A stretch of DNA of 64,000 nt. It comes from Verrucomicrobiaceae bacterium (lineage in GTDB: Bacteria > Verrucomicrobiota > Verrucomicrobiia > Verrucomicrobiales > Verrucomicrobiaceae). Below the pieces are notes generated by a model. The model saw nothing but the letters and a program-made list of their open reading frames with translations. It made no database searches and was not told the DNA's origin. The DNA lies in NCBI GenBank assembly GCA_016795365.1, contig JAEUHN010000017.1, forward strand, positions 124,001 to 188,000. Reading direction: 5' to 3'. Positions 1-64,000 of this stretch are shown here, piece after piece. Positions within the stretch are counted from its first letter, which is position 1. Each line of letters starts with the position of its first letter. The translations under genes were made by a program, and so were the position numbers.

Positions 1-1
1 G

Positions 2-670
2 CTGAAGAAGCGGAATCTGGAGATCACCATCATGACCTCCGGCATCAACTCGGTCAGCAAGGAGCAGAACACGGAGCAAGTGCTGCGCGCGGCCAAGGCG
101 CTGGGCGTGCAGCGCTATCGCATGAACTACTTCAAATATGACCTCAAGAAGCCGATCCAGGCGCAGCTCGATGAGTGGAAGCCGCAGATCAAGGACCTCA
201 TCCAGCTGAGCAGCGAGATCGGCATCCAGCCGTTGCTCCAGAACCACAGCGGCAAGGACTACTTCGGTGCGCCGATCTGGGACGCGTGGTCGCTGATGAA
301 GGACTACACGCCACAGCAGTGGGGCTTTGCGATGGACGCGTATCACACGACGGTCGAGGCCGGACTGAGCTGGCCTATCGACACTGCGTTGATCGGCGAT
401 CACATTCAGATGATCTATTTCAAAGACGTGAAGTGGATCGCGCCCGGCAAGGCCGAAGGCGTGCCGCTGGGCACGGGCCTCGTCACTCGCGACTTCGCTA
501 CGACGCTGCTGAAGCGTGGCTTTACCGGCCCAATCTCGCTGCACACCGAATACATGGTGGAGAAGGGCGCGAAGAAGGATGCGGTGCCGTCGCCGGAGTT
601 CGTGAAGGCGAGCCTGGAAGCGTTCAAGCGCGACTTCGCGGTGATGAAGGAGTGGATCGGGCAGGCTTAG
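2..670 (+). CDS. Sugar phosphate isomerase/epimerase-like TIM barrel (C-terminal part)
   Basis: The reading frame is open from the first bases of the window, so this is the C-terminal part (about 222 residues) of a longer protein. The visible part resembles xylose isomerase-like TIM-barrel proteins (AP endonuclease family 2 fold): the segments LLQNHSGKDYFG, WGFAMDAYHTTVEAG, IQMIYFKDVKW and GPISLHTEYM have the spacing of the beta-strand ends that carry the metal-binding His, Asp and Glu residues in this fold. In Verrucomicrobiota and Planctomycetota such proteins are usually secreted or cytoplasmic sugar isomerases or epimerases; substrate cannot be told here. Whether it has a signal peptide is not visible because the N-terminus is missing. 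A first internal ATG is at base 32 but there is no reason to call it the start. It is followed by a PQQ-type propeller gene on the same strand after about 140 bases. Confidence 0.75.
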   Translation: MKKRNLEITIMTSGINSVSKEQNTEQVLRAAKALGVQRYRMNYFKYDLKKPIQAQLDEWKPQIKDLIQLSSEIGIQPLLQNHSGKDYFGAPIWDAWSLMKDYTPQQWGFAMDAYHTTVEAGLSWPIDTALIGDHIQMIYFKDVKWIAPGKAEGVPLGTGLVTRDFATTLLKRGFTGPISLHTEYMVEKGAKKDAVPSPEFVKASLEAFKRDFAVMKEWIGQA

Positions 671-811
671 TGAGCTTCGCTTGAGGAGTGAGAAGAGAGA
701 GGTCAAGAAGTTGCGAAGAGCGCGATGACGAAGTCTCCCGCCTTCCGGCTTTTCCAGTTTTCTTCATCTCGACTTCTCCACATCTTCACTTCTCAACTCT
801 GGCGAACACCC

Positions 812-2014
812 ATGAAGACCCTGATCACCTCGCTCATCCTCGCTGCCACAGCGCACGCCGCCGACTGGCCGCAGTTCCTCGGTCCTGCGCGTGATGGACA
901 CGCCGCAGCCGAGGAGAAAGCGTTGCCCGACAGCTTCAGCGGCGATCCGAAGGTGCTCTGGGAGTATCCGCTCGGCAGTGGGCACACGGGGCCGGTGGTG
1001 GTCGAGGGCAAGGTGGTCATCGCGCATCGACAAGGTGGCGATGTGGTGATCGAGGCGCTCGAAGCAACGACTGGCAAGAGTGTGTGGAAGTTTAGCTACG
1101 CGACTGATTACCGCGACAGCTTTGGTATGGACGATGGCCCGCGCGCGGTGCCTGCGGTGAGCGAGGGACGGGTGTTCGTCCACGGTGCCGAGGGTATGGT
1201 TCATGCGCTGTCGCTCGCCGATGGCAAGCTGCTGTGGAAGGTGGACACCGTGAAGGATTTCAATTCACCGCAGGGCTTTTTCGGCCGCGTGTGCGCGCCG
1301 CTGGTGACCGATGGTAAGGTGATCATCACGACGGGTGGCACGAAGGCCGTGGTTGCGTTTGATGCCAAAGATGGCCAGGTCGTGTGGAGCAGCGGCAACG
1401 AAGACGCGAGCTACGTCTCGCCCGTGCTGTCATCACCAAAAACACTGACCTGTTGGCTGCGCGACAATCTCACGACACTCGATCTCGCAAGTGGCAAGGT
1501 CTTGTCCGCCGAACATTTCCGGCCAGCCATCGAAGCCAGTGTGAGTGCTGCGACGCCGATCAAGACGGATCACGGCTGGTTCGTCAGCGCTGAGTATGAT
1601 GTGGGCGGTTCGCTGTGGGACGTCGGTGACGATGGCTCACTGAAGAAGACCTGGAGCGGTGACGATGGCATCAACTGCCACTACGCGACACCCGTGTATC
1701 ACGAGGGCTACGTCTATGGCTTCGACGGTCGGCAGGAGTCGGGGCAGACCCTGCGCTGCTGGAACACCGCAACGCACGAAGTGAAGTGGAGCTCGCCTCG
1801 TGTGCGTGGAGGCACGCTCTTGATCGTGAAGGACAAGCTCCTGGTGCTCACCGAGACGGGCGAACTGTGGATCGTTCGCGCCACAGCGGAGAAGTTTGAT
1901 CAACTGCTCAGCGCGCAGATCTTGCGCGCCGGTCATCGTAGCTACGCCGCGTTCAGCGATGGTGTGTTTTTCGCACGCGATGGCCAGAAGCTGGTGGCGG
2001 TGAAACTGAACTAG
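812..2014 (+). CDS. Secreted PQQ-binding-like beta-propeller protein
   Basis: A 400-residue protein with a signal peptide (MKTLITSLILAATAHA) directly followed by WPQFLGPARDG, the hallmark opening of PVC-group outer-membrane/periplasmic PQQ-like propellers related to BamB. Repeated blades show the pattern 'ALxxxTGKSVWKF', 'LADGKLLWKV', 'AFDAKDGQVVWSS' and 'DLASGKVLSA', in which a W or hydrophobic residue follows a Gly-Lys turn. I chose the ATG that begins the signal peptide; an upstream in-frame ATG 87 bases earlier would put a hydrophobic, low-complexity leader in front and is less likely. Function is unknown beyond a scaffold or sugar/PQQ-type binding role in the envelope. The last four bases overlap the convergent lipoprotein gene (shared CTAG). 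Confidence 0.85.
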   Translation: MKTLITSLILAATAHAADWPQFLGPARDGHAAAEEKALPDSFSGDPKVLWEYPLGSGHTGPVVVEGKVVIAHRQGGDVVIEALEATTGKSVWKFSYATDYRDSFGMDDGPRAVPAVSEGRVFVHGAEGMVHALSLADGKLLWKVDTVKDFNSPQGFFGRVCAPLVTDGKVIITTGGTKAVVAFDAKDGQVVWSSGNEDASYVSPVLSSPKTLTCWLRDNLTTLDLASGKVLSAEHFRPAIEASVSAATPIKTDHGWFVSAEYDVGGSLWDVGDDGSLKKTWSGDDGINCHYATPVYHEGYVYGFDGRQESGQTLRCWNTATHEVKWSSPRVRGGTLLIVKDKLLVLTETGELWIVRATAEKFDQLLSAQILRAGHRSYAAFSDGVFFARDGQKLVAVKLN

Positions 2015-2499
2015 AGCCCGCTGCCTTGGTGGCCGCGGACATTGGTGCCGAGGGTGGACCGGCCCATCATTTCCCTCATGCCATTCACCGTTTCGCCCGT
2101 CGTGCCGTAGGATGAGTCTAGCTGCTGATTGAAGCGGCGGAAGTCGCTGCCGGTGGGCAATGATCCGGCCTCTGGCACGGCGATGTCCTGTGGCGAGTCT
2201 GGGGTGGGAATGCCCACATTCTCTCGCTGCACTTCCTCAATCAGATGGCGATTCCAGACCATGGCGATGGCGCGCTGGCTGATGCGATTTTCGAGTGCAG
2301 CCTTTTCGCGTTGGTAGTCCGCTTCACTGAGTTGGCCGGACGCTCTTCGTTGTTCGAGGTCTGCGCGCTCCTGTCTGCTCTGCTCCTCCACTTTTTGGTA
2401 GCTTCGATCAATCTCCGCAAGGTCAGGGAGCCGCTGGGTGCAGGACGAGAAGAGGCCGGCGGCTGCCAGACAGAGGATCCATCGAGGGCTGACTTTCAT
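2011..2499 (-). CDS. Small predicted lipoprotein with coiled coil
   Basis: A 162-residue protein beginning with a lipoprotein-like signal (ILCLAAAGLFSSC, Cys at about residue 20), so it is probably lipidated and exported. Residues 28-80 are charged and helix-prone (EEQSRQERADLEQRR...), likely a coiled coil, and contain 'ASGQLSEADYQREKAAL', which resembles the SHOCT-type short motif in which a Gly-hydrophobic-acidic turn precedes a helix. The C-terminal half is Gly/Ser/Met-rich with no family I recognise. Its stop codon shares a CTAG tetranucleotide with the stop of the convergent propeller gene. Function unknown. Confidence 0.7.
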   Translation of the reverse strand: MKVSPRWILCLAAAGLFSSCTQRLPDLAEIDRSYQKVEEQSRQERADLEQRRASGQLSEADYQREKAALENRISQRAIAMVWNRHLIEEVQRENVGIPTPDSPQDIAVPEAGSLPTGSDFRRFNQQLDSSYGTTGETVNGMREMMGRSTLGTNVRGHQGSGL

Positions 2500-2572
2500 A
2501 ATCGTGGCACGAGTCTATGAGGTTCGAGATGGTTTGCAAAATAATCCAGGCAGGACCGGGGGTTCGCTTCAC

Positions 2573-2610
2573 CAAAAAAGAAACTCCGGACCGCGAGGTG
2601 CCGGAGTTTC
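2573..2610 (-). terminator. Rho-independent terminator of the rpsF-end of the prs operon
   Basis: A perfect 10-base stem (GAAACTCCGG / CCGGAGTTTC) with an 11-base loop lies 30 bases after the rpsF stop. Read on the minus strand the stem is followed by TTTTTTGG, the U-run expected of an intrinsic terminator. It separates rpsF from the lipoprotein gene downstream. Confidence 0.85.
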
Positions 2611-2640
2611 GATGGGAAAGGTTGTATCGTCCGCCCTTGA

Positions 2641-2925
2641 TTAGTTGCGTGCGAGGTAGAACTGCTGATAGACGCTGTCGTTCAGCTTCAGAAGGCTGCG
2701 AATCGAAGTGATCTTGTCCGGAGCGGCCTGAATCTGGTAGGCGACGAACCAGCCGTATTCAACGTGCTTGGGGCTGGTGGGGAACTTGCGGCGACCGATG
2801 CGATCAATCTGGTCGATCTTGGCACCTGCTTTGATGAGTTCCTTTTCGACAGCGCTGATGAGCTGGTCAGGGGTTTCTTCTTTGCCCTTGGTGTCGAGCA
2901 CGATCATAGCTTCGTATTTCTTCAT
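2641..2925 (-). CDS. rpsF: 30S ribosomal protein S6
   Basis: A 94-residue protein matching bS6 over its whole length: the opening MKKYEAMIVLDT, the central IGRRKFPTSPKHVEYGWF segment (typical 'GrRkLAYpI.k...G.Y') and a terminal LKLNDSVYQQFYLAR that corresponds to the 'R....dV.R.....' strand. S6 binds the central domain of 16S rRNA together with S18. It is the last gene of the prs-rplY-pth-rpsF run, 36 bases after pth, and is followed at once by an intrinsic terminator. rpsR and ssb, its common partners, are not downstream here. Confidence 0.95.
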   Translation of the reverse strand: MKKYEAMIVLDTKGKEETPDQLISAVEKELIKAGAKIDQIDRIGRRKFPTSPKHVEYGWFVAYQIQAAPDKITSIRSLLKLNDSVYQQFYLARN

Positions 2926-2961
2926 GTCTGGTGGGATGGCTGTGGTTTGTGGTTTCGGAAA

Positions 2962-3564
2962 TCAGTTGGCAGGCACGCTGCGGTTGAAGGCATTCATCGT
3001 CGCTTCAAGGCCGGAGCGCAAACTTTGCATGACGGCATCTGCAGCTCGTTGGATCATTTGCAGCAAGGCAGGGCGCTCTTCCTCTGTGAAGCGCCCAAGC
3101 ACATGGCCGGAAAGCTTGTGTCCTGCGGGACGACCTTCGGCATTGGCGATGCCAAGCTTGAGTCTGGGGAAAGCATCCGAGCCTGTTCTTGAGATGATGG
3201 AACGCATGCCGTTGTGGCCGCCTGCGGAGCCCGAAGGGCGCATCCGCACGGTGCCGAGGGCTAGATCGACATCATCAAACACGACAAGCATCTGCTGTTG
3301 GTCGAGCTTGAAGAACTGGCTGACGGCGAGCACGGCGTCGCCGCTGGCGTTCATGAAGGTCTGGGGCTTGATCAGCACTGTATTGCCTTGCTTGGCCACG
3401 AGGCTCTTCCAGCGCTTTTCCATCTGAAACTCAATTCCCATGCGGCGGGCCACTTCGTCAATTGTCATGAAGCCTACGTTGTGCCGGGTATCCCGATATT
3501 CGGTGCCAGGATTACCCAGACCCACAACCAGCCGGGGGATGATCAAGCTGCCGCTGGAGTCCAC
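2962..3564 (-). CDS. pth: Peptidyl-tRNA hydrolase
   Basis: A 200-residue Pth. VVGLGNPGTEYRDTRHNVGF near the N-terminus carries the substrate-binding Asn (N18) and the catalytic His (H28, equal to E. coli H20). KPQTFMNASG, VFDDVDLALG (catalytic-dyad Asp) and GSAGGHNGMRSI are the other family signatures. It releases tRNA from stalled or dropped-off peptidyl-tRNA by cleaving the ester bond. The first eight residues before the conserved region are a little long, so a start at a nearby codon is possible. It follows rplY by 33 bases, in the prs-ctc-pth order that is conserved in many bacteria. Confidence 0.96.
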   Translation of the reverse strand: MDSSGSLIIPRLVVGLGNPGTEYRDTRHNVGFMTIDEVARRMGIEFQMEKRWKSLVAKQGNTVLIKPQTFMNASGDAVLAVSQFFKLDQQQMLVVFDDVDLALGTVRMRPSGSAGGHNGMRSIISRTGSDAFPRLKLGIANAEGRPAGHKLSGHVLGRFTEEERPALLQMIQRAADAVMQSLRSGLEATMNAFNRSVPAN

Positions 3565-3597
3565 ATCGTCTGGTTGCGATCAGTTACCTGCCAAAGG

Positions 3598-4248
3598 TTA
3601 CTTCTTGGCAGGAGCCTTGGCGTCGGCTGGTTTGGCAGCGCCGGCCTTGGCGTCAGCGGCTGGAGCAGCACCTGCAGGGGCGGCTTCTTCAACCTTGGGC
3701 TGAGACACGGCAGCCACGACTACTCCGCCATCGAGCTTGACGCGAACACCTTCAGGGAGCTGGAGATCGCTAACATGGAGAGCGTCGCCCACATTCAGAT
3801 GGGACACATCGGCGGTCAGTTTTTCAGGAAGGTGCTTCGGAAGGCAGCGAACTTCGATGGAGTGGAGGTGAAGCTCAAGCAAACCGCCGAACTTCGCACC
3901 AGCAGGCTCACCGGTGAGGACCACGGGCACGGCTGCATGAATTTCTTCGTCGGGATTCACAGCGTGGAAGTCCACGTGAGTGATGGTGCTCTTGATGTAG
4001 TCGTGCTGCACTTCCTGAACGAGGGCCAGCTGGGTGGCTCCGTCGATGGACAGATTGACGAGAATGTTGTCCGAAGAGCTGTTTTGAAGCACCTTGGAGA
4101 AGCTCTTGCGGTCGAGCTGGACGTTCACGTTTTGGCGGCCTTTGCCGTAAACGACGCCCGGGATAACTCCTTCTTTCCGCAGACGATTGACGGCTCCTGT
4201 GCCGACGGCGGTTCTTGGGGAAACGGTGATATCAATGATGTTGGCCAT
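3598..4248 (-). CDS. rplY: 50S ribosomal protein L25/general stress protein Ctc
   Basis: A 216-residue long-form bL25 (Ctc/TL5 type). The N-terminal domain contains RTAVGTGAVNRLRKEGVIPGVVYGKG, the standard 'R...GKGAARRLR..G.IPAVlYG' signature that binds 5S rRNA; the C-terminal beta domain follows at about residue 95 (HVDFHAVNPDEEIHAAVPVV). The last 30 residues are an Ala/Lys/Pro tail. I chose the ATG giving MANIIDITVSPR because the 23 additional residues encoded upstream do not belong to the family and overlap the end of prs. It lies 52 bases after prs. Confidence 0.94.
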   Translation of the reverse strand: MANIIDITVSPRTAVGTGAVNRLRKEGVIPGVVYGKGRQNVNVQLDRKSFSKVLQNSSSDNILVNLSIDGATQLALVQEVQHDYIKSTITHVDFHAVNPDEEIHAAVPVVLTGEPAGAKFGGLLELHLHSIEVRCLPKHLPEKLTADVSHLNVGDALHVSDLQLPEGVRVKLDGGVVVAAVSQPKVEEAAPAGAAPAADAKAGAAKPADAKAPAKK

Positions 4249-4300
4249 ACTCGGTGTCAGAGGATTAAGTTCCGGGGAAAAGGGCCGGGAGACTATCACC

Positions 4301-5239
4301 CTAGCTTCGGATGTCAAACAGCGATGTCACTGACTCAGAAGAGTGAATCCGGGTGATGGCGTCACTGAGCAGCGGGGCGATGTCCAGGGTGGTCACTTTG
4401 GCTCCGTGGGCCTGGGGCACGCTGTTGGTGGCGAAGAGTTCGATGATGGGCGAGTTGGCGAGGCGTTCGCGGCCTTTGTCGCCCAGCACGCCGTGCGAGA
4501 CGGCGGCGTAGATGTTCTTGGCCCCATGCTTCTGGAGCAGGCCAGCGGCGGCCGTCAGCGTGCCAGCGGTCTCGGTCAAATCGTCCACCAGGAGCACGTT
4601 CCGTCCTTCCACTTCACCGATCACGTTGAGCGCCTGGACCTCCTCAGCGCTCACACGGTTTTTTGCTACGATGGCCATTGGAGCGTTGAAGGCCTTGGCG
4701 AAAGCATGAGTCATTTTGATCCCGCCGACATCGGGCGACACGACGACCAAATCATCGCCCACGCGCTCTTTGATCGCCTTTACCAGCACCGGCGCGGCGT
4801 AAAGATGATCGACGGGGATGTCGAAGAAGCCCTGAATCTGCCCCGCGTGCAGGTCCATCGTCAGCACGCGATTGATACCAGCGGCGACCATCAGATTGGC
4901 GACCAGCTTGGCTGTGATCGGCACACGCGGACGGTCTTTGCGATCCTGACGGGCGTAGCCGAAGAAGGGCAGCACAGCCGTGATGCGGTCCGCACTGGCA
5001 CGGCGCACAGCATCCACCATGATCAGCAACTCCATCAGATTTTGATTCGTGGGCGGGCATGTGGGCTGCACGATGAAGACATCGCGACCACGGATGTTCT
5101 CGTTGATTTGGACGAACGTCTCTCCGTCTGGAAAGGTGTCGAGCGTGACCGAGCATGGAGCGATGCCAAGGTTTTTGCAGATTTCGTTGACGAGCGTCGG
5201 GTGCGCGGAGCCGCCGATGACCTTGAGCGTGTTGTTCAT
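4301..5239 (-). CDS. prs: Ribose-phosphate pyrophosphokinase
   Basis: A 312-residue class I PRPP synthetase, making PRPP from ribose 5-phosphate and ATP for nucleotide, His and Trp synthesis. Visible signatures: FPDGETFVQINENIRGRDVFIVQ (ATP/ring contacts), the flexible loop region YARQDRKDRPRVPI, TMDLHAGQIQGFFDIPVDHL, VSPDVGGIKM (pyrophosphate region) and the PRPP-binding loop VDDLTETAGTL. I started at MNNTLKV rather than eight codons upstream because Prs proteins begin just before the 'vi.GsahP.L' strand. It is the first gene of the prs-rplY-pth-rpsF cluster and is divergent from the ThuA gene, so the operon promoter should lie in the ~130 bases between them; I saw no convincing -35/-10 pair there. 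Confidence 0.95.
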   Translation of the reverse strand: MNNTLKVIGGSAHPTLVNEICKNLGIAPCSVTLDTFPDGETFVQINENIRGRDVFIVQPTCPPTNQNLMELLIMVDAVRRASADRITAVLPFFGYARQDRKDRPRVPITAKLVANLMVAAGINRVLTMDLHAGQIQGFFDIPVDHLYAAPVLVKAIKERVGDDLVVVSPDVGGIKMTHAFAKAFNAPMAIVAKNRVSAEEVQALNVIGEVEGRNVLLVDDLTETAGTLTAAAGLLQKHGAKNIYAAVSHGVLGDKGRERLANSPIIELFATNSVPQAHGAKVTTLDIAPLLSDAITRIHSSESVTSLFDIRS

Positions 5240-5372
5240 GAGGCCGCCAGAAAAGGCAGACACAGGGCGAAATCAACCACGGCCTTTGATCTTCCTTTGA
5301 TATAGACGCGCTCGCCCTGGAATAAGGGACAACCGCTGTCTTTTTTCGTCGCGCATCGTTGGCCGGGCGTGT

Positions 5373-6347
5373 ATGACCGCCGCCGCTATGAAGCTCAAAC
5401 TTGCTGCTCCCCTTGTCCTGGCTGCCACTGTGCTGTCGCTTGTGTTCTTCGCTCACGCCGAAGCGCCGAAGCGCAAAATTCTCTTCTTCTCCAAGTCGAG
5501 CGGCTTCGAGCACAGCGTGATCACCTACAAGAACGGTCAGCCCAGCTACGCCGAGAAGATCCTGCTCGATCTGGGCGCGAAGAATGGCTGGGAGTTCACC
5601 TTCAGCAAGGATGGCAGCAAGTTCAGCAAGGACTACCTCGCGCAGTTCGACGCCGTCTTCTTTTACACCACCGGCGATCTGTGCAGCGAAGGCACGGACA
5701 AGAACCCGCCCATGAGCCAGGAAGGCAAGCAGGCGCTCTTCGACTTCGTTAAGGCAGGCAAGGGCTTCGTCGGCACACACTCCGCCAGCGACACCTTCCA
5801 CACGGACAACGAATCCGTAAAGGGACCCGAGCGTTACGTGAACCACGGCGAGAAGGCCGACAGCTACACGCGTTTCATCGGCTCCGAGTTTATCATCCAC
5901 GGCGCGCAGCAGGTGGCGAAGAACACGGTCATTGATCCCAAGTTCCCCGGCTTCGAAACCATCGGCAAAGACTTCGCCTTCATGGAGGAATGGTATTCGC
6001 TCAAGGACTTCAGCGACGACCTCCACGTCCTTACCGTTATGGATTCCCCCGCGATGACCGGCTCCATGTATGGCCGCCCTGCTTATCCCAATACCTGGGC
6101 GCGCAAGTATGGCGAAGGTCGCGTGTGGTATACCTCCATGGGCCATCGCGAGGACGTGTGGACCAACCCCATCTTCCAGAACATCCTCATCGGCGGCATC
6201 AAGTTCGCCCTCGGCGACGCGAAGGGCGACACGACTCCCAACATCAAGGAAGTCACCCCCGGCGCCTGGACCAATCCACCGTATGTCCCGCAGCCTGTGA
6301 AGAAGCCTGCGGCACCGAAGAAGGAAGAAAAGAAGAAGGCGGCCTAA
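5373..6347 (+). CDS. Secreted ThuA-like domain protein
   Basis: A 324-residue exported protein. A signal peptide (KLKLAAPLVLAATVLSLVFFAHA) precedes a ThuA-like domain (glutamine-amidotransferase-like fold) at about residues 35-280: KRKILFFSKSSGFEHS, FDAVFFYTTGDL, GFVGTHSASDTFH, FIGSEFIIHGAQ, FMEEWYSLKDF and YTSMGHREDVW are typical of PVC ThuA proteins. These are associated with trehalose or other sugar utilisation, but the reaction is not established. The C-terminus is a Pro/Lys/Ala tail (KKPAAPKKEEKKKAA). A second ATG five codons in (MKLKL) gives an equally good signal peptide. The stop overlaps that of the convergent dehydrogenase by four bases. Confidence 0.85.
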   Translation: MTAAAMKLKLAAPLVLAATVLSLVFFAHAEAPKRKILFFSKSSGFEHSVITYKNGQPSYAEKILLDLGAKNGWEFTFSKDGSKFSKDYLAQFDAVFFYTTGDLCSEGTDKNPPMSQEGKQALFDFVKAGKGFVGTHSASDTFHTDNESVKGPERYVNHGEKADSYTRFIGSEFIIHGAQQVAKNTVIDPKFPGFETIGKDFAFMEEWYSLKDFSDDLHVLTVMDSPAMTGSMYGRPAYPNTWARKYGEGRVWYTSMGHREDVWTNPIFQNILIGGIKFALGDAKGDTTPNIKEVTPGAWTNPPYVPQPVKKPAAPKKEEKKKAA

Positions 6348-7456
6348 TACACGATCAAACTCCGCGCCACCTCGCCGCGGAGCAGGGCGTCGTAGGCTTC
6401 GTTGATTTGTTCGAGCGGGTAGGTGCGCGTGATGAGTTCATCGAGCATGAGCTTGCCTACGTTGTGCATCTCCATCAGCATGGGCAGATCCTGGCGTGGG
6501 CGGGTGGTGCCGTAGAGGCTGCCGATCAGGGACTTCTCGGCATAGACGAGCTGGTTCACGTTGATTGGCGCACGCACGTCGGCGCGGGAGATGCCGACGA
6601 CGACGCACTTGCCGCCTTTCTTGGTGGCATCGAATGCCTGCGCGATGGTGTCGCCGGTGCCGATGGCTTCGAAGGTGAACTCCGCTCCTTTGCCATTCGT
6701 GAGATCCTTGATGCCTTGCACGGGATCGGCGGTGCTGGCGTTGACCACGTCCGTGGCACCGAAGCGGCGCGCGTGCTCCAACTTCGACTCCACCGTGTCC
6801 ACCGCGATGATTTGCCGTGCGCCTGCGATGCGAGCGCCTTGCACGATATTGAGACCGATACCGCCGCAGCCGATCACGGCAACGGTGGAACCGATGGTGA
6901 CGTGCGCAGCGTTCATGACCGCGCCAACGCCAGTGATCACACCGCAGCCCACGAGCGCGGCTTTCTCGAAGGAGAAGTCCTTGTCGATCTTCACCACGGA
7001 GGCCTCGGGCATGGTGCTCAGGGACGAGAAGGCGGACACGCCCGCGTAGTGTCGAATGCCGTCGCCTGCGTGGTTGCGGAAGCGCAGCGTGCCATCGGGC
7101 ATGGTGCCGTTGAAACGCATCGCGGTGCCCATGTCGCACAATGCGGGACGACCCGAACCACAATACTCACAGCGTCCACACGGACCGCGCCACATGAGGA
7201 TGACGTGATCGCCCACAGCAATGGTTTTGACCCCTTCGCCGACAGCTTCAATGACGCCCGCACCTTCGTGGCCAAGAATGATCGGCATCGGCATCGCGAG
7301 GTCGCCGCTCATGACATGGTAGTCGCTGTGGCACACGCCTGCGGCCTTCATGCGCACGGTGACTTCGCCTGGGCCGGGCGGCAGGACTTCGACTTGCTCG
7401 ATGCGCATAGGTTTGCGCGATTCGTAGAGGACGGCGGCGAGGGCTTGCTGAGACAT
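6344..7456 (-). CDS. Zinc-dependent NAD alcohol dehydrogenase (MDR superfamily)
   Basis: A 370-residue medium-chain dehydrogenase. Catalytic zinc ligands are visible as C42 (GVCHSD), H63-E64 (LGHEGAG) and C171 (VGCGVITG). The structural zinc lobe is C93, C96, C99 and C107 (CGRCEYCGSGRPALC). A Rossmann motif VIGCGGIGLN is followed by an Asp (IIAVD) that favours NAD over NADP. Overall it is closest to the class III/NDMA-dependent alcohol and formaldehyde dehydrogenase branch, so a role in alcohol or aldehyde oxidation is likely but the substrate is not known. I started at MSQQALAAVL because the 34 codons upstream have no MDR homology. Its 3' end overlaps the ThuA gene convergently. Confidence 0.9.
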   Translation of the reverse strand: MSQQALAAVLYESRKPMRIEQVEVLPPGPGEVTVRMKAAGVCHSDYHVMSGDLAMPMPIILGHEGAGVIEAVGEGVKTIAVGDHVILMWRGPCGRCEYCGSGRPALCDMGTAMRFNGTMPDGTLRFRNHAGDGIRHYAGVSAFSSLSTMPEASVVKIDKDFSFEKAALVGCGVITGVGAVMNAAHVTIGSTVAVIGCGGIGLNIVQGARIAGARQIIAVDTVESKLEHARRFGATDVVNASTADPVQGIKDLTNGKGAEFTFEAIGTGDTIAQAFDATKKGGKCVVVGISRADVRAPINVNQLVYAEKSLIGSLYGTTRPRQDLPMLMEMHNVGKLMLDELITRTYPLEQINEAYDALLRGEVARSLIVY

Positions 7457-7587
7457 GCGGCGATGGAAGCGAGTCCCACACGATTTGGCAAGGAATCGCC
7501 TTCGTTGCAGTCCGTGATTCAAGGATTGCAAAAGGACCCGCGCAGTTTTACAACGCACTGTTCACGCACTCTGTAGCCTTCTCCCGT

Positions 7588-8556
7588 ATGAAAACTCAGC
7601 AGTCATCTCTCCTGTCGCGACTTCTTTGCAGCGGTTCGCTTGCTCTCCTTCTCGGAATGGTCAACTCCGCTGACGCCCAGGTGCCTGCACCGATGCAGCG
7701 TGACTTCACCACCGCGCGCAATCACATCCCGATGAAGTGGAATCCCCAGGGCTACTGGGCCAGCCCTCCCGGAGCATTCAAGAGTGGTGGCAGTGCTTCC
7801 GAAGTTTCGGCGATGTTCACGCAGACCGAACAGGCACGGGGCCGGATTCCCAAGGGCTACAGTTTTTCCGTCAACAGCCAGGGGCAGTTCGTTGTCTCTG
7901 GTGGAGCGATTCCGAAGTCCACACCGCCTCCACCTGCAGCGCCTGCGGTTGCTCCGGTTCCTGCCCCGGCTCCAGCTCCTGTCAAGCCGGTGGAAGCCAA
8001 GCCCGTGCCCAAACCCGAACCCAAGGTCACACCACAGCCTGTGGCCAAACCGGTGCCAACACCACCGCCTGCCTCCAAGCCTGTCACCAAACCACAACCT
8101 GCGCCCAAACCGCAGCCCAAGGTCCAATCGGCACCGCCACCCGCACCGCCGGCTCCGCCCGTGAAGAAAGCTGCGCCTGTGATTGAAACACCTCCACCAG
8201 CGCTCAAGCCCAACCCGGCGGCTATGCGTGCAGCCGTCCTCGATCCTATTCGTGCGACGCCTGCCACTGCCAAACCTTCGGCTCCGGTGGCCGATCCGCA
8301 ACCAGCAGCCGCATCGGTCAATGGCATTCCTGGGGATATGGCCAAGAGCTTCCTCAGCCGTCACAAGCCCGTGTTCATGCTCTTCGACAAAGACAGTGGC
8401 TCATGGAAGAGCAGCGAGGGCGCGCTCAAAGATCTCAGCACCGCAGATGAGTGGTGCAAGCAGGCTACTGCGATTGATCGCCGCTGGAAGCGCATTCCGG
8501 AAAACTATTCCTACAAGCATGTGGGCGCAGGTCAGGTCCAGGTGAGCAAGGATTGA
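7588..8556 (+). CDS. Secreted proline-rich protein with matching end modules
   Basis: A 322-residue protein of unknown function. It has a signal peptide (about residues 1-30, ending in NSADA), an N-terminal module to about residue 110, a Pro/Lys/Val/Ala linker of about 130 residues (KPVPKPEPKV-type repeats, as in periplasm- or wall-spanning spacers) and a C-terminal module of about 75 residues. The two modules share a motif: 'RGRIPKGYSF....GQFVVSG' before the linker and 'WKRIPENYSY....GQVQVSK' at the C-terminus, suggesting an ancient duplication joined by a flexible spacer. It is monocistronic as far as can be seen and lies upstream of the FtsX permease by 109 bases. Confidence 0.75.
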   Translation: MKTQQSSLLSRLLCSGSLALLLGMVNSADAQVPAPMQRDFTTARNHIPMKWNPQGYWASPPGAFKSGGSASEVSAMFTQTEQARGRIPKGYSFSVNSQGQFVVSGGAIPKSTPPPPAAPAVAPVPAPAPAPVKPVEAKPVPKPEPKVTPQPVAKPVPTPPPASKPVTKPQPAPKPQPKVQSAPPPAPPAPPVKKAAPVIETPPPALKPNPAAMRAAVLDPIRATPATAKPSAPVADPQPAAASVNGIPGDMAKSFLSRHKPVFMLFDKDSGSWKSSEGALKDLSTADEWCKQATAIDRRWKRIPENYSYKHVGAGQVQVSKD

Positions 8557-8665
8557 TGTTTAGCGCGTCGGCGAAAACTCAGCAGCAGGTGGACTCCTGG
8601 GTGACAAGCGCATGAGGTGCTGATACGGCATCTCTTGTGCTGAGTCGCTTCCCCCTTGGTCCTCC

Positions 8666-11035
8666 ATGCTGATCGAGCCCTTAGACAAGAAACTGTTCCG
8701 CGATTTGTCCCACATGAAGGGACAGATGATCGCGGTCAGTCTTGTGATGGCCTGTGGCCTGGCGATGATGATCATGACACGCTCGCTGATCCTCACGCTG
8801 GAGGGCACGCGCGACGCCTACTACGAGCGCTATCGTCTGGCGGACCTCTTTGATTCGCTCAAACGCGCGCCATTGGCGCTCGCGGATCGGGTAGCGGAAA
8901 TCGATGGTGTAGCGGCTGTCGAGCCACGCGTGGTGGTGGATGTCACACTCGATCTTCCCGGTGTGGCCGAGCCAGCGACGGGGCATATCGTTTCCTTGCC
9001 TGAAGGTCATCCTCAAGTGCTCAACAAGCTCTTCCTTCGCTCGGGGCGTTTGCCGCAGATCGATCAACGCCGCGAGGCTGTCGTCAGCGAAGCTTTCGCG
9101 GGAGCCAACGGGCTTCAGCCTGGGGATCGTGTGGTGGCGGTGCTCAATGGGCGTCGCGACACACTCATCATCACGGGCATTGGCTTGTCACCGGAGTTTG
9201 TATTTGAAGCGAGGGCAGGGGAAACGCTGCCTGACAACAAGCGCTACGGCGTCTTCTGGATGAACTACCAGGCGGTGGCGGTGGCTTACAATCTGGATGG
9301 TGCCTTCAACGACCTTTGCATCGATCTCTCTCCGGGTGTCGCTGCTGGCCAGGTGATTCAAGAGGTGGATCGCATCCTCGCTCCGTATGGCAATGGCGGT
9401 GCCTACACACGTCGTGACCATGGTTCGGCCCAGCGATTGAGCGATGAACTCAATGTGCTCCACGCCCTGTCCGTGGCCTATCCGATCGTGTTCCTCAGTG
9501 TTGCGGCCTTCATGGTAAATGCTGTGCTCGCACGACTCATTCGCCTTCAACGCGAACAGATTGCGCAACTCAAGGCGCAGGGATTTTCGTCCTGGCAGGT
9601 GGGGCTTCACTACATGAAGTTCGCCATGGTCATCGTCGTGATCGGCACTGCGATCGGCGGCATCGCAGGACGGTTCATGGGCGGAGGCTTGGTCAATCTC
9701 TACACCATCTTCTTCCGGTTTCCGTCGCTAGAGTTTCGGATGGACTACAGCGCCCTCGGATTGGCGTTGATTGTCAGCGCGATGGCAGCATCCGTGGGCG
9801 TGATCGGAGTCGTGCGGCAGGCGGTGAATCTTCCTCCCGCCGAGGCCATGCGCCCAGAACCGCCAGCTGACTTCAAGCCTTCGCTCCTAGAGCGACTTGG
9901 CATAGCTCAACGATTCTCTCCAGCCTTTCGCATGGCCTTGAGAAACATCGAGCGCAAGCCGTGGTCGGCGGTGTTCACCATCGCGGGGCTTTCGCTCGCC
10001 ACCGGCCTGATGGTGCTGCCCGGAGCGATGGCTGACAGCATTGATTACCTCCTCACCTATCAGTGGAACATGGCTCAGCGCCAGGATGTGATCGTCTTCC
10101 TCACCGAGCCTGGTTCAGGGAGCGCCTTCCATGATTTGCGTCATCTGCCAGGTGTGATCTCAGCGGAGCCCGTGCGCTCCGTGCAGGCACGGCTTCGCTA
10201 CGGCCCTCATGCTCGCAAGCTGTCGATCACGGGCTTGCCTGCCGATAAGAACCTGAACCGTCTGCTGGATGCCAAGGGACGGTCCATTGATCTGCCAAAG
10301 GATGGCATCGTCATGTCCGACAAGCTCGCGGAAGTGCTCGGTGCGAGGCTTGGCGATGTGGTGCAAGTCGAGGTCCAGGAAGGTGCGAGGCCTGTTCATG
10401 AATCGACCATCGTAGGCCTGGTGGAAGACTTCGCGGGCGTCGCAGCCTACATGGACCTCGGCACCCTGCGGCGATTCATGCGTGAGGGTGATACGATCAA
10501 CGGGGCATATCTCACGGTGGATCAGAAGCAGTGGGAAGCCTTCATGCGCGAGGTCAAAGACACACCGCGCGCTGCCGTGGTGCTGGTGAAGAAGGATCAG
10601 CTTGCCGCCTTTCGAAACACCACGGGCCAGAGCATTGGCATCATTCGAAAGCTCTACTTCGTGCTCGCGGTGATCGTTGCTTTCGGGGTGGTCTATAACA
10701 GCGCGCGCATCGCGCTTTCGGAACGGAGTCGCGATCTGGCCACGCTCCGAGTGGTAGGCTTTAGCCAGAGTGAGGTGGCTGGCGTGTTGCTCGGTGAGCT
10801 CACCTTGTTGGTGGTGACCGCCTTGCCGATTGGTCTTTTGTTTGGTCGCGGTCTGACCACTTGGATCATAAAAACGGTGAGCACGGAAGCGGTGCGAATG
10901 CCACTCGTGGTCTCGTCGTTCACCTATTCGACTGCGATCATCGTGGTGTCAGTAGCCGCTTGCAGCTCCTTCATTGCGGTGTCTCGAATGCTACGAAAGC
11001 TGGACCTCGTGGGCGTGCTTAAGGCGCGCGAATGA
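8666..11035 (+). CDS. FtsX/MacB-type ABC transporter permease, double FtsX
   Basis: A 789-residue membrane protein with two FtsX halves. Membrane segments are apparent near residues 22-42, 270-295, 315-345, 370-395 (first half), 430-450 and, near the end, 665-690, 710-735 and 755-780. The long soluble stretch after each first helix is the MacB-like periplasmic core. NIERKPWSAVFTIAGLSLATGL starts the second half. Such permeases work with a separate ATPase and, in type I-like export or mechanotransmission systems, a periplasmic adaptor. The adaptor gene follows after 39 bases, but no ATPase gene is beside it. Confidence 0.9.
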   Translation: MLIEPLDKKLFRDLSHMKGQMIAVSLVMACGLAMMIMTRSLILTLEGTRDAYYERYRLADLFDSLKRAPLALADRVAEIDGVAAVEPRVVVDVTLDLPGVAEPATGHIVSLPEGHPQVLNKLFLRSGRLPQIDQRREAVVSEAFAGANGLQPGDRVVAVLNGRRDTLIITGIGLSPEFVFEARAGETLPDNKRYGVFWMNYQAVAVAYNLDGAFNDLCIDLSPGVAAGQVIQEVDRILAPYGNGGAYTRRDHGSAQRLSDELNVLHALSVAYPIVFLSVAAFMVNAVLARLIRLQREQIAQLKAQGFSSWQVGLHYMKFAMVIVVIGTAIGGIAGRFMGGGLVNLYTIFFRFPSLEFRMDYSALGLALIVSAMAASVGVIGVVRQAVNLPPAEAMRPEPPADFKPSLLERLGIAQRFSPAFRMALRNIERKPWSAVFTIAGLSLATGLMVLPGAMADSIDYLLTYQWNMAQRQDVIVFLTEPGSGSAFHDLRHLPGVISAEPVRSVQARLRYGPHARKLSITGLPADKNLNRLLDAKGRSIDLPKDGIVMSDKLAEVLGARLGDVVQVEVQEGARPVHESTIVGLVEDFAGVAAYMDLGTLRRFMREGDTINGAYLTVDQKQWEAFMREVKDTPRAAVVLVKKDQLAAFRNTTGQSIGIIRKLYFVLAVIVAFGVVYNSARIALSERSRDLATLRVVGFSQSEVAGVLLGELTLLVVTALPIGLLFGRGLTTWIIKTVSTEAVRMPLVVSSFTYSTAIIVVSVAACSSFIAVSRMLRKLDLVGVLKARE

Positions 11036-11074
11036 TTCATTGACGAACCCTCTCCCTTTAAGCACTTAGCCATC

Positions 11075-12322
11075 ATGTCTTCCTCATCCACCGCCCCCTG
11101 GGATGCGAAGCGCAACACGCCGCGCAAAGGCTGGCTGCGCCGTCTTTTCACATGGGGCGCGTTCCTGGGCCTGATCGTTTTGATTGGCTATGGACTTCGT
11201 CCACGACCGATCGAGGTCGAGTTGGGCGAGATCAAACGTGGTCCGCTCACCGTCCATGTGGTGGAGGAGGGCAAGACTCGCATCCGCAATCGTTACGTCG
11301 TCGCTGCGCCAGTGTCTGGACAAATGAAGCGCGTCACCCTTCGCGCAGGTGATTCAGTAAAGGCTGGAGAAGTGATCACCACGATTGAACCTACGCTGGC
11401 ACCCCTGCTTGATCCGAGATCGAAAGCCCAGGCCGAGGCGCGGGTGAAGGTGGCGGAGGCTGCTAAGATGCAGGCCGAACAATCGCTGACCATGGCGAGG
11501 ACGGCGGAGAAGTTTGCTCTCAGTAACTGGACGCGAGTGCAGGCGCTCAACGAGCGCGGTAGTATCTCCGTGACGGATCGTGAGAACGCTGAGCGCGATG
11601 CGGCGATGCGGCAGCAGGAGGTGAGAGGTGCGGAATTTGCTCTGAAAGTCGCCGACTTCGAGCTTCAGCAGGCCACGGCTGCGCTGGTGCAGATCGAGTC
11701 TCCCGACACTGCGGGTGCCATCATCGAAGTCAGCGCCCCCGTGAGCGGACGTGTGCTGCGAGTTCAGCAGGAGAGCAGCGTGGTTATTACCCCAGGCACT
11801 GCGATTGTGGAGATCGGTGATCCTGCCGATATCGAGATCGAAGCCGAGATCCTCTCGCGTGATGCGATTGCGATCAAACCCAAGTCATCCGTGTTGATCG
11901 AACAATGGGGCGGCGATGCGCCATTGCGTGCTGAAGTTCGTCTGGTCGAACCCGCAGCCTTTACCAAAGTCTCAGCCCTCGGTGTCGAAGAGCAGCGAGT
12001 GCTGGTGCGAAGCGATTTGCTGAACCCTCCTGAAGCGGCCACGCTGCTCGGTGATCGCTATCGCGTGGAGGTGAAGATCGCGATCTGGCACAGCGATGAT
12101 GTGATGCTGGTGCCCGCAGGTGCCCTGTTTCGTGAGGGCAGTGAGTGGAAGACTTTTATCTTCCGTGATGGCAAAGCCCGGACCACGACGGTGGAAGTGG
12201 GGCACACGGATGGACGCATGAGCGAAGTGCTCAAAGGCATTACCCTTGGCGACCAAGTGCTCCTCCACCCGCCCGACACTGTGAAGGACGGGGTGGAGGT
12301 GGTGAAACGCGTCACGCAATAA
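11075..12322 (+). CDS. HlyD-family periplasmic adaptor (efflux RND/MacA-like)
   Basis: A 415-residue membrane fusion protein. A single N-terminal membrane anchor (about residues 28-48, LFTWGAFLGLIVLIGYGL) is followed by the split biotinyl-lipoyl domain (VVAAPVSGQMKRVTLRAGD and EVSAPVSGRVLRVQQES), a helical hairpin of about 95 residues in between (AQAEARVKVAEAAKMQAE...), a beta-barrel domain and a membrane-proximal domain (DGKARTTTVEVGH). It would bridge the FtsX permease encoded 39 bases upstream to an outer-membrane component. No TolC-like gene is present in the window. The stop codon region overlaps the convergent glutaredoxin-like gene by 11 bases. Confidence 0.9.
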   Translation: MSSSSTAPWDAKRNTPRKGWLRRLFTWGAFLGLIVLIGYGLRPRPIEVELGEIKRGPLTVHVVEEGKTRIRNRYVVAAPVSGQMKRVTLRAGDSVKAGEVITTIEPTLAPLLDPRSKAQAEARVKVAEAAKMQAEQSLTMARTAEKFALSNWTRVQALNERGSISVTDRENAERDAAMRQQEVRGAEFALKVADFELQQATAALVQIESPDTAGAIIEVSAPVSGRVLRVQQESSVVITPGTAIVEIGDPADIEIEAEILSRDAIAIKPKSSVLIEQWGGDAPLRAEVRLVEPAAFTKVSALGVEEQRVLVRSDLLNPPEAATLLGDRYRVEVKIAIWHSDDVMLVPAGALFREGSEWKTFIFRDGKARTTTVEVGHTDGRMSEVLKGITLGDQVLLHPPDTVKDGVEVVKRVTQ

Positions 12323-12668
12323 ACTTCACGTTGCCGACGACCCCGCGGGCCATGGCTGCGTGTTGCTCGTCGGTGCATGACGAGTTCGTCGGAGCGTCGG
12401 GCTGCACTTCGTTGGGCTGCACGACGCCGTTGGCAAGCATCCAGGCTTCGACTTCGGCTCCGCTGATGTCTGGCAACATGGTGCCATTGATCTCCACGCA
12501 GGGTGAGAGCGGCTGACCGCTTTTCTGCTCCATCTCCCAGCGGAAGGCAGGATTCTTGATGATGTCCTTCTCTTCGTAAGGCAGATCGTATTTGCGGAAG
12601 ATGGCGCGAACGCCCTCGCTCCATCCGCAGTAGGTCTTGAGGTAGGCTGTGATTTTGGGTGTTTCCAT
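12312..12668 (-). CDS. Glutaredoxin/GST-N-like protein with CGWS motif
   Basis: A 118-residue thioredoxin-fold protein. ITAYLKTYCGWSEGVRAIFRKYDLPYEEKDI matches the first strand, active-site helix and second strand of glutaredoxins; the active site is CGWS, close to the CGFS of monothiol glutaredoxins that carry Fe-S clusters or glutathione. QPLSPCVEINGTMLPDISGAEVEAWM contains the cis-Pro loop (here SPCVEI rather than the usual VP.I) and the following helix. The C-terminal 40 residues (NEVQPDAPTNSSCTDEQHAAM) are extra. It reads convergently into the HlyD gene with an 11-base coding overlap. Likely cytoplasmic redox or cluster-transfer role; inference only. Confidence 0.75.
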   Translation of the reverse strand: METPKITAYLKTYCGWSEGVRAIFRKYDLPYEEKDIIKNPAFRWEMEQKSGQPLSPCVEINGTMLPDISGAEVEAWMLANGVVQPNEVQPDAPTNSSCTDEQHAAMARGVVGNVKFIA

Positions 12669-12720
12669 GGCGGTGAGAGGTTACGCATGAACGTCCGCTG
12701 CGATACTCAAAATGCAATGC

Positions 12721-14079
12721 TCACTCCAGTGTCTTGCGCAGGCGATGGACGGTGCTGACGATGTGCTCCTCCACCTGCTCGCTCCACGGGGCGGGATGAG
12801 ATCCCCACTTCATCGCGTCACCCGCTTCATAGCCCCCTTCCCTCAGCACGCGCAGGCTTGGTATGTAAGTCATGACATCGTTCGAATAGCCCGCCACCCA
12901 CACGTTGGCGTCTTTGATCTCACGCTTGAGGCGCAACGAATAGTCCACAACGACCTCGCCTCCCAGCGTGATCATCGTGAGCTGATCACCGATCCTCAGC
13001 ACCTGGACAGGATACGGATAGTCCTTGGCAAGGCTCCCGCGTGATCGAAGCACTCCCAACAAGCGGCCTGCGTGAGCAGCGTCGAGTTTGCTTGATGACT
13101 TCTGTCGTTCACCGAGTTCCTCAGCCGTGGGGGTGCGGCTGTAGCTGAGCGGAATCTCTTCATACGCTGTGCGCACTGAGCCCGTAAGCGGCTGCAAGTT
13201 TGTCGCGAGTGCCGCATCAACAGCAGAAGCAAGGGAACGCCCATGAGTCTCAGCCATCTCCACCTTGCCACGTGGGTAAGGGTTCTGATCACCACTGCAT
13301 CCGTTGACAAACAATGCCACGGCCCCGGGATGAGCAGCCTCAATGGCTTGCTGAGCATAACCCGCGTAGTCAGCATTGAACTGCTGAAGCCCGAGCGTGG
13401 TGCAGTGGCATGAGTAGCCAAACGCGAGCGCTAGCTCCTTGCCTGAAGCATCGGTGGCGCGCAGAACAGGCACCTGGTGATCGACCGGGCCTTGAGGGTA
13501 AGGATGATTGCTGAAGGACTTGCCACCGGGGCTGGGAGTTCGTCGGTTCATGGCAAAGCCACAGCGGGCGAAGCTGAAGTCCAGATGTGCGGGCTGGAGC
13601 CGTGCGATGCAGTCGCCGACCATCGCTGTCAGCCTCGCTTCCAGCTTCGTTGTGTAAGCCGCAGCCTCTTCTGCTCGTCGCGCCGGTTCATCGGTTGCAT
13701 CCGTTCGTGACGTGCGCAGCTCGGGGCCGCTGTGTGTATGAGAGGCATTGATCAACAACGAGGCAGGCTTGATACCATGTTGCTTCTCAAGAGTGGTCGC
13801 GAGGTTCTCACGCATCGACTTCGGCACTCCGATGAGATCCAGGGTGATGATGGCCACACGCGATTGCGCCTTGTCTTCGATCACGATGGCCTTCGCATAC
13901 AGATCGAGAGTGACACCATCAGCAGGTTTCGTTCGACCTGCATATCCCGCCATCCACATCATGGTATCCGGTGTGATCTTCTCACGAGCAGCTGCGGCCT
14001 TCCATTCTGGTGAAGTTTGCTGGGCCATGCAGTTCATTACTGCGAGTGAAGCGATGACAATGTGTGCGCAAATCTTCAT
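12721..14079 (-). CDS. Neutral/alkaline ceramidase-like secreted amidase (N-terminal domain only)
   Basis: A 452-residue exported protein with a signal peptide (MKICAHIVIASLAVMNCMAQQ). It carries the neutral ceramidase N-terminal fold: AREKITPDTMMWMAGYAGR, LLINASHTHSGPE (zinc-binding HTH, about residues 114-116), YSCHCTTLG (second His) and FVNGCSGDQNPYP, a variant of the NGaaGDidP loop. Neutral ceramidases hydrolyse the amide of ceramide; full-length enzymes are about 650-700 residues and have a further C-terminal domain that is absent here, as in many PVC-group paralogues whose substrates are unknown. I chose the ATG beginning the signal peptide, 27 codons inside the longest frame. Confidence 0.82.
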   Translation of the reverse strand: MKICAHIVIASLAVMNCMAQQTSPEWKAAAAREKITPDTMMWMAGYAGRTKPADGVTLDLYAKAIVIEDKAQSRVAIITLDLIGVPKSMRENLATTLEKQHGIKPASLLINASHTHSGPELRTSRTDATDEPARRAEEAAAYTTKLEARLTAMVGDCIARLQPAHLDFSFARCGFAMNRRTPSPGGKSFSNHPYPQGPVDHQVPVLRATDASGKELALAFGYSCHCTTLGLQQFNADYAGYAQQAIEAAHPGAVALFVNGCSGDQNPYPRGKVEMAETHGRSLASAVDAALATNLQPLTGSVRTAYEEIPLSYSRTPTAEELGERQKSSSKLDAAHAGRLLGVLRSRGSLAKDYPYPVQVLRIGDQLTMITLGGEVVVDYSLRLKREIKDANVWVAGYSNDVMTYIPSLRVLREGGYEAGDAMKWGSHPAPWSEQVEEHIVSTVHRLRKTLE

Positions 14080-14236
14080 GATGGATGGCGTCGATGGTGA
14101 AGTGCTCCGACGAATGCAGAGGCCACATACGCTTGCGTTGAACGTGTTTATCGAACTCATCGAGCATCACACATCGTGTCTCCGATGATGATGTGATCGA
14201 GCTGCACATCATCAATCGATCAAGTCATTGATGATG

Positions 14237-14299
14237 CTGGAAGCCTTGATTTATAAGGCTTCCAGAAACGAGAGCGGCCCTCAGTTTCCTGAGGGCCGC
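14237..14299. terminator. Two tandem perfect hairpins between minus-strand genes
   Basis: Two perfect 11-bp stems stand nine bases apart: CTGGAAGCCTT with a 7-base loop, then GCGGCCCTCAG with a 4-base loop. They lie between the stop of the Cys/Tyr-rich protein gene and the start of the ceramidase-like gene, where a minus-strand terminator is expected, but neither is followed by a clear T-run (the GC-rich one is followed on the minus strand by TCTCGTTTC). A terminator or RNA-stabilising role is the likeliest reading. The rest of the ~290-base gap holds nothing I recognise. Confidence 0.55.
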
Positions 14300-14371
14300 C
14301 TGTTCGTTGGTTGTGGTTGCTGGATCGATGGCAGTGATTTTACTCACTGTTCTCAATGTTAATTTGCACCA

Positions 14372-14719
14372 TCATCGACCAAATGAGAAGTAAAATCCGC
14401 TGCGATGATGATGATTGTCGCAACTTCCGCCGCCACGATTATAGCCTCCGCTATAAGAAGGGTATCTTGGATACGAAGGATATGAATAGACTGGGCGAGG
14501 ATTGCACACGGAGCACGAGCAACGAGACGATTCAGTGACCCATCTTCCCACAGGATTGCCACAGCGATCATAGCCGTAGAATTGATACGTGGCGTAGATG
14601 GGACGTCCGCATGAAGTGTAGCTGACGATGCGTCGGTTGCAGCCGTCGTAGGCTTCAGCTGAAGGTGCAATCACGAAGAGTGCAGTGAGCAAGGTGAGGA
14701 TGGCGAGGATTGATTTCAT
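14372..14719 (-). CDS. Small secreted Cys/Tyr-rich protein
   Basis: A 115-residue protein with a clean signal peptide (MKSILAILTLLTALFVIAPSAEA). The mature part of about 92 residues has seven cysteines (DGCNRR, TSCGRP, DRCGNP, SRCSCSVCNP, SCDN), a run of Pro-Ser-Tyr (YSYPSYPRYPSYSGGY) and ends in a His/Gly/aromatic tail (NHHHRSGFYFSFGR). No family recognised. The composition suggests a small disulfide-stabilised or cross-linked surface protein; the His triplet could bind metal. An alternative ATG four codons upstream would only lengthen the signal peptide. Confidence 0.65.
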   Translation of the reverse strand: MKSILAILTLLTALFVIAPSAEAYDGCNRRIVSYTSCGRPIYATYQFYGYDRCGNPVGRWVTESSRCSCSVCNPRPVYSYPSYPRYPSYSGGYNRGGGSCDNHHHRSGFYFSFGR

Positions 14720-14789
14720 GGTGGTGAACATGGGGTTCGCTGCGTATCGACGAACCCCTTCCCGGCTTATTCAGCCCTTCATGAAAAAA

Positions 14790-16043
14790 TTATCGGAGCG
14801 CTTCGATGCAGGTATCTGCCGCCTTGCCGCCGCTCATCATCATGCCGTTCAGTGACACATCTTCGCAGTAGTCTCCGCAGCGATACACGCCCGGAGCAAG
14901 CACGGATGGCAGAGGCGTGGCACCCACATGCAGCTGTCGTGAAATCGGCTGTGCATTCCGCACCTGGTAGGTTCGCAGGTGATGCCAGTGATCCACCACA
15001 GGACCGAACCAATCGCGCATCTGCTCGCGAACCACTTCGACCAACTCAGCACTCGATGGCGATCCAAGGACGCTGGTGGCGATGAGATGGTGCCCATTCG
15101 GTGCGCGCTCGGGAGCCACGTTGGACACGATGCTCGCGTGATTGACGGGACCACGCAGATCACCATCAAGGTAAAGAATTCGTTCGGCGGGCATCGGCTG
15201 ATCCGTGGCAAAGTAGAGACACGTGGTGGCCCTCATCTCGGGTTGCGAGTCACCAAAAGCAGCTGGGAACAGCCTCGCTGCCTCGGCTTCACCGGTGGCA
15301 ATGATGATGTGACGAGCATGAACGATGAGTCCGCTCTCAAGCACGATTTCGCCGGGATTCACCGCGACGACACGGTGGTTGAAGTGGATGCAGCCCGCGG
15401 GCAGTGGTTTTGCAATCTGATCCGGGATAGCTTGCATCCCTTGTGCGGGGATCGCAGTGCCTCCACGATCACACATGGCGAAGGTGAACTCGAACATCCG
15501 TGATGATGCGTTGAGTTCGCGATCCATGAACACACCTCCGAAGAATGGGCGAAGGAAGTGATTGATGAAGATGGGGCTGAATCCCCAGTCGCGAAGGAAG
15601 TCCATGGTGGGGACTTCCGGGCGATCACGAGGAATCGTGCGAAGTCCCAGCAATTGTTTTCTCAGCAGCAGGGTGAGCCACTTGTCCTTCCAGGGCACCA
15701 TGGCATCTGAGAGATTGCGAAGGGCGTCAGCAGGATGGTGAAGGGGGTCTGCAAGGCGATGACTTTTACCTGCCCACCGAACCATGGCGCCACGGTAAAA
15801 AGACCGAAGTTCGAGGTCGGTGTAGTTCAGGAGTTTCTTGGCAGCTGGATACGCAGGGAGGAAAACCTGGAAACCACGATCCAGGCGAAAGCCATCGACG
15901 ACATCTGTCCGCACCCGACCTCCGATTCCATCCGAAGCTTCGTAGATGGTGAAGCTAAGTCCTGCGTCGTGGAGCTTTCGTGCGCATGACAGGCCTGCGA
16001 CTCCCGCCCCAATGATCGCAATGTCTGGCTGCAGAGTGTTCAT
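14790..16043 (-). CDS. FAD-dependent amine oxidase/protoporphyrinogen oxidase-like flavoprotein
   Basis: A 417-residue flavoprotein of the amine oxidase superfamily. The N-terminal dinucleotide-binding motif is IAIIGAGVAGLSCARKL, ending in the Glu of YEAS and the following GGRVRT, which contacts FAD. The C-terminal FAD-contact segment GVYRCGDYCEDVSLNGMMMSGGKAA closes the fold. Family members include desaturases, monoamine and protoporphyrinogen oxidases; I cannot assign a substrate. It is 125 bases downstream of yajC on the same strand and could be cotranscribed, but no functional link is evident. Confidence 0.88.
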   Translation of the reverse strand: MNTLQPDIAIIGAGVAGLSCARKLHDAGLSFTIYEASDGIGGRVRTDVVDGFRLDRGFQVFLPAYPAAKKLLNYTDLELRSFYRGAMVRWAGKSHRLADPLHHPADALRNLSDAMVPWKDKWLTLLLRKQLLGLRTIPRDRPEVPTMDFLRDWGFSPIFINHFLRPFFGGVFMDRELNASSRMFEFTFAMCDRGGTAIPAQGMQAIPDQIAKPLPAGCIHFNHRVVAVNPGEIVLESGLIVHARHIIIATGEAEAARLFPAAFGDSQPEMRATTCLYFATDQPMPAERILYLDGDLRGPVNHASIVSNVAPERAPNGHHLIATSVLGSPSSAELVEVVREQMRDWFGPVVDHWHHLRTYQVRNAQPISRQLHVGATPLPSVLAPGVYRCGDYCEDVSLNGMMMSGGKAADTCIEALR

Positions 16044-16168
16044 GAGGCTTCGAGGAATCTTGGTCAGGGCTGAGCCGTTGCGCTGGCAGAAACGTGGCGA
16101 CGTCAGATGGTGCTGGCGTCAGCGGTGTCGAAGGGGAGATGCGCAGATGGATTCCGACGCCTGCCAGA

Positions 16169-17667
<1,499 letters not shown>

Positions 17668-17691
17668 TCAAAGGCGGCTTCATGAAACGAA

Positions 17692-17721
17692 ATGGCCGGA
17701 GCCATTCGCGGCCCCGGCCAT
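17692..17721 (-). terminator. Probable terminator after the PSCyt1-SHD1 gene
   Basis: Perfect 8-bp stem ATGGCCGG/CCGGCCAT with a GC-rich interior that can pair further. On the minus strand it is followed by TTTCGTTTC. It lies between the cytochrome-domain gene and tgt, so it probably ends the former's transcript. Confidence 0.6.
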
Positions 17722-17757
17722 ACGCGGATTCGAGAGACTCGAAACCTAAAAGTTCAA

Positions 17758-18312
17758 TTACTGTCCGGCAGCCTTCTTGGCCTGGGCCTGACTTTCAGGG
17801 GAGAGTCCACTGAGGGGCACTTTGAAGTAGGTGCCGTCAGCGGTCTTGATCACCACAGCATCGCCGTCCATCCGATCGAACTCGGCTTGAATCGCTTTGC
17901 CTGCGGTGTTGGTCCACGTCATCGCACCACCAGCAGCCGGAGCTGCTGCGGGAGCGGCACCGCCAGCTTCGAAGCTCGCGCCTTCGGTAATCCAGGCCTT
18001 GATGATACCCACCTCAGCGGGCGTGAGACGGTTCTTGCCCTTGGGGGGCATCACATCATCATCGTCATCGGGAAGGGTGACTGACACCACGAGGCTGCTC
18101 GCATCTGGTGAGCCTGCTTTCACCTGCTTCTTCATGTCGTCCATGCGGTCGATGGCGAAGTCGCCTTTGGTCTTGCCCTTCTTCTCGCTGTGACACTCAG
18201 CGCACTTTTGATTGAGGATGGGAAAGACTTGCTTGGCAAAGTCGGTGGCATTCGCGCTGGCAGTGAAAGCGAGGGCAGCGATGGCGAGCAAGGAAGTGCG
18301 TGGAATGGTCAT
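17758..18312 (-). CDS. Secreted PSCyt1 cytochrome-like plus SHD1-like domain protein
   Basis: A 184-residue exported protein with signal peptide MTIPRTSLLAIAALAFTASANA. Residues 24-120 form a Planctomycete-type cytochrome C domain (PSCyt1): C37AECH41 is the heme-attachment motif and MPPKGKNRLTPAE gives a candidate axial Met. After an Ala/Gly linker, residues 135-184 match the SHD1 (SLA1 homology 1) pattern of PVC proteins: WTNTAGKAIQAEFDRMDGDAVVIKTADG...VPLSGLS. In eukaryotes SHD1 binds NPFx(1,2)D peptides; its role in PVC bacteria is unknown. I chose the second Met because the 20 residues before it are not a signal peptide. Confidence 0.87.
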   Translation of the reverse strand: MTIPRTSLLAIAALAFTASANATDFAKQVFPILNQKCAECHSEKKGKTKGDFAIDRMDDMKKQVKAGSPDASSLVVSVTLPDDDDDVMPPKGKNRLTPAEVGIIKAWITEGASFEAGGAAPAAAPAAGGAMTWTNTAGKAIQAEFDRMDGDAVVIKTADGTYFKVPLSGLSPESQAQAKKAAGQ

Positions 18313-18440
18313 GGAGAGTTTGTGGAGTGAATTTCCGGGCGCGATTCTATGGGGCCGCGCCGAAAAGCGCAAGCCTGACGGATGATGATCCGGCTTTCAA
18401 TGGCTGTGCGCTGTTCCGACCTCCTTCGGGCACCGTGAAA

Positions 18441-19196
18441 CTACATCCCACGGAAACGCGACGAATACGCGGCACTGATGGGCAGCAGCTCGGAGCGCGC
18501 TTTGATCCTCGCCTGGAAGTGGCCGAGGGCATCCTTTTGCACTCGATCAATCGCGGAGGCGCGAACGATCACGCTTCGGTGAATCTGCCAGAAGGTCTCG
18601 GGATCAAGTTGCTTCACCAGATCCTTCAGAGGTGTGCGGATCACGGCGTCATCCCCTTGAGTCACCACGCGCACATACTTGTCTTCGGCCTGGAAGAAGA
18701 GCACCTCATCGATGGGAAACATCTTCACCGTGTCGCCGACGCTCGCCGTCACCCACTTGAGCGCGCCACGGTTTTTGCGTTCGAGGAGTTCGGTGTCGAG
18801 CACGGCCAGGAGGCGAGTCAGATCCGTAGAGGCGTGGGAGGCAAGGCGTGAGCGCAGCCGCTCCACCATCTGGGCGAAGCGTTCGGTGGTCACCGGCTTC
18901 AGTAGGTAGTCGGCAGCACCTGTGTCAAAGGCGGCGATGGCGTGATCGTCGTAGGCGGTGACGAAGACGACGTGAACCTTCCCCGAGGCTGCCCGGGCCA
19001 CCTCGATGCCACTGGCTCCGGGCATACGGATGTCGAGGAAAGCCACGTCAGGCTTGTGCTCGTCGAGTGCCTCCAGGGCGGATAAACCATCTTCGCATTG
19101 GGCCGCGACGTGCAGCTCAGGCCAGTGCTCGCGCAGCAGGCGAACGAGTTCATTCATCTGCGCAGGTTCGTCTTCAGCGACAATGGCGGTGGTCAT
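18441..19196 (-). CDS. LytTR-family response regulator
   Basis: A 251-residue response regulator. The receiver domain (residues 1-120) has the acidic pair in AEDEP, the phospho-acceptor D55 (VAFLDIRMPG), the Thr of FVTAYDDHA and the Lys of LLKPV. A LytTR DNA-binding domain (about residues 145-248) shows VTASVGDTVKMFPIDEVLFFQAEDKY and FWQIHRSVIVRASAI. LytTR regulators bind pairs of short direct repeats upstream of targets; none was identified. The start overlaps the sensor kinase stop in ATGA, so the pair is coupled. Confidence 0.93.
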   Translation of the reverse strand: MTTAIVAEDEPAQMNELVRLLREHWPELHVAAQCEDGLSALEALDEHKPDVAFLDIRMPGASGIEVARAASGKVHVVFVTAYDDHAIAAFDTGAADYLLKPVTTERFAQMVERLRSRLASHASTDLTRLLAVLDTELLERKNRGALKWVTASVGDTVKMFPIDEVLFFQAEDKYVRVVTQGDDAVIRTPLKDLVKQLDPETFWQIHRSVIVRASAIDRVQKDALGHFQARIKARSELLPISAAYSSRFRGM

Positions 19197-20359
19197 ACGA
19201 GGGCGGAGGGGCAGGGGAGGACGATCTCGGCCAAGGTGCCGCCTTCGGCGCGGGCTGCAATGGCAAGACTTGCCGAGGGACCGTAGCGAAGAGCCAGATG
19301 CTCCCGAATGTTTGCCAGCCCGATGCCTCCGCTCAGACCGTCCTTCAATCCCACTCCATCATCGGCCACCTGGAGATGGAGGAGATTGTTTGTTCGCCTG
19401 AGGTTGATGATGAGATTGCCAGGTCCGGGCTTGGGCTCAATGCCGTGCTTGATCGCATTCTCCACCAGGGAAAGCATCATCATGGGCGGGAAGGGGACGG
19501 CTTTGAGATCCTCAGGAACGTGCAAGCTCACTTGCAAGCGATCGCCCATGCGGATCTTCATCAGTTGAAGATAGCTTTCACAAAGCTCCACCTGACGTCC
19601 CACGGTGGAAGAGGTCTCCCGCATCTGGGGCATGACTGCACGAAAGTGTTCGGCCAGAGTGTCCAGAGCGGACTCTGCAAGAGCCGCATCTTGCCGGATC
19701 AGAGGTCGAATGGCAGCCAGGGTGTTGAAGAGGAAATGGGGCTCGATTTGTGCCTGGAGAACTGTGAGCCGCATATCGGACTCCAGTCGTGCCAAGTTCA
19801 TAGAGCGGGCCTTCAACCGGCGACGCTCGGAGAAGTAGGCGAGCGATGCCACGCCACCGCCGATGGCGAAGTAGAGGTAGCCCGCGAACACATCGAACAT
19901 CATGATCACGGCGCGTTCCCTGTCGCCCATGCGCACCTCGGATGGCGGCACCTTGGTGGGTTGAAGTGATTGTTCGATACCTGTGGAAGCCCAGAAATCA
20001 AAGGCAGCGGCGCAGCCAAAGCCCACGATCACCGCGATCACGATCATCGCCGCCTCGATCCTGGACGACCATTGGCGATGCCTGATCCACGTGGCCAGCG
20101 CAGGTCCAGTGGAGACCATCAGCAGGGCACCCAGCACGAAGTAGCCGAAGGTGACCGCCGCCTGGGTTTCGGTGCTGCCAGAGGTAGCCTGGGCAGACGC
20201 TGCTACCAAACCATAGAGCGCGATGACGATGACAGCGGCCACCGTTCTTGCCCTCCACCATCGCCAGCTAAACACCGGATACTTGCGATAGCGGAACGGT
20301 CCCCACGTCATGCCCGCGATGGTGTCGGGAGGGAGAGGTTGATCGAGGTTCGGAGTCAT
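19193..20359 (-). CDS. LytS/YehU-type sensor histidine kinase
   Basis: A 388-residue membrane kinase. Hydrophobic segments lie at about residues 38-55, 68-88, 103-122 and 155-175, followed by a short helix and the His_kinase module with the phospho-acceptor H208 in LQAQIEPHFLFNTL, the diagnostic motif of the LytS family. The ATPase domain has MLSLVENAIKHGIEP (N box) and VADDGVGL plus GGIGLANIREHL (G boxes). The stimulus is unknown. It overlaps the response regulator (ATGA) and the upstream serine hydrolase (ATGA), so all three are translated as a set. Confidence 0.92.
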   Translation of the reverse strand: MTPNLDQPLPPDTIAGMTWGPFRYRKYPVFSWRWWRARTVAAVIVIALYGLVAASAQATSGSTETQAAVTFGYFVLGALLMVSTGPALATWIRHRQWSSRIEAAMIVIAVIVGFGCAAAFDFWASTGIEQSLQPTKVPPSEVRMGDRERAVIMMFDVFAGYLYFAIGGGVASLAYFSERRRLKARSMNLARLESDMRLTVLQAQIEPHFLFNTLAAIRPLIRQDAALAESALDTLAEHFRAVMPQMRETSSTVGRQVELCESYLQLMKIRMGDRLQVSLHVPEDLKAVPFPPMMMLSLVENAIKHGIEPKPGPGNLIINLRRTNNLLHLQVADDGVGLKDGLSGGIGLANIREHLALRYGPSASLAIAARAEGGTLAEIVLPCPSALV

Positions 20360-21681
20360 GGCTTCACCTTGGTGGCGTTGATCTCGAGACCATCCTGAAA
20401 CAAGGTGGTCGATGTGACCTTGCCTGCCTTTCGCGTGAACTGAATCTCAGCCTTCACCGGCGCGAAGGTGAAGCGGTCTTTCTTCGTCGGATGGCGCTCC
20501 AGAACGAGGGGAGGCTGGCCGGTGATTTGCATCCATAGATCCGATCCGCGCGCTTCAAAGTGGTAGTAGATTGTCCGTCCCTGAGCCTTCACACTGGTAT
20601 CGTAGTCGCCCACGTAATCCGCAAGGTCAGGAGATGGCGGCTTGGTCGATGCGCCACTGATGATCGACTCCGGTGAGAGCGCATTGTTGTTGATGAGCAT
20701 CACCACGATTCGATTCAGTTCCGGTCTCACGGATATCCATGAGCAGAAGCCGCCAGTGCCGCCTGCATACCAGTAGCCGGGCTTGCCTTTGAACTTCATA
20801 ATGGGAAGTCCAAGGCCATACGTTCCATCGGCGCGCGGCTGCTCGATCAGTTCGATGGCCGCTTTCAAGGGCGAGTCTGCAGGTCTCCCCAAAGCCTGGG
20901 TGAACTTCAGCATGTCCGCCGCGGTCGAGTGCAGCGCCCCAGAGCCAGCGAGAGCGAGATGGTGCCAGGGCTTGGTGAGCACATCTCCTGAGTAGGGTGG
21001 CGCGAGGCGGGTTTGCTGCTCCTTGCTCAAAGTCATGCATGTGTCAGCAAGGCCCAGTGGCTGGGTGATTTGATCGATTACCATTTGCTCCCACGTTTTG
21101 CCCGCCTGCCTGGCCAGCAGGTCGCCGAGCAGACCAAAAGCGAGATTCGAATAGCTTGTGGGGAAAGGCGGCGCATGGGCCAGCTTTGTCTTGGAGATCA
21201 AGGCATCCACGCGAGCCCGATCATAGCGTGCATACGGATCTTCAGGATCGTCGTCGGTGGTGAAGTCATCGGGCACCCGTGGCAGTCCGCTGGTGTGTGT
21301 GGCAAGTTGTTCGACGGTGATGGCTGCGACGTTGGGGTCGGCAAATGTTTGCCCGGGTCCCATCAGTTCGCGCAGGGTGGTATGGAGAGTGATCTTCTTC
21401 TCGATCACCGCCTGCGCCAGGAGCAAGCCCGTGAAGATCTTTGAGATTGAACCCACTTCGAAGATCATCTTCTCTGGCGGAACGCCCAAGGGTTCGGCCT
21501 TGCCCGCGATGGCAAACACGGGCGCTGTATGTCCCGATTGTTCGGCAATCACGATGCAGCCGTGAGGCAGAGACTCGGCAGCTTTTCGGGCGCGAGTGCT
21601 CAGCAGGCTTTCGGCTGCGAGGCTGAAGGCGGGGCAGGTTATCAAGGCGGCAAACAGGAGCGATGCGGCTTTCAAGATCAT
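20356..21681 (-). CDS. Secreted beta-lactamase-like serine hydrolase (class C/PBP4* type)
   Basis: A 441-residue exported protein with signal peptide MILKAASLLFAALITCPAFSLA. The beta-lactamase/transpeptidase-like fold shows the S-x-x-K nucleophile motif S78-ISK (FEVGSISKIF), the Y-x-N motif (TSYSNLAFGLLG) and HTSGLP; GGTGGF may supply the third motif. A C-terminal extension (about residues 335-441, ADYVGDYDTSV...) resembles the small beta domain seen in esterase/peptidase members. Likely a peptidase or esterase in the periplasm rather than an antibiotic-resistance enzyme. It is first in an overlapping set with the LytS kinase and LytTR regulator. The start chosen is the ATG of the signal peptide, 21 codons into the longest frame. 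Confidence 0.86.
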   Translation of the reverse strand: MILKAASLLFAALITCPAFSLAAESLLSTRARKAAESLPHGCIVIAEQSGHTAPVFAIAGKAEPLGVPPEKMIFEVGSISKIFTGLLLAQAVIEKKITLHTTLRELMGPGQTFADPNVAAITVEQLATHTSGLPRVPDDFTTDDDPEDPYARYDRARVDALISKTKLAHAPPFPTSYSNLAFGLLGDLLARQAGKTWEQMVIDQITQPLGLADTCMTLSKEQQTRLAPPYSGDVLTKPWHHLALAGSGALHSTAADMLKFTQALGRPADSPLKAAIELIEQPRADGTYGLGLPIMKFKGKPGYWYAGGTGGFCSWISVRPELNRIVVMLINNNALSPESIISGASTKPPSPDLADYVGDYDTSVKAQGRTIYYHFEARGSDLWMQITGQPPLVLERHPTKKDRFTFAPVKAEIQFTRKAGKVTSTTLFQDGLEINATKVKP

Positions 21682-21850
21682 GAGAGGAGTGGGCTGGTAA
21701 TCGCCCTCCGATGCCATGGGATCATGGTTTTCATCAGAAAGCACGCTCGCATGGTGGAGGCGAATCTCTTGGTCCGCTGGCGATTGCGATGAAGGTGCAG
21801 GTTTGGGTGGTGGAGGGGCTTGGTAGGCGGATGAACGGGGGGGCTGGACA

Positions 21851-21885
21851 CAAAAAAAGCCGCGCCCCGATAAGGAGCGCGGCTT
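21851..21885 (-). terminator. Rho-independent terminator of the large Ig-like/repeat protein gene
   Basis: Perfect 9-bp stem AAGCCGCGC/GCGCGGCTT with an 11-base loop, 17 bases after the stop of the large secreted-protein gene. On the minus strand it runs into TTTTTTTG. Strong intrinsic terminator. Confidence 0.9.
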
Positions 21886-21901
21886 GGAGACATGTCTCGC
21901 C

Positions 21902-24900
21902 TTACGGGGCGATGACTTGGGCGGTGGTGCCGTCGGTGTAGGTGATGATCATGAGGACGCGGCCGTTGTTGTCCATGACGGGGAGTTCCCAGGGGCGGAT
22001 GTCCATGCCGCTGCCGGGAAGATCAATATCATCGACGGTCTTGCTGCCCTGGCTGGTGCTCATGTTGGCGCCAGTCCTCAACAGAAGCACGGGGGCACCG
22101 CCGTTGTCGCTGCGCCAGATGGCTTTGTCATTCACTCCGGCGCTCACGCCGACGCCGCTGAGGGTGCCGAGGAAGGCAACGTGTTCGTTGCCAGCGGTGG
22201 CACCGCTGACGTGGGGGTGATCGACGCTGGCGAGGGTGGCACCCCCGGTGCCGGGGGCGGTGTCATTGACGCTGATGAGGAGGCGGAGGGTGCCGCCGAT
22301 GTCGGTGTAGATGCCGTAGGTGTCGGCGGGGAAGGCGCTGATGCCGTCACCGGCGGTGTCCACCCAGCCGCGCCAGGCGCCGCGGTTGTTTTGGTTGAGC
22401 CAGCCGTTCCAGATGTTGCCGACTTTGGACCCGACGGGCATGCCGGGCAGGGCGGGGTCGCCCCGACGGATGACGGGGGTGACGCCTCCGGCTTGGGTGC
22501 CGCGCCAGATGCCGTCGTTTCTGTCGTTGTCGAGATTGTCGCCGTTGGCGTTGAGGACGCCGCGGAAGGCGAAGGTGCCGGCGCTGCCCATGCTGGGCAT
22601 TTCGAGGGCGCTGAAGGTGGCACTGGCGGTGCCGGGGGCAGTTTCGCTGGTGGTGACGACTTTGGTCAGGCTGCCGGCGACGGCTTGATACCAGATGCCG
22701 TATTTGCCGCTGGGGCGGATCTGGGCTTCGAAGACGATGTTGCCCTGGGTGTCCATGCGGGTGGCGGCGCCGAGGGTGCTGTGGAGGGGTCCGAAGACTT
22801 CGGCGGTGCCGGGGGCGGTGGCTTTCTCGCGGGCGACGATGCTGACGGTGCTGGCGGCGGGGCCGGTGATGCTGTGGCGCAGCAGGGCGCTGTCGGTGGT
22901 GGTGCCTTTCATTTTGATGGCGAGGATGGCTTCGCCGGTGCCGGGACCGGTGGTGGCGGTGGCGTAGCTGCCGTAGCCGAAGCTGCCGATGAAGGCGCCG
23001 GAGATGCCGGGGACGGGGTCGTTTTCACGCATCAGCAACTGGAGGCCGTTGCCGCCGACTTCGGACCACATGGCGGTGTCGTCACTGGCGGTGACGCCGC
23101 TGCCGCTGCCGATACGGAGGGCGGAGAGGAGGGTGACGTCACCGGTGGCGTTGAGGCCTGGGACGGGGATGGTGGGGATGGCGTTGAAGAGGGCGCCGCC
23201 GGTGCCTGGGGCGGTGTCGCCGGAGCGGACGAGGCGCTTGAGGCCGGAACCATTATCCTTCCAGTAGCCTTGGAAATTGTTGGGGATCTCAGTGACGCCG
23301 CCGACGCCAACTTTGAGGGTGCCGGGGACGCCGAGGGTGCCGTTGGCGGCAAGGTAACCGCCGCGCCCAAGAATGTCGAACTGGGTGCCGTCATTGGCTC
23401 CGGTGGCGCTGGGGGAGAAGGCAGCAGTGACCACGTCGCCGAGGCCGCTGGGGATCGGCTGAGGTGCAGCACCGGAGGTGACGAAGATTGAGACGATAAT
23501 CTCATGGTTCAAGGCGGGGCTGCCATTGTCCTGAGTCAGAAAGCGAACTAGCGAGGTCGTCCCGACGGATCCCGCTCCTGGCGTCCACGAAAATGTGCTG
23601 GAAACTCCGGTGGAAGCCGACCCCGTTACAGTCGGAAATGTGGCACCAGATGGAAGACCCGCACTGCAGGACAGCGCAAGTGTTTGAGTGGTATTCGCAT
23701 CCGTTCCACTGACAACGAAGGAAACCAGCTGCCCTACATTTGCGGTGATACTCAGAGATGCGGTGGAGGTCACGGGAGGATTGTTGCCTGCCCCCACTGT
23801 GATGGCGATACTCTCTTCATCAAAGAGCGAAGGTGTTCCATTATCGCTAGACCGGATTGTTACATTAGAGAACGTGGCGTTATACTGCCCAACTGCCGGC
23901 GTCCACGAAAAGTCACCCGTGGACGGATTAATGGTGGCTCCGGCAGGTGCGTTGAAGAGCTGATAAGAGACCGTTTGGCCCACGTCTGGATCCACCGCTG
24001 ATGCGGTAAAGGTGAGTGTGCTACCATTAGCCACTGTCTTATTTCCGATCGCTGCCAATACAGGTGGATTATTGTCACCAGTGACCGTGATCGTCACCAA
24101 CTCGGAATCAATCAGGGTTGCAGCTGCGCTATCGTAAACCTCAAAGTTGACGTTGTAGGTGCCTTCCGAGCCCGAAGGAGGCGTCCACGAGAAAGTGGAG
24201 GATGTCCCACTGGCTGGCCCGCTCACTTGAGGAAAAGAGGAACCCGAAGGGAGTAATTGTGCACGCACGGTGAGTGTCTGACCGGAGTCGGGATCGGTCC
24301 CGCTGACGACAAAGCTCAAGTTGTTGCCCACGTTGATGGTCTTGGGTCCGATGTTTCCCAGGACCGGTGGATTATTCGCACTACCCCCAATTGGGTCAGC
24401 TACCACAACAAGCACATCGCGAATCGCACTCCCTCCCGACCCGTCTGTTACCTCAACCTTGTATCCGTATCTGCCAAGATTCAGTGCCGACGTTGTCCCA
24501 GCCCCCGTTCCCCCTGGTATGCTGATACTCCCAATACTGCTCAAACTCATCCCTGGAATAGCCGTCACAGGGGCATAGTGCGGTGATCCACTGCCCAGAA
24601 GGTTCGAATACACCACCGGTGTGCCGTCTGGATCGACGCTGTTCAAGTTCTGCGAGTAGGGATAGCCGCGACCAATGAGGTCAATGGTGGCAGGAAGCAT
24701 GGTGGGCCCGGCGCTCGCAACCCCGGCCGTGTAAGCAATCTTGAGTTGAACAGACCATGAATTCTGATCCACCGCATTCTGAATGCCTGCAACCCAGGCA
24801 TTAGAGTTCCACCATGCATAATAGATGCCATTTGCCTGACCATTGAGGCTGAAGGTGAACACCTCTTTTTTTACAAAGTAAAGGGCACCACCAAACTCTG

Positions 24901-25210
24901 TCCCGCTGGTAAAGGGGTTGACCGTCGCGGCCGTGTTCTGAGTCATGGTCCCCAAGAGTGTGCCACTCGCTCCCGAGCCCGTATACATCCTGAAAGTCAC
25001 CAACTCAGAAACGCCTGACGCAGTGCGCCATGCTGTGTAGGCTGTTACGGTTACAAGACCACTGGAATTGATGGTGTAGCTGGCAGCGGCACCACGATAG
25101 TGGGAGGCAAACGCCTGGGGGGCGAATAACATCACAGCCGCTAAAGCCAACCACTTGAGTGAAAGGGCGTTCATGATGCGGCTTTTGTTTGGGAGGCTTG
25201 TCATGTTCAT
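21902..25210 (-). CDS. Large secreted protein: Ig-like domains plus NxxGxxAF-type tandem repeats
   Basis: A 1,102-residue exported protein (signal peptide through about residue 35, ending APQAFA). Residues 36-280 are a unique beta-rich region opening SHYRGAAASYTINSSG. Three putative Ig/cadherin-like domains follow (about 280-570), each opening NNPPV and ending in FSWTP. From about residue 580 to the end there are roughly six degenerate repeats of about 70 residues, marked by segments such as RSGDTAPGTGGALF, RENDPVPGISGAF, SETAPGTASATF and SVNDTAPGTGGAT, each followed by a N-x-x-G-type strand; this is the pattern of the 'choice-of-anchor tandem repeat NxxGxxAF' proteins (DUF7453). No PEP-CTERM or other sorting tail is seen. 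In-frame ATGs at 25204 and 25174 are alternative starts. The repeat half is markedly more GC-rich than the Ig half. Confidence 0.85.
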   Translation of the reverse strand: MNMTSLPNKSRIMNALSLKWLALAAVMLFAPQAFASHYRGAAASYTINSSGLVTVTAYTAWRTASGVSELVTFRMYTGSGASGTLLGTMTQNTAATVNPFTSGTEFGGALYFVKKEVFTFSLNGQANGIYYAWWNSNAWVAGIQNAVDQNSWSVQLKIAYTAGVASAGPTMLPATIDLIGRGYPYSQNLNSVDPDGTPVVYSNLLGSGSPHYAPVTAIPGMSLSSIGSISIPGGTGAGTTSALNLGRYGYKVEVTDGSGGSAIRDVLVVVADPIGGSANNPPVLGNIGPKTINVGNNLSFVVSGTDPDSGQTLTVRAQLLPSGSSFPQVSGPASGTSSTFSWTPPSGSEGTYNVNFEVYDSAAATLIDSELVTITVTGDNNPPVLAAIGNKTVANGSTLTFTASAVDPDVGQTVSYQLFNAPAGATINPSTGDFSWTPAVGQYNATFSNVTIRSSDNGTPSLFDEESIAITVGAGNNPPVTSTASLSITANVGQLVSFVVSGTDANTTQTLALSCSAGLPSGATFPTVTGSASTGVSSTFSWTPGAGSVGTTSLVRFLTQDNGSPALNHEIIVSIFVTSGAAPQPIPSGLGDVVTAAFSPSATGANDGTQFDILGRGGYLAANGTLGVPGTLKVGVGGVTEIPNNFQGYWKDNGSGLKRLVRSGDTAPGTGGALFNAIPTIPVPGLNATGDVTLLSALRIGSGSGVTASDDTAMWSEVGGNGLQLLMRENDPVPGISGAFIGSFGYGSYATATTGPGTGEAILAIKMKGTTTDSALLRHSITGPAASTVSIVAREKATAPGTAEVFGPLHSTLGAATRMDTQGNIVFEAQIRPSGKYGIWYQAVAGSLTKVVTTSETAPGTASATFSALEMPSMGSAGTFAFRGVLNANGDNLDNDRNDGIWRGTQAGGVTPVIRRGDPALPGMPVGSKVGNIWNGWLNQNNRGAWRGWVDTAGDGISAFPADTYGIYTDIGGTLRLLISVNDTAPGTGGATLASVDHPHVSGATAGNEHVAFLGTLSGVGVSAGVNDKAIWRSDNGGAPVLLLRTGANMSTSQGSKTVDDIDLPGSGMDIRPWELPVMDNNGRVLMIITYTDGTTAQVIAP

Positions 25211-25398
25211 AAGATGAAATGGCTAAATGAAGTGATTTAGCAAGAAACGAGGAACTTATCCCAGTATTCGGTAGAACAGTCCTGAATCAAGGGTATTTAT
25301 GCTTTTTCCTGCGACGTCACACAGGCGGCGGCTAGTGGGTGTGTTCCTACACACATCTAACGTCCACCATCGGTGTCAGAGTTTCCGGATGGGAGGCT

Positions 25399-26241
25399 CT
25401 AGCCTTGACCGAGCAGTATGCGGGCCACGTCTTTTTCCGCCCAAGCATTGTCTGAGAATACTTTCTTAACGCGTCCCTCAGCATCTATTACCACGGTGCG
25501 CAGGGAATGATTGATCAGCCCCCCTTCGTCCCAAAAATCCACACCGCAACCCCGGGCCAGGCTCATAATGTCTTTGAGCGGACCGGTGACGAATTTCCAA
25601 TGCAAAGCGTCAGCCTTCTGTTGCTGAGCATACCTCTCCAGTGCTTCGGGTGTGTCATGGGCTGGATCGATGGAAACCGAGAGCATTGTCCACCGCCATG
25701 AGGTGGGCGCATCTGCCGCCATGAGGGCCTGCACGCGTGCGAATTTCGACGCCAGTAGGGGACACATCGTCGGAATCGGGCAGCGTGTAAAAAAAAAGGT
25801 GACCGCCACCGGGCTTCCCTTCAGTTTTTCCAGCTCGAAGGCTTTTCCCTTGCTGTCGATCAGGTCGAAGTCCCGAAACGGGAAAGCGTCACCCTCCTTT
25901 AGTCCTCTGCTGCGCTCGCCATCTGTGCCTGGCTTCGCTTTGTCATGGCCCTCCACCTTGATTGATTCAATCCAGTCTGCGGTATCCGTCACACTCAGTC
26001 TGAATGTCACCCTGTCACCCGGTCTCACTTGCTTGAAACTCTTCGAGTCACGCACGGTGAATGGCATCACCATTGCGTCCATGTATCCGGGAATAGTCTC
26101 GTGCCTGATGACCATCTCCTTCTTGTCTGGACGCAATTCCCGAACGACTCCCCGCACTTGAAAAGACTGCACCTTCTCTGCCGCGTGCAGTGTGTTCGCT
26201 AGAAGCAGCCCGGAGGCCAGCAGTAGAACTCGCGCAATCAT
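25399..26241 (-). CDS. CusF-like copper-binding domain fused to SCO1/SenC
   Basis: A 280-residue exported protein (signal peptide MIARVLLLASGLLLANTLHA). Residues 25-97 match the CusF-like copper-binding domain, with H47 and the Met cluster in IPGYMDAMVMPF as candidate Cu(I) ligands. Residues 113-280 are an SCO1/SenC thioredoxin fold with the copper-binding cysteines C154 and C160 (TRCPIPTMCP) and the conserved His in LINHSLRTVVID. SCO proteins deliver copper to, or reduce, the CuA site of cytochrome oxidase. No oxidase genes are in the window. The start overlaps the upstream thioredoxin-fold gene in ATGA. Confidence 0.9.
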   Translation of the reverse strand: MIARVLLLASGLLLANTLHAAEKVQSFQVRGVVRELRPDKKEMVIRHETIPGYMDAMVMPFTVRDSKSFKQVRPGDRVTFRLSVTDTADWIESIKVEGHDKAKPGTDGERSRGLKEGDAFPFRDFDLIDSKGKAFELEKLKGSPVAVTFFFTRCPIPTMCPLLASKFARVQALMAADAPTSWRWTMLSVSIDPAHDTPEALERYAQQQKADALHWKFVTGPLKDIMSLARGCGVDFWDEGGLINHSLRTVVIDAEGRVKKVFSDNAWAEKDVARILLGQG

Positions 26242-26720
26242 TTTGGTGTGCGGGATGCGTCCCTGCTCGGAATCCTTGCCCAGCCATCGAGAACGCCTTT
26301 GAGCGAAGTCACCGTTTCGTCCTTGAATTCCAATCTTCCGATCTCTCTGGCGTCGCCGTCCAAGGCGACAATTGTGGGGAAATGTGTGATCTTGAATCGC
26401 TCGGCGAGCACCAGATTCGCTCGCTGTAGATCTGGTGCTAGTTTGACCCGCTGGGGAAAGTCCACGAGCACGGGCACAAAAGAATCCTCGATCACCTTTT
26501 CAATGATCGCGTGTTCCAGCAATCGTCTGTCCAGCGCGATGCTGCGCGGACTCCAGTCGAGGCCCGTGAACAGCAGCAAGACCGGGCAGTGTCGTTGAGC
26601 CGCCTTGACCTGCGCGGATGCCAGAGTGGGCTCAAACGGCAGATTGCAGGCGTTCGAGGCAGCTGCGCCCAAACTTGCGGCCATAACGGCAGCGACTTTT
26701 AATGGTGGGAACAAACTCAT
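26238..26720 (-). CDS. Exported thioredoxin-fold protein lacking the CxxC motif
   Basis: A 160-residue protein with an N-terminal hydrophobic signal (KVAAVMAASLGAAASNA). The thioredoxin fold is recognisable: CPVLLLFTGLDWSPRS is the strand and active-site turn, VPVLVDF and ERFKITHFPTIVALDG supply the second strand and cis-Pro loop. In relatives the turn is W-C-x-x-C; here it is W56-S57-P58-R59-S60, both cysteines being serine. It therefore cannot act as a dithiol oxidoreductase and may serve as a chaperone or binding partner for the coupled CusF-SCO1 protein. The start is 50 bases from the divergent His-rich gene, so promoters for both should be in that gap. Confidence 0.78.
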   Translation of the reverse strand: MSLFPPLKVAAVMAASLGAAASNACNLPFEPTLASAQVKAAQRHCPVLLLFTGLDWSPRSIALDRRLLEHAIIEKVIEDSFVPVLVDFPQRVKLAPDLQRANLVLAERFKITHFPTIVALDGDAREIGRLEFKDETVTSLKGVLDGWARIPSRDASRTPK

Positions 26721-26770
26721 TTCAAACCCTGGAGGCCTCGTAGCACGCGGTTGCCTTCAGCGCAATTGGG

Positions 26771-27976
26771 TTGATGATCGCAGCAGTGATCGCATCAATT
26801 CATACAGTCATGCTGCTCGCCACGCTGACGTTGCCAGGCATGGCTGCAACTGTGGAGCCCGCGCCGGAGGTTCTCTGCGGGCCTGATATCGGGACGATTG
26901 GTGATGCTTGGGAAAGGGTGCAATGGCAGAACAGTGAAGCGCACCGCATGCTGGCTACAGATGACTGGCTCCGGCTGCCGCAGAAGCTTTCCGCCATCGC
27001 ATCGCATCTCCAGTTTATAGAACGCGGCGCGATTATGGTCTTCGGCAAACGTCGAGCGCAACTAGGCAAGGCAATGTCTGTGATTGAATCCTTGAAATGC
27101 GAGATCACCACCCGGGTGCTCAATGGTGAGACTAACGATCTTGCAGCGCGCTGGATGGAGCTGGATGCCACGCTAAAGTATATTGCTGCGCAGTTGCCCG
27201 ATGAAGCGCTGCTGCCTTCCACAAGTTTCGCTCATCTCCTTCCCCCGGTAAAACCGGCGCTGCATATTCAGCTCGAGCCGCTTCCGTCTGTCACGCCCGG
27301 TCAGCCACTGCGCATTGTCTTCCAACTGGTCCGTCTGGATAACCTCGCGCCCGTGTCTTCCAAGGATCTGTTCGAGACTCATGATGCCTTCCTTCATGCG
27401 TTGATCTGTGATCAATCTCTCACCGATTATCATCACGAGCATCCTTCACCCACGGGAGTGCCGGGCGAGTGGGAATTCAAGTTCACCCCGAGGTTCAACG
27501 CCCAATACCGTGTGTGGATGAATGCCGTGCCCAAGCACACGGGGCGCGAGGAGTTCGCGATGAATGTCATTTCGCTCCCGAATTCCAATGTTCCGCCGCC
27601 AACGTCCGCCTATCAGACAGTGTTGAGTGCACGGACAGACAAGATGTGCGGTGAACTGACCTGGACTACCGGTGATAAGCTGGAAGTCAACCGGCCCACC
27701 AGTGGCAGCCTTCATCTCACCGAGGTTGGGGGAGGGCCTGTAAACGATTTGGAGCCTTACATGGGTGCGTTCGCACACATCGTTGGCATCGGCGATGACA
27801 GTCAATCCATTCTGCACGTCCATCCGGACGGTGGCATCAACAGTCCCTTAGACCGCGGTGGACCCGAAGTTAACTTCACTCTCCGGGCTGCCCGCCAGGG
27901 CTTTCATCGGCTCTTTGTGCAAGTGAAGCGTCACGGGAAAATCGAAACCCTGACGTTTGGAGTGCAGATCAACTGA
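26771..27976 (+). CDS. Secreted His-rich protein, putative metal-related
   Basis: A 401-residue exported protein with a signal peptide (about residues 1-26, ending GMAA). An N-terminal helical region (to about residue 145) is followed by a beta-rich part with the His-rich segments TDYHHEHPSP and DLEPYMGAFAHIVGIGDD...LHVHPDG. The latter resembles the 'YLGA.GH.V......LHVHP' motif found in exported proteins near copper-handling genes. Two beta domains of about 110 residues, each with such a His motif, appear to be present. It is divergent from the CusF-SCO1/thioredoxin-fold pair, which supports but does not prove a copper role. Confidence 0.7.
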   Translation: MMIAAVIASIHTVMLLATLTLPGMAATVEPAPEVLCGPDIGTIGDAWERVQWQNSEAHRMLATDDWLRLPQKLSAIASHLQFIERGAIMVFGKRRAQLGKAMSVIESLKCEITTRVLNGETNDLAARWMELDATLKYIAAQLPDEALLPSTSFAHLLPPVKPALHIQLEPLPSVTPGQPLRIVFQLVRLDNLAPVSSKDLFETHDAFLHALICDQSLTDYHHEHPSPTGVPGEWEFKFTPRFNAQYRVWMNAVPKHTGREEFAMNVISLPNSNVPPPTSAYQTVLSARTDKMCGELTWTTGDKLEVNRPTSGSLHLTEVGGGPVNDLEPYMGAFAHIVGIGDDSQSILHVHPDGGINSPLDRGGPEVNFTLRAARQGFHRLFVQVKRHGKIETLTFGVQIN

Positions 27977-27996
27977 CCTGCCTCCTCCGCCACATC

Positions 27997-28740
27997 TCAC
28001 TTTGGCTCCTCGTAATGAACGATGACATGTGTCTTGCCTTCAACCTCCTGACTTACCGAAACTTCGATGGCGGTTTTATCAGCGGCATTCTTGGCAATGA
28101 GCGTCGCACCTTTGGATTCGCCTTGTTCATAGGCACCTCGTGTTTCAACGCCAAAACCAGATTCCGTGAATTTGGCGGCGTAGTAATCAGCCACAGCCTT
28201 CACAGAATCTTGCGTCCACCCCGTCACCATTCCGTTAGTGACCCCTTCTTTAGCCGGTAATACTGGCGGAGGACTCTGATCGAGTCCTGGATAGACAAGC
28301 AAACTGCCTTGGAGTTTGCGTAGCCCTTGGATCCCAATCTGTTGCTGAAGTCCCTGGGGCACAGACGGGGTGGCACTGGTGGATACAGGACTATCAACCA
28401 TCTTGATGCGACTGTCAGAAGCAGGCACGTCAACACCACCTCTCACAATTGTTGGAGACGTCTGAGGAGATTCTGCTCTTCGTTCAGGGGCAATGTTGGA
28501 GGAATCGTTTGTCGTGGCGCTTGTGGCAGACTTGGGGTTTGCCTTTTCAACCACTGTCTCCTCCCCTCTGGTGGTGCCCCGGCTGACACCGTGGGTTTCC
28601 GTGGGGGCTTTCAAACTTGATTTCCCCGCGAGGAGGAACCCGAATACTCCGACAACCACCGATAACCCGGCTATGATGGCAAAAGCAATCACACGTCCAG
28701 ACGTTAATTGCTTTGAGCACGGCTTAGTCGAGTTGATCAT
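27997..28740 (-). CDS. Single-pass membrane protein of unknown function
   Basis: A 247-residue protein with one membrane helix at about residues 18-38 (VIAFAIIAGLSVVVGVFGFLLA), a low-complexity Ser/Thr/Pro/Ala spacer of about 95 residues, and a C-terminal folded domain (about 135-247). The domain contains LLVYPGLDQSPPP and a VKAVADYYAAKFTESGFGVETR segment, the 'YPG ... V..FY...L...GW' pattern of small exported domains whose role is not known. It is convergent with the His-rich gene, 20 bases apart. Codon use appears less GC-biased than its neighbours. Confidence 0.65.
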   Translation of the reverse strand: MINSTKPCSKQLTSGRVIAFAIIAGLSVVVGVFGFLLAGKSSLKAPTETHGVSRGTTRGEETVVEKANPKSATSATTNDSSNIAPERRAESPQTSPTIVRGGVDVPASDSRIKMVDSPVSTSATPSVPQGLQQQIGIQGLRKLQGSLLVYPGLDQSPPPVLPAKEGVTNGMVTGWTQDSVKAVADYYAAKFTESGFGVETRGAYEQGESKGATLIAKNAADKTAIEVSVSQEVEGKTHVIVHYEEPK

Positions 28741-29082
28741 CGCGACTATCTACGCTGATGCAGCCGTTGTTGGCAATCGGCTATTAGGGATCGAAAGACT
28801 GGCAAACACTACCCCGACGCGCAGACTTGGGCACGAAAGAAGGTGGCAGGGGGGGGCTTGAAAACCAGAGTGAGAAGTTTGAGAGACAAGGAAGAGAGCC
28901 CATGGTCGGCACTGATCCCGAAGCGAACACCGAGCGGTTCTATTCATAGGCGCACGTTTGGGGCGGTTATCCTGAAGACATTAGCGCGCTCCTTGCCCTT
29001 GCGGCGTATTCGCCAGGGGGGCGGGCTGAAGATGATGGTCGAGGCTCCGACCGAACGAGTTCTGTCGGTAAACAGTTCTGCC
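28741..29082. other. 342-base gap without a recognisable gene
   Basis: The region between the ABC ATPase stop and the start of the single-pass membrane protein (both minus strand). It should hold the promoter of the latter. There is a run of eight G on the plus strand near 28850, and short open frames on both strands with no codon pattern or homology that I would support. I see no hairpin with a T-run. Confidence 0.5.
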
Positions 29083-29820
29083 TCAGCGATACCGGGCGAG
29101 GCCGTGGAGATACTCGCGGGCGAGGTTGGTCTGGGGGGAGGTGAAGAAGTCGGTGGCGGGACGGCTTTCCTGCACGCGGCCTTGGGCGAGGAAGATCACC
29201 CAGTCGGCCACGTCTTGAGCAAAGGACACTTCGTGGGTGGCGAGGACGATCTGCTGGCCGTTGTGAGCGAGTTCGCGGATGACATCCAGGACCTCGCCGG
29301 TCATAACGGGGTCGAGTGCGGAGGTGGGCTCGTCGAGGAGGAGGAGGCGCGGGGTGGGGGCCAGGGCACGGGCGATGGCGGCGCGTTGCTGCTGGCCGCC
29401 GGAGAGTTCGGCGGGGCGCTTGGTCTCGTGCCCGATGAGGCCGAGGCGATCGAGCATCTCGCGGGCGCGGGCTTCCGCCGGGGCGGGCTGCATTCCGTGC
29501 ACGACGCGGAGAGGCAGGGCCACATTCTCCAGGGCGGTGAGGTGGGGGAACAAGTTGTAGCCCTGGAAGACGAAGCCGTTGGTGCGGCGCTCGGCGAGCG
29601 CTCCGGCTTCGTCGTGGGGCAGCTCGTGGCCATCCATGAGCACGCGACCGGTGTCGGGCACGAGCAAGCATCCGAGCACGCGGAGGAGAGTCGATTTGCC
29701 GCCGCCGGAGGGGCCGAGCAGGGCGACGACGCGGGCCTGGCTCTGCGTCTCAAAGGTGACGCCGTCCAGGGCGCGATGGGTGCCGAAGGCTTTCACCACG
29801 TCGCGGGCTTCAAGTTTCAT
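29083..29820 (-). CDS. ABC transporter ATP-binding protein, polar amino acid type
   Basis: A 245-residue ATPase with a complete set of motifs: Walker A LLGPSGGGKST (residues 36-44 region), Q-loop FVFQGYNLFPHLT, signature ELSGGQQQRAAIARAL, Walker B RLLLLDEPTSALDP and the switch His in VLATHEVSFA. The sequence is of the GlnQ/HisP branch that powers uptake of amino acids or similar small solutes. It overlaps the permease gene by 11 bases. Confidence 0.92.
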   Translation of the reverse strand: MKLEARDVVKAFGTHRALDGVTFETQSQARVVALLGPSGGGKSTLLRVLGCLLVPDTGRVLMDGHELPHDEAGALAERRTNGFVFQGYNLFPHLTALENVALPLRVVHGMQPAPAEARAREMLDRLGLIGHETKRPAELSGGQQQRAAIARALAPTPRLLLLDEPTSALDPVMTGEVLDVIRELAHNGQQIVLATHEVSFAQDVADWVIFLAQGRVQESRPATDFFTSPQTNLAREYLHGLARYR

Positions 29821-30568
29821 AGGCGAACCTCCTTTCGAGTCGTTGCGCCAGCCAGGTGAGGGGGAGGGTGACGGCGAGGTAGGCGAGGGCGAGGGGGATG
29901 AAGCCCTCCAGGGAGGAGTAGCTGCGGGCGTTGATCAGCTTGGTAATCTGGGTGATCTCGTCCACGCCGAGGACGGAGAGCAGGGAGGAGCTTTTCACCA
30001 GGGAGACCAGCTCGCCCGCCATGCCGGGCAGGGCGCGGCGCACAGACTGGGGGATGAGGACGTAGCGGTAGAGCTGCCAGACATCGAATCCGACGGCGCG
30101 GGCGGCTTCCCGCTGGCTGCGGCCGATCGAATCGAGGGCTCCGCGGAAGATCTCGGCCAGGTAGGCGGCCTCGAAGGCGGCGAGCAAAAGGGTGCCCGCG
30201 GGCAAGGCATCGCCCAAGCGGAGGGGCGAGACGAGTCCGTAGTAGCCGAGCAGGAGGACGACGAGCAAAGGGGTGCCGCGCATCAGGGTGATGTAGCCGC
30301 CGCAGAAAAGGCGGACGATCTCCCACGGGGCTCGGGTGCCCATCATGAGGGCGAGCCCGCCGAGGACGCTGAGCACCATGGCCGCGAGGGAGATGCCGGC
30401 CATGAGCAGCCAGCCTTTGAAAAACAGCATCCGGTAGTCCCAGAAGGAGCCCCAGTGCCATCGGTAGGTGTCCGGGAAGATGGCCCAGACCAGCGCCGCG
30501 AGCACTCCGATGATCAGTGCTGAGAGCAGCACGGAGCGGGTGGTGGAGGTGGAGCGGGATTCGGGCAT
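29810..30568 (-). CDS. ABC transporter permease, His/Glu/Gln/Arg type
   Basis: A 252-residue inner-membrane permease. An N-terminal helix (residues 12-30) is followed by the family core: FFKGWLLMAGISLAAMVLSVLGGLALM, YITLMRGTPLLVVLLLGYYG (TLxRGTP is diagnostic of amino-acid permeases) and the EAA loop EIFRGALDSIGRSQREAARAVGFDVWQLYRYVLIPQ region that docks on the ATPase. The gene is cotranscribed with the ATPase. A substrate-binding protein gene is not adjacent, although one is needed for this transporter type. Confidence 0.92.
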   Translation of the reverse strand: MPESRSTSTTRSVLLSALIIGVLAALVWAIFPDTYRWHWGSFWDYRMLFFKGWLLMAGISLAAMVLSVLGGLALMMGTRAPWEIVRLFCGGYITLMRGTPLLVVLLLGYYGLVSPLRLGDALPAGTLLLAAFEAAYLAEIFRGALDSIGRSQREAARAVGFDVWQLYRYVLIPQSVRRALPGMAGELVSLVKSSSLLSVLGVDEITQITKLINARSYSSLEGFIPLALAYLAVTLPLTWLAQRLERRFAYET

Positions 30569-30609
30569 CGCGTGGGGGCGAGTCTGGCACAGTTTGTCTG
30601 GAGCGCCAG

Positions 30610-31929
30610 TCAGCGGACGCCGCCGGGTTTGAGCACGAACCGCGCCCGTGTGGCCACGTCTTGAAGCGTGAGGTCCATGGCGCTGATCGATTCCACACGA
30701 AGAGTCATGACCTTCTCTCCCGACAGGATAAACTCATCTCCCACGGCAGCCTCCATGACCTGCTCGTCCCCGATGAACTTCAGCCAGGCGCGGGGCTCGC
30801 GATCCCGCACGGGCAGGCCTTTCACGAGGAGGAGGCGCTCATTGGTGCCGCGCTTCCGCAGGGTAACGGTGGGCTGGAAGAAGAGCCCGGTGGCGGTGAC
30901 CTTCTCGAGTTTCCAATCGGTGCCGGGCAAGGGCTCTTCCGTGCCCAGTCGCACAGGCGGCGTCTGGCCATCGGCCTGTAGCATCGCCCCGGAGGCATCG
31001 GCGTCCTGGAGGGCGATAGGCAGCGTCGTTTCATGCAGACCCAGGAAGACGAGCTGCGACTGGGGCTGGATGCGCATGGTGCGACCGAGGTTCAAGGTGC
31101 GACCCTTAGCAGGGACGGGCGCGCTTTTCTCATCAGAAGAAGGATCGGCACTGAGCAAGGTGACGAGGGCGTGCTGGTTGGTGTCGTGAGCGATGTCGAG
31201 CGCTGACCGGCCCTTGGCATCGAGGGCAAAACGATTGGACCCCGAGGCCAGGAGCATCTCGGCGGCTCCGCGTTGACCTTCCTCCACGGCCACCATGAGA
31301 GGGGTGCGGAGTGTCTCCGGCTCCCGCGCAAACACACTGGCTCCCGCTTTGATCAGGCTGTCGATGACGCTCACATCGCCGGTGCGGCAACTGGCGAACA
31401 GGGCGGGGGATTCGTGCCCGGCGCTCAGGGGCACTAGGAGGTCCACTATCTCTCGCTGGCGCTCGCGGGCGGCGATCACGAGCGCAGGTTCGCCCAGGGC
31501 TGCGGAGGGCTTGATGCCGCCGTCGAGGAGCGTTCTGAGGACATCGGTATTGTGGGATTCGATGGCCGACTTGAGCAGCGCCCCTTGCGCAGGTGGATCG
31601 CTCGGCAAGGAGGTGCCCGATTTGAGAAGGAACCGAAGCGCCGCGCCCTTGCCGGACCGAGTGGCGACCCGGATCGCATTCTGCCCGGCCGCATCGGAAA
31701 CACCTGGCTCGATGCCGGCCGCGAGGAACAAAGGCAGCGCTTTGACGTCGTCTTTCTCCACGGCGCGGAAGAATTCAGCTACGGACAAGGAGTAGCCTTG
31801 GGCAGTCAGTTGCTGAAGGGCGTCTGCCTGAGGATCTGGCTGGCAGGCCGTCATCGACAAAGCGAGGACCAGGGCCGCGATCGCGGTCCGCCGTGCTCCT
31901 GCCATTCGATGCTGCACCGGCTGGCTCAT
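30610..31929 (-). CDS. Ankyrin-repeat lipoprotein with unknown C-terminal domain
   Basis: A 439-residue protein with a lipobox (VLALSMTAC, Cys at about residue 29), so it is probably lipid-anchored and exported. Residues 50-285 contain about seven ankyrin repeats, some degenerate (KALPLFLAAGIEPGVSDAAG, VIDSLIKAGASVFAREPETLRTPLMVAVEEGQ, AEMLLASGSNRFALDAKGRSALDIA). The C-terminal 150 residues (from LNLGRTMRIQPQSQLVFLG) are beta-rich with no recognised family. It sits between galU (4-base gap) and the ABC permease (41 bases), all on the same strand, so it may be cotranscribed with both. Confidence 0.85.
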   Translation of the reverse strand: MSQPVQHRMAGARRTAIAALVLALSMTACQPDPQADALQQLTAQGYSLSVAEFFRAVEKDDVKALPLFLAAGIEPGVSDAAGQNAIRVATRSGKGAALRFLLKSGTSLPSDPPAQGALLKSAIESHNTDVLRTLLDGGIKPSAALGEPALVIAARERQREIVDLLVPLSAGHESPALFASCRTGDVSVIDSLIKAGASVFAREPETLRTPLMVAVEEGQRGAAEMLLASGSNRFALDAKGRSALDIAHDTNQHALVTLLSADPSSDEKSAPVPAKGRTLNLGRTMRIQPQSQLVFLGLHETTLPIALQDADASGAMLQADGQTPPVRLGTEEPLPGTDWKLEKVTATGLFFQPTVTLRKRGTNERLLLVKGLPVRDREPRAWLKFIGDEQVMEAAVGDEFILSGEKVMTLRVESISAMDLTLQDVATRARFVLKPGGVR

Positions 31930-31933
31930 GGGG

Positions 31934-32809
31934 CTAGGTGAGCGCCTTTAACCAGTCGCGCAAGGCACCGCCAATGTCCTCCCGCTGGAGGCCGAAGTGG
32001 ACGTTCGCCTTGATGAAATCGAGCTTGTTCCCGATGTCGTGCCGCTGTCCATCGTAGCGAAGCCCAAACAGGGATTCGGCCTGCATCATGGCGGCCATGG
32101 CGTCCGTGAGCTGGAGTTCGCCGCCCTTGCCCTTGGGTGTGCGGTCGAGGAAGTCGAAGATGCTTGCCGAAAGCACGTAGCGTGCGCTCACGGCCAGACG
32201 GGATGGAGCCTCGGCAGGCTTCGGCTTTTCCACAAACTGCGTGGCGCGGATCACGTTCGGCTGCACTGGCTCGCCTCCCATGATGCCGTAGCGGCTCACC
32301 TTGTCCTCGCTCACCTCCTGAAGCGCCACGCACGAGCCGCCGTGCTGCTCCACCACGTCGCACAACTGTCGTGTCACCGGCTTTCCATCGGGCGTGGTGA
32401 CAACGGTGTCCCCCAGCAGCAGAGCGAAGGGCTCATCACCGGCAAATGTCTTCGCATACTTCACGGCGTCGCCTAGGCCGCCCATCTTCGGCTGCCAGAC
32501 GAAGTGGATGCGCGCGAGGGACTGGAGTTCGCGCAATTGCTCGAGTTCAGCCGTCCTGCCCTTGGCCTCAAGCTCCATCTCGAGATCTGCGGCAGGCGCG
32601 AAGTGCTCCTCAATGGCGCGCTTGCTCCGGCTGATGACCATCAAGATGTCGGTGATGCCCGAGGCGACGGCTTCTTCGACTACGTATTGGATGACCGGCT
32701 TGTCCACCAACGGGAGCATCTCCTTGGGCACCGCCTTGGAGATCGGGAGGAAACGAGTGCCGTAACCGGCGGCAGGAATGACGGCTTTGCGGACGCGAGG
32801 AAGGGGCAT
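31934..32809 (-). CDS. galU: UTP-glucose-1-phosphate uridylyltransferase
   Basis: A 291-residue nucleotidyltransferase. The opening RKAVIPAAGYGTRFLPISKAVPKEMLPLVDKPVIQYV is diagnostic of bacterial GalU, including the Lys of PKEMLP. GLGDAVKYAKTF, FALLLGDT, the VEKPKP lysine (product binding) and GELQLTDAM follow at the usual places. It makes UDP-glucose for polysaccharide and envelope synthesis. I started at MPLPRVRK, seven codons into the longest frame, because GalU proteins begin just before the first strand. Confidence 0.95.
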   Translation of the reverse strand: MPLPRVRKAVIPAAGYGTRFLPISKAVPKEMLPLVDKPVIQYVVEEAVASGITDILMVISRSKRAIEEHFAPAADLEMELEAKGRTAELEQLRELQSLARIHFVWQPKMGGLGDAVKYAKTFAGDEPFALLLGDTVVTTPDGKPVTRQLCDVVEQHGGSCVALQEVSEDKVSRYGIMGGEPVQPNVIRATQFVEKPKPAEAPSRLAVSARYVLSASIFDFLDRTPKGKGGELQLTDAMAAMMQAESLFGLRYDGQRHDIGNKLDFIKANVHFGLQREDIGGALRDWLKALT

Positions 32810-33113
32810 AGTCGAGTGCCAGGAAAGCATGGACCGGCAAAGAAAGCAGCCGATTCATAACATCTTTCGAGTGCCTGCTCTGAGGCTTAGTTAAAGTCGC
32901 ATCACTGAGATTAGGGAATCTAGTTCCTGGCTATTGAATTAGCGCGACTAACTTAGCGCGAATAGCATCAGAAAAGTTGTGAAGGATGTCCTGGAGCCAT
33001 CGCTAAGCGCACACTCAAAAAAAGTCGCGCCAGGCAAATTTTAATATTGAAATTATGAATATTGACATTTATTGTGATAATAGTAATTATTAACATATAT
33101 TAAAATACTAGCT
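32810..33113. other. Divergent AT-rich intergenic region
   Basis: About 300 bases between galU (minus) and the VKOR-DsbA gene (plus), with the last 90 bases strikingly AT-rich compared with the rest of the window (ATTTTAATATTGAAATTATGAATATTGACA... region). It should contain promoters for both directions. No small gene is visible. Confidence 0.6.
33062..33090 (+). promoter_or_regulatory. Candidate sigma-70-type promoter for the VKOR-DsbA/giant-protein operon
   Basis: TTGACA (perfect -35) followed after 17 bases by AATTAT (4 of 6 matches to TATAAT), in the AT-rich stretch just upstream of the GTG start. Transcription would begin about 15-20 bases before the start codon. In AT-rich DNA such matches also arise by chance. 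Confidence 0.35.
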
Positions 33114-34799
33114 GTGTTTTCTTGTTTGGATCATCTGAGGTCATTAAAACGGAGGGGTCTTCTGACCTCGATCGGTGGGCAGGTCTGCTCGTCGGATGGC
33201 GATGCAAGTGAGAAGAGACCACAAGAATTAGGCCAATCACACGATGGCTTGCATGGGAAGGGGAGTGACTTCTCCACGAGGAGAAGGTTTGGTCCTGGTT
33301 TCAAAGCGAGGCGGTTTGTGGCGGTGGCTTTGCTTCTGGGTGCAGCACTCGTGATGGCATTCGTGGCCTTCAACAAAGTAGCAGTTGCCGATGCGTGTGG
33401 CGGACGCTGCGATGAGATTCTCACCAGTGAGTGGGCTATGTGGTTGGGCGTGGTGCCTCTCCTTTGGATTGGAGCCGTTTTTTACGCAGGACTTGTGATC
33501 TTCGTATGGCGAGATCCTGGCTCAACGGCCAGCCGTGGCCTAGCGGGAGCGGTCCTCGGGGCAGCGGTGTTTCTGACCTGCATCCAGGCGTTCGTCTTCC
33601 ATTCGCTTTGTGTGGTCTGTTCGACGGCGCACCTTTTGGCATCTTTGTCTGCCATCGCTCTACTTTGGCGCACGGACTGGAGAACGCCTCTCATTGCAGC
33701 CCCGGCAGCGGCAGCAGTGCTCGCGGCTGGTGCTCCTTGGAAGACTGCCAGCCCGACTGTCCAAGTGCTTCCCTCATCGGGTTCCCTTTTCCAGATTGAA
33801 AAGGGAGGTCAACTCAGTGTTCTGGATGGGGCGCTCTCACTAGATGTCAGCAGCCTTCCACGCTGGGGATCGAGCGATGCGAAGAACCAGGCTTTTGTGG
33901 TTATGAACTTCGCCTGTAGTCGGTGTGCACGTCTGCATCAGTCGCTGGAGCAGGTGATCAAGGAAGGTGGCGCGAAGGATCTTGTTGTCTATTTTGTGCC
34001 AGTCGCGACCTCAGTCCAGCATGCCGAGGCTCAGGCGTTCTTGCTGGCGGCGTGGAAGAGTCATCCCGATGCCTACATCGAGCTCTCTCACAGGCTGATT
34101 CGCGGTGAGCTTGAGCTAGATGCCCAGAAGCTCGGCGATGTATCCGGACTGAGGTTCACCGCTGATGAGTTGGCGACGGCGAGGACTGCGATGGTCAAAC
34201 ATGGTCAATTGGTCAATCTCGCTGCGGAACGGAAGAATGTGCACGGGTTTCCGCAGCTCTGGTTTGCCGATGCCATCGAAACCAAGGTGTGGAGGAGTGT
34301 AGATGCCCTGCGGCTCGCTCTTAACCAGCACCTGGAAATCGGGTTGCCGGTCGGTCTGCCCAAGCTACCAGAGTTCCCCAGCACTCGGGTGATGGCCGAT
34401 GCCAAGGTAGCTCCTTCGGCTGCCAAACAAATGGGTTCACTGGCCGTCACGCCGCGAAGGATCGTGCTTCCCGCAGGCCCTCTCCCCGGCGCGGAGGATT
34501 ACACAATTCAAGTTCGCTCCATCGGAGGGCAGGGGCTCCCTTCAACCAAAGTCACACTCCCTGAAGCCCTCAAACAAGCCGGAATCACGCTGAGTTCGGT
34601 GGCGGATGCTGCCAACCACGTCGTGGAGCTAACGCTGCACTTTCCGGTGGGTTTCGACACTGAGCGCCACTTGGGGAGCGAGGTTCGCCTCGAGGGAGAC
34701 ACTCGGTCATTCACTCTCCCTGTTGAGCTGAAAGGTGCCCGAACATCCGCAGCCGCCCCCGGACCATGGGGTGCACTGACCACTTCCACACGCCCCTGA
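33114..34799 (+). CDS. VKOR-like membrane oxidase fused to DsbA-like thioredoxin domain, with extra C-terminal domain
   Basis: A 561-residue protein with a GTG start. After a basic 65-residue N-terminal region come four to five membrane helices (about 67-88, 107-131, 142-160, 163-186, 192-207) with the cysteines of a vitamin K epoxide reductase: C95/C99 in the loop after helix 1 and the active C166-VV-C169 of SLCVVCSTAH. A thioredoxin-fold DsbA-like domain follows (about 255-410) with C268-SR-C271 in VVMNFACSRCARLH and the cis-Pro loop VHGFPQLWF. VKOR passes electrons from the thioredoxin domain to quinone, so such fusions make disulfides in exported proteins. About 150 C-terminal residues (VTPRRIVLPAGPLPGAEDY...) form an additional beta-rich domain I do not recognise. 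It ends 33 bases before the giant-protein gene, so the two are probably one operon. Confidence 0.87.
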   Translation: MFSCLDHLRSLKRRGLLTSIGGQVCSSDGDASEKRPQELGQSHDGLHGKGSDFSTRRRFGPGFKARRFVAVALLLGAALVMAFVAFNKVAVADACGGRCDEILTSEWAMWLGVVPLLWIGAVFYAGLVIFVWRDPGSTASRGLAGAVLGAAVFLTCIQAFVFHSLCVVCSTAHLLASLSAIALLWRTDWRTPLIAAPAAAAVLAAGAPWKTASPTVQVLPSSGSLFQIEKGGQLSVLDGALSLDVSSLPRWGSSDAKNQAFVVMNFACSRCARLHQSLEQVIKEGGAKDLVVYFVPVATSVQHAEAQAFLLAAWKSHPDAYIELSHRLIRGELELDAQKLGDVSGLRFTADELATARTAMVKHGQLVNLAAERKNVHGFPQLWFADAIETKVWRSVDALRLALNQHLEIGLPVGLPKLPEFPSTRVMADAKVAPSAAKQMGSLAVTPRRIVLPAGPLPGAEDYTIQVRSIGGQGLPSTKVTLPEALKQAGITLSSVADAANHVVELTLHFPVGFDTERHLGSEVRLEGDTRSFTLPVELKGARTSAAAPGPWGALTTSTRP

Positions 34800-34832
34800 T
34801 TAAGAAGGGATATTTCCAAGACCAAAAGATAC

Positions 34833-37800
34833 ATGAGCCCAAAAACTACAACCCTACGAAACCTGGTTCAGGCACTGATGGTGCTGCTGACCTTCCTTGG
34901 CTCCCTGCTGAAGCTGTCAGCCGCGCCAGCCGTTGTGGAAGAATACTTCATCCCCTTCGATGAAGATGACATCCTGACGGCATCGCAACACGCTTACACC
35001 GAGTATGCTCCGCTCAATTGCGGCTTGCGCGGGAACACGCTGTCCGACCCGATCGATCCGATTCGAAGCTTTCTCTCGTTCTCGGTTGGTGAGGACAACA
35101 CGGTGATCGTGTTCGACCATTGGGAGGACGGCTATGAACCGAACCCGAACGTCAAAACTCAGTCCAGCACCGTGATCTGGGGTGATGGTAATCTAACTAA
35201 CGGCGTCGCACCAGGCTACGCAGATGACCTTCTGGATAGGGGCGATGTGGTGACGATCAAAAACGATGTGGTCAGCACGACTCGTCTCAGCGTGGTGGAC
35301 TATGACGGCGGAGACCGCTTTGTCTCCACGGGTGCGCTCTCAGTGACTCGTTCGGCGTGGGCAACGCAGTCGGAAACCCTGATGGCTGGAGCCACGGAAG
35401 TGTATTCGACGGCTGCTTGGGGCACCAGCTTCAAGCTGCCTGTCGGCGAAAACTACGTAATGCTGGGCAACTCGCTCACGGATAACCGCTTCGAATACAC
35501 CGCAGCAACAATCCAGGCCTCGCAAGACTCCACGGTCATTAATATTGATGCAGATGCAAATGGCATTGCGGAAACATCGGTCACCATCAATCGCGGTCAG
35601 TCCCACTTCGTGAACGGCGGCCTGATGCAGAATGCCACGATCACCTCCTCCAAGCCCGTCAACGTGGTGGTTTACACGTCGGACAAGTGCGCCACGTATG
35701 AAGCCGACTGGTATTACTTGCCTCCTGTCAGCCTTTACTCGAGCAAATACATTGGTCCTGTGGGCACGCCGACGACTGGCACCACGCAGATCCACGTCCA
35801 CAATCCGAATGCTTCCTCCATCACGGTGAACTGGTTCACCCAAGGGCCCGCATCTGCCGGAACTCTCACTATTCCCGCCAACAGCGCTGTCTCTGTAACT
35901 TCGCCTAATCTGAGTGGTCAGCGTTTCGCCTCCACAGGCGGGGAGAACTTCATCGCCTTCGCTTCGATCAGTGCCAATGCCACAGGCGGTCCCTCAGGCT
36001 CTTCCAATGCGACATCCGTATGGGACTGGGGCTACACTCTGATTCCTTACTCGCTCATCTCCAATCAGATCATCTCCACCTCATGGTCGCCGGGCCGCGA
36101 CCCCAATTCCAGCGCAAGCCCCACGGCGAACGTATCTCCCATCTGGCTCACGGCGGATCACCTCTCCAATCCCACCTCGACCAGCACGATCAAAGTCTGC
36201 GTGGACTTCAACAACAATGGTGGATCTCTGACAGACATCAACGGTGTGACCTACGACCAGTCCTACAATGTCACGCCCCTCGACAGCCAGATCATATACG
36301 ATCCTGATGGCGACCAGACAGCCATGAAGCTCTGGGTTTGCGATGGCAGCGATGGCGTGATCGCCGCCGCCTGGGGCGAAGACCCGAACACGGCTCCCAC
36401 TGGCGCTCCATCTCTCGACCTTGGAACGACGGTGCTCAACGGCGTGCCCTTCTCGGCGGGCAAAAATGCGGCCCTTGCCAATGACGTGAATAACAACGGC
36501 CTCTTCGATGTGGGTGACACCGTTCGCTACACGGTCGTCGTGCGTAATGCAGGCTCCCTGCCGCTGGCTGCCAGCACGATGCATGTTTCCGACGTCTTCC
36601 CATCGGCCTTAGTCTATGTCGCTGGCTCCACCCTCGGCCAGCTTGGCACGAACACGCCAACCTCCGTCCCAGACGATGGCTCTGGCACTGCGTTCCCGCT
36701 TGATGGAGCAGGGGTTTATGTGCCCGTGGCCATCCCGCCGTTCTCGGAATACACCTACACATTTGATGGCATCATTCCGTCCTTCCCTCCGGGCAGCTCC
36801 ATTGTCAACAATGCTACCGTCAACGATGACACGACGACACGCAATCCAACGGCCACCGTCACCGTGGAAAGCCTCGCCACGATTGGCAACTTCGTTTGGT
36901 TCGATACCGATCTTGATGGCTTCCAGGATGGCACAGAAAGCGGCCTCTCCGGCGTGACGGTTACGCTCCTGGATAGCAGCGGCAACAATGTGGATAGCGA
37001 CCCGCTTACGGCGGGTGTCCAGCCTACGGTCACCACGACCAACGGCTCGGGTATTTACTCGTTCACCGTTCCCGGCGGCAGCTATATTGTCCAGGTCACG
37101 CCGCCTTCAGGCTACAGTGTGTCACCGCAGAATCAGGGTGTGGACGCCACCGACAGCGACATCAGCCCCACCACCTTCCGCACAGGTGTCATCACGATTG
37201 CGGCCGGTGCCACGGACAATACCAACGATGCCGGCTTCACCCAGCCGAGTAGCATCAGTGGCTCGGTGCTGGCTGACACGAACAATGACAACACTGGCGA
37301 CACTGGTATCTCTGGTGTCACCGTCACCCTCTTCACCGATCCGAATGGCGATGGCAATCCCGCCGATGGCACCCAGGTCGGTTCGCCGACAACGACTGCA
37401 ACGAATGGCAGCTACAGCTTCACCAACCTCCCCCCGGGCAACTACTTGGTAGTGGAGACCCAGCCCGCAGGCTATCTCAATGTGACCGATGTGGACAGCA
37501 CCACGCCTGGCGATGACGTGGCCAACTCCAGCACCACGGACAACCGCATCCCGGTCGGCCTCGTCTCAAACGAAAACGATACCGGCAACGACTTCATCGA
37601 AGAGCAGCCTGGTGTGATCAGCGGTTCGGTCTTTGCGGACACGAACAATGACAACGCCGGCGACACTGGTATCTCCAGCGTGACGGTGACGCTGTTCACC
37701 GATCCGAATGGCGATGGAGATCCAGCTGATGGCGCACAGGTCGGTTCACCGGCGACCACTGCCGCCAATGGCAGCTACAGCTTCACCAACCTGGCTCCGG

Positions 37801-40800
37801 GCAGCTACGTGGTGGTTGAAACTCAGCCTGCTGGTTATCTCAATGTGACCGATGTGGACAGCACCACGCCAGGCGATGATGCGGCCAACTCCAGCACCAC
37901 GGACAATCGCATTCCTGTGGCCGTGAATGCGGGTGAGACCGATAATGGCAACGATTTCATCGAAGAGCAGCCTGGTGTCATCAGCGGTTCGGTCTTTGCT
38001 GACACGAACAATGACAACACTGGCGACACAGGCATCTCTGGTGTCACCGTCACGCTCTTCACTGATCCGAATGGCGACGGCAATCCTGCTGATGGCGCAC
38101 AGGTCGGTTCACCGGCGACGACGGCCGCCAATGGCAGCTACAGTTTCACTAACCTTGCTCCAGGCAGCTATGTGGTCGTGGAAACCCAGCCCTCGGGCTA
38201 TCTCAACGTGACCGATGTGGACAGCACCACGCCAGGCGATGATGCGGCCAACTCCAGCACCACGGACAATCGCATTCCTGTGGCCGTGAATGCGGGCGAG
38301 ACAGACAATGGCAATGATTTCATCGAAGAACTGCCCGGCGTCATCAGCGGCTCCGTGCTGGCCGATACGAACAATGATAACACTGGCGACACGGGCATCT
38401 CCGGCGTGACGGTGACGCTGTTCACCGATCCAAATGGCGACGGTGATCCCACCGATGGTGCGCCGGTCGGTTCACCGGCGACCACCGCCATCAATGGCAG
38501 CTACAGCTTCACCAACCTCGCTCCTGGCAGCTATGTGGTGGTGGAAACTCAGCCCGCTGGCTATCTCACACTCAGCGATGGCGACTCTACCACACCGGGT
38601 GACGACGTGGCCAATGCCAGCACTACGGACAACCGCATCCCTGTCACCGTGAATGCCGGGGAAACAGACACGGGCAATGATTTTATCGAGAATCAACCCG
38701 GCACGATCTCCGGCAACGTCTATGTTGACCTCGATAATGACAACATTGCGGACCAGGGGCTCCAGGGTGTGGTGCTCACGCTGATGACAGACCCCAATGG
38801 CGATGGCAACCCCGCCGACGGCACCCAGGTGGGCTCCACCGTCACCACCGACGTCAACGGCTTCTACACCTTCACCAATCTGGCTCCTGGCAGCTATGTA
38901 GTCGTGGAGACCCAGCCTTCCGGCTATCTCACTGTCAGCGATGGCGACTCCACATCGCCTGGTGATGATGTGGCCAATGCCAGCACTACGGACAACCGCG
39001 TTGCCGTAGCCATCACCGCGGGTGAGACGGACACAGGCAATGACTTCCTGGAAGAGAACCCCGGCGTTATCAGCGGCTCCGTGCTGGCTGATACGAACAA
39101 CGATGACGACGGCGACGTGGGCATCCAAGGCGTGACGATCACCCTCTTCACCGATCCAAACGGCGACGGGAATCCCGCGGACGGCGTCCAGGTGGGCAGC
39201 CCCATCACGACGAACTCCTCGGGCGACTACACTTTCACTGGCCTGCCGCCGGGTAATTATGTGGTCGTGGAGACCCAGCCCTCTGGATACCTCACGGTCA
39301 GCGATGGCGACAGCACGAATGGGGGAGATGATCTCGCGAATGCCAGCATCACCGATAACCGCATCCCCGTGGGCCTTGATGGCGGCGAAAACGATACGGG
39401 GAATGAGTTCATCGAAGAGCAGCCTGGTGTCATCAGCGGCTCCGTGCTGGCCGATACGAACAATGACAACACCGGAGACACAGGCATCTCTGGTGTCACC
39501 GTCACGCTCTTCACTGATCCGAATGGCGATGGCGATCCAGCCGATGGTGCACAGGTAGGCTCGCCGGCGACGACGGCCGCCAATGGCAGCTACAGCTTCA
39601 CTAACCTGCCCCCCGGCAACTACTTGGTCGTGGAGACCCAGCCCTCGGGTTATCTCAATGTGACCGATGTGGACAGCACCACGCCAGGCGATGATGCGGC
39701 CAACTCCAGCACCACGGACAACCGCATCCCTGCGGCCGTGAATGCGGGCGAGACAGACAATGGCAATGACTTCATCGAAGAACTGCCCGGCGTCATAAGC
39801 GGCTCGGTGCTGGCCGATACGAACAATGACAACACCGGAGACACAGGCATCTCTGGTGTCACCGTCACGCTCTTTACTGATCCGAATGGCGACGGCAATC
39901 CAGCCGATGGTGCGCCGGTCGGTTCACCAGCGACGACTGCTGCCAATGGCAGCTACAGCTTCACCAATCTGGCTCCTGGCAGCTATATAGTCGTGGAGAC
40001 CCAGCCCGCCGGTTATCTCGATGTGACCGACGTGGACAGCACCACGCCAGGCGATGATGCGGCCAACTCCAGCGCTGCGGACAACCGCATCCCTGTGGCC
40101 GTGAATGCGGGCGAGACAGACGATGGCAATGATTTCATCGAGGAGCAGCCCGGTGTCATCAGCGGTTCGGTCCTTGCTGACACCAACAATGACAACACTG
40201 GCGACACAGGCCTGTCCAGTGTGACGGTGACGCTCTTCACCGATCCGAATGGTGACGGCGACCCAGCCGATGGCGCACAGGTTGGTTCACCAGCGATGAC
40301 TGCCGCCAATGGCAGCTACAGCTTCACCAATCTTGCTCCGGGCAGCTACGTCGTGGTGGAAACCCAGCCCGCAGGTTATTTCACCATTACCGATGTGGAC
40401 AGCACCACGCCAGGCGATGATGTGGCCAACTCCAGCACCACGGACAATCGCATTCCCGTGGGTATCAGCGCCAGTGAAAGCGATACTGGCAATGATTTCA
40501 TCGAAGAACAGCCTGGTATCATCACGGGCTCCGTATTGGCCGATGCGGATAATGACAACGATGGCGACACGCCGATTGTCGGTGTTGTGCTCACGCTTGT
40601 CGATAGCAGCGGCAATCCTGTCGATGGCGATCCGAACACTTCAGGTGTGCAGCCCATTACGACTACGACCCAGCCGGACGGCACCTACACCTTCCTTGAT
40701 GTGCCCCCCGGCACGTATGGTGTGAAGGAAACCCAGCCAAGCGGTTACCTGGATGTGACTGACAGTGATGGCGGCGATCCAAGCGAAGTGCGTCCAATCA

Positions 40801-43800
40801 ATGTCGTGGCAGGAGCCACCACCAACGGGGTGGACTTCGTTGAAGAACTGCCTGGCGCGATCAGCGGCTCAGTGCTGGCCGATGCGGACAATGACGATGA
40901 TGGCGACTCCGGCATCGCTGGCGCTACCGTCACGCTCTTCACCGACCCGAACGGCGATGGCAATCCTGCCGATGGCACCCAGGTAGGGTCACCGGCTACG
41001 ACGCCCGCGAATGGCAGCTACAGTTTCACCAACCTTGCCCCTGGTAGCTATGTGGTCGTGGAGACCCAGCCTGCGGGTTATCTCAATGTGACGGACCTGG
41101 ACAGCACCTCGCCCGGCGATGACGTGGCGAACTCCAGCACTTCAGACAACCGTATTCCCGTGGCCATCAGCGCTGGCGAAAGCGATACGGGCAATGACTT
41201 CATCGAAGAGCTCCCCGGCGTCATCACTGGCACCGTGCTGGCCGATGTGGATAATGACAACGACGGCGATGATCCGATCCCGTCTGTCACGCTAACTCTC
41301 GTCGATAGCAGCGGAAGTCCGGTGGACGGCGATCCGAATACGGCTGGCGTGCAACCCATCACGACTACAACTCAGCCGGACGGCACCTACACCTTTACCA
41401 ACATTCCTCCCGGAACTTATGGTGTGAAGGAAACCCAGCCTCCTGGATACCTCAATGTCTCGGATAGCGATGGCGGCAATCCAAGCGAGGTCCGTCCGAT
41501 CAATGTGGTGGCAGGCACCACCACCAGCGGTGTTGACTTTATTGAGGAAGAGCCCGGCACCATCAGCGGCACCGTTCTGGCCGACACCGATAACGACGAT
41601 TCCGGCGACGCACCTCTGGCGAATGTGACACTCACCCTCGTCGATCCAAGTGGCAACCCCGTCGATGGCGATCCCAACACGTCCGGCGTGCAGCCCATCA
41701 CCACGGTCACACAACCCGACGGCACTTACATCTTCACCAATGTCCCACCTGGAACTTATGGTGTGTTGGAAACCCAGCCGAATGGTTATAACAGTCTCAG
41801 CGATATCGATGGTGGCGACCCGAATGAGGTGCGCCCGATCCTGGTCACCGCTGGCGGCGACACCACGGGCATCGACTTCGTGGAGGAGCAGCCGGCTGTG
41901 ATTGCGGGCCGCGTCCTCAATGACACGGATGGCGATGGCGACGGCGATGCTGCCATTTCTGGCACGGTCATCACACTCTACACCGATCCGAACGGCGATG
42001 GCGATCCGACCGATGGTGTCATCTTGGGCTCCCCAGTGACCACGAATGCGAACGGTGCCTACACCTTCTCCAACCTCGATCCAGGCAGCTATGTGGTGAT
42101 CGAGACGCAGCCCACCGGCTTCCTTACCATGTCTGATGGCGACTCCACCACAGACACCGCAGGCAGCCCGGCCGATGCCGCGAACAGCAGCCTCACGGAC
42201 AACCGCATCGCGGTGAACGCCAAGGCGGGCGAGACGGACAATGGTAACGACTTCATTGAGGCCGTGCCCGCCACGATTGGTGACTTCATCTTCCACGACT
42301 TGAACCGCAATGGAGTTCAGGACGCTGGCGAGCCTGGTGTAGAGGGTGTGACCGTTACGCTTTATGACGCTGCAGGCACCACAGTGATCAGCTCGACGAC
42401 GACCAATGGCTTGGGTCGCTATGAGTTTGCCGATCTCAACCCCGGTGACTATCGCGTGGGTGTTCCGCTCTCGTTGACCAATGGAGATCTGCTGTCCCCT
42501 AGCGACGTGGGTAGCGACCTCGCCGACAGCGATGCAAACCCGGCCACTGGCCTCACCGCTGTTTACAACCTTCTGCCCGCTGAAAACGACGCCACGGCTG
42601 ACGTCGGTTACTACTCGCCCAAGGGCAGCATCGGCTCCCTTGTGTGGAAGGATCTGAACCGCGATGGCGTGCAGCAGATCGGTGAGCCTGGCATCGAGAA
42701 CATCACCGTCACCCTCTACGATGGCTCTGGCGTTGCCATCGGTTCCACGGTCACAGATGCCCTTGGCTACTACAACTTCCGCGACCTCGATCCTGGCACT
42801 TACAGCATTGGTGTGCCTGCCACACTGGTGGAGGGCTGCATCCTCACTTCACCTGATCAGGGTGGGAATGACAACGGGGACAGTGACGCGATCGTGGCCA
42901 CCGGCCGCACGCCGAACTTCACGCTCGGCATCGGCGAGAACAGCGACACTGTGGACATTGGCTTCCTCAATCCGCTGGGCCGCATCGGTGACTTCGTGTG
43001 GATGGATTTGAATCGTGACTTCCAGCAGAACCTCGGCGAGCCGGGCATCGGTGACGTGACCGTTGTGCTCTACAATGCCGCAGATGTGGCCGTGGGCACC
43101 ACCACGACAAATGGCACGGGCTTCTACGAGTTCGTCAATCTCCAGCCCGGCACCTACAGCGTCGGCTTCCCTACCACCCTGCCCAATGGTGTCGTGCTCA
43201 CGGACTCGCAGCAGGGTGCTGCCGCCACGGACAGTAATCCTAACCCTACCACAGGTCGCACAGCGAATGTGACGATCGGCCAGGCGGAGACGAATGTGAC
43301 CATCGATGCAGGCTATATCTCGCCCTTCGCCAGCATCGGTCAGTTTGTCTGGCGTGACCTCGACCGTGACGGTCGTCAGGACGCAGGCGAACCGGGCATC
43401 GGAGGCGTGCCAGTCAATCTTTACAATGATCTCGGGGTGCTCGTGGGCACCACCACCACGGATAGCCTGGGCTACTTCCACTTCACCATGCTACAGCCCG
43501 GCACCTACCATGTCAGCTTCCCCACCAGCCTGGGCAATCAGGACGTGCTCACTGCGGCAGATGCCGGCGGTGACACGCTGGACAGTGATGCTGATACGAC
43601 CACGGGCCACACGCCAGTCGTGGCGCTCAGTGCTGGTCAAAATTACGTCGATTACGCCGCCGGCTACGTCTCGCCGCTTGGCAGCATCGGTGACTTCGTT
43701 TTCATGGATCTGAATGAAGACGGCATCCAGGATCCGAACGAGCCGGGCATCTCCGGTGTCACGGTGAATCTGGTCAATGGCAGCGGCACCGTGATCGGCA

Positions 43801-46800
43801 CCACCACCACGAATGCCACGGGTCGCTACGTGTTCATGGACTTGCAGCCCGGCACTTACGCAGTGCAGTTCCCCACTTCGATCCAGGGCGGCAGCATGGC
43901 TTTGACCAAGCTGGACATTGGCAGCAATGACGAACAGGACAGTGATGCCAGCCAGTCCAGCGGCAAGACTGCCAACCTCACCCTCGCCAGCGGCGAGTCT
44001 ATTACGAGTCTCGACGCCGGCTATGTGCCGAACTTCGGCAGCATCGGTGACCGCGTCTTCGCTGATCTCGACCGCGATGGCGTGCAGGATTCCGATGAGC
44101 CGGGCATCCAAGGTGTAACGGTTACGCTGCTGGATGACAATGGGGACCCTGTGGGCACCACTACGACTGACGCTGGCGGCTACTACCACTTCACTGGCTT
44201 ACAGCCTGGCGACTATGTTGTGCAGTTCCCGCTCAGCCTGCCTAATGGCACAGTGCTGTCCACGCCTGCACAGGGCGGCGATCCGGCCAAGGACAGCGAT
44301 CCATCCACTACAACGGGACGCAGCGCCGTCGTTGCGGTGACTGCCTCCAGTAACATTACCGATGTGGACGCTGGTTACCTTGCGCCACAGGCCAGCATCG
44401 GTGACTTCGTATGGAAGGACTTGAATCGCAACGGCGTGCAGGATCCTGGGGAACCTGGCATCGAAGGCGTCACCGTCACGCTGCGTAATAGCACCGGCAG
44501 TGCCATCGGCACTACGTCCACGGATGCGACTGGCCACTACAGCTTCACGGACCTCGCTCCAGGCGACTATTCGCTCTCCTTCCCCATCACATTCACCGGC
44601 GGTCTCGTGCTCGGCACCGCTGACCAGGGTGCCGACGGCGCGGATAGCGATCCTGACAAGACCACCGGTTTCACCATCACCACAACGCTTGCGATGGGCG
44701 AGAATGACGTTTCATGGGATGCCGCCTACCTGAGCCCGCTAGGCAGCATCGGCGACTTCGTTTGGAACGATCTCGACCGTGATGGGGTGCAAGATTCGGG
44801 TGAACCAGGCATTGCTGGTATCGCCGTCACCTTGCTCAACAGCACGGGTGATCCGATCGGCACCACCACCACGGATTCCACCGGTCACTTCGTCTTCCCT
44901 GATCTGCTCCCCGGCGACTATGCCCTGCAGTTCCCGGTCACACTGCCTGATGGTCGGGTGCTGTCGCCGACCACTGGCGGCACCAGCTCTACCAACAGCG
45001 ATCCGGACACAGGCACCGGCGTCACGCCGACTATTACGCTCACGTCGGGTCAAACCAATACCGACCTCGATGCCGGCTACTACTCGCCGCTCGGCAGCGT
45101 GGGTGACCGCGTGTGGCTCGACCTCGATCAGGACGGAGCACAGGATCCCGGTGAACCTGGCATTCAGGGTGTGACTGTCACCTTGCTCAACAGCAGCGGC
45201 ACTTCCCTGGGCACTACTACCACCGCTGCCTCCGGCCACTACCTCTTCACCGACCTACAGCCGGGAACTTACTCGGTGGCCTTCCCCACCTCGCTCTCCG
45301 ATGGACGCCTGCTCAGCAGTCCCGATCAGGCTGCGGGTGACGATGCGTTGGACAGCGACGCGAATGTGAGCACGGGCAAGACGGTGCCCTTCACTCTCGC
45401 GACTGCCGAGAACAAGACCACGATGGACGCTGGCTTCTACTCGCCGGACAGCAGCATTGGTGATTTCGTCTGGCGCGATTTGGACCGCGATGGTGTGCAG
45501 GATCCAGGCGAACCTGGCATCCAGGGTGTGCTCGTTACTTTGTATGACAGCCTCGGTGCGCCGGTCGGCACCACCATCACCGATGCCACCGGCCATTTCG
45601 CATTCACCGGCCTGAAGCCTGGCGATTACACACTCGGCTTCCCCACCACGCTTGGCGCTGGACTCGCCCTCAGCACGCCAGATCAGGCCAGCGATTCTTC
45701 GGACAGCGACCCTTCCACCACCACGGGCCGCACTCCGGTGATCACGCTCACTGCTGGTCAGCACATCGATACGACCGACGCGGGCTACAACAATCCGCTC
45801 GCTTCGATCAGCAACTTCGTGTGGAACGACACCGACCGCGATGGCACCCAGGACTCTGGCGAGCAAGGCATCCAGGGCGTGACGGTCACCCTGCTCAACA
45901 GCAGTGGCACGGCGATTGGTTCCACCACGACAGACGCCAGCGGCTTCTACAGCTTTGTCGATCTCCAGCCCGGAACCTACAAGGTGAGCTTCCCGGCTTC
46001 GCTCAACAGTGGTGCCCTCGTGCTGACCATGGCGGACCAAGGCCTCGACAGCGCCGACAGTGATGCAGACAAGACTACCGGCATCACCGCCAGCCTCACG
46101 CTAGTGGCTGGTCAGAATGATGACAGCATCGACGCTGGCTACGTCTCGCCACGCGGCAGCATTGGTGACTTCGTCTTCGCTGATTTGGATCGCGACGGGG
46201 TCCAAGATCCAGGTGAACCGGGCATCGCTGGGATGACGGTGACGCTGCTCGACAGCTCGGGCACACCGCTTGGCACCACCATCACGGACGGCACCGGACG
46301 CTATGTGTTCTCCGATCTCGCTCCGGGAAGCTACGCGGTTCAGTTCCCTGTGACTCTGCCTGGTGGCAGCGTGCTCGGCATGCCGGGCCAGGGCACTGAT
46401 CCGGCCAAGGACAGTGATCCGGACTCGACTACGGGCAAGACGACACCGATTACCCTTACGGAAGGCCAGATCGTCACCTCCGTGGACGCTGGCTACACCA
46501 ACCCGCTCGCCAGCATTGGCGACCGCGTGTGGATGGACGTCAACCGTGACGGTATCCAGCAGCCCGGCGAGCCTGGCATCTCGGGTGTTCCTGTGACCTT
46601 GTATAACAGCTCTGGCACTGCCGTGGGCACGGACGTGACCGATGGCGAGGGCTACTACACCTTCCTTGGTCTCCAGCCAGGCAGTTACTCCATTGGCTTC
46701 CCTGCCACGCAGGGCGGACTGGTGCTCACGGGTGCTGACCTCGGCACCGAATCGACCGACAGCGATGCGAACGTGGCCACCGGTCGCACCGGCACGATCG

Positions 46801-49800
46801 CCCTGGCCGCTGGTCAAACTTATACCGACGCCGACGCGGGCTACGTCTCGCCGCTCGCAAGTGTGGGTGACTTTGTGTGGCTCGACCTCGATCGTGACGG
46901 CACGCAGGACCCGGGTGAACCCGGCATCGCAGGTGTTACTGTCACGCTGTTGGATTCCGCCGGTTCTCCGGTGGGCACTACCGTGACAGATGCGACAGGC
47001 CACTACCTCTTCGGCAGCCTGCAGCCCGGCACTTACAGCATCGAATTCCCGCTCAATACGCAGCCCGGATACGTGCTTGCCACGCCTGATCAGGGCGGAG
47101 ATGAAGCGAAGGATAGCGATGCAAGCCCGACGACGGGCCGCACCCCGGGCTTCACACTCACTGGCGGTGTGAACCAGCTCGACATCGACACGGCCTACAC
47201 CTCACCTTTCGCCAGCCTGGGCAACTTCGTTTGGCATGACCTCAACCGCGATGGCGTGCAGCAGCCCGGAGAGCCCGGCATCGCCAACGTGACCGTGACG
47301 CTCTTCAACGCTGCCGGCACTGCCATTGGCACTGATGTCACGGATGCCACTGGCTTCTATAGCTTCGTCGATCTCCAGCCCGGTGAATACTACATCGGCG
47401 TGCCCACCACGATGCCCGACGGCCTCGCCCTGGGCACTCAGAACGTGGGTGATGATGCCCTGGACAGCGATGTCTCTCCGCTCACCGCACGCTCGGCACT
47501 CACCACGTTGACGGCAGGTGAAAACGACATCTCCATGGACGTTGCCTACGTGACACCGTTCGGCAGTATCGGCGACCGCGTCTGGCGCGACATCGACCGC
47601 GATGGTATCCAGGATGCGGGTGAGCCAGGAATCTCGAACGTGCGCGTGACGCTTTACGACAGCACCGGCACGGCGATCGGCACGGATGTCACTGACGGGC
47701 TCGGCTACTACAGCTTCACCGATCTCCAGCCCGGCACCTACACCATTGGCTTCCCAACGGAACTTGCTGACGGCGCATTGATCGGTCTCCAGGATCAAGG
47801 CACTGATGACAAGGACAGCGATCCAAGTGCTACCACTGGACGCACTGCCACCATCACGCTCACCGCTGGTCAAGCGGTGACCACCGTAGACGCCGCCTAC
47901 ATCAATCCACCGCTCAGCCTGGGCAACAGCGTCTGGCTTGATCAAGATCATGATGGCGTGCAGGACCTCGGCGAGCCCGGCATCCAGGGCGCGAAGGTGG
48001 AACTCTTCCTGGCGAACATGACGCCCGCCCGCGACTACGAAGGCACGCTCGTGCCCTCGCAGACCACCGGCACGGACGGCCTGTATATGTTCCCGAACCT
48101 TGCCCCCGGCGACTATATCGTGCGCGTCACGCCTCCCGCCAGCTCCGGTCTCAAGCCAACCACAGGCGGTGCTGATCCTGACAACGACAACAACAAGGAC
48201 AGCCACGGCGTGGAAATGATCGGCGAGAGCTACGTGCAGACCCTGCCCGTTACGCTGGCAAATAACAGCGAGCCTGTCACCGACGGCGACGTGGATACCA
48301 ACACCAACCTCAGCGTGGACATTGGCTTCTACTATCCGAAGTATGACCTCGCGTTGCGCAAGTCCCTGCCCTCCACCCAGGCCAATCCGATCAAGGCGGG
48401 CAGCAAGGTGACCTTCGCCATCGAAGTCTTCAACCAGGGTGACATTGCTGTGAACAACGTCAGCCTTGTGGACTATACGCCCACCGGCCTCGTGCTTGAT
48501 CCCGCGCTAAGCCCTAACTGGACTGCGCAAACCAATGGCTGGGCCACGGGCCTCATCATCAACCCGATCGCCCCCGGCAAGTCCGCCGTGGTCACGATCA
48601 CTTACAACGTGGCTCTGAGTGCCGAAGGCCAGACGCTGCACAACTTTGCCGAAGTCACCGGTGCCAAGGATCCCGACGGTGCTGTGATCGCGGACGTGGA
48701 CAGCACATTCGACGCCAGCCCGTCCAATGACGGACTCGTCACCAATGACGAACTCTACAACAATAACGGTGATGAAGACGACCACGACGGTGGCGATATC
48801 GTGATCTTGCCTCCGGGCGTCTGGGACCTCGCTCTGCGCAAGTCCCTCGCCAACGGCCAGTCGCTCGCTGTCAACCCCGGCGACAGCGTGACCTATAATA
48901 TCGAGGTCTTCAACCAAGGCGGCGAGCCAGCCTACAATGTGAAGGTCGTGGACTATATCCCAGCCCAGATGACCCTGGCTGATCTGCGCTGGAGCAGCGG
49001 CACGGGCAACACGGCCACTACCACTCTCAATCAAGCGCTCCAGCCCGGCACCAGCGTGGTGCTGCCGATCATCCTGAGGCTCAACAGCTCCGTTGTCGGA
49101 CCTCTCGATGTGGGCAATGCCGCCGAGATTCAGTCCTTCGTCGATGTGAACGGTGGCACGCGCCCCGACACTGACAGCACGCCGGACAACATCGCCAGCA
49201 ATGACGGCCCGCAAACCGATGACGCCATCGGTAATGAAAACAGCGACCAGGATGACTTCGACGTCGCCATCGTGAAGGTGAATCCGCCGCAGGTCTTCGA
49301 TCTCGCGATGCGCAAGCGCCTTGCCGAAGGCCAGAACCGTAGCGTCGTCCGCGGCGGTCTGGTGACCTTTGACATCGAAGTCTTCAACCAGGGCAGCATC
49401 GCTGCCAGCAACGTGGTCGTAACCGACTACCTGCCCTCCACGCTCACGCTCGAAGATGGCAACTGGTTCCCCACCTTGCCCGGCCAGGTGGCAACGACGA
49501 TCTACGGTCCCGTGCTCCCCGGCCAGTCCGCTCACGTGACGCTCACCGCACGCTTGAGCAGCAATGCCACCTACAACGCCACGATCACCAACACCGCTGA
49601 AATCAGCGCCGCCTACGACGGCGCTGGCCTCGCGAAAATTGATGCCGACTCCGTGATGGACAATAACCCGACCAACAACGGTGCGGCCACGGATGATGCG
49701 ATCAGCGGTGAAAACGGTGACAAAGACAACACCGATCTAGCCACCTTCGTCGTGGCACCGCCGGGCGTCTTCGACCTCGCTCTGCGCACCACCCTTGCCA

Positions 49801-52800
49801 TCGGCCAGACCACAACGGTGAACGCAGGCGACTTCGTGTCCTACACGATCGAAGTCTTCAACCAGGGCAGCACCACCGCCCGTGCCATCCAGATCACGGA
49901 CTACATTCCTGCCGGTATGACCCTCGCGGATGCCAACTGGATCGACAATGGCAACGGAACCGCCACGGGCACCTTTGGAAGCTCGTTCGCCCTCGCTCCC
50001 GGTGCCAGCGCCCAGTTGCCATTGCGCCTCAGGGTGAACACAGGCACCGCCGCCAGCGAGCTGCGCAACCTGGCCGAAATCACCACCGCCCGTGATGCCG
50101 ACGGTAACGTCGTCACAGACATCGACAGCGTGATGGACAGCAACGCCGTCAACGATGGCGTGATGATCGACAATGAGATCAACAACGCGAACTTCGATGA
50201 AGACGACAGCGACTTCGCTCTCGTCACGGTTACTGCTCCTGGCCGTGCCGACCTCGCCTTGCGCAAGAGCCTGAAGCCCGGCCAAGTTTCCAGCGCCCGC
50301 GCTGGTGACAAGGTGGCCTACCGTATCGAGGTCTTCAATCAGGGCGTGCTTGCGGCGAGCGAGATCAAGGTAGTCGATTACATCCCGTCCAGCCTGACCT
50401 TCAGCGCCAGCGACAATCCTTTCTGGACTCTTGAGCAGCCTGGCCTCGCCAGCGTGGTCCTCAGCGGTCCGATCGCCGCCGGAGCCAGCGCCCAGATCGA
50501 TATCGTCCTCGCCGTGGCGGACAACGCCGTGACTGGATCCAATGTGAGCAATGGTGCCGAGATCGCCTCCTTCAAAGCCGCTGGCCCGAATGGCGTGATC
50601 ATCACCACCGATGCCGATAGCACGCCAGACTCTACCCCATCCAATGACGGACTGGCCACCAATGACGCCATCAATGGCGAAAACGGCGACCAGGACGATG
50701 CCGACAGTGAGGTCATTACCGTTCTTGCTCCTGAGCGCATCGACCTCGCGCTGCGCAAGACCTTGAAGACGGGCCAGAATCCGGTGCCAGCACCAGGCCA
50801 GACCGTGTGCTACACGATTGAGGTGTTCAATCAGTGTGGTCAGACGGTGACGGATATCGCGGTGTGCGATTACGTTCCTGCCGGACTGGAGCTTGTCGCT
50901 CCGTCCACGACCGAGTGGACCAGCATCTCTGGCAACATCGTGAGCTGTGTCATCCCTGGGCCTCTCGCTCCTGGCAGCAGCCAGGCCATCCAGATCTGCT
51001 TCAAGGTCGCTGACAATGCGGTGCCTGGAACGGTCATCAGCAACTGCGCTGAGATCTGCGCTGCCAAGGACGAGAAGGGTCAGCCTGCACTCGATGCAGA
51101 CAGCACCTTCGACGCCAACTCGGGCAACGACGGTCGTGTGAGCAACGACGCGATCAATGGTGAGGACTTCGATGAAGACGACCACGACTGTGAGAACATC
51201 ACAGTGGGTGAGTCGGCTCGCTTCGATCTCGCTCTCCAGAAGCGTCTGGCTTCGAACCAGATTGGCTCCGTGCGCCCTGGCGACTTGGTGACCTACTCGA
51301 TCGAGGTTTTCAACCAAGGCACCATCCCTGCTACGCAGGTGGGCATCGTGGATGTCTTGCCCGCAGGCTTCACCCTTGCGGATTCAGCGTGGGTATCGAT
51401 GCCTGGCGGCATGGCGCTGCGCAGCATCGCGGGTCCGATAGCGCCTGCCAGCAGCAGCGTTGTGAACATCACTTTGCGTGTCGGCAGCACCACTGGCAGT
51501 GCACAGAATTTCGCTGAGATTTTCTCGGCACGTAACGGCATCACCAATGTGGCCGTCAATGCGCTCTCGGGCGACGCGGACAGTCCTTATGACGTGAGCA
51601 CCACCAATGAGGGCACCATCGTCGATGATGAACTCAATGGTGCTCTGGGTGATCACGATAGCGCTGACATCGCAGTGATTGAAGTGCTGGCTGGTCCTAC
51701 CCTTGGTGACCGTGTTTGGGAAGATCGCAACGCCAATGGCATCCAGGATCCGAACGAGCAAGGCATCGGCGGTGTGACGGTGTATCTGCTCAATGGCTCC
51801 GGCACGCCTACCGGCCGCAGCACCACCACCGATGGCAATGGCTTCTACACCTTCACTGGTCTTGTGCCAGGTGACTACTGTGTGCAGTTCGATCTGCCAG
51901 CTGGCTTCGCCTTCACCAAGGCTGAGCAGGGCTCTAATGACAACATCGACAGTGATGCTGATGTGATCACTGGCCGCACCGCGAAGACGACTATTGATTC
52001 GACCGAGACCGATGGTTCGTGGGATGCAGGCCTGTTCCGCCCGGCCAAACTGGGTGGCCTGGTATGGAACGATAGCAATGACAATGGTCTCGTGGATCAG
52101 GGTGAGGCCGGCATCGAAGGTATCAGCGTCCAGCTCTGCCTGCTCAATGGCACGGTGGTGGCCACGACCACGACAGATGTGGATGGCACCTACGAGTTTG
52201 CCAACCTGCCTGCTTCTCTCTACCGCGTGAAGATCAATACGCCTCCATCGAGCGCACCTGTCTCATCGTCTAACACCGATCTGGCTGACAACAACCAGCC
52301 GGGCGATGACAACGGCAATCAGAATGGTGCTGGTGCTCCTGCGAAGAGCCCGCTCATCACGCTGAGCTACGGTGAGACCGATACCACCATCGGCTTCGGC
52401 TTCGTGCCGACCGTCGGTGTGGGCAACCTGGTCTTCATTGATCACAATGGCAACGGCATCGCGGATGATGGCGAAGGTGTGAGCGGTGTGACTCTCCGTC
52501 TGTATCGTGACTCCGACACCGTGGGCACCAGTGCTCCAGTGGCGACGACCACGACGGGTGCTGGCGGTAGCTACCTCTTCAGCGGTCTGCGTCCGGGTGC
52601 CTACTTCATCCACATTCCTGCCACCCAGTTCGCCACCGGAGCACCTCTTGCGGGTCGTGTCTCGATCCCAGGCGCTGGCACCGACAACGGTGTGGATGAT
52701 CTGAACGATGAGAACGGCATTGATGTAAGCAGCACTGCTGCCACCGGCATCCGCTCGAATGTCTTCACCTTGTCGCCTGGTGCCGAGCCGATCGACGCGA

Positions 52801-54308
52801 CCAGCGAGACAGGCCTTCGTGCCGATGTGGATAATGCCAACGATGCGAACACCGATCTGACGATTGACTTCGGTTTCGTGGGTGCCAAGGCCTCCACCTT
52901 TGCCTACTGGCAGGCGATCAATGGCCTCAACGGTCAGAATCAGCCTGGTCAGAATGGTGACACAGATACCTACAACAACCTCGTTGAGTATGCACTGTGC
53001 ATGAATCCGGGCAGCGGCGTGCAGCCTTCGCCTGCCTTCTGCGTCCGTCTGAATGCGGGCACCAACCCTGTCGATGGCAAGGTGGAGGCCTTCTACACAC
53101 GCCGTGCTGGTGGTGGTCAGGGCGACATTACCTACACTCTGGAAATCCTGCGTGAGTTGAGCCAGTCGCCGAGCGGATGGGCCACCTCCACACTGACGCC
53201 AGTAGTCACCAACAATGGGGACGGAACCGAGAAGGTGTTCTACCCGAACCTTGAGCTGGAGCCTGTGTTTGCCAATGTCGGCCATGGCTTCGTCCGCCTT
53301 CGTGTGACCCTCACGGGCACCCCCAACACTGGTGTGACCGAGGTCTTCGGCTGGAACCGCCGCGCCTTCCCGGTGCAGTGTGAGAGCTTCGCGATGCCCT
53401 TCCTCCAGAAGGAGCTGTTCAGCGGTGTGGTTGACAGCATCAATGGCTCGATCATCAATGTGACGACATCGGCCGGATCGATCGCTCTCAACACGGCGGT
53501 CAATGCCAGCACGCCCAGCTTCCTGGAAGTCACGGACGGTGATAACGAAGGGCACAGATTTGAACTCAACGAAGCTGCCACCACGGCGACCATGCTGGTG
53601 ATTGATGCCGGCAATGGGCGCAACACACAGGCTGCTCTGCCAGGCAATCTGGTGGGTGACAAGATCGTGGTGCGTCCGCACTGGACCCTCAACAACTTGT
53701 TCCCGAAGACCTACTTCGTTGCTGGACCAGACTCCGTGACCGGTGACCGTCTGATGTTCTTCAACCCGGCTAACAATAACTACGACATCGTCTTCATGGC
53801 AACGGTCGCAGGTCAGCGGCGCTGGGTCCTTGAGGGTGATGCCACCCAGGCTGATGCGGGCAATCGCATCCTGGCTCCTGGCGAAGCTGGTGCCTTCTTT
53901 GTCCATCCGCGTAACAGTCCGATCACCATGGCGTTCGTCGGTATCGTTCGCGCTAACGACTTTGCCGTGCCGCTCAAGGTGGGCAGCAATTACCTCGGTG
54001 GTGGCTGGCCGATCGATCAGAGCCCAAATGATCGTGCGATGACCTTGGCCAATGGCTTCACCGGCGGGCGCTCCAGCACGACGGCTGACAACTTCCAACT
54101 GTGGAAGGGGGATACTGTCCTCCATGCGGAAGGCTATGATACGCACTTCCTCTACAACTTTGGGGGCTTCACCCACTGGCAGTCGGCTTCCAGCCCGGCT
54201 CTCCTCAGCGAGAATGACCTGAAGCTCTTCCGCGCCATGCGTGGAGTGGTCTTCACCAGTCGCGCAGGCAAGGCAAACTATGTGATGCCGATGCCCTGGA
54301 CACCTTGA
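34833..54308 (+). CDS. Giant secreted multi-repeat protein (SdrB-like and DUF11 repeats, TIGR02597-like C-terminus)
   Basis: One uninterrupted 6,491-codon frame, about 650 kDa. Order: signal peptide (about 1-31, ending KLSA); a unique N-terminal region opening VVEEYFIPFDEDD (to about 545); a DUF11-like domain (about 546-680); one SdrB-like domain (about 683-805); 14 SdrB-like repeats opening [IV]SGSVLADTNND (808-2480); 17 repeats opening SIGDFVWxDLDRDGVQDPGEPGI (2481-4502); 7 DUF11-type repeats opening DLALRKSL and containing IEVFNQG (4503-5621); 3 more SdrB-like domains (5622-6019); and a C-terminal part whose last ~310 residues (from about 6180: GVVDSINGSIINVTTSAG, LEVTDGDNEGHRFELNE, GDKIVVRPHWTLNNLFP) match TIGR02597. 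Asp/Asn-rich loops such as DPNGDGNPADG resemble the calcium-binding loops of SdrB domains. The protein is acidic and has only 18 cysteines. Presumably a long cell-surface fibre or adhesin; function is inferred. Confidence 0.93.
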   Translation: MSPKTTTLRNLVQALMVLLTFLGSLLKLSAAPAVVEEYFIPFDEDDILTASQHAYTEYAPLNCGLRGNTLSDPIDPIRSFLSFSVGEDNTVIVFDHWEDGYEPNPNVKTQSSTVIWGDGNLTNGVAPGYADDLLDRGDVVTIKNDVVSTTRLSVVDYDGGDRFVSTGALSVTRSAWATQSETLMAGATEVYSTAAWGTSFKLPVGENYVMLGNSLTDNRFEYTAATIQASQDSTVINIDADANGIAETSVTINRGQSHFVNGGLMQNATITSSKPVNVVVYTSDKCATYEADWYYLPPVSLYSSKYIGPVGTPTTGTTQIHVHNPNASSITVNWFTQGPASAGTLTIPANSAVSVTSPNLSGQRFASTGGENFIAFASISANATGGPSGSSNATSVWDWGYTLIPYSLISNQIISTSWSPGRDPNSSASPTANVSPIWLTADHLSNPTSTSTIKVCVDFNNNGGSLTDINGVTYDQSYNVTPLDSQIIYDPDGDQTAMKLWVCDGSDGVIAAAWGEDPNTAPTGAPSLDLGTTVLNGVPFSAGKNAALANDVNNNGLFDVGDTVRYTVVVRNAGSLPLAASTMHVSDVFPSALVYVAGSTLGQLGTNTPTSVPDDGSGTAFPLDGAGVYVPVAIPPFSEYTYTFDGIIPSFPPGSSIVNNATVNDDTTTRNPTATVTVESLATIGNFVWFDTDLDGFQDGTESGLSGVTVTLLDSSGNNVDSDPLTAGVQPTVTTTNGSGIYSFTVPGGSYIVQVTPPSGYSVSPQNQGVDATDSDISPTTFRTGVITIAAGATDNTNDAGFTQPSSISGSVLADTNNDNTGDTGISGVTVTLFTDPNGDGNPADGTQVGSPTTTATNGSYSFTNLPPGNYLVVETQPAGYLNVTDVDSTTPGDDVANSSTTDNRIPVGLVSNENDTGNDFIEEQPGVISGSVFADTNNDNAGDTGISSVTVTLFTDPNGDGDPADGAQVGSPATTAANGSYSFTNLAPGSYVVVETQPAGYLNVTDVDSTTPGDDAANSSTTDNRIPVAVNAGETDNGNDFIEEQPGVISGSVFADTNNDNTGDTGISGVTVTLFTDPNGDGNPADGAQVGSPATTAANGSYSFTNLAPGSYVVVETQPSGYLNVTDVDSTTPGDDAANSSTTDNRIPVAVNAGETDNGNDFIEELPGVISGSVLADTNNDNTGDTGISGVTVTLFTDPNGDGDPTDGAPVGSPATTAINGSYSFTNLAPGSYVVVETQPAGYLTLSDGDSTTPGDDVANASTTDNRIPVTVNAGETDTGNDFIENQPGTISGNVYVDLDNDNIADQGLQGVVLTLMTDPNGDGNPADGTQVGSTVTTDVNGFYTFTNLAPGSYVVVETQPSGYLTVSDGDSTSPGDDVANASTTDNRVAVAITAGETDTGNDFLEENPGVISGSVLADTNNDDDGDVGIQGVTITLFTDPNGDGNPADGVQVGSPITTNSSGDYTFTGLPPGNYVVVETQPSGYLTVSDGDSTNGGDDLANASITDNRIPVGLDGGENDTGNEFIEEQPGVISGSVLADTNNDNTGDTGISGVTVTLFTDPNGDGDPADGAQVGSPATTAANGSYSFTNLPPGNYLVVETQPSGYLNVTDVDSTTPGDDAANSSTTDNRIPAAVNAGETDNGNDFIEELPGVISGSVLADTNNDNTGDTGISGVTVTLFTDPNGDGNPADGAPVGSPATTAANGSYSFTNLAPGSYIVVETQPAGYLDVTDVDSTTPGDDAANSSAADNRIPVAVNAGETDDGNDFIEEQPGVISGSVLADTNNDNTGDTGLSSVTVTLFTDPNGDGDPADGAQVGSPAMTAANGSYSFTNLAPGSYVVVETQPAGYFTITDVDSTTPGDDVANSSTTDNRIPVGISASESDTGNDFIEEQPGIITGSVLADADNDNDGDTPIVGVVLTLVDSSGNPVDGDPNTSGVQPITTTTQPDGTYTFLDVPPGTYGVKETQPSGYLDVTDSDGGDPSEVRPINVVAGATTNGVDFVEELPGAISGSVLADADNDDDGDSGIAGATVTLFTDPNGDGNPADGTQVGSPATTPANGSYSFTNLAPGSYVVVETQPAGYLNVTDLDSTSPGDDVANSSTSDNRIPVAISAGESDTGNDFIEELPGVITGTVLADVDNDNDGDDPIPSVTLTLVDSSGSPVDGDPNTAGVQPITTTTQPDGTYTFTNIPPGTYGVKETQPPGYLNVSDSDGGNPSEVRPINVVAGTTTSGVDFIEEEPGTISGTVLADTDNDDSGDAPLANVTLTLVDPSGNPVDGDPNTSGVQPITTVTQPDGTYIFTNVPPGTYGVLETQPNGYNSLSDIDGGDPNEVRPILVTAGGDTTGIDFVEEQPAVIAGRVLNDTDGDGDGDAAISGTVITLYTDPNGDGDPTDGVILGSPVTTNANGAYTFSNLDPGSYVVIETQPTGFLTMSDGDSTTDTAGSPADAANSSLTDNRIAVNAKAGETDNGNDFIEAVPATIGDFIFHDLNRNGVQDAGEPGVEGVTVTLYDAAGTTVISSTTTNGLGRYEFADLNPGDYRVGVPLSLTNGDLLSPSDVGSDLADSDANPATGLTAVYNLLPAENDATADVGYYSPKGSIGSLVWKDLNRDGVQQIGEPGIENITVTLYDGSGVAIGSTVTDALGYYNFRDLDPGTYSIGVPATLVEGCILTSPDQGGNDNGDSDAIVATGRTPNFTLGIGENSDTVDIGFLNPLGRIGDFVWMDLNRDFQQNLGEPGIGDVTVVLYNAADVAVGTTTTNGTGFYEFVNLQPGTYSVGFPTTLPNGVVLTDSQQGAAATDSNPNPTTGRTANVTIGQAETNVTIDAGYISPFASIGQFVWRDLDRDGRQDAGEPGIGGVPVNLYNDLGVLVGTTTTDSLGYFHFTMLQPGTYHVSFPTSLGNQDVLTAADAGGDTLDSDADTTTGHTPVVALSAGQNYVDYAAGYVSPLGSIGDFVFMDLNEDGIQDPNEPGISGVTVNLVNGSGTVIGTTTTNATGRYVFMDLQPGTYAVQFPTSIQGGSMALTKLDIGSNDEQDSDASQSSGKTANLTLASGESITSLDAGYVPNFGSIGDRVFADLDRDGVQDSDEPGIQGVTVTLLDDNGDPVGTTTTDAGGYYHFTGLQPGDYVVQFPLSLPNGTVLSTPAQGGDPAKDSDPSTTTGRSAVVAVTASSNITDVDAGYLAPQASIGDFVWKDLNRNGVQDPGEPGIEGVTVTLRNSTGSAIGTTSTDATGHYSFTDLAPGDYSLSFPITFTGGLVLGTADQGADGADSDPDKTTGFTITTTLAMGENDVSWDAAYLSPLGSIGDFVWNDLDRDGVQDSGEPGIAGIAVTLLNSTGDPIGTTTTDSTGHFVFPDLLPGDYALQFPVTLPDGRVLSPTTGGTSSTNSDPDTGTGVTPTITLTSGQTNTDLDAGYYSPLGSVGDRVWLDLDQDGAQDPGEPGIQGVTVTLLNSSGTSLGTTTTAASGHYLFTDLQPGTYSVAFPTSLSDGRLLSSPDQAAGDDALDSDANVSTGKTVPFTLATAENKTTMDAGFYSPDSSIGDFVWRDLDRDGVQDPGEPGIQGVLVTLYDSLGAPVGTTITDATGHFAFTGLKPGDYTLGFPTTLGAGLALSTPDQASDSSDSDPSTTTGRTPVITLTAGQHIDTTDAGYNNPLASISNFVWNDTDRDGTQDSGEQGIQGVTVTLLNSSGTAIGSTTTDASGFYSFVDLQPGTYKVSFPASLNSGALVLTMADQGLDSADSDADKTTGITASLTLVAGQNDDSIDAGYVSPRGSIGDFVFADLDRDGVQDPGEPGIAGMTVTLLDSSGTPLGTTITDGTGRYVFSDLAPGSYAVQFPVTLPGGSVLGMPGQGTDPAKDSDPDSTTGKTTPITLTEGQIVTSVDAGYTNPLASIGDRVWMDVNRDGIQQPGEPGISGVPVTLYNSSGTAVGTDVTDGEGYYTFLGLQPGSYSIGFPATQGGLVLTGADLGTESTDSDANVATGRTGTIALAAGQTYTDADAGYVSPLASVGDFVWLDLDRDGTQDPGEPGIAGVTVTLLDSAGSPVGTTVTDATGHYLFGSLQPGTYSIEFPLNTQPGYVLATPDQGGDEAKDSDASPTTGRTPGFTLTGGVNQLDIDTAYTSPFASLGNFVWHDLNRDGVQQPGEPGIANVTVTLFNAAGTAIGTDVTDATGFYSFVDLQPGEYYIGVPTTMPDGLALGTQNVGDDALDSDVSPLTARSALTTLTAGENDISMDVAYVTPFGSIGDRVWRDIDRDGIQDAGEPGISNVRVTLYDSTGTAIGTDVTDGLGYYSFTDLQPGTYTIGFPTELADGALIGLQDQGTDDKDSDPSATTGRTATITLTAGQAVTTVDAAYINPPLSLGNSVWLDQDHDGVQDLGEPGIQGAKVELFLANMTPARDYEGTLVPSQTTGTDGLYMFPNLAPGDYIVRVTPPASSGLKPTTGGADPDNDNNKDSHGVEMIGESYVQTLPVTLANNSEPVTDGDVDTNTNLSVDIGFYYPKYDLALRKSLPSTQANPIKAGSKVTFAIEVFNQGDIAVNNVSLVDYTPTGLVLDPALSPNWTAQTNGWATGLIINPIAPGKSAVVTITYNVALSAEGQTLHNFAEVTGAKDPDGAVIADVDSTFDASPSNDGLVTNDELYNNNGDEDDHDGGDIVILPPGVWDLALRKSLANGQSLAVNPGDSVTYNIEVFNQGGEPAYNVKVVDYIPAQMTLADLRWSSGTGNTATTTLNQALQPGTSVVLPIILRLNSSVVGPLDVGNAAEIQSFVDVNGGTRPDTDSTPDNIASNDGPQTDDAIGNENSDQDDFDVAIVKVNPPQVFDLAMRKRLAEGQNRSVVRGGLVTFDIEVFNQGSIAASNVVVTDYLPSTLTLEDGNWFPTLPGQVATTIYGPVLPGQSAHVTLTARLSSNATYNATITNTAEISAAYDGAGLAKIDADSVMDNNPTNNGAATDDAISGENGDKDNTDLATFVVAPPGVFDLALRTTLAIGQTTTVNAGDFVSYTIEVFNQGSTTARAIQITDYIPAGMTLADANWIDNGNGTATGTFGSSFALAPGASAQLPLRLRVNTGTAASELRNLAEITTARDADGNVVTDIDSVMDSNAVNDGVMIDNEINNANFDEDDSDFALVTVTAPGRADLALRKSLKPGQVSSARAGDKVAYRIEVFNQGVLAASEIKVVDYIPSSLTFSASDNPFWTLEQPGLASVVLSGPIAAGASAQIDIVLAVADNAVTGSNVSNGAEIASFKAAGPNGVIITTDADSTPDSTPSNDGLATNDAINGENGDQDDADSEVITVLAPERIDLALRKTLKTGQNPVPAPGQTVCYTIEVFNQCGQTVTDIAVCDYVPAGLELVAPSTTEWTSISGNIVSCVIPGPLAPGSSQAIQICFKVADNAVPGTVISNCAEICAAKDEKGQPALDADSTFDANSGNDGRVSNDAINGEDFDEDDHDCENITVGESARFDLALQKRLASNQIGSVRPGDLVTYSIEVFNQGTIPATQVGIVDVLPAGFTLADSAWVSMPGGMALRSIAGPIAPASSSVVNITLRVGSTTGSAQNFAEIFSARNGITNVAVNALSGDADSPYDVSTTNEGTIVDDELNGALGDHDSADIAVIEVLAGPTLGDRVWEDRNANGIQDPNEQGIGGVTVYLLNGSGTPTGRSTTTDGNGFYTFTGLVPGDYCVQFDLPAGFAFTKAEQGSNDNIDSDADVITGRTAKTTIDSTETDGSWDAGLFRPAKLGGLVWNDSNDNGLVDQGEAGIEGISVQLCLLNGTVVATTTTDVDGTYEFANLPASLYRVKINTPPSSAPVSSSNTDLADNNQPGDDNGNQNGAGAPAKSPLITLSYGETDTTIGFGFVPTVGVGNLVFIDHNGNGIADDGEGVSGVTLRLYRDSDTVGTSAPVATTTTGAGGSYLFSGLRPGAYFIHIPATQFATGAPLAGRVSIPGAGTDNGVDDLNDENGIDVSSTAATGIRSNVFTLSPGAEPIDATSETGLRADVDNANDANTDLTIDFGFVGAKASTFAYWQAINGLNGQNQPGQNGDTDTYNNLVEYALCMNPGSGVQPSPAFCVRLNAGTNPVDGKVEAFYTRRAGGGQGDITYTLEILRELSQSPSGWATSTLTPVVTNNGDGTEKVFYPNLELEPVFANVGHGFVRLRVTLTGTPNTGVTEVFGWNRRAFPVQCESFAMPFLQKELFSGVVDSINGSIINVTTSAGSIALNTAVNASTPSFLEVTDGDNEGHRFELNEAATTATMLVIDAGNGRNTQAALPGNLVGDKIVVRPHWTLNNLFPKTYFVAGPDSVTGDRLMFFNPANNNYDIVFMATVAGQRRWVLEGDATQADAGNRILAPGEAGAFFVHPRNSPITMAFVGIVRANDFAVPLKVGSNYLGGGWPIDQSPNDRAMTLANGFTGGRSSTTADNFQLWKGDTVLHAEGYDTHFLYNFGGFTHWQSASSPALLSENDLKLFRAMRGVVFTSRAGKANYVMPMPWTP
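37254..42272 (+). repeat. Array of 14 SdrB-like repeats, mostly 363-bp period
   Basis: The codon for the Ile of the repeat opening 'ISGS' recurs at 37254, 37617, 37980, 38343, 38706, 39069, 39432, 39795, 40158 and 40521, exactly 363 bp apart, then at 40860 (339), 41223 (363), 41562 (339) and 41901 (339). Units are 121 residues, or 113 in a shorter form with DPNTSGVQPITTTTQPDGTY. Units 2-4 and 7-9 are nearly identical at protein level and share long stretches of DNA; units 5-6 are more diverged. Confidence 0.93.
42273..48338 (+). repeat. Array of 17 SdrB-like repeats, second type (~351-357 bp)
   Basis: Units of about 117-119 residues opening with IGD(F/R)VW.DL(D/N)RDGVQ..GEPGI and ending in DAGY.(S/N)PL. 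Successive openings fall near 42276, 42627, 42981, 43332, 43683, 44040, 44394, 44745, 45096, 45453, 45804, 46158, 46512, 46860, 47214, 47565 and 47916. They are clearly more diverged from each other than the preceding array. The last unit is longer (about 142 residues). Confidence 0.9.
48339..51695 (+). repeat. Array of 7 DUF11-type repeats (~474-492 bp)
   Basis: Units of about 158-164 residues begin with (F/W/V)DLALRKSL and contain T(Y/F).IEVFNQG, (V/T)DY.PAGM, and an acidic end (DSTPDN..SNDG...DDAI..EN.D.DD.D). Starts are near 48339, 48816, 49290, 49764, 50241, 50733 and 51216. The sixth unit alone carries eight cysteines. Confidence 0.9.
51696..52889 (+). repeat. Three C-terminal SdrB-like domains
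   Basis: Three diverged SdrB-like units (openings LGDRVWEDRNANGIQDPNEQGI, LGGLVWNDSNDNGLVDQGEAGI and VGNLVFIDHNGNGIADDGEG) join the DUF11 array to the C-terminal region. Units one and two each carry a single Cys. Confidence 0.85.
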
Positions 54309-54322
54309 TCAACTGCTCCCGA

Positions 54323-54354
54323 GCTTGCCCTGATCGAGAGAGGTCAGGGCAGGC
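54323..54354 (+). terminator. Hairpin after the giant gene, possible terminator
   Basis: GCTTGCCCTGA pairs with TCAGGGCAGGC (11 bp, one G-T wobble) around a 10-base loop, 14 bases after the giant-protein stop. It is followed by TTACCGG, not a T-run, so it may stabilise the 3' end or act as an attenuator rather than a full terminator. Confidence 0.45.
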
Positions 54355-54424
54355 TTACCGGCAAAAGAGTTTAAGATAGCCCTTGTGTCTCATTTTGATT
54401 AAATATATATTTCCCATAACCAAT

Positions 54425-55147
54425 ATGAAAACAAACAGGAGATTCTCCTTCCTTGCCGCCCTTGGCCTCGCTTGTCTGGGGTTGGTTACCTCCTCGCAGG
54501 CGACCACCATCAACTGGGGCACCTACTTCTCGGCCACGACCTACTTGTTCGACTCCAACGGAGTGCCGCTGACCTCGGAGTATGTCTTTGAGTTGGGTTC
54601 GTTCGGCACCTTCATTCCTACTTCTGCGAACATGACCGACTGGCAGGCGAACTGGAAGCCATTCGATCGTGCGGTGGATACTGATGGGTGGATTCCTTCC
54701 ACCGGCACCGTGGGCTCAACAGCCACGCTGGAGACCGACTTCACGACTGACAACGCTACTTTGTCCCAGTCCAACACCTTCGCCCAGGGCGAGCAGGCCT
54801 ACATCTGGATCTACAAAGGCACTGCGGGCAATCCCAACTACTCCCCCGGTCTCGAATGGGCTCTGGTGACCAACAATTCTTCGGACTCCAATGTGGCAGA
54901 TGACTGGCTTTTCCCAGCTCCTTCGGGCCACGTGATCACCACTCTCGACTGGCGCATCGAAGACGCGACGTCATCGCCCTTCGGAGGTCTGAACGACACC
55001 CAATACGACGGATCGCACACATCCACGCCTCCGGCCTTCATCCTTCAGACGCACACAACGGCAACCATCCCAGAACCAGGAACCGGCTTGCTTCTGGGTC
55101 TCACCGCCCTGGGCCTGATTCGCAGGAAGCGCAGCGCCCGCGCCTAA
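54425..55147 (+). CDS. PEP-CTERM sorted secreted protein
   Basis: A 240-residue protein with signal peptide (MKTNRRFSFLAALGLACLGLVTSSQA), an Asn/Thr/Ser/Trp-rich beta-type body (NWGTYFSATTYLFDSNG opening) and a C-terminal PEP-CTERM signal: IPEPG, a hydrophobic helix (TGLLLGLTALGLI) and the basic end RRKRSARA. PEP-CTERM proteins are processed by exosortases and are often linked to exopolysaccharide or surface assembly. No exosortase gene is in the window. The body has no recognised family. It follows the giant gene by 116 bases on the same strand and may be cotranscribed or have its own promoter in the AT-rich stretch just upstream. The first in-frame TTG 14 codons earlier is less likely. Confidence 0.88.
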   Translation: MKTNRRFSFLAALGLACLGLVTSSQATTINWGTYFSATTYLFDSNGVPLTSEYVFELGSFGTFIPTSANMTDWQANWKPFDRAVDTDGWIPSTGTVGSTATLETDFTTDNATLSQSNTFAQGEQAYIWIYKGTAGNPNYSPGLEWALVTNNSSDSNVADDWLFPAPSGHVITTLDWRIEDATSSPFGGLNDTQYDGSHTSTPPAFILQTHTTATIPEPGTGLLLGLTALGLIRRKRSARA

Positions 55148-55167
55148 CTCCCCGGCACAGTCCTGCC

Positions 55168-55220
55168 AAACCAACCACCTCCGGACTCCAAGGGGTCCGA
55201 TAGGTGGTTGGTTTTTGTTT
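55168..55220 (+). terminator. Strong Rho-independent terminator after the PEP-CTERM gene
   Basis: A perfect 13-bp outer stem AAACCAACCACCT/AGGTGGTTGGTTT encloses a second small hairpin (GGACTCC/GGGGTCC). It is followed by TTGTTT on the plus strand. It closes the VKOR-DsbA/giant/PEP-CTERM stretch and faces the convergent sulfatase gene. Confidence 0.88.
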
Positions 55221-55238
55221 GGACGAGCGCTGATCGAC

Positions 55239-56774
55239 TTACGGCAACTCCATGACCGGTGGCAGAGCCTTGACCATGGGCACCTTGTGTCGTTCGAGTT
55301 CGGCGATGAGCTTGGAGCGCAGCGATTTGACCAATTCTCCATTGCCTGGCACGCGCGCCAGATTGTGAAGTTCCTCGGGGTCCGCATCCAGGTCATAGAC
55401 TTCCTCCATTTCGCCAGCGGTGAGATTGCGGACGTATTTCATCTTCCCATCGCGAATCATCAGCCACCATGGCACGTTCCCGCTGTGAGCCAGCACTTCG
55501 GGATCCGTGGGCACGGTGTCTGTATCGGCTCCGAAGTGATCGCTCGTGTGAATCATCAGTGTAGGCCGGTCGCGTTTGGTGGTCTCGGGTGCCTTGAGCA
55601 AGGGCGTCAGATCCTGGCCATGCATGGGCCATGGTTCCTTCATGCCAGTGAAGGCGAGGATCGTGCTCACCAGGTCGGCAGAGTTGACGGGCTCACGGCA
55701 GACCTTCCCTTGCGGCAACTGTGAGGGCATGGAGACAATGAGGGGCGAGGAGATGTTCGCATCATACGGAGCCACCTTGATGCTGCATCCGTGCTCGCCC
55801 AGCGCGAAGCCCTGATCAGCGGTGTAGATCACCAGCGTGTTCTCCAGTTGACCGCTTTCTTTGAGGGCCGCCATCACGCGGCCCACGCCTTCATCAACGG
55901 CCATGTTGCACTCGTTCACCTGCTGCACCCATTTGTCATAAGTCATGCCCGCCTCGTCGTGATCGAAGTTGTTCTTCCGTTTGGCGGCTTTGCCCTTGAT
56001 GGGCTGTCCATCCTTGCCGCGTGTCCAGGCTTGCGTTTTGTCGAGATACTTTGGCTTATCAGGACGAGGGCCGAAGATGTCAGCCGGCACGGTGGCCTGC
56101 TCGCCTCCCAGTTTGCCCTTGTGACGATCCGCTGGCGTTGTCGGTCCATGAATCGCGCCATAGCAGAGCCAGAGATACCAGGGCTTTGCGGTGTCGCGGT
56201 TCTTGCCCTTGATGTAGTCGATGGCCCACTGGGTGTAGTTGTCTGTCGAGTAGCCTTCCTGTTCCTTGTCCACACCATTGAAGCTGAGGATCTGCCCCGT
56301 GTAATAAGCGCCAGCGTTCTCTGGATGGCCCGGGCGGTTCCAGACGATCTGATAGTCCCAATCGCGACCAAATCCTGTGTCGGTGCCCGTGTGCCACTTG
56401 CCGATCTGTGCCGTGTGGTAGCCGTGCTTGCGCAGCTCGGCAGGCCAGAACTTGCACTGCGCCGGGTCATAAGTGCTGGCGGGATACGGTCCATCCATCC
56501 GCATTGTTTGCACCCCAGGTTGAAGACGGCCCGTGAGCATCGTCGCTCTCGATGGCATGCACCACGCGCCTAGATAGGAACGATGAAATCGCACGCCGCT
56601 CTTTGCCAGCGCATCAATGTTCGGCGTGTGTGCCATCTTCTGCGCTTCGGGGTAGCAGCTGATCGTTTTGTAGGGCTGGTCGTCGGCGTAGATGAAGAGC
56701 ACGTTAGGATGCTTCTCAGCCGCTGCCGAGAAAGAACAAGCCAGAGCCAGGAGAAAGACGGAGCGAGGAATCAT
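55239..56774 (-). CDS. Secreted sulfatase (type I, formylglycine)
   Basis: A 511-residue exported sulfatase (signal peptide MIPRSVFLLALACSFSAAA). NVLFIYADDQ supplies two metal-binding Asp residues; WCMPSRATMLTGR is the C-x-P-S-R signature whose Cys is converted to formylglycine; GKWHTG and IYTADQGFALGEHG are the remaining active-site segments. It hydrolyses a sulfate ester, probably on a polysaccharide; substrate unknown. An alternative start 12 codons upstream overlaps the rlmN stop as TGATG, so coupled translation from that codon is possible. No sulfatase-maturating enzyme is seen nearby. Confidence 0.9.
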   Translation of the reverse strand: MIPRSVFLLALACSFSAAAEKHPNVLFIYADDQPYKTISCYPEAQKMAHTPNIDALAKSGVRFHRSYLGAWCMPSRATMLTGRLQPGVQTMRMDGPYPASTYDPAQCKFWPAELRKHGYHTAQIGKWHTGTDTGFGRDWDYQIVWNRPGHPENAGAYYTGQILSFNGVDKEQEGYSTDNYTQWAIDYIKGKNRDTAKPWYLWLCYGAIHGPTTPADRHKGKLGGEQATVPADIFGPRPDKPKYLDKTQAWTRGKDGQPIKGKAAKRKNNFDHDEAGMTYDKWVQQVNECNMAVDEGVGRVMAALKESGQLENTLVIYTADQGFALGEHGCSIKVAPYDANISSPLIVSMPSQLPQGKVCREPVNSADLVSTILAFTGMKEPWPMHGQDLTPLLKAPETTKRDRPTLMIHTSDHFGADTDTVPTDPEVLAHSGNVPWWLMIRDGKMKYVRNLTAGEMEEVYDLDADPEELHNLARVPGNGELVKSLRSKLIAELERHKVPMVKALPPVMELP

Positions 56775-56809
56775 GCGTGCTTCAACGCGTGACCACGCGA
56801 TGATTTGCA

Positions 56810-57940
56810 TCAATCTCCACCGCCACCGATGGTGATGCGCTTCGCGGGAATCATGGAGTCGATGATGCCTTCCTCCGTCTCCTGCTTGAGGCGAAGCTGA
56901 CCACACGCCGCCGCGATATCGTGACCCTTCTCGCGCCGCAGCGTCGCAGTCACACCGGCATTGAGCAGCACGGCTTGAAACGCATCCTGCTGCGCCTCGC
57001 TGGGTCGCTTCCAAGGCAAGCCCTCGACCGTGTTGTAGGGGATGAGATTCACCTTCGCTTGCAACGGCTTCGCACGCTTTGCCAGCACACGCGCTTGATC
57101 GAGACCGTCGTTCACGCTCTCAATAAGAATGTATTCAAAGGTGAGGTGCTGCTTCCGCTTGCGATGCCATTCCGCCAGCGCGTCGAACAACTCCGCCAGC
57201 GGATACTTCCGGTTCACCGGCATGATTTTCTCTCGCACCTCATCGGTCGCGCCGTGCAGGCTGATCGCCAGACGCACTTGAAGGGGGAAGTCCGCCAGCT
57301 TGCGAATGTTCGGGGCCACGCCGCTCGTGCTCAGCGTCATGTGCCGAGCGCCGATGCCCACGCCCCACGGCGCATTGAGGATCTCGATCGCCGTCGTCAC
57401 ATTCGTGTAGTTCGCCATCGGCTCGCCCATGCCCATGAAGACCAGATTGTCGATGCGGTCCCGCGCCAGCGCCTCCACCTGCACGATCTGCTCCACGATC
57501 TCGCCCGCCGTCAGGTTGCGCGTGAAGCCTGCCAGCCCGCTCGCGCAGAACTTGCAGTCGTAAGCACAGCCTACCTGACTCGACACGCACAAGGTCAGCC
57601 GGTCACTCGCCCCGCCGTAGAGCGCCGGGTTCGCGGGGATGAGGACCGTCTCCACGTAGCGCCCGTCGTGCAGCTTGAACAAGTATTTGCGTGTCGTGTC
57701 CTCCGACCCCGTCACGGTCGAATATGTCATCGTGCGCAGCGTGAACCGCTCCGCCAGCTTCGCCCGCAGCGCCGCGCCCAGGTTCGTCATCTGGTCAAAG
57801 CCGAGCACGCGTCGCTTGAAGACCCACTCCATCACCTGCTTCGCCCGGAACCCCGGCTCGCCCATCTCCTGGAATACAGCCGTCAACTGCTCCAGCGTGA
57901 GGCCGAGGAGACTGGGTTTTGATGAGAGCAGTTCAGACAT
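56810..57940 (-). CDS. rlmN: Dual-specificity 23S rRNA/tRNA adenine-C2 methyltransferase
   Basis: A 376-residue radical SAM RlmN. The cluster motif is CAYDCKFCASG (C-x3-C-x2-C), preceded by LCVSSQVG and followed by GMGEPMANY and STSGVAPNI. The second catalytic Cys is in GHDIAAACGQL near the C-terminus; the first lies in that same region of the fold. It methylates A2503 of 23S rRNA and A37 of some tRNAs. I started at MSELLSSK, nine codons into the longest frame. The stop overlaps a possible start of the sulfatase as TGATG. Confidence 0.95.
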   Translation of the reverse strand: MSELLSSKPSLLGLTLEQLTAVFQEMGEPGFRAKQVMEWVFKRRVLGFDQMTNLGAALRAKLAERFTLRTMTYSTVTGSEDTTRKYLFKLHDGRYVETVLIPANPALYGGASDRLTLCVSSQVGCAYDCKFCASGLAGFTRNLTAGEIVEQIVQVEALARDRIDNLVFMGMGEPMANYTNVTTAIEILNAPWGVGIGARHMTLSTSGVAPNIRKLADFPLQVRLAISLHGATDEVREKIMPVNRKYPLAELFDALAEWHRKRKQHLTFEYILIESVNDGLDQARVLAKRAKPLQAKVNLIPYNTVEGLPWKRPSEAQQDAFQAVLLNAGVTATLRREKGHDIAAACGQLRLKQETEEGIIDSMIPAKRITIGGGGD

Positions 57941-58169
57941 GCGTGCCCATGTGTAGCGCACGATCACCCACGCTCAAGGTGTAGCGCAGGGTCTCCATTG
58001 CAGCCCAGTTCAATGAGGCGGAGGGCTTTCAAGGACGGCATGTTTCCCAGCTAAGGTGCCATGCGTCTGCCGGGCAATGGCACTCAAGGTTCACTCTCCG
58101 TCAGGCTCACCTAGCCACACGCCGTGGTCAGCGTGCACTCGCGCCTGAGACCTTGCACCGTCATCGCCT

Positions 58170-58511
58170 TCAAGCTGAGGGGTCAAACCCGAAGACACGC
58201 AGCTCTTGATGGCATCGGCAGGCTTCGGCCAGGCGTGCGGCCCACGAGACAGCTTCTTCGCGTGAGGGAAGTTCGAGCACCGTGAACCCGCCGTTGAGCC
58301 GAGGAGCCCATGGGTAACCACCCTCGGCAACCGTGCCATCGGCCGCAACGAGCACCGGCGGGACCGATTCGTCGATGCCGCCGGCGAACACATAAACGCC
58401 TGCGACCTTCGCTTCCTCGATCACCGCGTGAGCGGCCCGACCTACCGCCTCATGCTCGCCCTCGGCCACCACCATCGCTGCGCTGGGAAATGATATCAGG
58501 TATTTGGACAT
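58170..58511 (-). CDS. YCII-related (DGPF-type) protein
   Basis: A 113-residue protein of the YCII family. It opens MSKYLISFPSAAMV, has the DG-x-VAEGG segment equivalent to DGPFAE, and then LNGGFTVLELPSREEAVSWAARLAEACR, the strand-helix that ends the ferredoxin-like fold. These small dimeric proteins have no settled function; some act as sigma-factor-associated or detoxification accessory proteins. It stands alone between rlmN and the membrane ACP-like protein. Confidence 0.8.
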   Translation of the reverse strand: MSKYLISFPSAAMVVAEGEHEAVGRAAHAVIEEAKVAGVYVFAGGIDESVPPVLVAADGTVAEGGYPWAPRLNGGFTVLELPSREEAVSWAARLAEACRCHQELRVFGFDPSA

Positions 58512-58608
58512 GATTATCTATCGTTGAGATTCAATCACCGTTGTGAACAAGCTCTTTCCTGAATCCGTTTTGTTCGGGCTTGTATTGGTTAGTCACATCG
58601 TATGCGGA

Positions 58609-59163
58609 TCAGGCCGTTGTGGGACGTGCTGGCTGGTGACGAAGAAAATCCACCAAATCCTGAACAGTCGAGACTCGTCCGTAAAGCGGGTTGCTGTCAG
58701 TGGAATCGAGAGAGCGCCAAGCTAGTGCCGCAGCCTCGACAGCAATCTCATCCAGATCATCGTCGTCCAGATCAAGATCTTCAAGGAGGCGGTCGGATGC
58801 ACGAACAGGCACGGGAGGACCACCCATCTGCTCTCGAATCATCTCATAAATGGAGCGAATCAAAACAGTGTCAGTCGCGTGACGGTCAAACGAGCGGGCG
58901 AAATCGCATATGGATTCGGAGGGGCGAGAGGCAGCAAGCTCACCAAATCTCTGGGAACGCACCACCGATGCACGCCAGCAAATCAATGACAGGACTCCAA
59001 CCACTGCACCTGAGCCAATCCAACTGCCTGTGATGTGAAGCAGGCCCCAAATGCAGAAGCCAACGAACGCCGTGAAGGCGAGCCATCCAATAATGGACAT
59101 CCGGCGCTCAGACTGCATCTGCAACCTGCGCTCTTTCAGAATGCTTTTGGAAGACGGGCGCAT
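58609..59163 (-). CDS. Two-helix membrane protein with ACP-like domain lacking the carrier Ser
   Basis: A 184-residue protein. Basic N-terminus, two membrane helices (about 24-43 and 48-65), then a cytosolic region. Residues 100-180 resemble an acyl-carrier-type helical bundle: VPVRASDRLLEDLDLDDDDLDEIAVEA and VSTVQDLVDFL match the '..p.s.LvEDLg.DSLD.vEl' and 'TVgDLv.yi' patterns of ACPs and DUF1493-like proteins. The Ser that carries phosphopantetheine is replaced by Asp (DDDD). A protein-interaction role is more likely than acyl carriage. No neighbour suggests a pathway. Confidence 0.6.
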   Translation of the reverse strand: MRPSSKSILKERRLQMQSERRMSIIGWLAFTAFVGFCIWGLLHITGSWIGSGAVVGVLSLICWRASVVRSQRFGELAASRPSESICDFARSFDRHATDTVLIRSIYEMIREQMGGPPVPVRASDRLLEDLDLDDDDLDEIAVEAAALAWRSLDSTDSNPLYGRVSTVQDLVDFLRHQPARPTTA

Positions 59164-59312
59164 GGTGTGTTACCCGAACTTGTTGATCATGAACAATGCT
59201 GCCGGTTTGTCAGCCTCATTATCGACGACACGATTGTCGGTTTGCGCGCTCCATGCCGATTCTGGTGAGTGAAAAACGATTGAAGGCAGGGTAGCCAAGC
59301 GCAAATCCAAGG

Positions 59313-62306
59313 TTAGTCCACGAAGCTGAACTCGTTCAGGTTGAGGATGACGCGGCAGGTGTTTTCCAGGCCTTCGCGTTGAGCATACGCGACGAGGGGC
59401 GCGAGTTCGTCGCTGGTCGGGGGGCGGGCGATGGCGAGATGGAAGGCTTGTTTCACCTGGTCCTCGGGAGTCCGGGCTTCGCTTCGAACCCGCTCGGCGA
59501 ACTGTCGGGCCATGGCGACGGTGAGGCCGTTGTTCATGAGGGCGAGAGCTTGCAGCGGGCTGAGCGATTCGTTGCGTTTATCCACGCGCATGGAGGGGTC
59601 CGCGCAATCCATGACGGTCATGAAGGGCTGCTGCTGGCTGCGCACGATGAAGCGGTAGATGCTGCGACGGTGGCTCTTGGGATCATCGGGATCGTGGAGA
59701 TGGTATTCGTAGTGCGGGCTGTGCTGAGGCTTGTCGATGATGAAGTCCTGGAAGCTGGGGCCGCCCATGGTGAGATCAAGCTGGCCGCTGACGGACAAGA
59801 TGGAATCACGGATCGATTCGGCATCGAGCTTCCGTCGGTTCTGATGAGATAGCCACTGATTGGTGGCATCCGACTTGTTAGCCAGGGGCGAGGACTCTGA
59901 GGACTGCCGGTAGGTGTCGCTGGTGACGATGAGCTTGTGCAGACGTTTCAGATTGCCGCCCAAGTCGTCACGGAAAGTGATGGCCAGCCAGTCGAGCAGC
60001 TCGGGGTGAGTGGGAGTGGAGCCCATCCGACCGAAGTCATTCGAGGTCTCGACCAGTCCGCGTCCGAAGTGATGCTGCCACACGCGATTGACGATGCTGC
60101 GCCAGGTGAGGGCGTTGTTCTTGTCGGTGATCCAGCGGGCAAGGGCGGCACGTCGTTCGCCCTCGGATTCGCCATTCACGCGAAACGGCGTGCCGAACAA
60201 TTCATTGAGCGCGGTGATGCTTCCTGGGCCAACTTCTTTCGCAGGCTGCTTGATGTCGCCACGCTTGAGCACGTGGATCACGCGTGGCTTGCCGCCTTCA
60301 TTCCCGGTGCCGCGGAAGGCTCCGGAACCGGTATGCACGGCACCAGCATAGACTTTTCCAGGTGCTGGCAAGGCGGCGATCTGCGCGATGATGGAGTCAC
60401 GCTGTTTCCGTGCGGCGGTCAGCTTCTGGCGAGTCGCAGGGTCGGCCTGGGCGAGCATCAGGGCATCGCGCTCGCGAATGAGCTTTTGCTTGTCCTCCGG
60501 GCTGCGGGCCTCGGGTGCGATGCCGTCGGTGAGGTTGGTTCTGCGCCAGCGGGGTGGGGCTTCGATGGAGTCGAGCGAAATCACGGGCTGTCCAGCGGCG
60601 AGGTTCTTGCCTTCCTTGGTCGCATACACTTCCAACTCGGCGAGGGCGAAGATGTAGTCGTTCTTTCGCGGCGCGAGCTTCACGGCGGTGACGCGGACGT
60701 AACGTCCCTTCACACCATCGTCGCCTGCGGTGTTGGTCTCGAAGGGCGTGAGCCCAGGATTCTTGAAGTCGTTCATGAAGGTGGCGTCGTGCTTCCGCCA
60801 GAGCAGCGTGACGCCGGACTTGAATTCCGGATCGTCACTCGTCTCGATCTTGAACCGAACCGGAAAGCCGAAGCCCCCACCAATCCCGCCGTAGTCGTCG
60901 TAGCAGGGCTTCAAGATGATGCGCTGAATCTCGATGCTCTGGCCCAGATCCACCTGCACCCACTTCACGGTGTCCTGCTCGCGAGCGATGGCGCTGTGGA
61001 AACCGAAGTCGGGCCGCGCATTCGGATTGGTGCTGGGCGCTTTGTCTGCAGCGCCGTCGATGCGCTTGCTGAGAGCTTGGTAGGCGTCGCCAGCCTTCGC
61101 CTTGAGCGGCGTCTCGATGGCAGTGATTGTGGCGAGGATGGTCTGTCGCTCCTTCTGCAAAGTGGTGAACTTCTGCATCACCGCGTCATCGGGGTAGTAG
61201 TCCACTTCTGTGCGATCCACGGCGGCGAAGACGGCCTGGAGCGAGTAGTAGTCTTCCTGCGTGATGGGATCGAATTTGTGATTGTGGCATTGCGCGCACT
61301 GCACTGTTAGGCTGCAAAAGGTGCCGATGGCGTTCTGCACCATGTCGTCGCGATCAAGGTGGCGCGCGATTTTGCCATCGAGTTTCGTCTCTGGCACCTC
61401 GGCATGGCCGATGAGATCCCACGGACCTGCCGAGATAAAGCCGAGAGCGGTGATGCCATCGGTGGTTCCGGGATGGAGCACATCCCCGGCGATCTGTTCT
61501 TCGATGAAGCGGGCATACGGCTTGTCGCTGTTGAGCGCGCGAATCACATAATCGCGGTAGGGCCAGGCTTGGTTGCGTGGCTTGTCTTTGTCATAGCCAT
61601 GGGTTTCGCCGTAGTGAACCACATCCAGCCAGTGCCGCGCCCAGCGCTCGCCATAGCGAGGGCTGGCGAGCAAGTCATCCACCAGGGTGGCGTAGGTGCC
61701 GGTGGCAGTGCTCGCAGCACTTAGCCCTGGCAGGTAGCGGGCGATCTCCGCAGGCGTGGGAGGCAGGCCGGTGAGATCGAAATACAGCCGACGAATCAAG
61801 GTCCGGGGATCGGCTGGTGGTGCCGAGGTGAGACCTTTCTCAGCGAGCTTCGCCCGCACGAAGGAATCCACGCTGGGAGCAGGTCCCGAGGCGTTGGTTT
61901 TGATACGCTTGAAGCTCCACCAGTCGCGCTTGTCCTCCAGCTTCGACTTGTCGGCACTGTCGGGCCACACGGCTCCATCGTCGATCCAGCGTTTCAGCGT
62001 TTCGATCTCGGTGCTGCTGAGCTTTGACTTCGGCGGCATCGACAAGTCTTTGTCCTCTCCGCTGACGAAGCGAAACAGCGGGCTCGATGCGCTCTTGCCC
62101 GGAACAATGTTCGGCGCGTGAGCCTCGCCGCCAGTCAAGGCGACCGACTTGATGTCGAGCCGGTAGTCGCTCTTCTGCTTGTCAGGGCCGTGGCATTCAT
62201 AGCAGTGACGTTCGAAAATCGGACGCACCTCGCTGACGAAATCGACGGCGAGGCAAGGCGTGGCTGTGAGGGCGATGAGGAGGGGGAATCGCATCGGCCA
62301 AGTCAT
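59313..62306 (-). CDS. PSCyt1-DUF1549-DUF1553 secreted protein
   Basis: A 997-residue exported protein typical of the PVC group. A signal peptide ending TPCLA is followed by PSCyt1 with C35YECH39, PSCyt2/DUF1549 (about 145-345), a discoidin-like insert (about 435-590, GRYVRVTAVKL...FALAELEVYA) and the PSD1/DUF1553 C-terminal domain (about 700-975). These proteins are thought to act in the periplasm on polysaccharide degradation together with DUF1501 partners or sulfatases; no DUF1501 gene is directly downstream here. It lies 30 bases after the SpmA/B-like gene, so they may be cotranscribed. MRFPLL, four codons in, is an alternative start. Confidence 0.9.
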   Translation of the reverse strand: MTWPMRFPLLIALTATPCLAVDFVSEVRPIFERHCYECHGPDKQKSDYRLDIKSVALTGGEAHAPNIVPGKSASSPLFRFVSGEDKDLSMPPKSKLSSTEIETLKRWIDDGAVWPDSADKSKLEDKRDWWSFKRIKTNASGPAPSVDSFVRAKLAEKGLTSAPPADPRTLIRRLYFDLTGLPPTPAEIARYLPGLSAASTATGTYATLVDDLLASPRYGERWARHWLDVVHYGETHGYDKDKPRNQAWPYRDYVIRALNSDKPYARFIEEQIAGDVLHPGTTDGITALGFISAGPWDLIGHAEVPETKLDGKIARHLDRDDMVQNAIGTFCSLTVQCAQCHNHKFDPITQEDYYSLQAVFAAVDRTEVDYYPDDAVMQKFTTLQKERQTILATITAIETPLKAKAGDAYQALSKRIDGAADKAPSTNPNARPDFGFHSAIAREQDTVKWVQVDLGQSIEIQRIILKPCYDDYGGIGGGFGFPVRFKIETSDDPEFKSGVTLLWRKHDATFMNDFKNPGLTPFETNTAGDDGVKGRYVRVTAVKLAPRKNDYIFALAELEVYATKEGKNLAAGQPVISLDSIEAPPRWRRTNLTDGIAPEARSPEDKQKLIRERDALMLAQADPATRQKLTAARKQRDSIIAQIAALPAPGKVYAGAVHTGSGAFRGTGNEGGKPRVIHVLKRGDIKQPAKEVGPGSITALNELFGTPFRVNGESEGERRAALARWITDKNNALTWRSIVNRVWQHHFGRGLVETSNDFGRMGSTPTHPELLDWLAITFRDDLGGNLKRLHKLIVTSDTYRQSSESSPLANKSDATNQWLSHQNRRKLDAESIRDSILSVSGQLDLTMGGPSFQDFIIDKPQHSPHYEYHLHDPDDPKSHRRSIYRFIVRSQQQPFMTVMDCADPSMRVDKRNESLSPLQALALMNNGLTVAMARQFAERVRSEARTPEDQVKQAFHLAIARPPTSDELAPLVAYAQREGLENTCRVILNLNEFSFVD

Positions 62307-62336
62307 ACGCCGCGCGGGACTCGTTTCATCCAGGCC

Positions 62337-63722
62337 TCAGCTGAATAGCAAGCGCCCGATCACAATCGCGGCCGTCATCCCAACCACGTCCGCCGTGAGT
62401 CCGGCGGCGAGCGCATGGCGCACCTTGCGGATGCCGACGGAGCCGAAGTAAACGGCGATGACGTAGAATGTCGTCTCGGTGCTGCCGTAGAGGATGGAGG
62501 CGGTGTATTTGAGCAGGCTGCTGGACTGCGGGTTGAGCAGGATCTCATTGAGCAAGCCGGTGGCACCCGAGCCGCTGAGAGGTCGCATCAGCGCGAGCGG
62601 CAGCAGTTCCACCGGGAAGCCGATCAAGCTTAGCACAGGACGCAGCGCGGATTGCAGCAGGTTCAACATCCCGGAGGCGCGGAAGATCGCGAGCGCGGCG
62701 AGCATGGTGACGAGGAAGGGCATGATGCGCGTGACCACGGCGAAGCCTTCCTTCGCGCCCTCGACGAACTCCTCGTAAACCTTCACGCCCCGGCCCATCG
62801 CGGCGCATAGCGTGAGCAGCAGGATGCCTGGGATGGCCAAACCCGAGACGCCATTCATCACGCGACGGATGGTGGGCACTTCGGTGCTGGCGGTAGCTTC
62901 GGCGACGGCGGCTTGCGCTGGCTTTTCGGCGGATGCGACGACGTTGGCGATGCCAGTCTTCGTCAGCAGCGATTCACGCCACGAGGGCGGCGCGAGTTCC
63001 AGCACGGCGATGACGGCGAAGCTGAGCGCGACGAACGCGATCAAGAACTTCATTGCGCTGGAAGCGGGGCGTGTCTGCGGTTCGCTGGCAGCTTGCTCTT
63101 CGGCAGCCGCCAGCTCGCTGGCACTGATTTGGAACATCGGCAGACGCTGGAAAAATTTCGCTGCCATCACAGCTGCGACTGTGGCGCAGGCCGTGGAGCA
63201 GATCGTTGGCACGATGATTTCATACGGGTTCTTCACGCCGGCGGCATTGAGGTAGTTGATCACCGTCATCGGGATCAAAGTAAAGGCACCGGTGTTGAGC
63301 GCGAGGAAGGTGGCCATCGAGTTGCTCGCGTGCTGCTTGTTCGGGTTCAGTTCTTGCAGCGCGGTCATCGCCTTGAGTCCCATCGGCGTCGCCATGTTGC
63401 CCAGGCCCAGCATGTTGGCCGTCCAGTTCATGACGATGGCGCTCAACGCGGGATGCTCGGCAGGCACTTCGGGGAAGAGGCGTCGCATCACGGGTGCCAG
63501 CGCACGCACGATGACTTCCAGCAGGCCCGCCTTCTCCATCACGCGCAACACGCCAAGCCAGAACATCATCATGCCCGCCATCGGCAGCGCGATGTTCATG
63601 ACGGCTTTCTCCGCCATCTTGAGGCACTCGGCGATCACGCCGGTATCGCCAGTGAAGCGCCCCAGCAGGCCCGCGACGAGTAGTCCGCTCACGACGAGGA
63701 AGGTCCAGATGTAGTTCAGCAT
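62337..63722 (-). CDS. Fused SpmA/SpmB-like nucleoside-recognition membrane protein
   Basis: A 461-residue membrane protein. The N-terminal half resembles SpmA (MAGMMMFWLGVLRVMEKAGLL, GLGNMATPMGLKAMTALQELNP, MATFLALNTGAFTLIPMTVI) and the C-terminal half SpmB (LRPVLSLIGFPVELLPLALMRPLSGSGATGLLNEIL, YGSTETTFYVIAVYFG), each carrying a 'nucleoside recognition' Gate domain. In Bacillus the two are separate spore maturation proteins; fused forms in non-spore-formers have no known role and are probably transporters. A spacer of about 100 residues joins the halves. I started at MLNYIWTF, where the first membrane helix begins; the frame extends upstream through the palindromic repeat, which is clearly not coding. 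Confidence 0.88.
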   Translation of the reverse strand: MLNYIWTFLVVSGLLVAGLLGRFTGDTGVIAECLKMAEKAVMNIALPMAGMMMFWLGVLRVMEKAGLLEVIVRALAPVMRRLFPEVPAEHPALSAIVMNWTANMLGLGNMATPMGLKAMTALQELNPNKQHASNSMATFLALNTGAFTLIPMTVINYLNAAGVKNPYEIIVPTICSTACATVAAVMAAKFFQRLPMFQISASELAAAEEQAASEPQTRPASSAMKFLIAFVALSFAVIAVLELAPPSWRESLLTKTGIANVVASAEKPAQAAVAEATASTEVPTIRRVMNGVSGLAIPGILLLTLCAAMGRGVKVYEEFVEGAKEGFAVVTRIMPFLVTMLAALAIFRASGMLNLLQSALRPVLSLIGFPVELLPLALMRPLSGSGATGLLNEILLNPQSSSLLKYTASILYGSTETTFYVIAVYFGSVGIRKVRHALAAGLTADVVGMTAAIVIGRLLFS

Positions 63723-63774
63723 GGGCGGCGAGTAGAGACGCGGACGCCGCACATGCAAGTCAGTGAAAAGAAAT

Positions 63775-63848
63775 CCTCTGTGCCTCTCTGTGCCCTCTGG
63801 GGTTGATCCATAGGCATTCACCACGGAGGTCACCGAGAAACACAAAGG
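63775..63848. repeat. Imperfect palindromic repeat (REP/MITE-like)
   Basis: A ~33-base arm opening CCTCTGTGCCTCTCTGTGCC is followed after 8 bases by an arm whose reverse complement opens CCTTTGTGTTTCTCGGTGAC; the two match at roughly two thirds of positions. The 'CTCTGTGxCTCxGTG...GTGGTGAAT' pattern resembles a short palindromic element I have seen scattered in intergenic DNA of PVC and other genomes. It lies between a minus-strand and a plus-strand gene. Confidence 0.6.
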
Positions 63849-63894
63849 ATGGACTGACAGGCTCGCCACGAGTCACGCGTATGGTCACGCTCGC

Positions 63895-64000
63895 ATGAAA
63901 CGTGTTCTCCTTCTCGCTCTCGCCTTTGCCTCAGCCCACTCGGCAGAGGTCATTGAAGTCGCTCCTGGCAATGAAGCTGTCCTGCCCGGTGGCAAGGAAG
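63895..64000 (+). CDS. N-terminus of a secreted protein, cut by the window end
   Basis: Only 35 codons are visible: a signal peptide (MKRVLLLALAFASAHSA) followed by EVIEVAPGNEAVLPGGKE. That is enough to call an exported protein but not its family. The ATG is preceded by no obvious ribosome-binding site, as usual in this window. Confidence 0.6.
   Translation, partial: MKRVLLLALAFASAHSAEVIEVAPGNEAVLPGGKE

Follow-up and report, generated by a model that had tools for sequence, protein, structure and literature searches.

How a single repeat of a very long bacterial stalk protein comes to hold eight cysteines, and which partners those cysteines might have, is the question raised by the window analysed here, a 64,000-nucleotide stretch of a Verrucomicrobiaceae genome (contig JAEUHN010000017.1, positions 124,001 to 188,000 of the forward strand). 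The repeat is the sixth of seven DUF11 units in a giant secreted, fibrillar-adhesin-like protein, and the gene directly upstream encodes a VKOR-DsbA-type oxidase, so that an enzyme and a candidate substrate appear side by side.

Layout of the giant protein

The giant protein (Table 1) runs from a signal-like start through an N-terminal domain and many SdrD_B-type repeats to the seven DUF11 units, followed by three SdrD_B repeats and a C-terminal region that resembles TIGR02597 and scores under that family's cut-off. Pfam recognises seven DUF11 stretches flanked by SdrD_B repeats, and we set the unit borders at the repeated motif DLALRK. An earlier, sequence-only reading had placed eight cysteines in the sixth of seven units, at 50733-51215; both the number and the place were confirmed, our borders falling within 6 bases of these. 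Eight of the protein's 18 cysteines do lie in 2.5% of its length, as that reading had calculated (161 of 6,491 residues), and the chance of finding at least eight of 18 in this stretch is 4e-9 (hypergeometric, for a fixed place). The accompanying description of the other six units as cysteine-free is correct for this genome but fails among relatives, where unit 5 has five cysteines in a member of the same genus and seven in another relative. Similarly, the picture of a cysteine-poor fibre holds for this lineage but not for two relatives with 46-47 cysteines in the longest ORF.

Table 1. Coordinates of the features discussed, in window numbering. Residues refer to the folded segment of unit 6, with residue 1 at base 50733.
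Feature	Position	Strand	Remarks
VKOR with thioredoxin-like (DsbA-type) part	33114-34799	+	561 aa; ends 33 bases before giant ORF
Giant secreted fibrillar-adhesin-like protein	34833-54308	+	6491 aa, 18 Cys
Four-Cys N-terminal domain	34923-36452	+	Cys 63, 286, 456, 503
Array of seven DUF11/CLIPPER units	48342-51698	+	aa 4504-5622; ~160 aa each
Unit 4	49770-50246	+	Thr in place of expected isopeptide Lys (K9)
Unit 5	50247-50738	+	0 Cys in window
Unit 6, eight-Cys CLIPPER unit	50739-51221	+	aa 5303-5463
K9, predicted isopeptide Lys	50757-50759	+	alignment; DCA pairs 9-46, 9-104; equivalent of K715 in 9IFR
Cys P1	50808-50810	+	residue 26, strand B; opposed to P5
Cys P2	50835-50837	+	residue 35, B-C turn
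Cys P3	50865-50867	+	residue 45, strand C, adjoins D46
D46, predicted catalytic Asp	50868-50870	+	alignment, 9IFR comparison, DCA
Cys P4	50946-50948	+	residue 72, strand D
Cys P5	50997-50999	+	residue 89, strand E
N104, predicted isopeptide Asn	51042-51044	+	alignment, 9IFR comparison, DCA
Cys P6	51045-51047	+	residue 105, strand F, adjoins N104
Cys P7	51057-51059	+	residue 109, strand F
Cys P8	51189-51191	+	residue 153, strand G, after Asp-rich loop
PEP-CTERM protein	54383-55147	+	downstream of giant gene

Unit 6 as a CLIPPER domain

In 2025, DUF11 was renamed CLIPPER, a domain of stalk proteins in which an isopeptide bond joins Lys to Asn, with a presumed catalytic Asp; the bond raises resistance to heat and proteases, and disulfides are predicted in 29.7% of isopeptide CLIPPER domains (PMC12617251). 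Taken alone, unit 6 scores 48.0 bits against DUF11 (PF01345), above the curated cut-off of 24.6. Its AlphaFold2 model, built from 28 aligned units (pLDDT 85.3), gave the CLIPPER crystal structure 9IFR as the first PDB match in Foldseek (E 1.4e-5), and VIA-align superposed the two over 116 aligned residues (Z 10.9, rmsd 3.0), a match tied with those to integrin, cohesin and pilin folds. The fold predicted by this model is a CnaA-like beta-sandwich. A PDB sequence search with the unit alignment returned nothing convincing (best E 0.16), and a joint model of units 5-7 resting on 4 sequences only (pLDDT 73.9, pTM 0.45) was left out of the pairing analysis. The residues of the isopeptide triad, K9, D46 and N104, are conserved in unit 6 and mutually coupled, and the spacing from Asp to Asn is 58, as in 9IFR. 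Unit 4 of the window, with Thr at the K9 site, probably lacks the isopeptide bond; unit 4 of the relatives has Lys there.

Unit 6 and 9IFR share family, fold, the Lys/Asp/Asn triad and a setting of tandem stalk repeats within a very long surface protein. They differ in their cysteines, 9IFR having one disulfide, within a tetrapeptide (CTTC) on the last strand, whereas the eight cysteines of unit 6 stand at other positions and are limited to one place in the array. Unlike 9IFR, moreover, unit 6 spans 160 residues, its F and G strands being separated by an Asp-rich extension that every unit of the array has. This F-G stretch (D.DS..D....N.G ... D.D..D) is invariant across the units at 48342-51698 and could possibly bind calcium.

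Such a density of cysteines is rare for the family. In a non-redundant set of 337 DUF11 domains from the phylum, drawn partly by similarity to unit 6, so that the fractions are descriptive, 77% have no cysteine, and those with at least five are solely units of this orthologous array. In the same sample cysteine is commonest at P4 (22 of 337 domains), at times accompanied by a partner some eight residues upstream.

Cysteine units in relatives

A search of 68 family genomes with unit 6 as query recovered this seven-unit array in eight distinct Verrucomicrobiota genomes, that of the window (G000) included; a ninth carrier, G333, is apparently a near-copy of G309. The cysteine-rich DUF11 variant is thus not private to this genome. 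A Cys-unit profile run against 387 genomes from the order matched unit 6 of all array carriers at E <= 1e-67, the best value outside the family being 3e-11, and a peptide-pattern scan of GTDB species genomes found only three relatives, all of them among those already recovered. Most of the genomes are metagenome assemblies, and G290 and G291 are 87% complete.

Unit 6 has between five and nine cysteines in every carrier and unit 5 has from none to seven (unit 6 and unit 5, respectively: G000, 8 and 0; G290, 7 and 5; G323, 8 and 2; G324, 8 and 2; G291, 9 and 7; G322, 6 and 1; G188, 5 and 0; G309, 7 and 1). With the exception of unit 7 of G291, units 1-4 and 7 are cysteine-free in all carriers, so cysteine content is kept by position. 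The cysteines of unit 5 fall mostly at the positions used in unit 6, and all five in the same-genus relative are at sites homologous to unit 6 cysteines; this graded content suggests that the absence of cysteine from unit 5 of the window is a secondary loss. In a tree built from 53 units, those numbered 1, 2, 3, 4, 5 and 7 each cluster by position across genera, as does unit 6 save for the long-branched copy of G291, which makes the array older than these genera.

Within the Cys units, P8 is the sole one of the eight cysteines found in all nine aligned units, P6 never occurs without P8 in relatives, and P3, P5 and P7 are all present wherever any one of them is. The set can nevertheless shift: unit 6 of G322, G188 and G309 keeps P6 and P8 and adds a cysteine near residue 58 and a CC pair in the F-G loop. 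Unit 6 of L008, L041 and L070 has its CC pair in a shortened F-G loop, the number of cysteines being kept while their positions have moved. Odd counts occur in eight of the 14 Cys-bearing homologous units, each of which must therefore have at least one thiol without a partner inside the unit. The sum over units 5 and 6 is even in six of eight genomes, a parity without significance.

Pairing of the cysteines

We collected 821 DUF11 matches and applied mean-field DCA to 356 sequences (effective number 291), from which Cys-rich sequences had been removed and in which every cysteine was masked. Pairs of the isopeptide triad came out near the top (46-104 at rank 2, 9-46 at rank 5), which validates the method. 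Residues 26 and 89, the sites of P1 and P5, ranked 4 of 6,441 residue pairs, and strands B and E are antiparallel in the register i+j=115. Given this covariation, a cross-strand disulfide between P1 and P5 is a well-supported prediction. For strands C and F, P3-P7 stands at rank 88 against rank 1134 for P3-P6, and the register of strands C and F (i+j 150-152) may speak for P3-P6 together with P7-P8. The columns of P8 were too gapped for the 356-sequence analysis, and a smaller test on 43 Cys-poor long units gave no clear F-G register. Two further disulfides among P3, P6, P7 and P8 are likely, with ambiguous partners. For P2-P4 the 356 sequences gave no covariation signal, leaving both cysteines without a supported partner, and the odd counts among relatives argue against full pairing everywhere. 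The suggestion of paired substitutions on neighbouring strands forming up to four disulfides is supported for P1 and P5, which covariation places directly opposite each other, but not for the full number.

On balance, we think it probable that unit 6 is a CLIPPER stalk domain held by two kinds of covalent lock. The first would be the isopeptide bond usual for the family, joining Lys9 to Asn104 with Asp46 as the catalyst; the second would be a set of disulfides that staple adjacent strands together on the outer sandwich faces, with P1-P5 tying strand B to strand E, and P3, P6, P7 and P8 linking C, F and G. As the penultimate unit of the CLIPPER array, near the C-terminal region, unit 6 would then probably serve as a mechanically rigid, protease-resistant link. 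One repeat of a long adhesin stalk would thus be singled out for candidate covalent stapling that is kept across genera and goes beyond the isopeptide bond of the family and, if the disulfides form, unit 6 is well placed to serve as a test case in the stabilisation of protein fibres.

Alternative roles for the cysteines

Some of the cysteines may instead stay free inside the domain and, after secretion, cross-link fibres to one another or to other surface proteins through air oxidation, unit 6 then acting as a covalent coupling point. We regard this, or such a coupling role in addition to the two locks, as possible, though we would sooner expect the contrary. The odd counts of the relatives fit it, as do the position of P2 in a turn, without a supported partner, and the single cysteine that two relatives have in nearly every SdrD_B repeat, whereas the P1-P5 pair suits a bond within the domain and the count in unit 6 of the window is even. 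A precedent exists in Chlamydia, whose Cys-rich envelope proteins, OmcB among them, form a disulfide cross-linked outer membrane complex (PMC6752827). OmcB and the Methanobacterium protein Mform_01534 (PMC10787695) are, by description, likewise Cys-rich, linked to DUF11 and placed in envelope or adhesion roles; they differ from the window protein, where just one of seven units is Cys-rich.

The sequence-only reading had taken unit 6 for the specific substrate of the VKOR-DsbA enzyme encoded next to it, which we now hold to be improbable. The gene itself is as described, lying directly before the giant gene and encoding a protein that matches VKOR (PF07884) at 33.3 bits (cut-off 27.5) and Thioredoxin_4 weakly, with the motifs CGGRC, CVVC and CSRC. 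In its VKOR domain and thioredoxin-like CxxC part it resembles bacterial VKOR-DsbA fusions, from which it differs by an extra C-terminal part, and it is the only VKOR-, DsbB- or DsbA-type protein found in this genome. The expected co-occurrence of Cys unit and oxidase, however, breaks down among the relatives. PF07884 is found in four of the 68 family genomes (G000, G235, G315 and G318), that is, in one of nine array carriers (G000 only) and three of 59 others, an overlap of at least one having a chance of ~0.44. Pfam-level searches in which the controls were detected revealed no DsbB, Thioredoxin_4 or DSBA in seven further carriers, and five of the carriers without VKOR or Dsb are 91-99% complete. 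Chlamydia, in contrast to these other carriers of the Cys unit, has DsbA and DsbB. Within Pfam-level detection, then, the Cys unit exists without any VKOR or Dsb system, and a link between VKOR-DsbA and unit 6 as a general rule is largely refuted.

The gene instead goes with the giant protein's N-terminal domain. Adjacency of VKOR to a giant gene is confined to the window and G315 (L081), where a VKOR-thioredoxin gene is directly followed by a giant ORF that shares 77% identity with the window protein in its N-terminal domain, on a contig that ends before any array. The four cysteines of this domain are shared by G000 and G315 and absent from the 14 other homologous sequences, one of which is a fragment that stops short of Cys 63. 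The pairing of VKOR and N-terminal domain in the two genomes goes back to a common ancestry and counts as a single event. Because VKOR and this four-cysteine N-terminal domain go together, the domain would be a better candidate substrate than unit 6. VKOR-DsbA may still act on unit 6 here, being the only recognised oxidase found in this genome, but the two are not a dedicated pairing and, judging from gene content, oxidation does not seem to depend on a neighbouring VKOR in general. The Cys module and the oxidase, joined in the sequence-only reading, are thereby separated. If the disulfides do form, the question becomes what, in place of the standard enzymes, oxidises the secreted thiols. One broader scheme, which we put forward as rather doubtful, is that position-fixed Cys modules (units 5-6, and the SdrD_B cysteines of two relatives) form disulfides both within and between fibres and are oxidised by some unrecognised enzyme or, outside the cell, by air, most of the genomes having no recognisable VKOR, DsbA or DsbB.

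Binding of a metal or cluster in place of disulfides is very unlikely. P3, P6, P7 and P8 do lie on strands C, F and G, and the Asp-rich loop adjoins P8, but both sheets contribute strands with cysteines, P6 and P7, four residues apart on the same strand, would by strand geometry be too far from each other for one site, there is no CxxC motif, and relatives hold the number of cysteines while the positions change. Neutral drift of cysteines in a redundant, functionless repeat would account for the graded presence of the same cysteines in unit 5 among relatives, but is scarcely credible given five to nine cysteines in unit 6 of every carrier in three genera, none in units 1-4, and P8 in every aligned Cys unit.

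Other features of the locus

Two further readings were rejected: an antisense ORF at 49737-51317 had no Pfam match and was taken as a composition effect, and a derivation from plasmids was looked for without a match. The array gene keeps the PEP-CTERM protein as its downstream neighbour in each of the five relatives for which this flank was examined (54-90% identity). Cys 6183 (53379-53381), which belongs to the TIGR02597-like C-terminal region, is present without exception in the carriers compared. In the giant proteins of G323 and G324 (L066, L077, L067 and L078), the single cysteine of the SdrD_B repeats stands at the same place in almost every repeat, within a motif like DGC.LT, forming a ladder of roughly 15 in succession at ~118 aa spacing; with one cysteine per repeat there is no pairing inside a repeat. 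A relic cysteine of this ladder is present in the window at 42837-42839.
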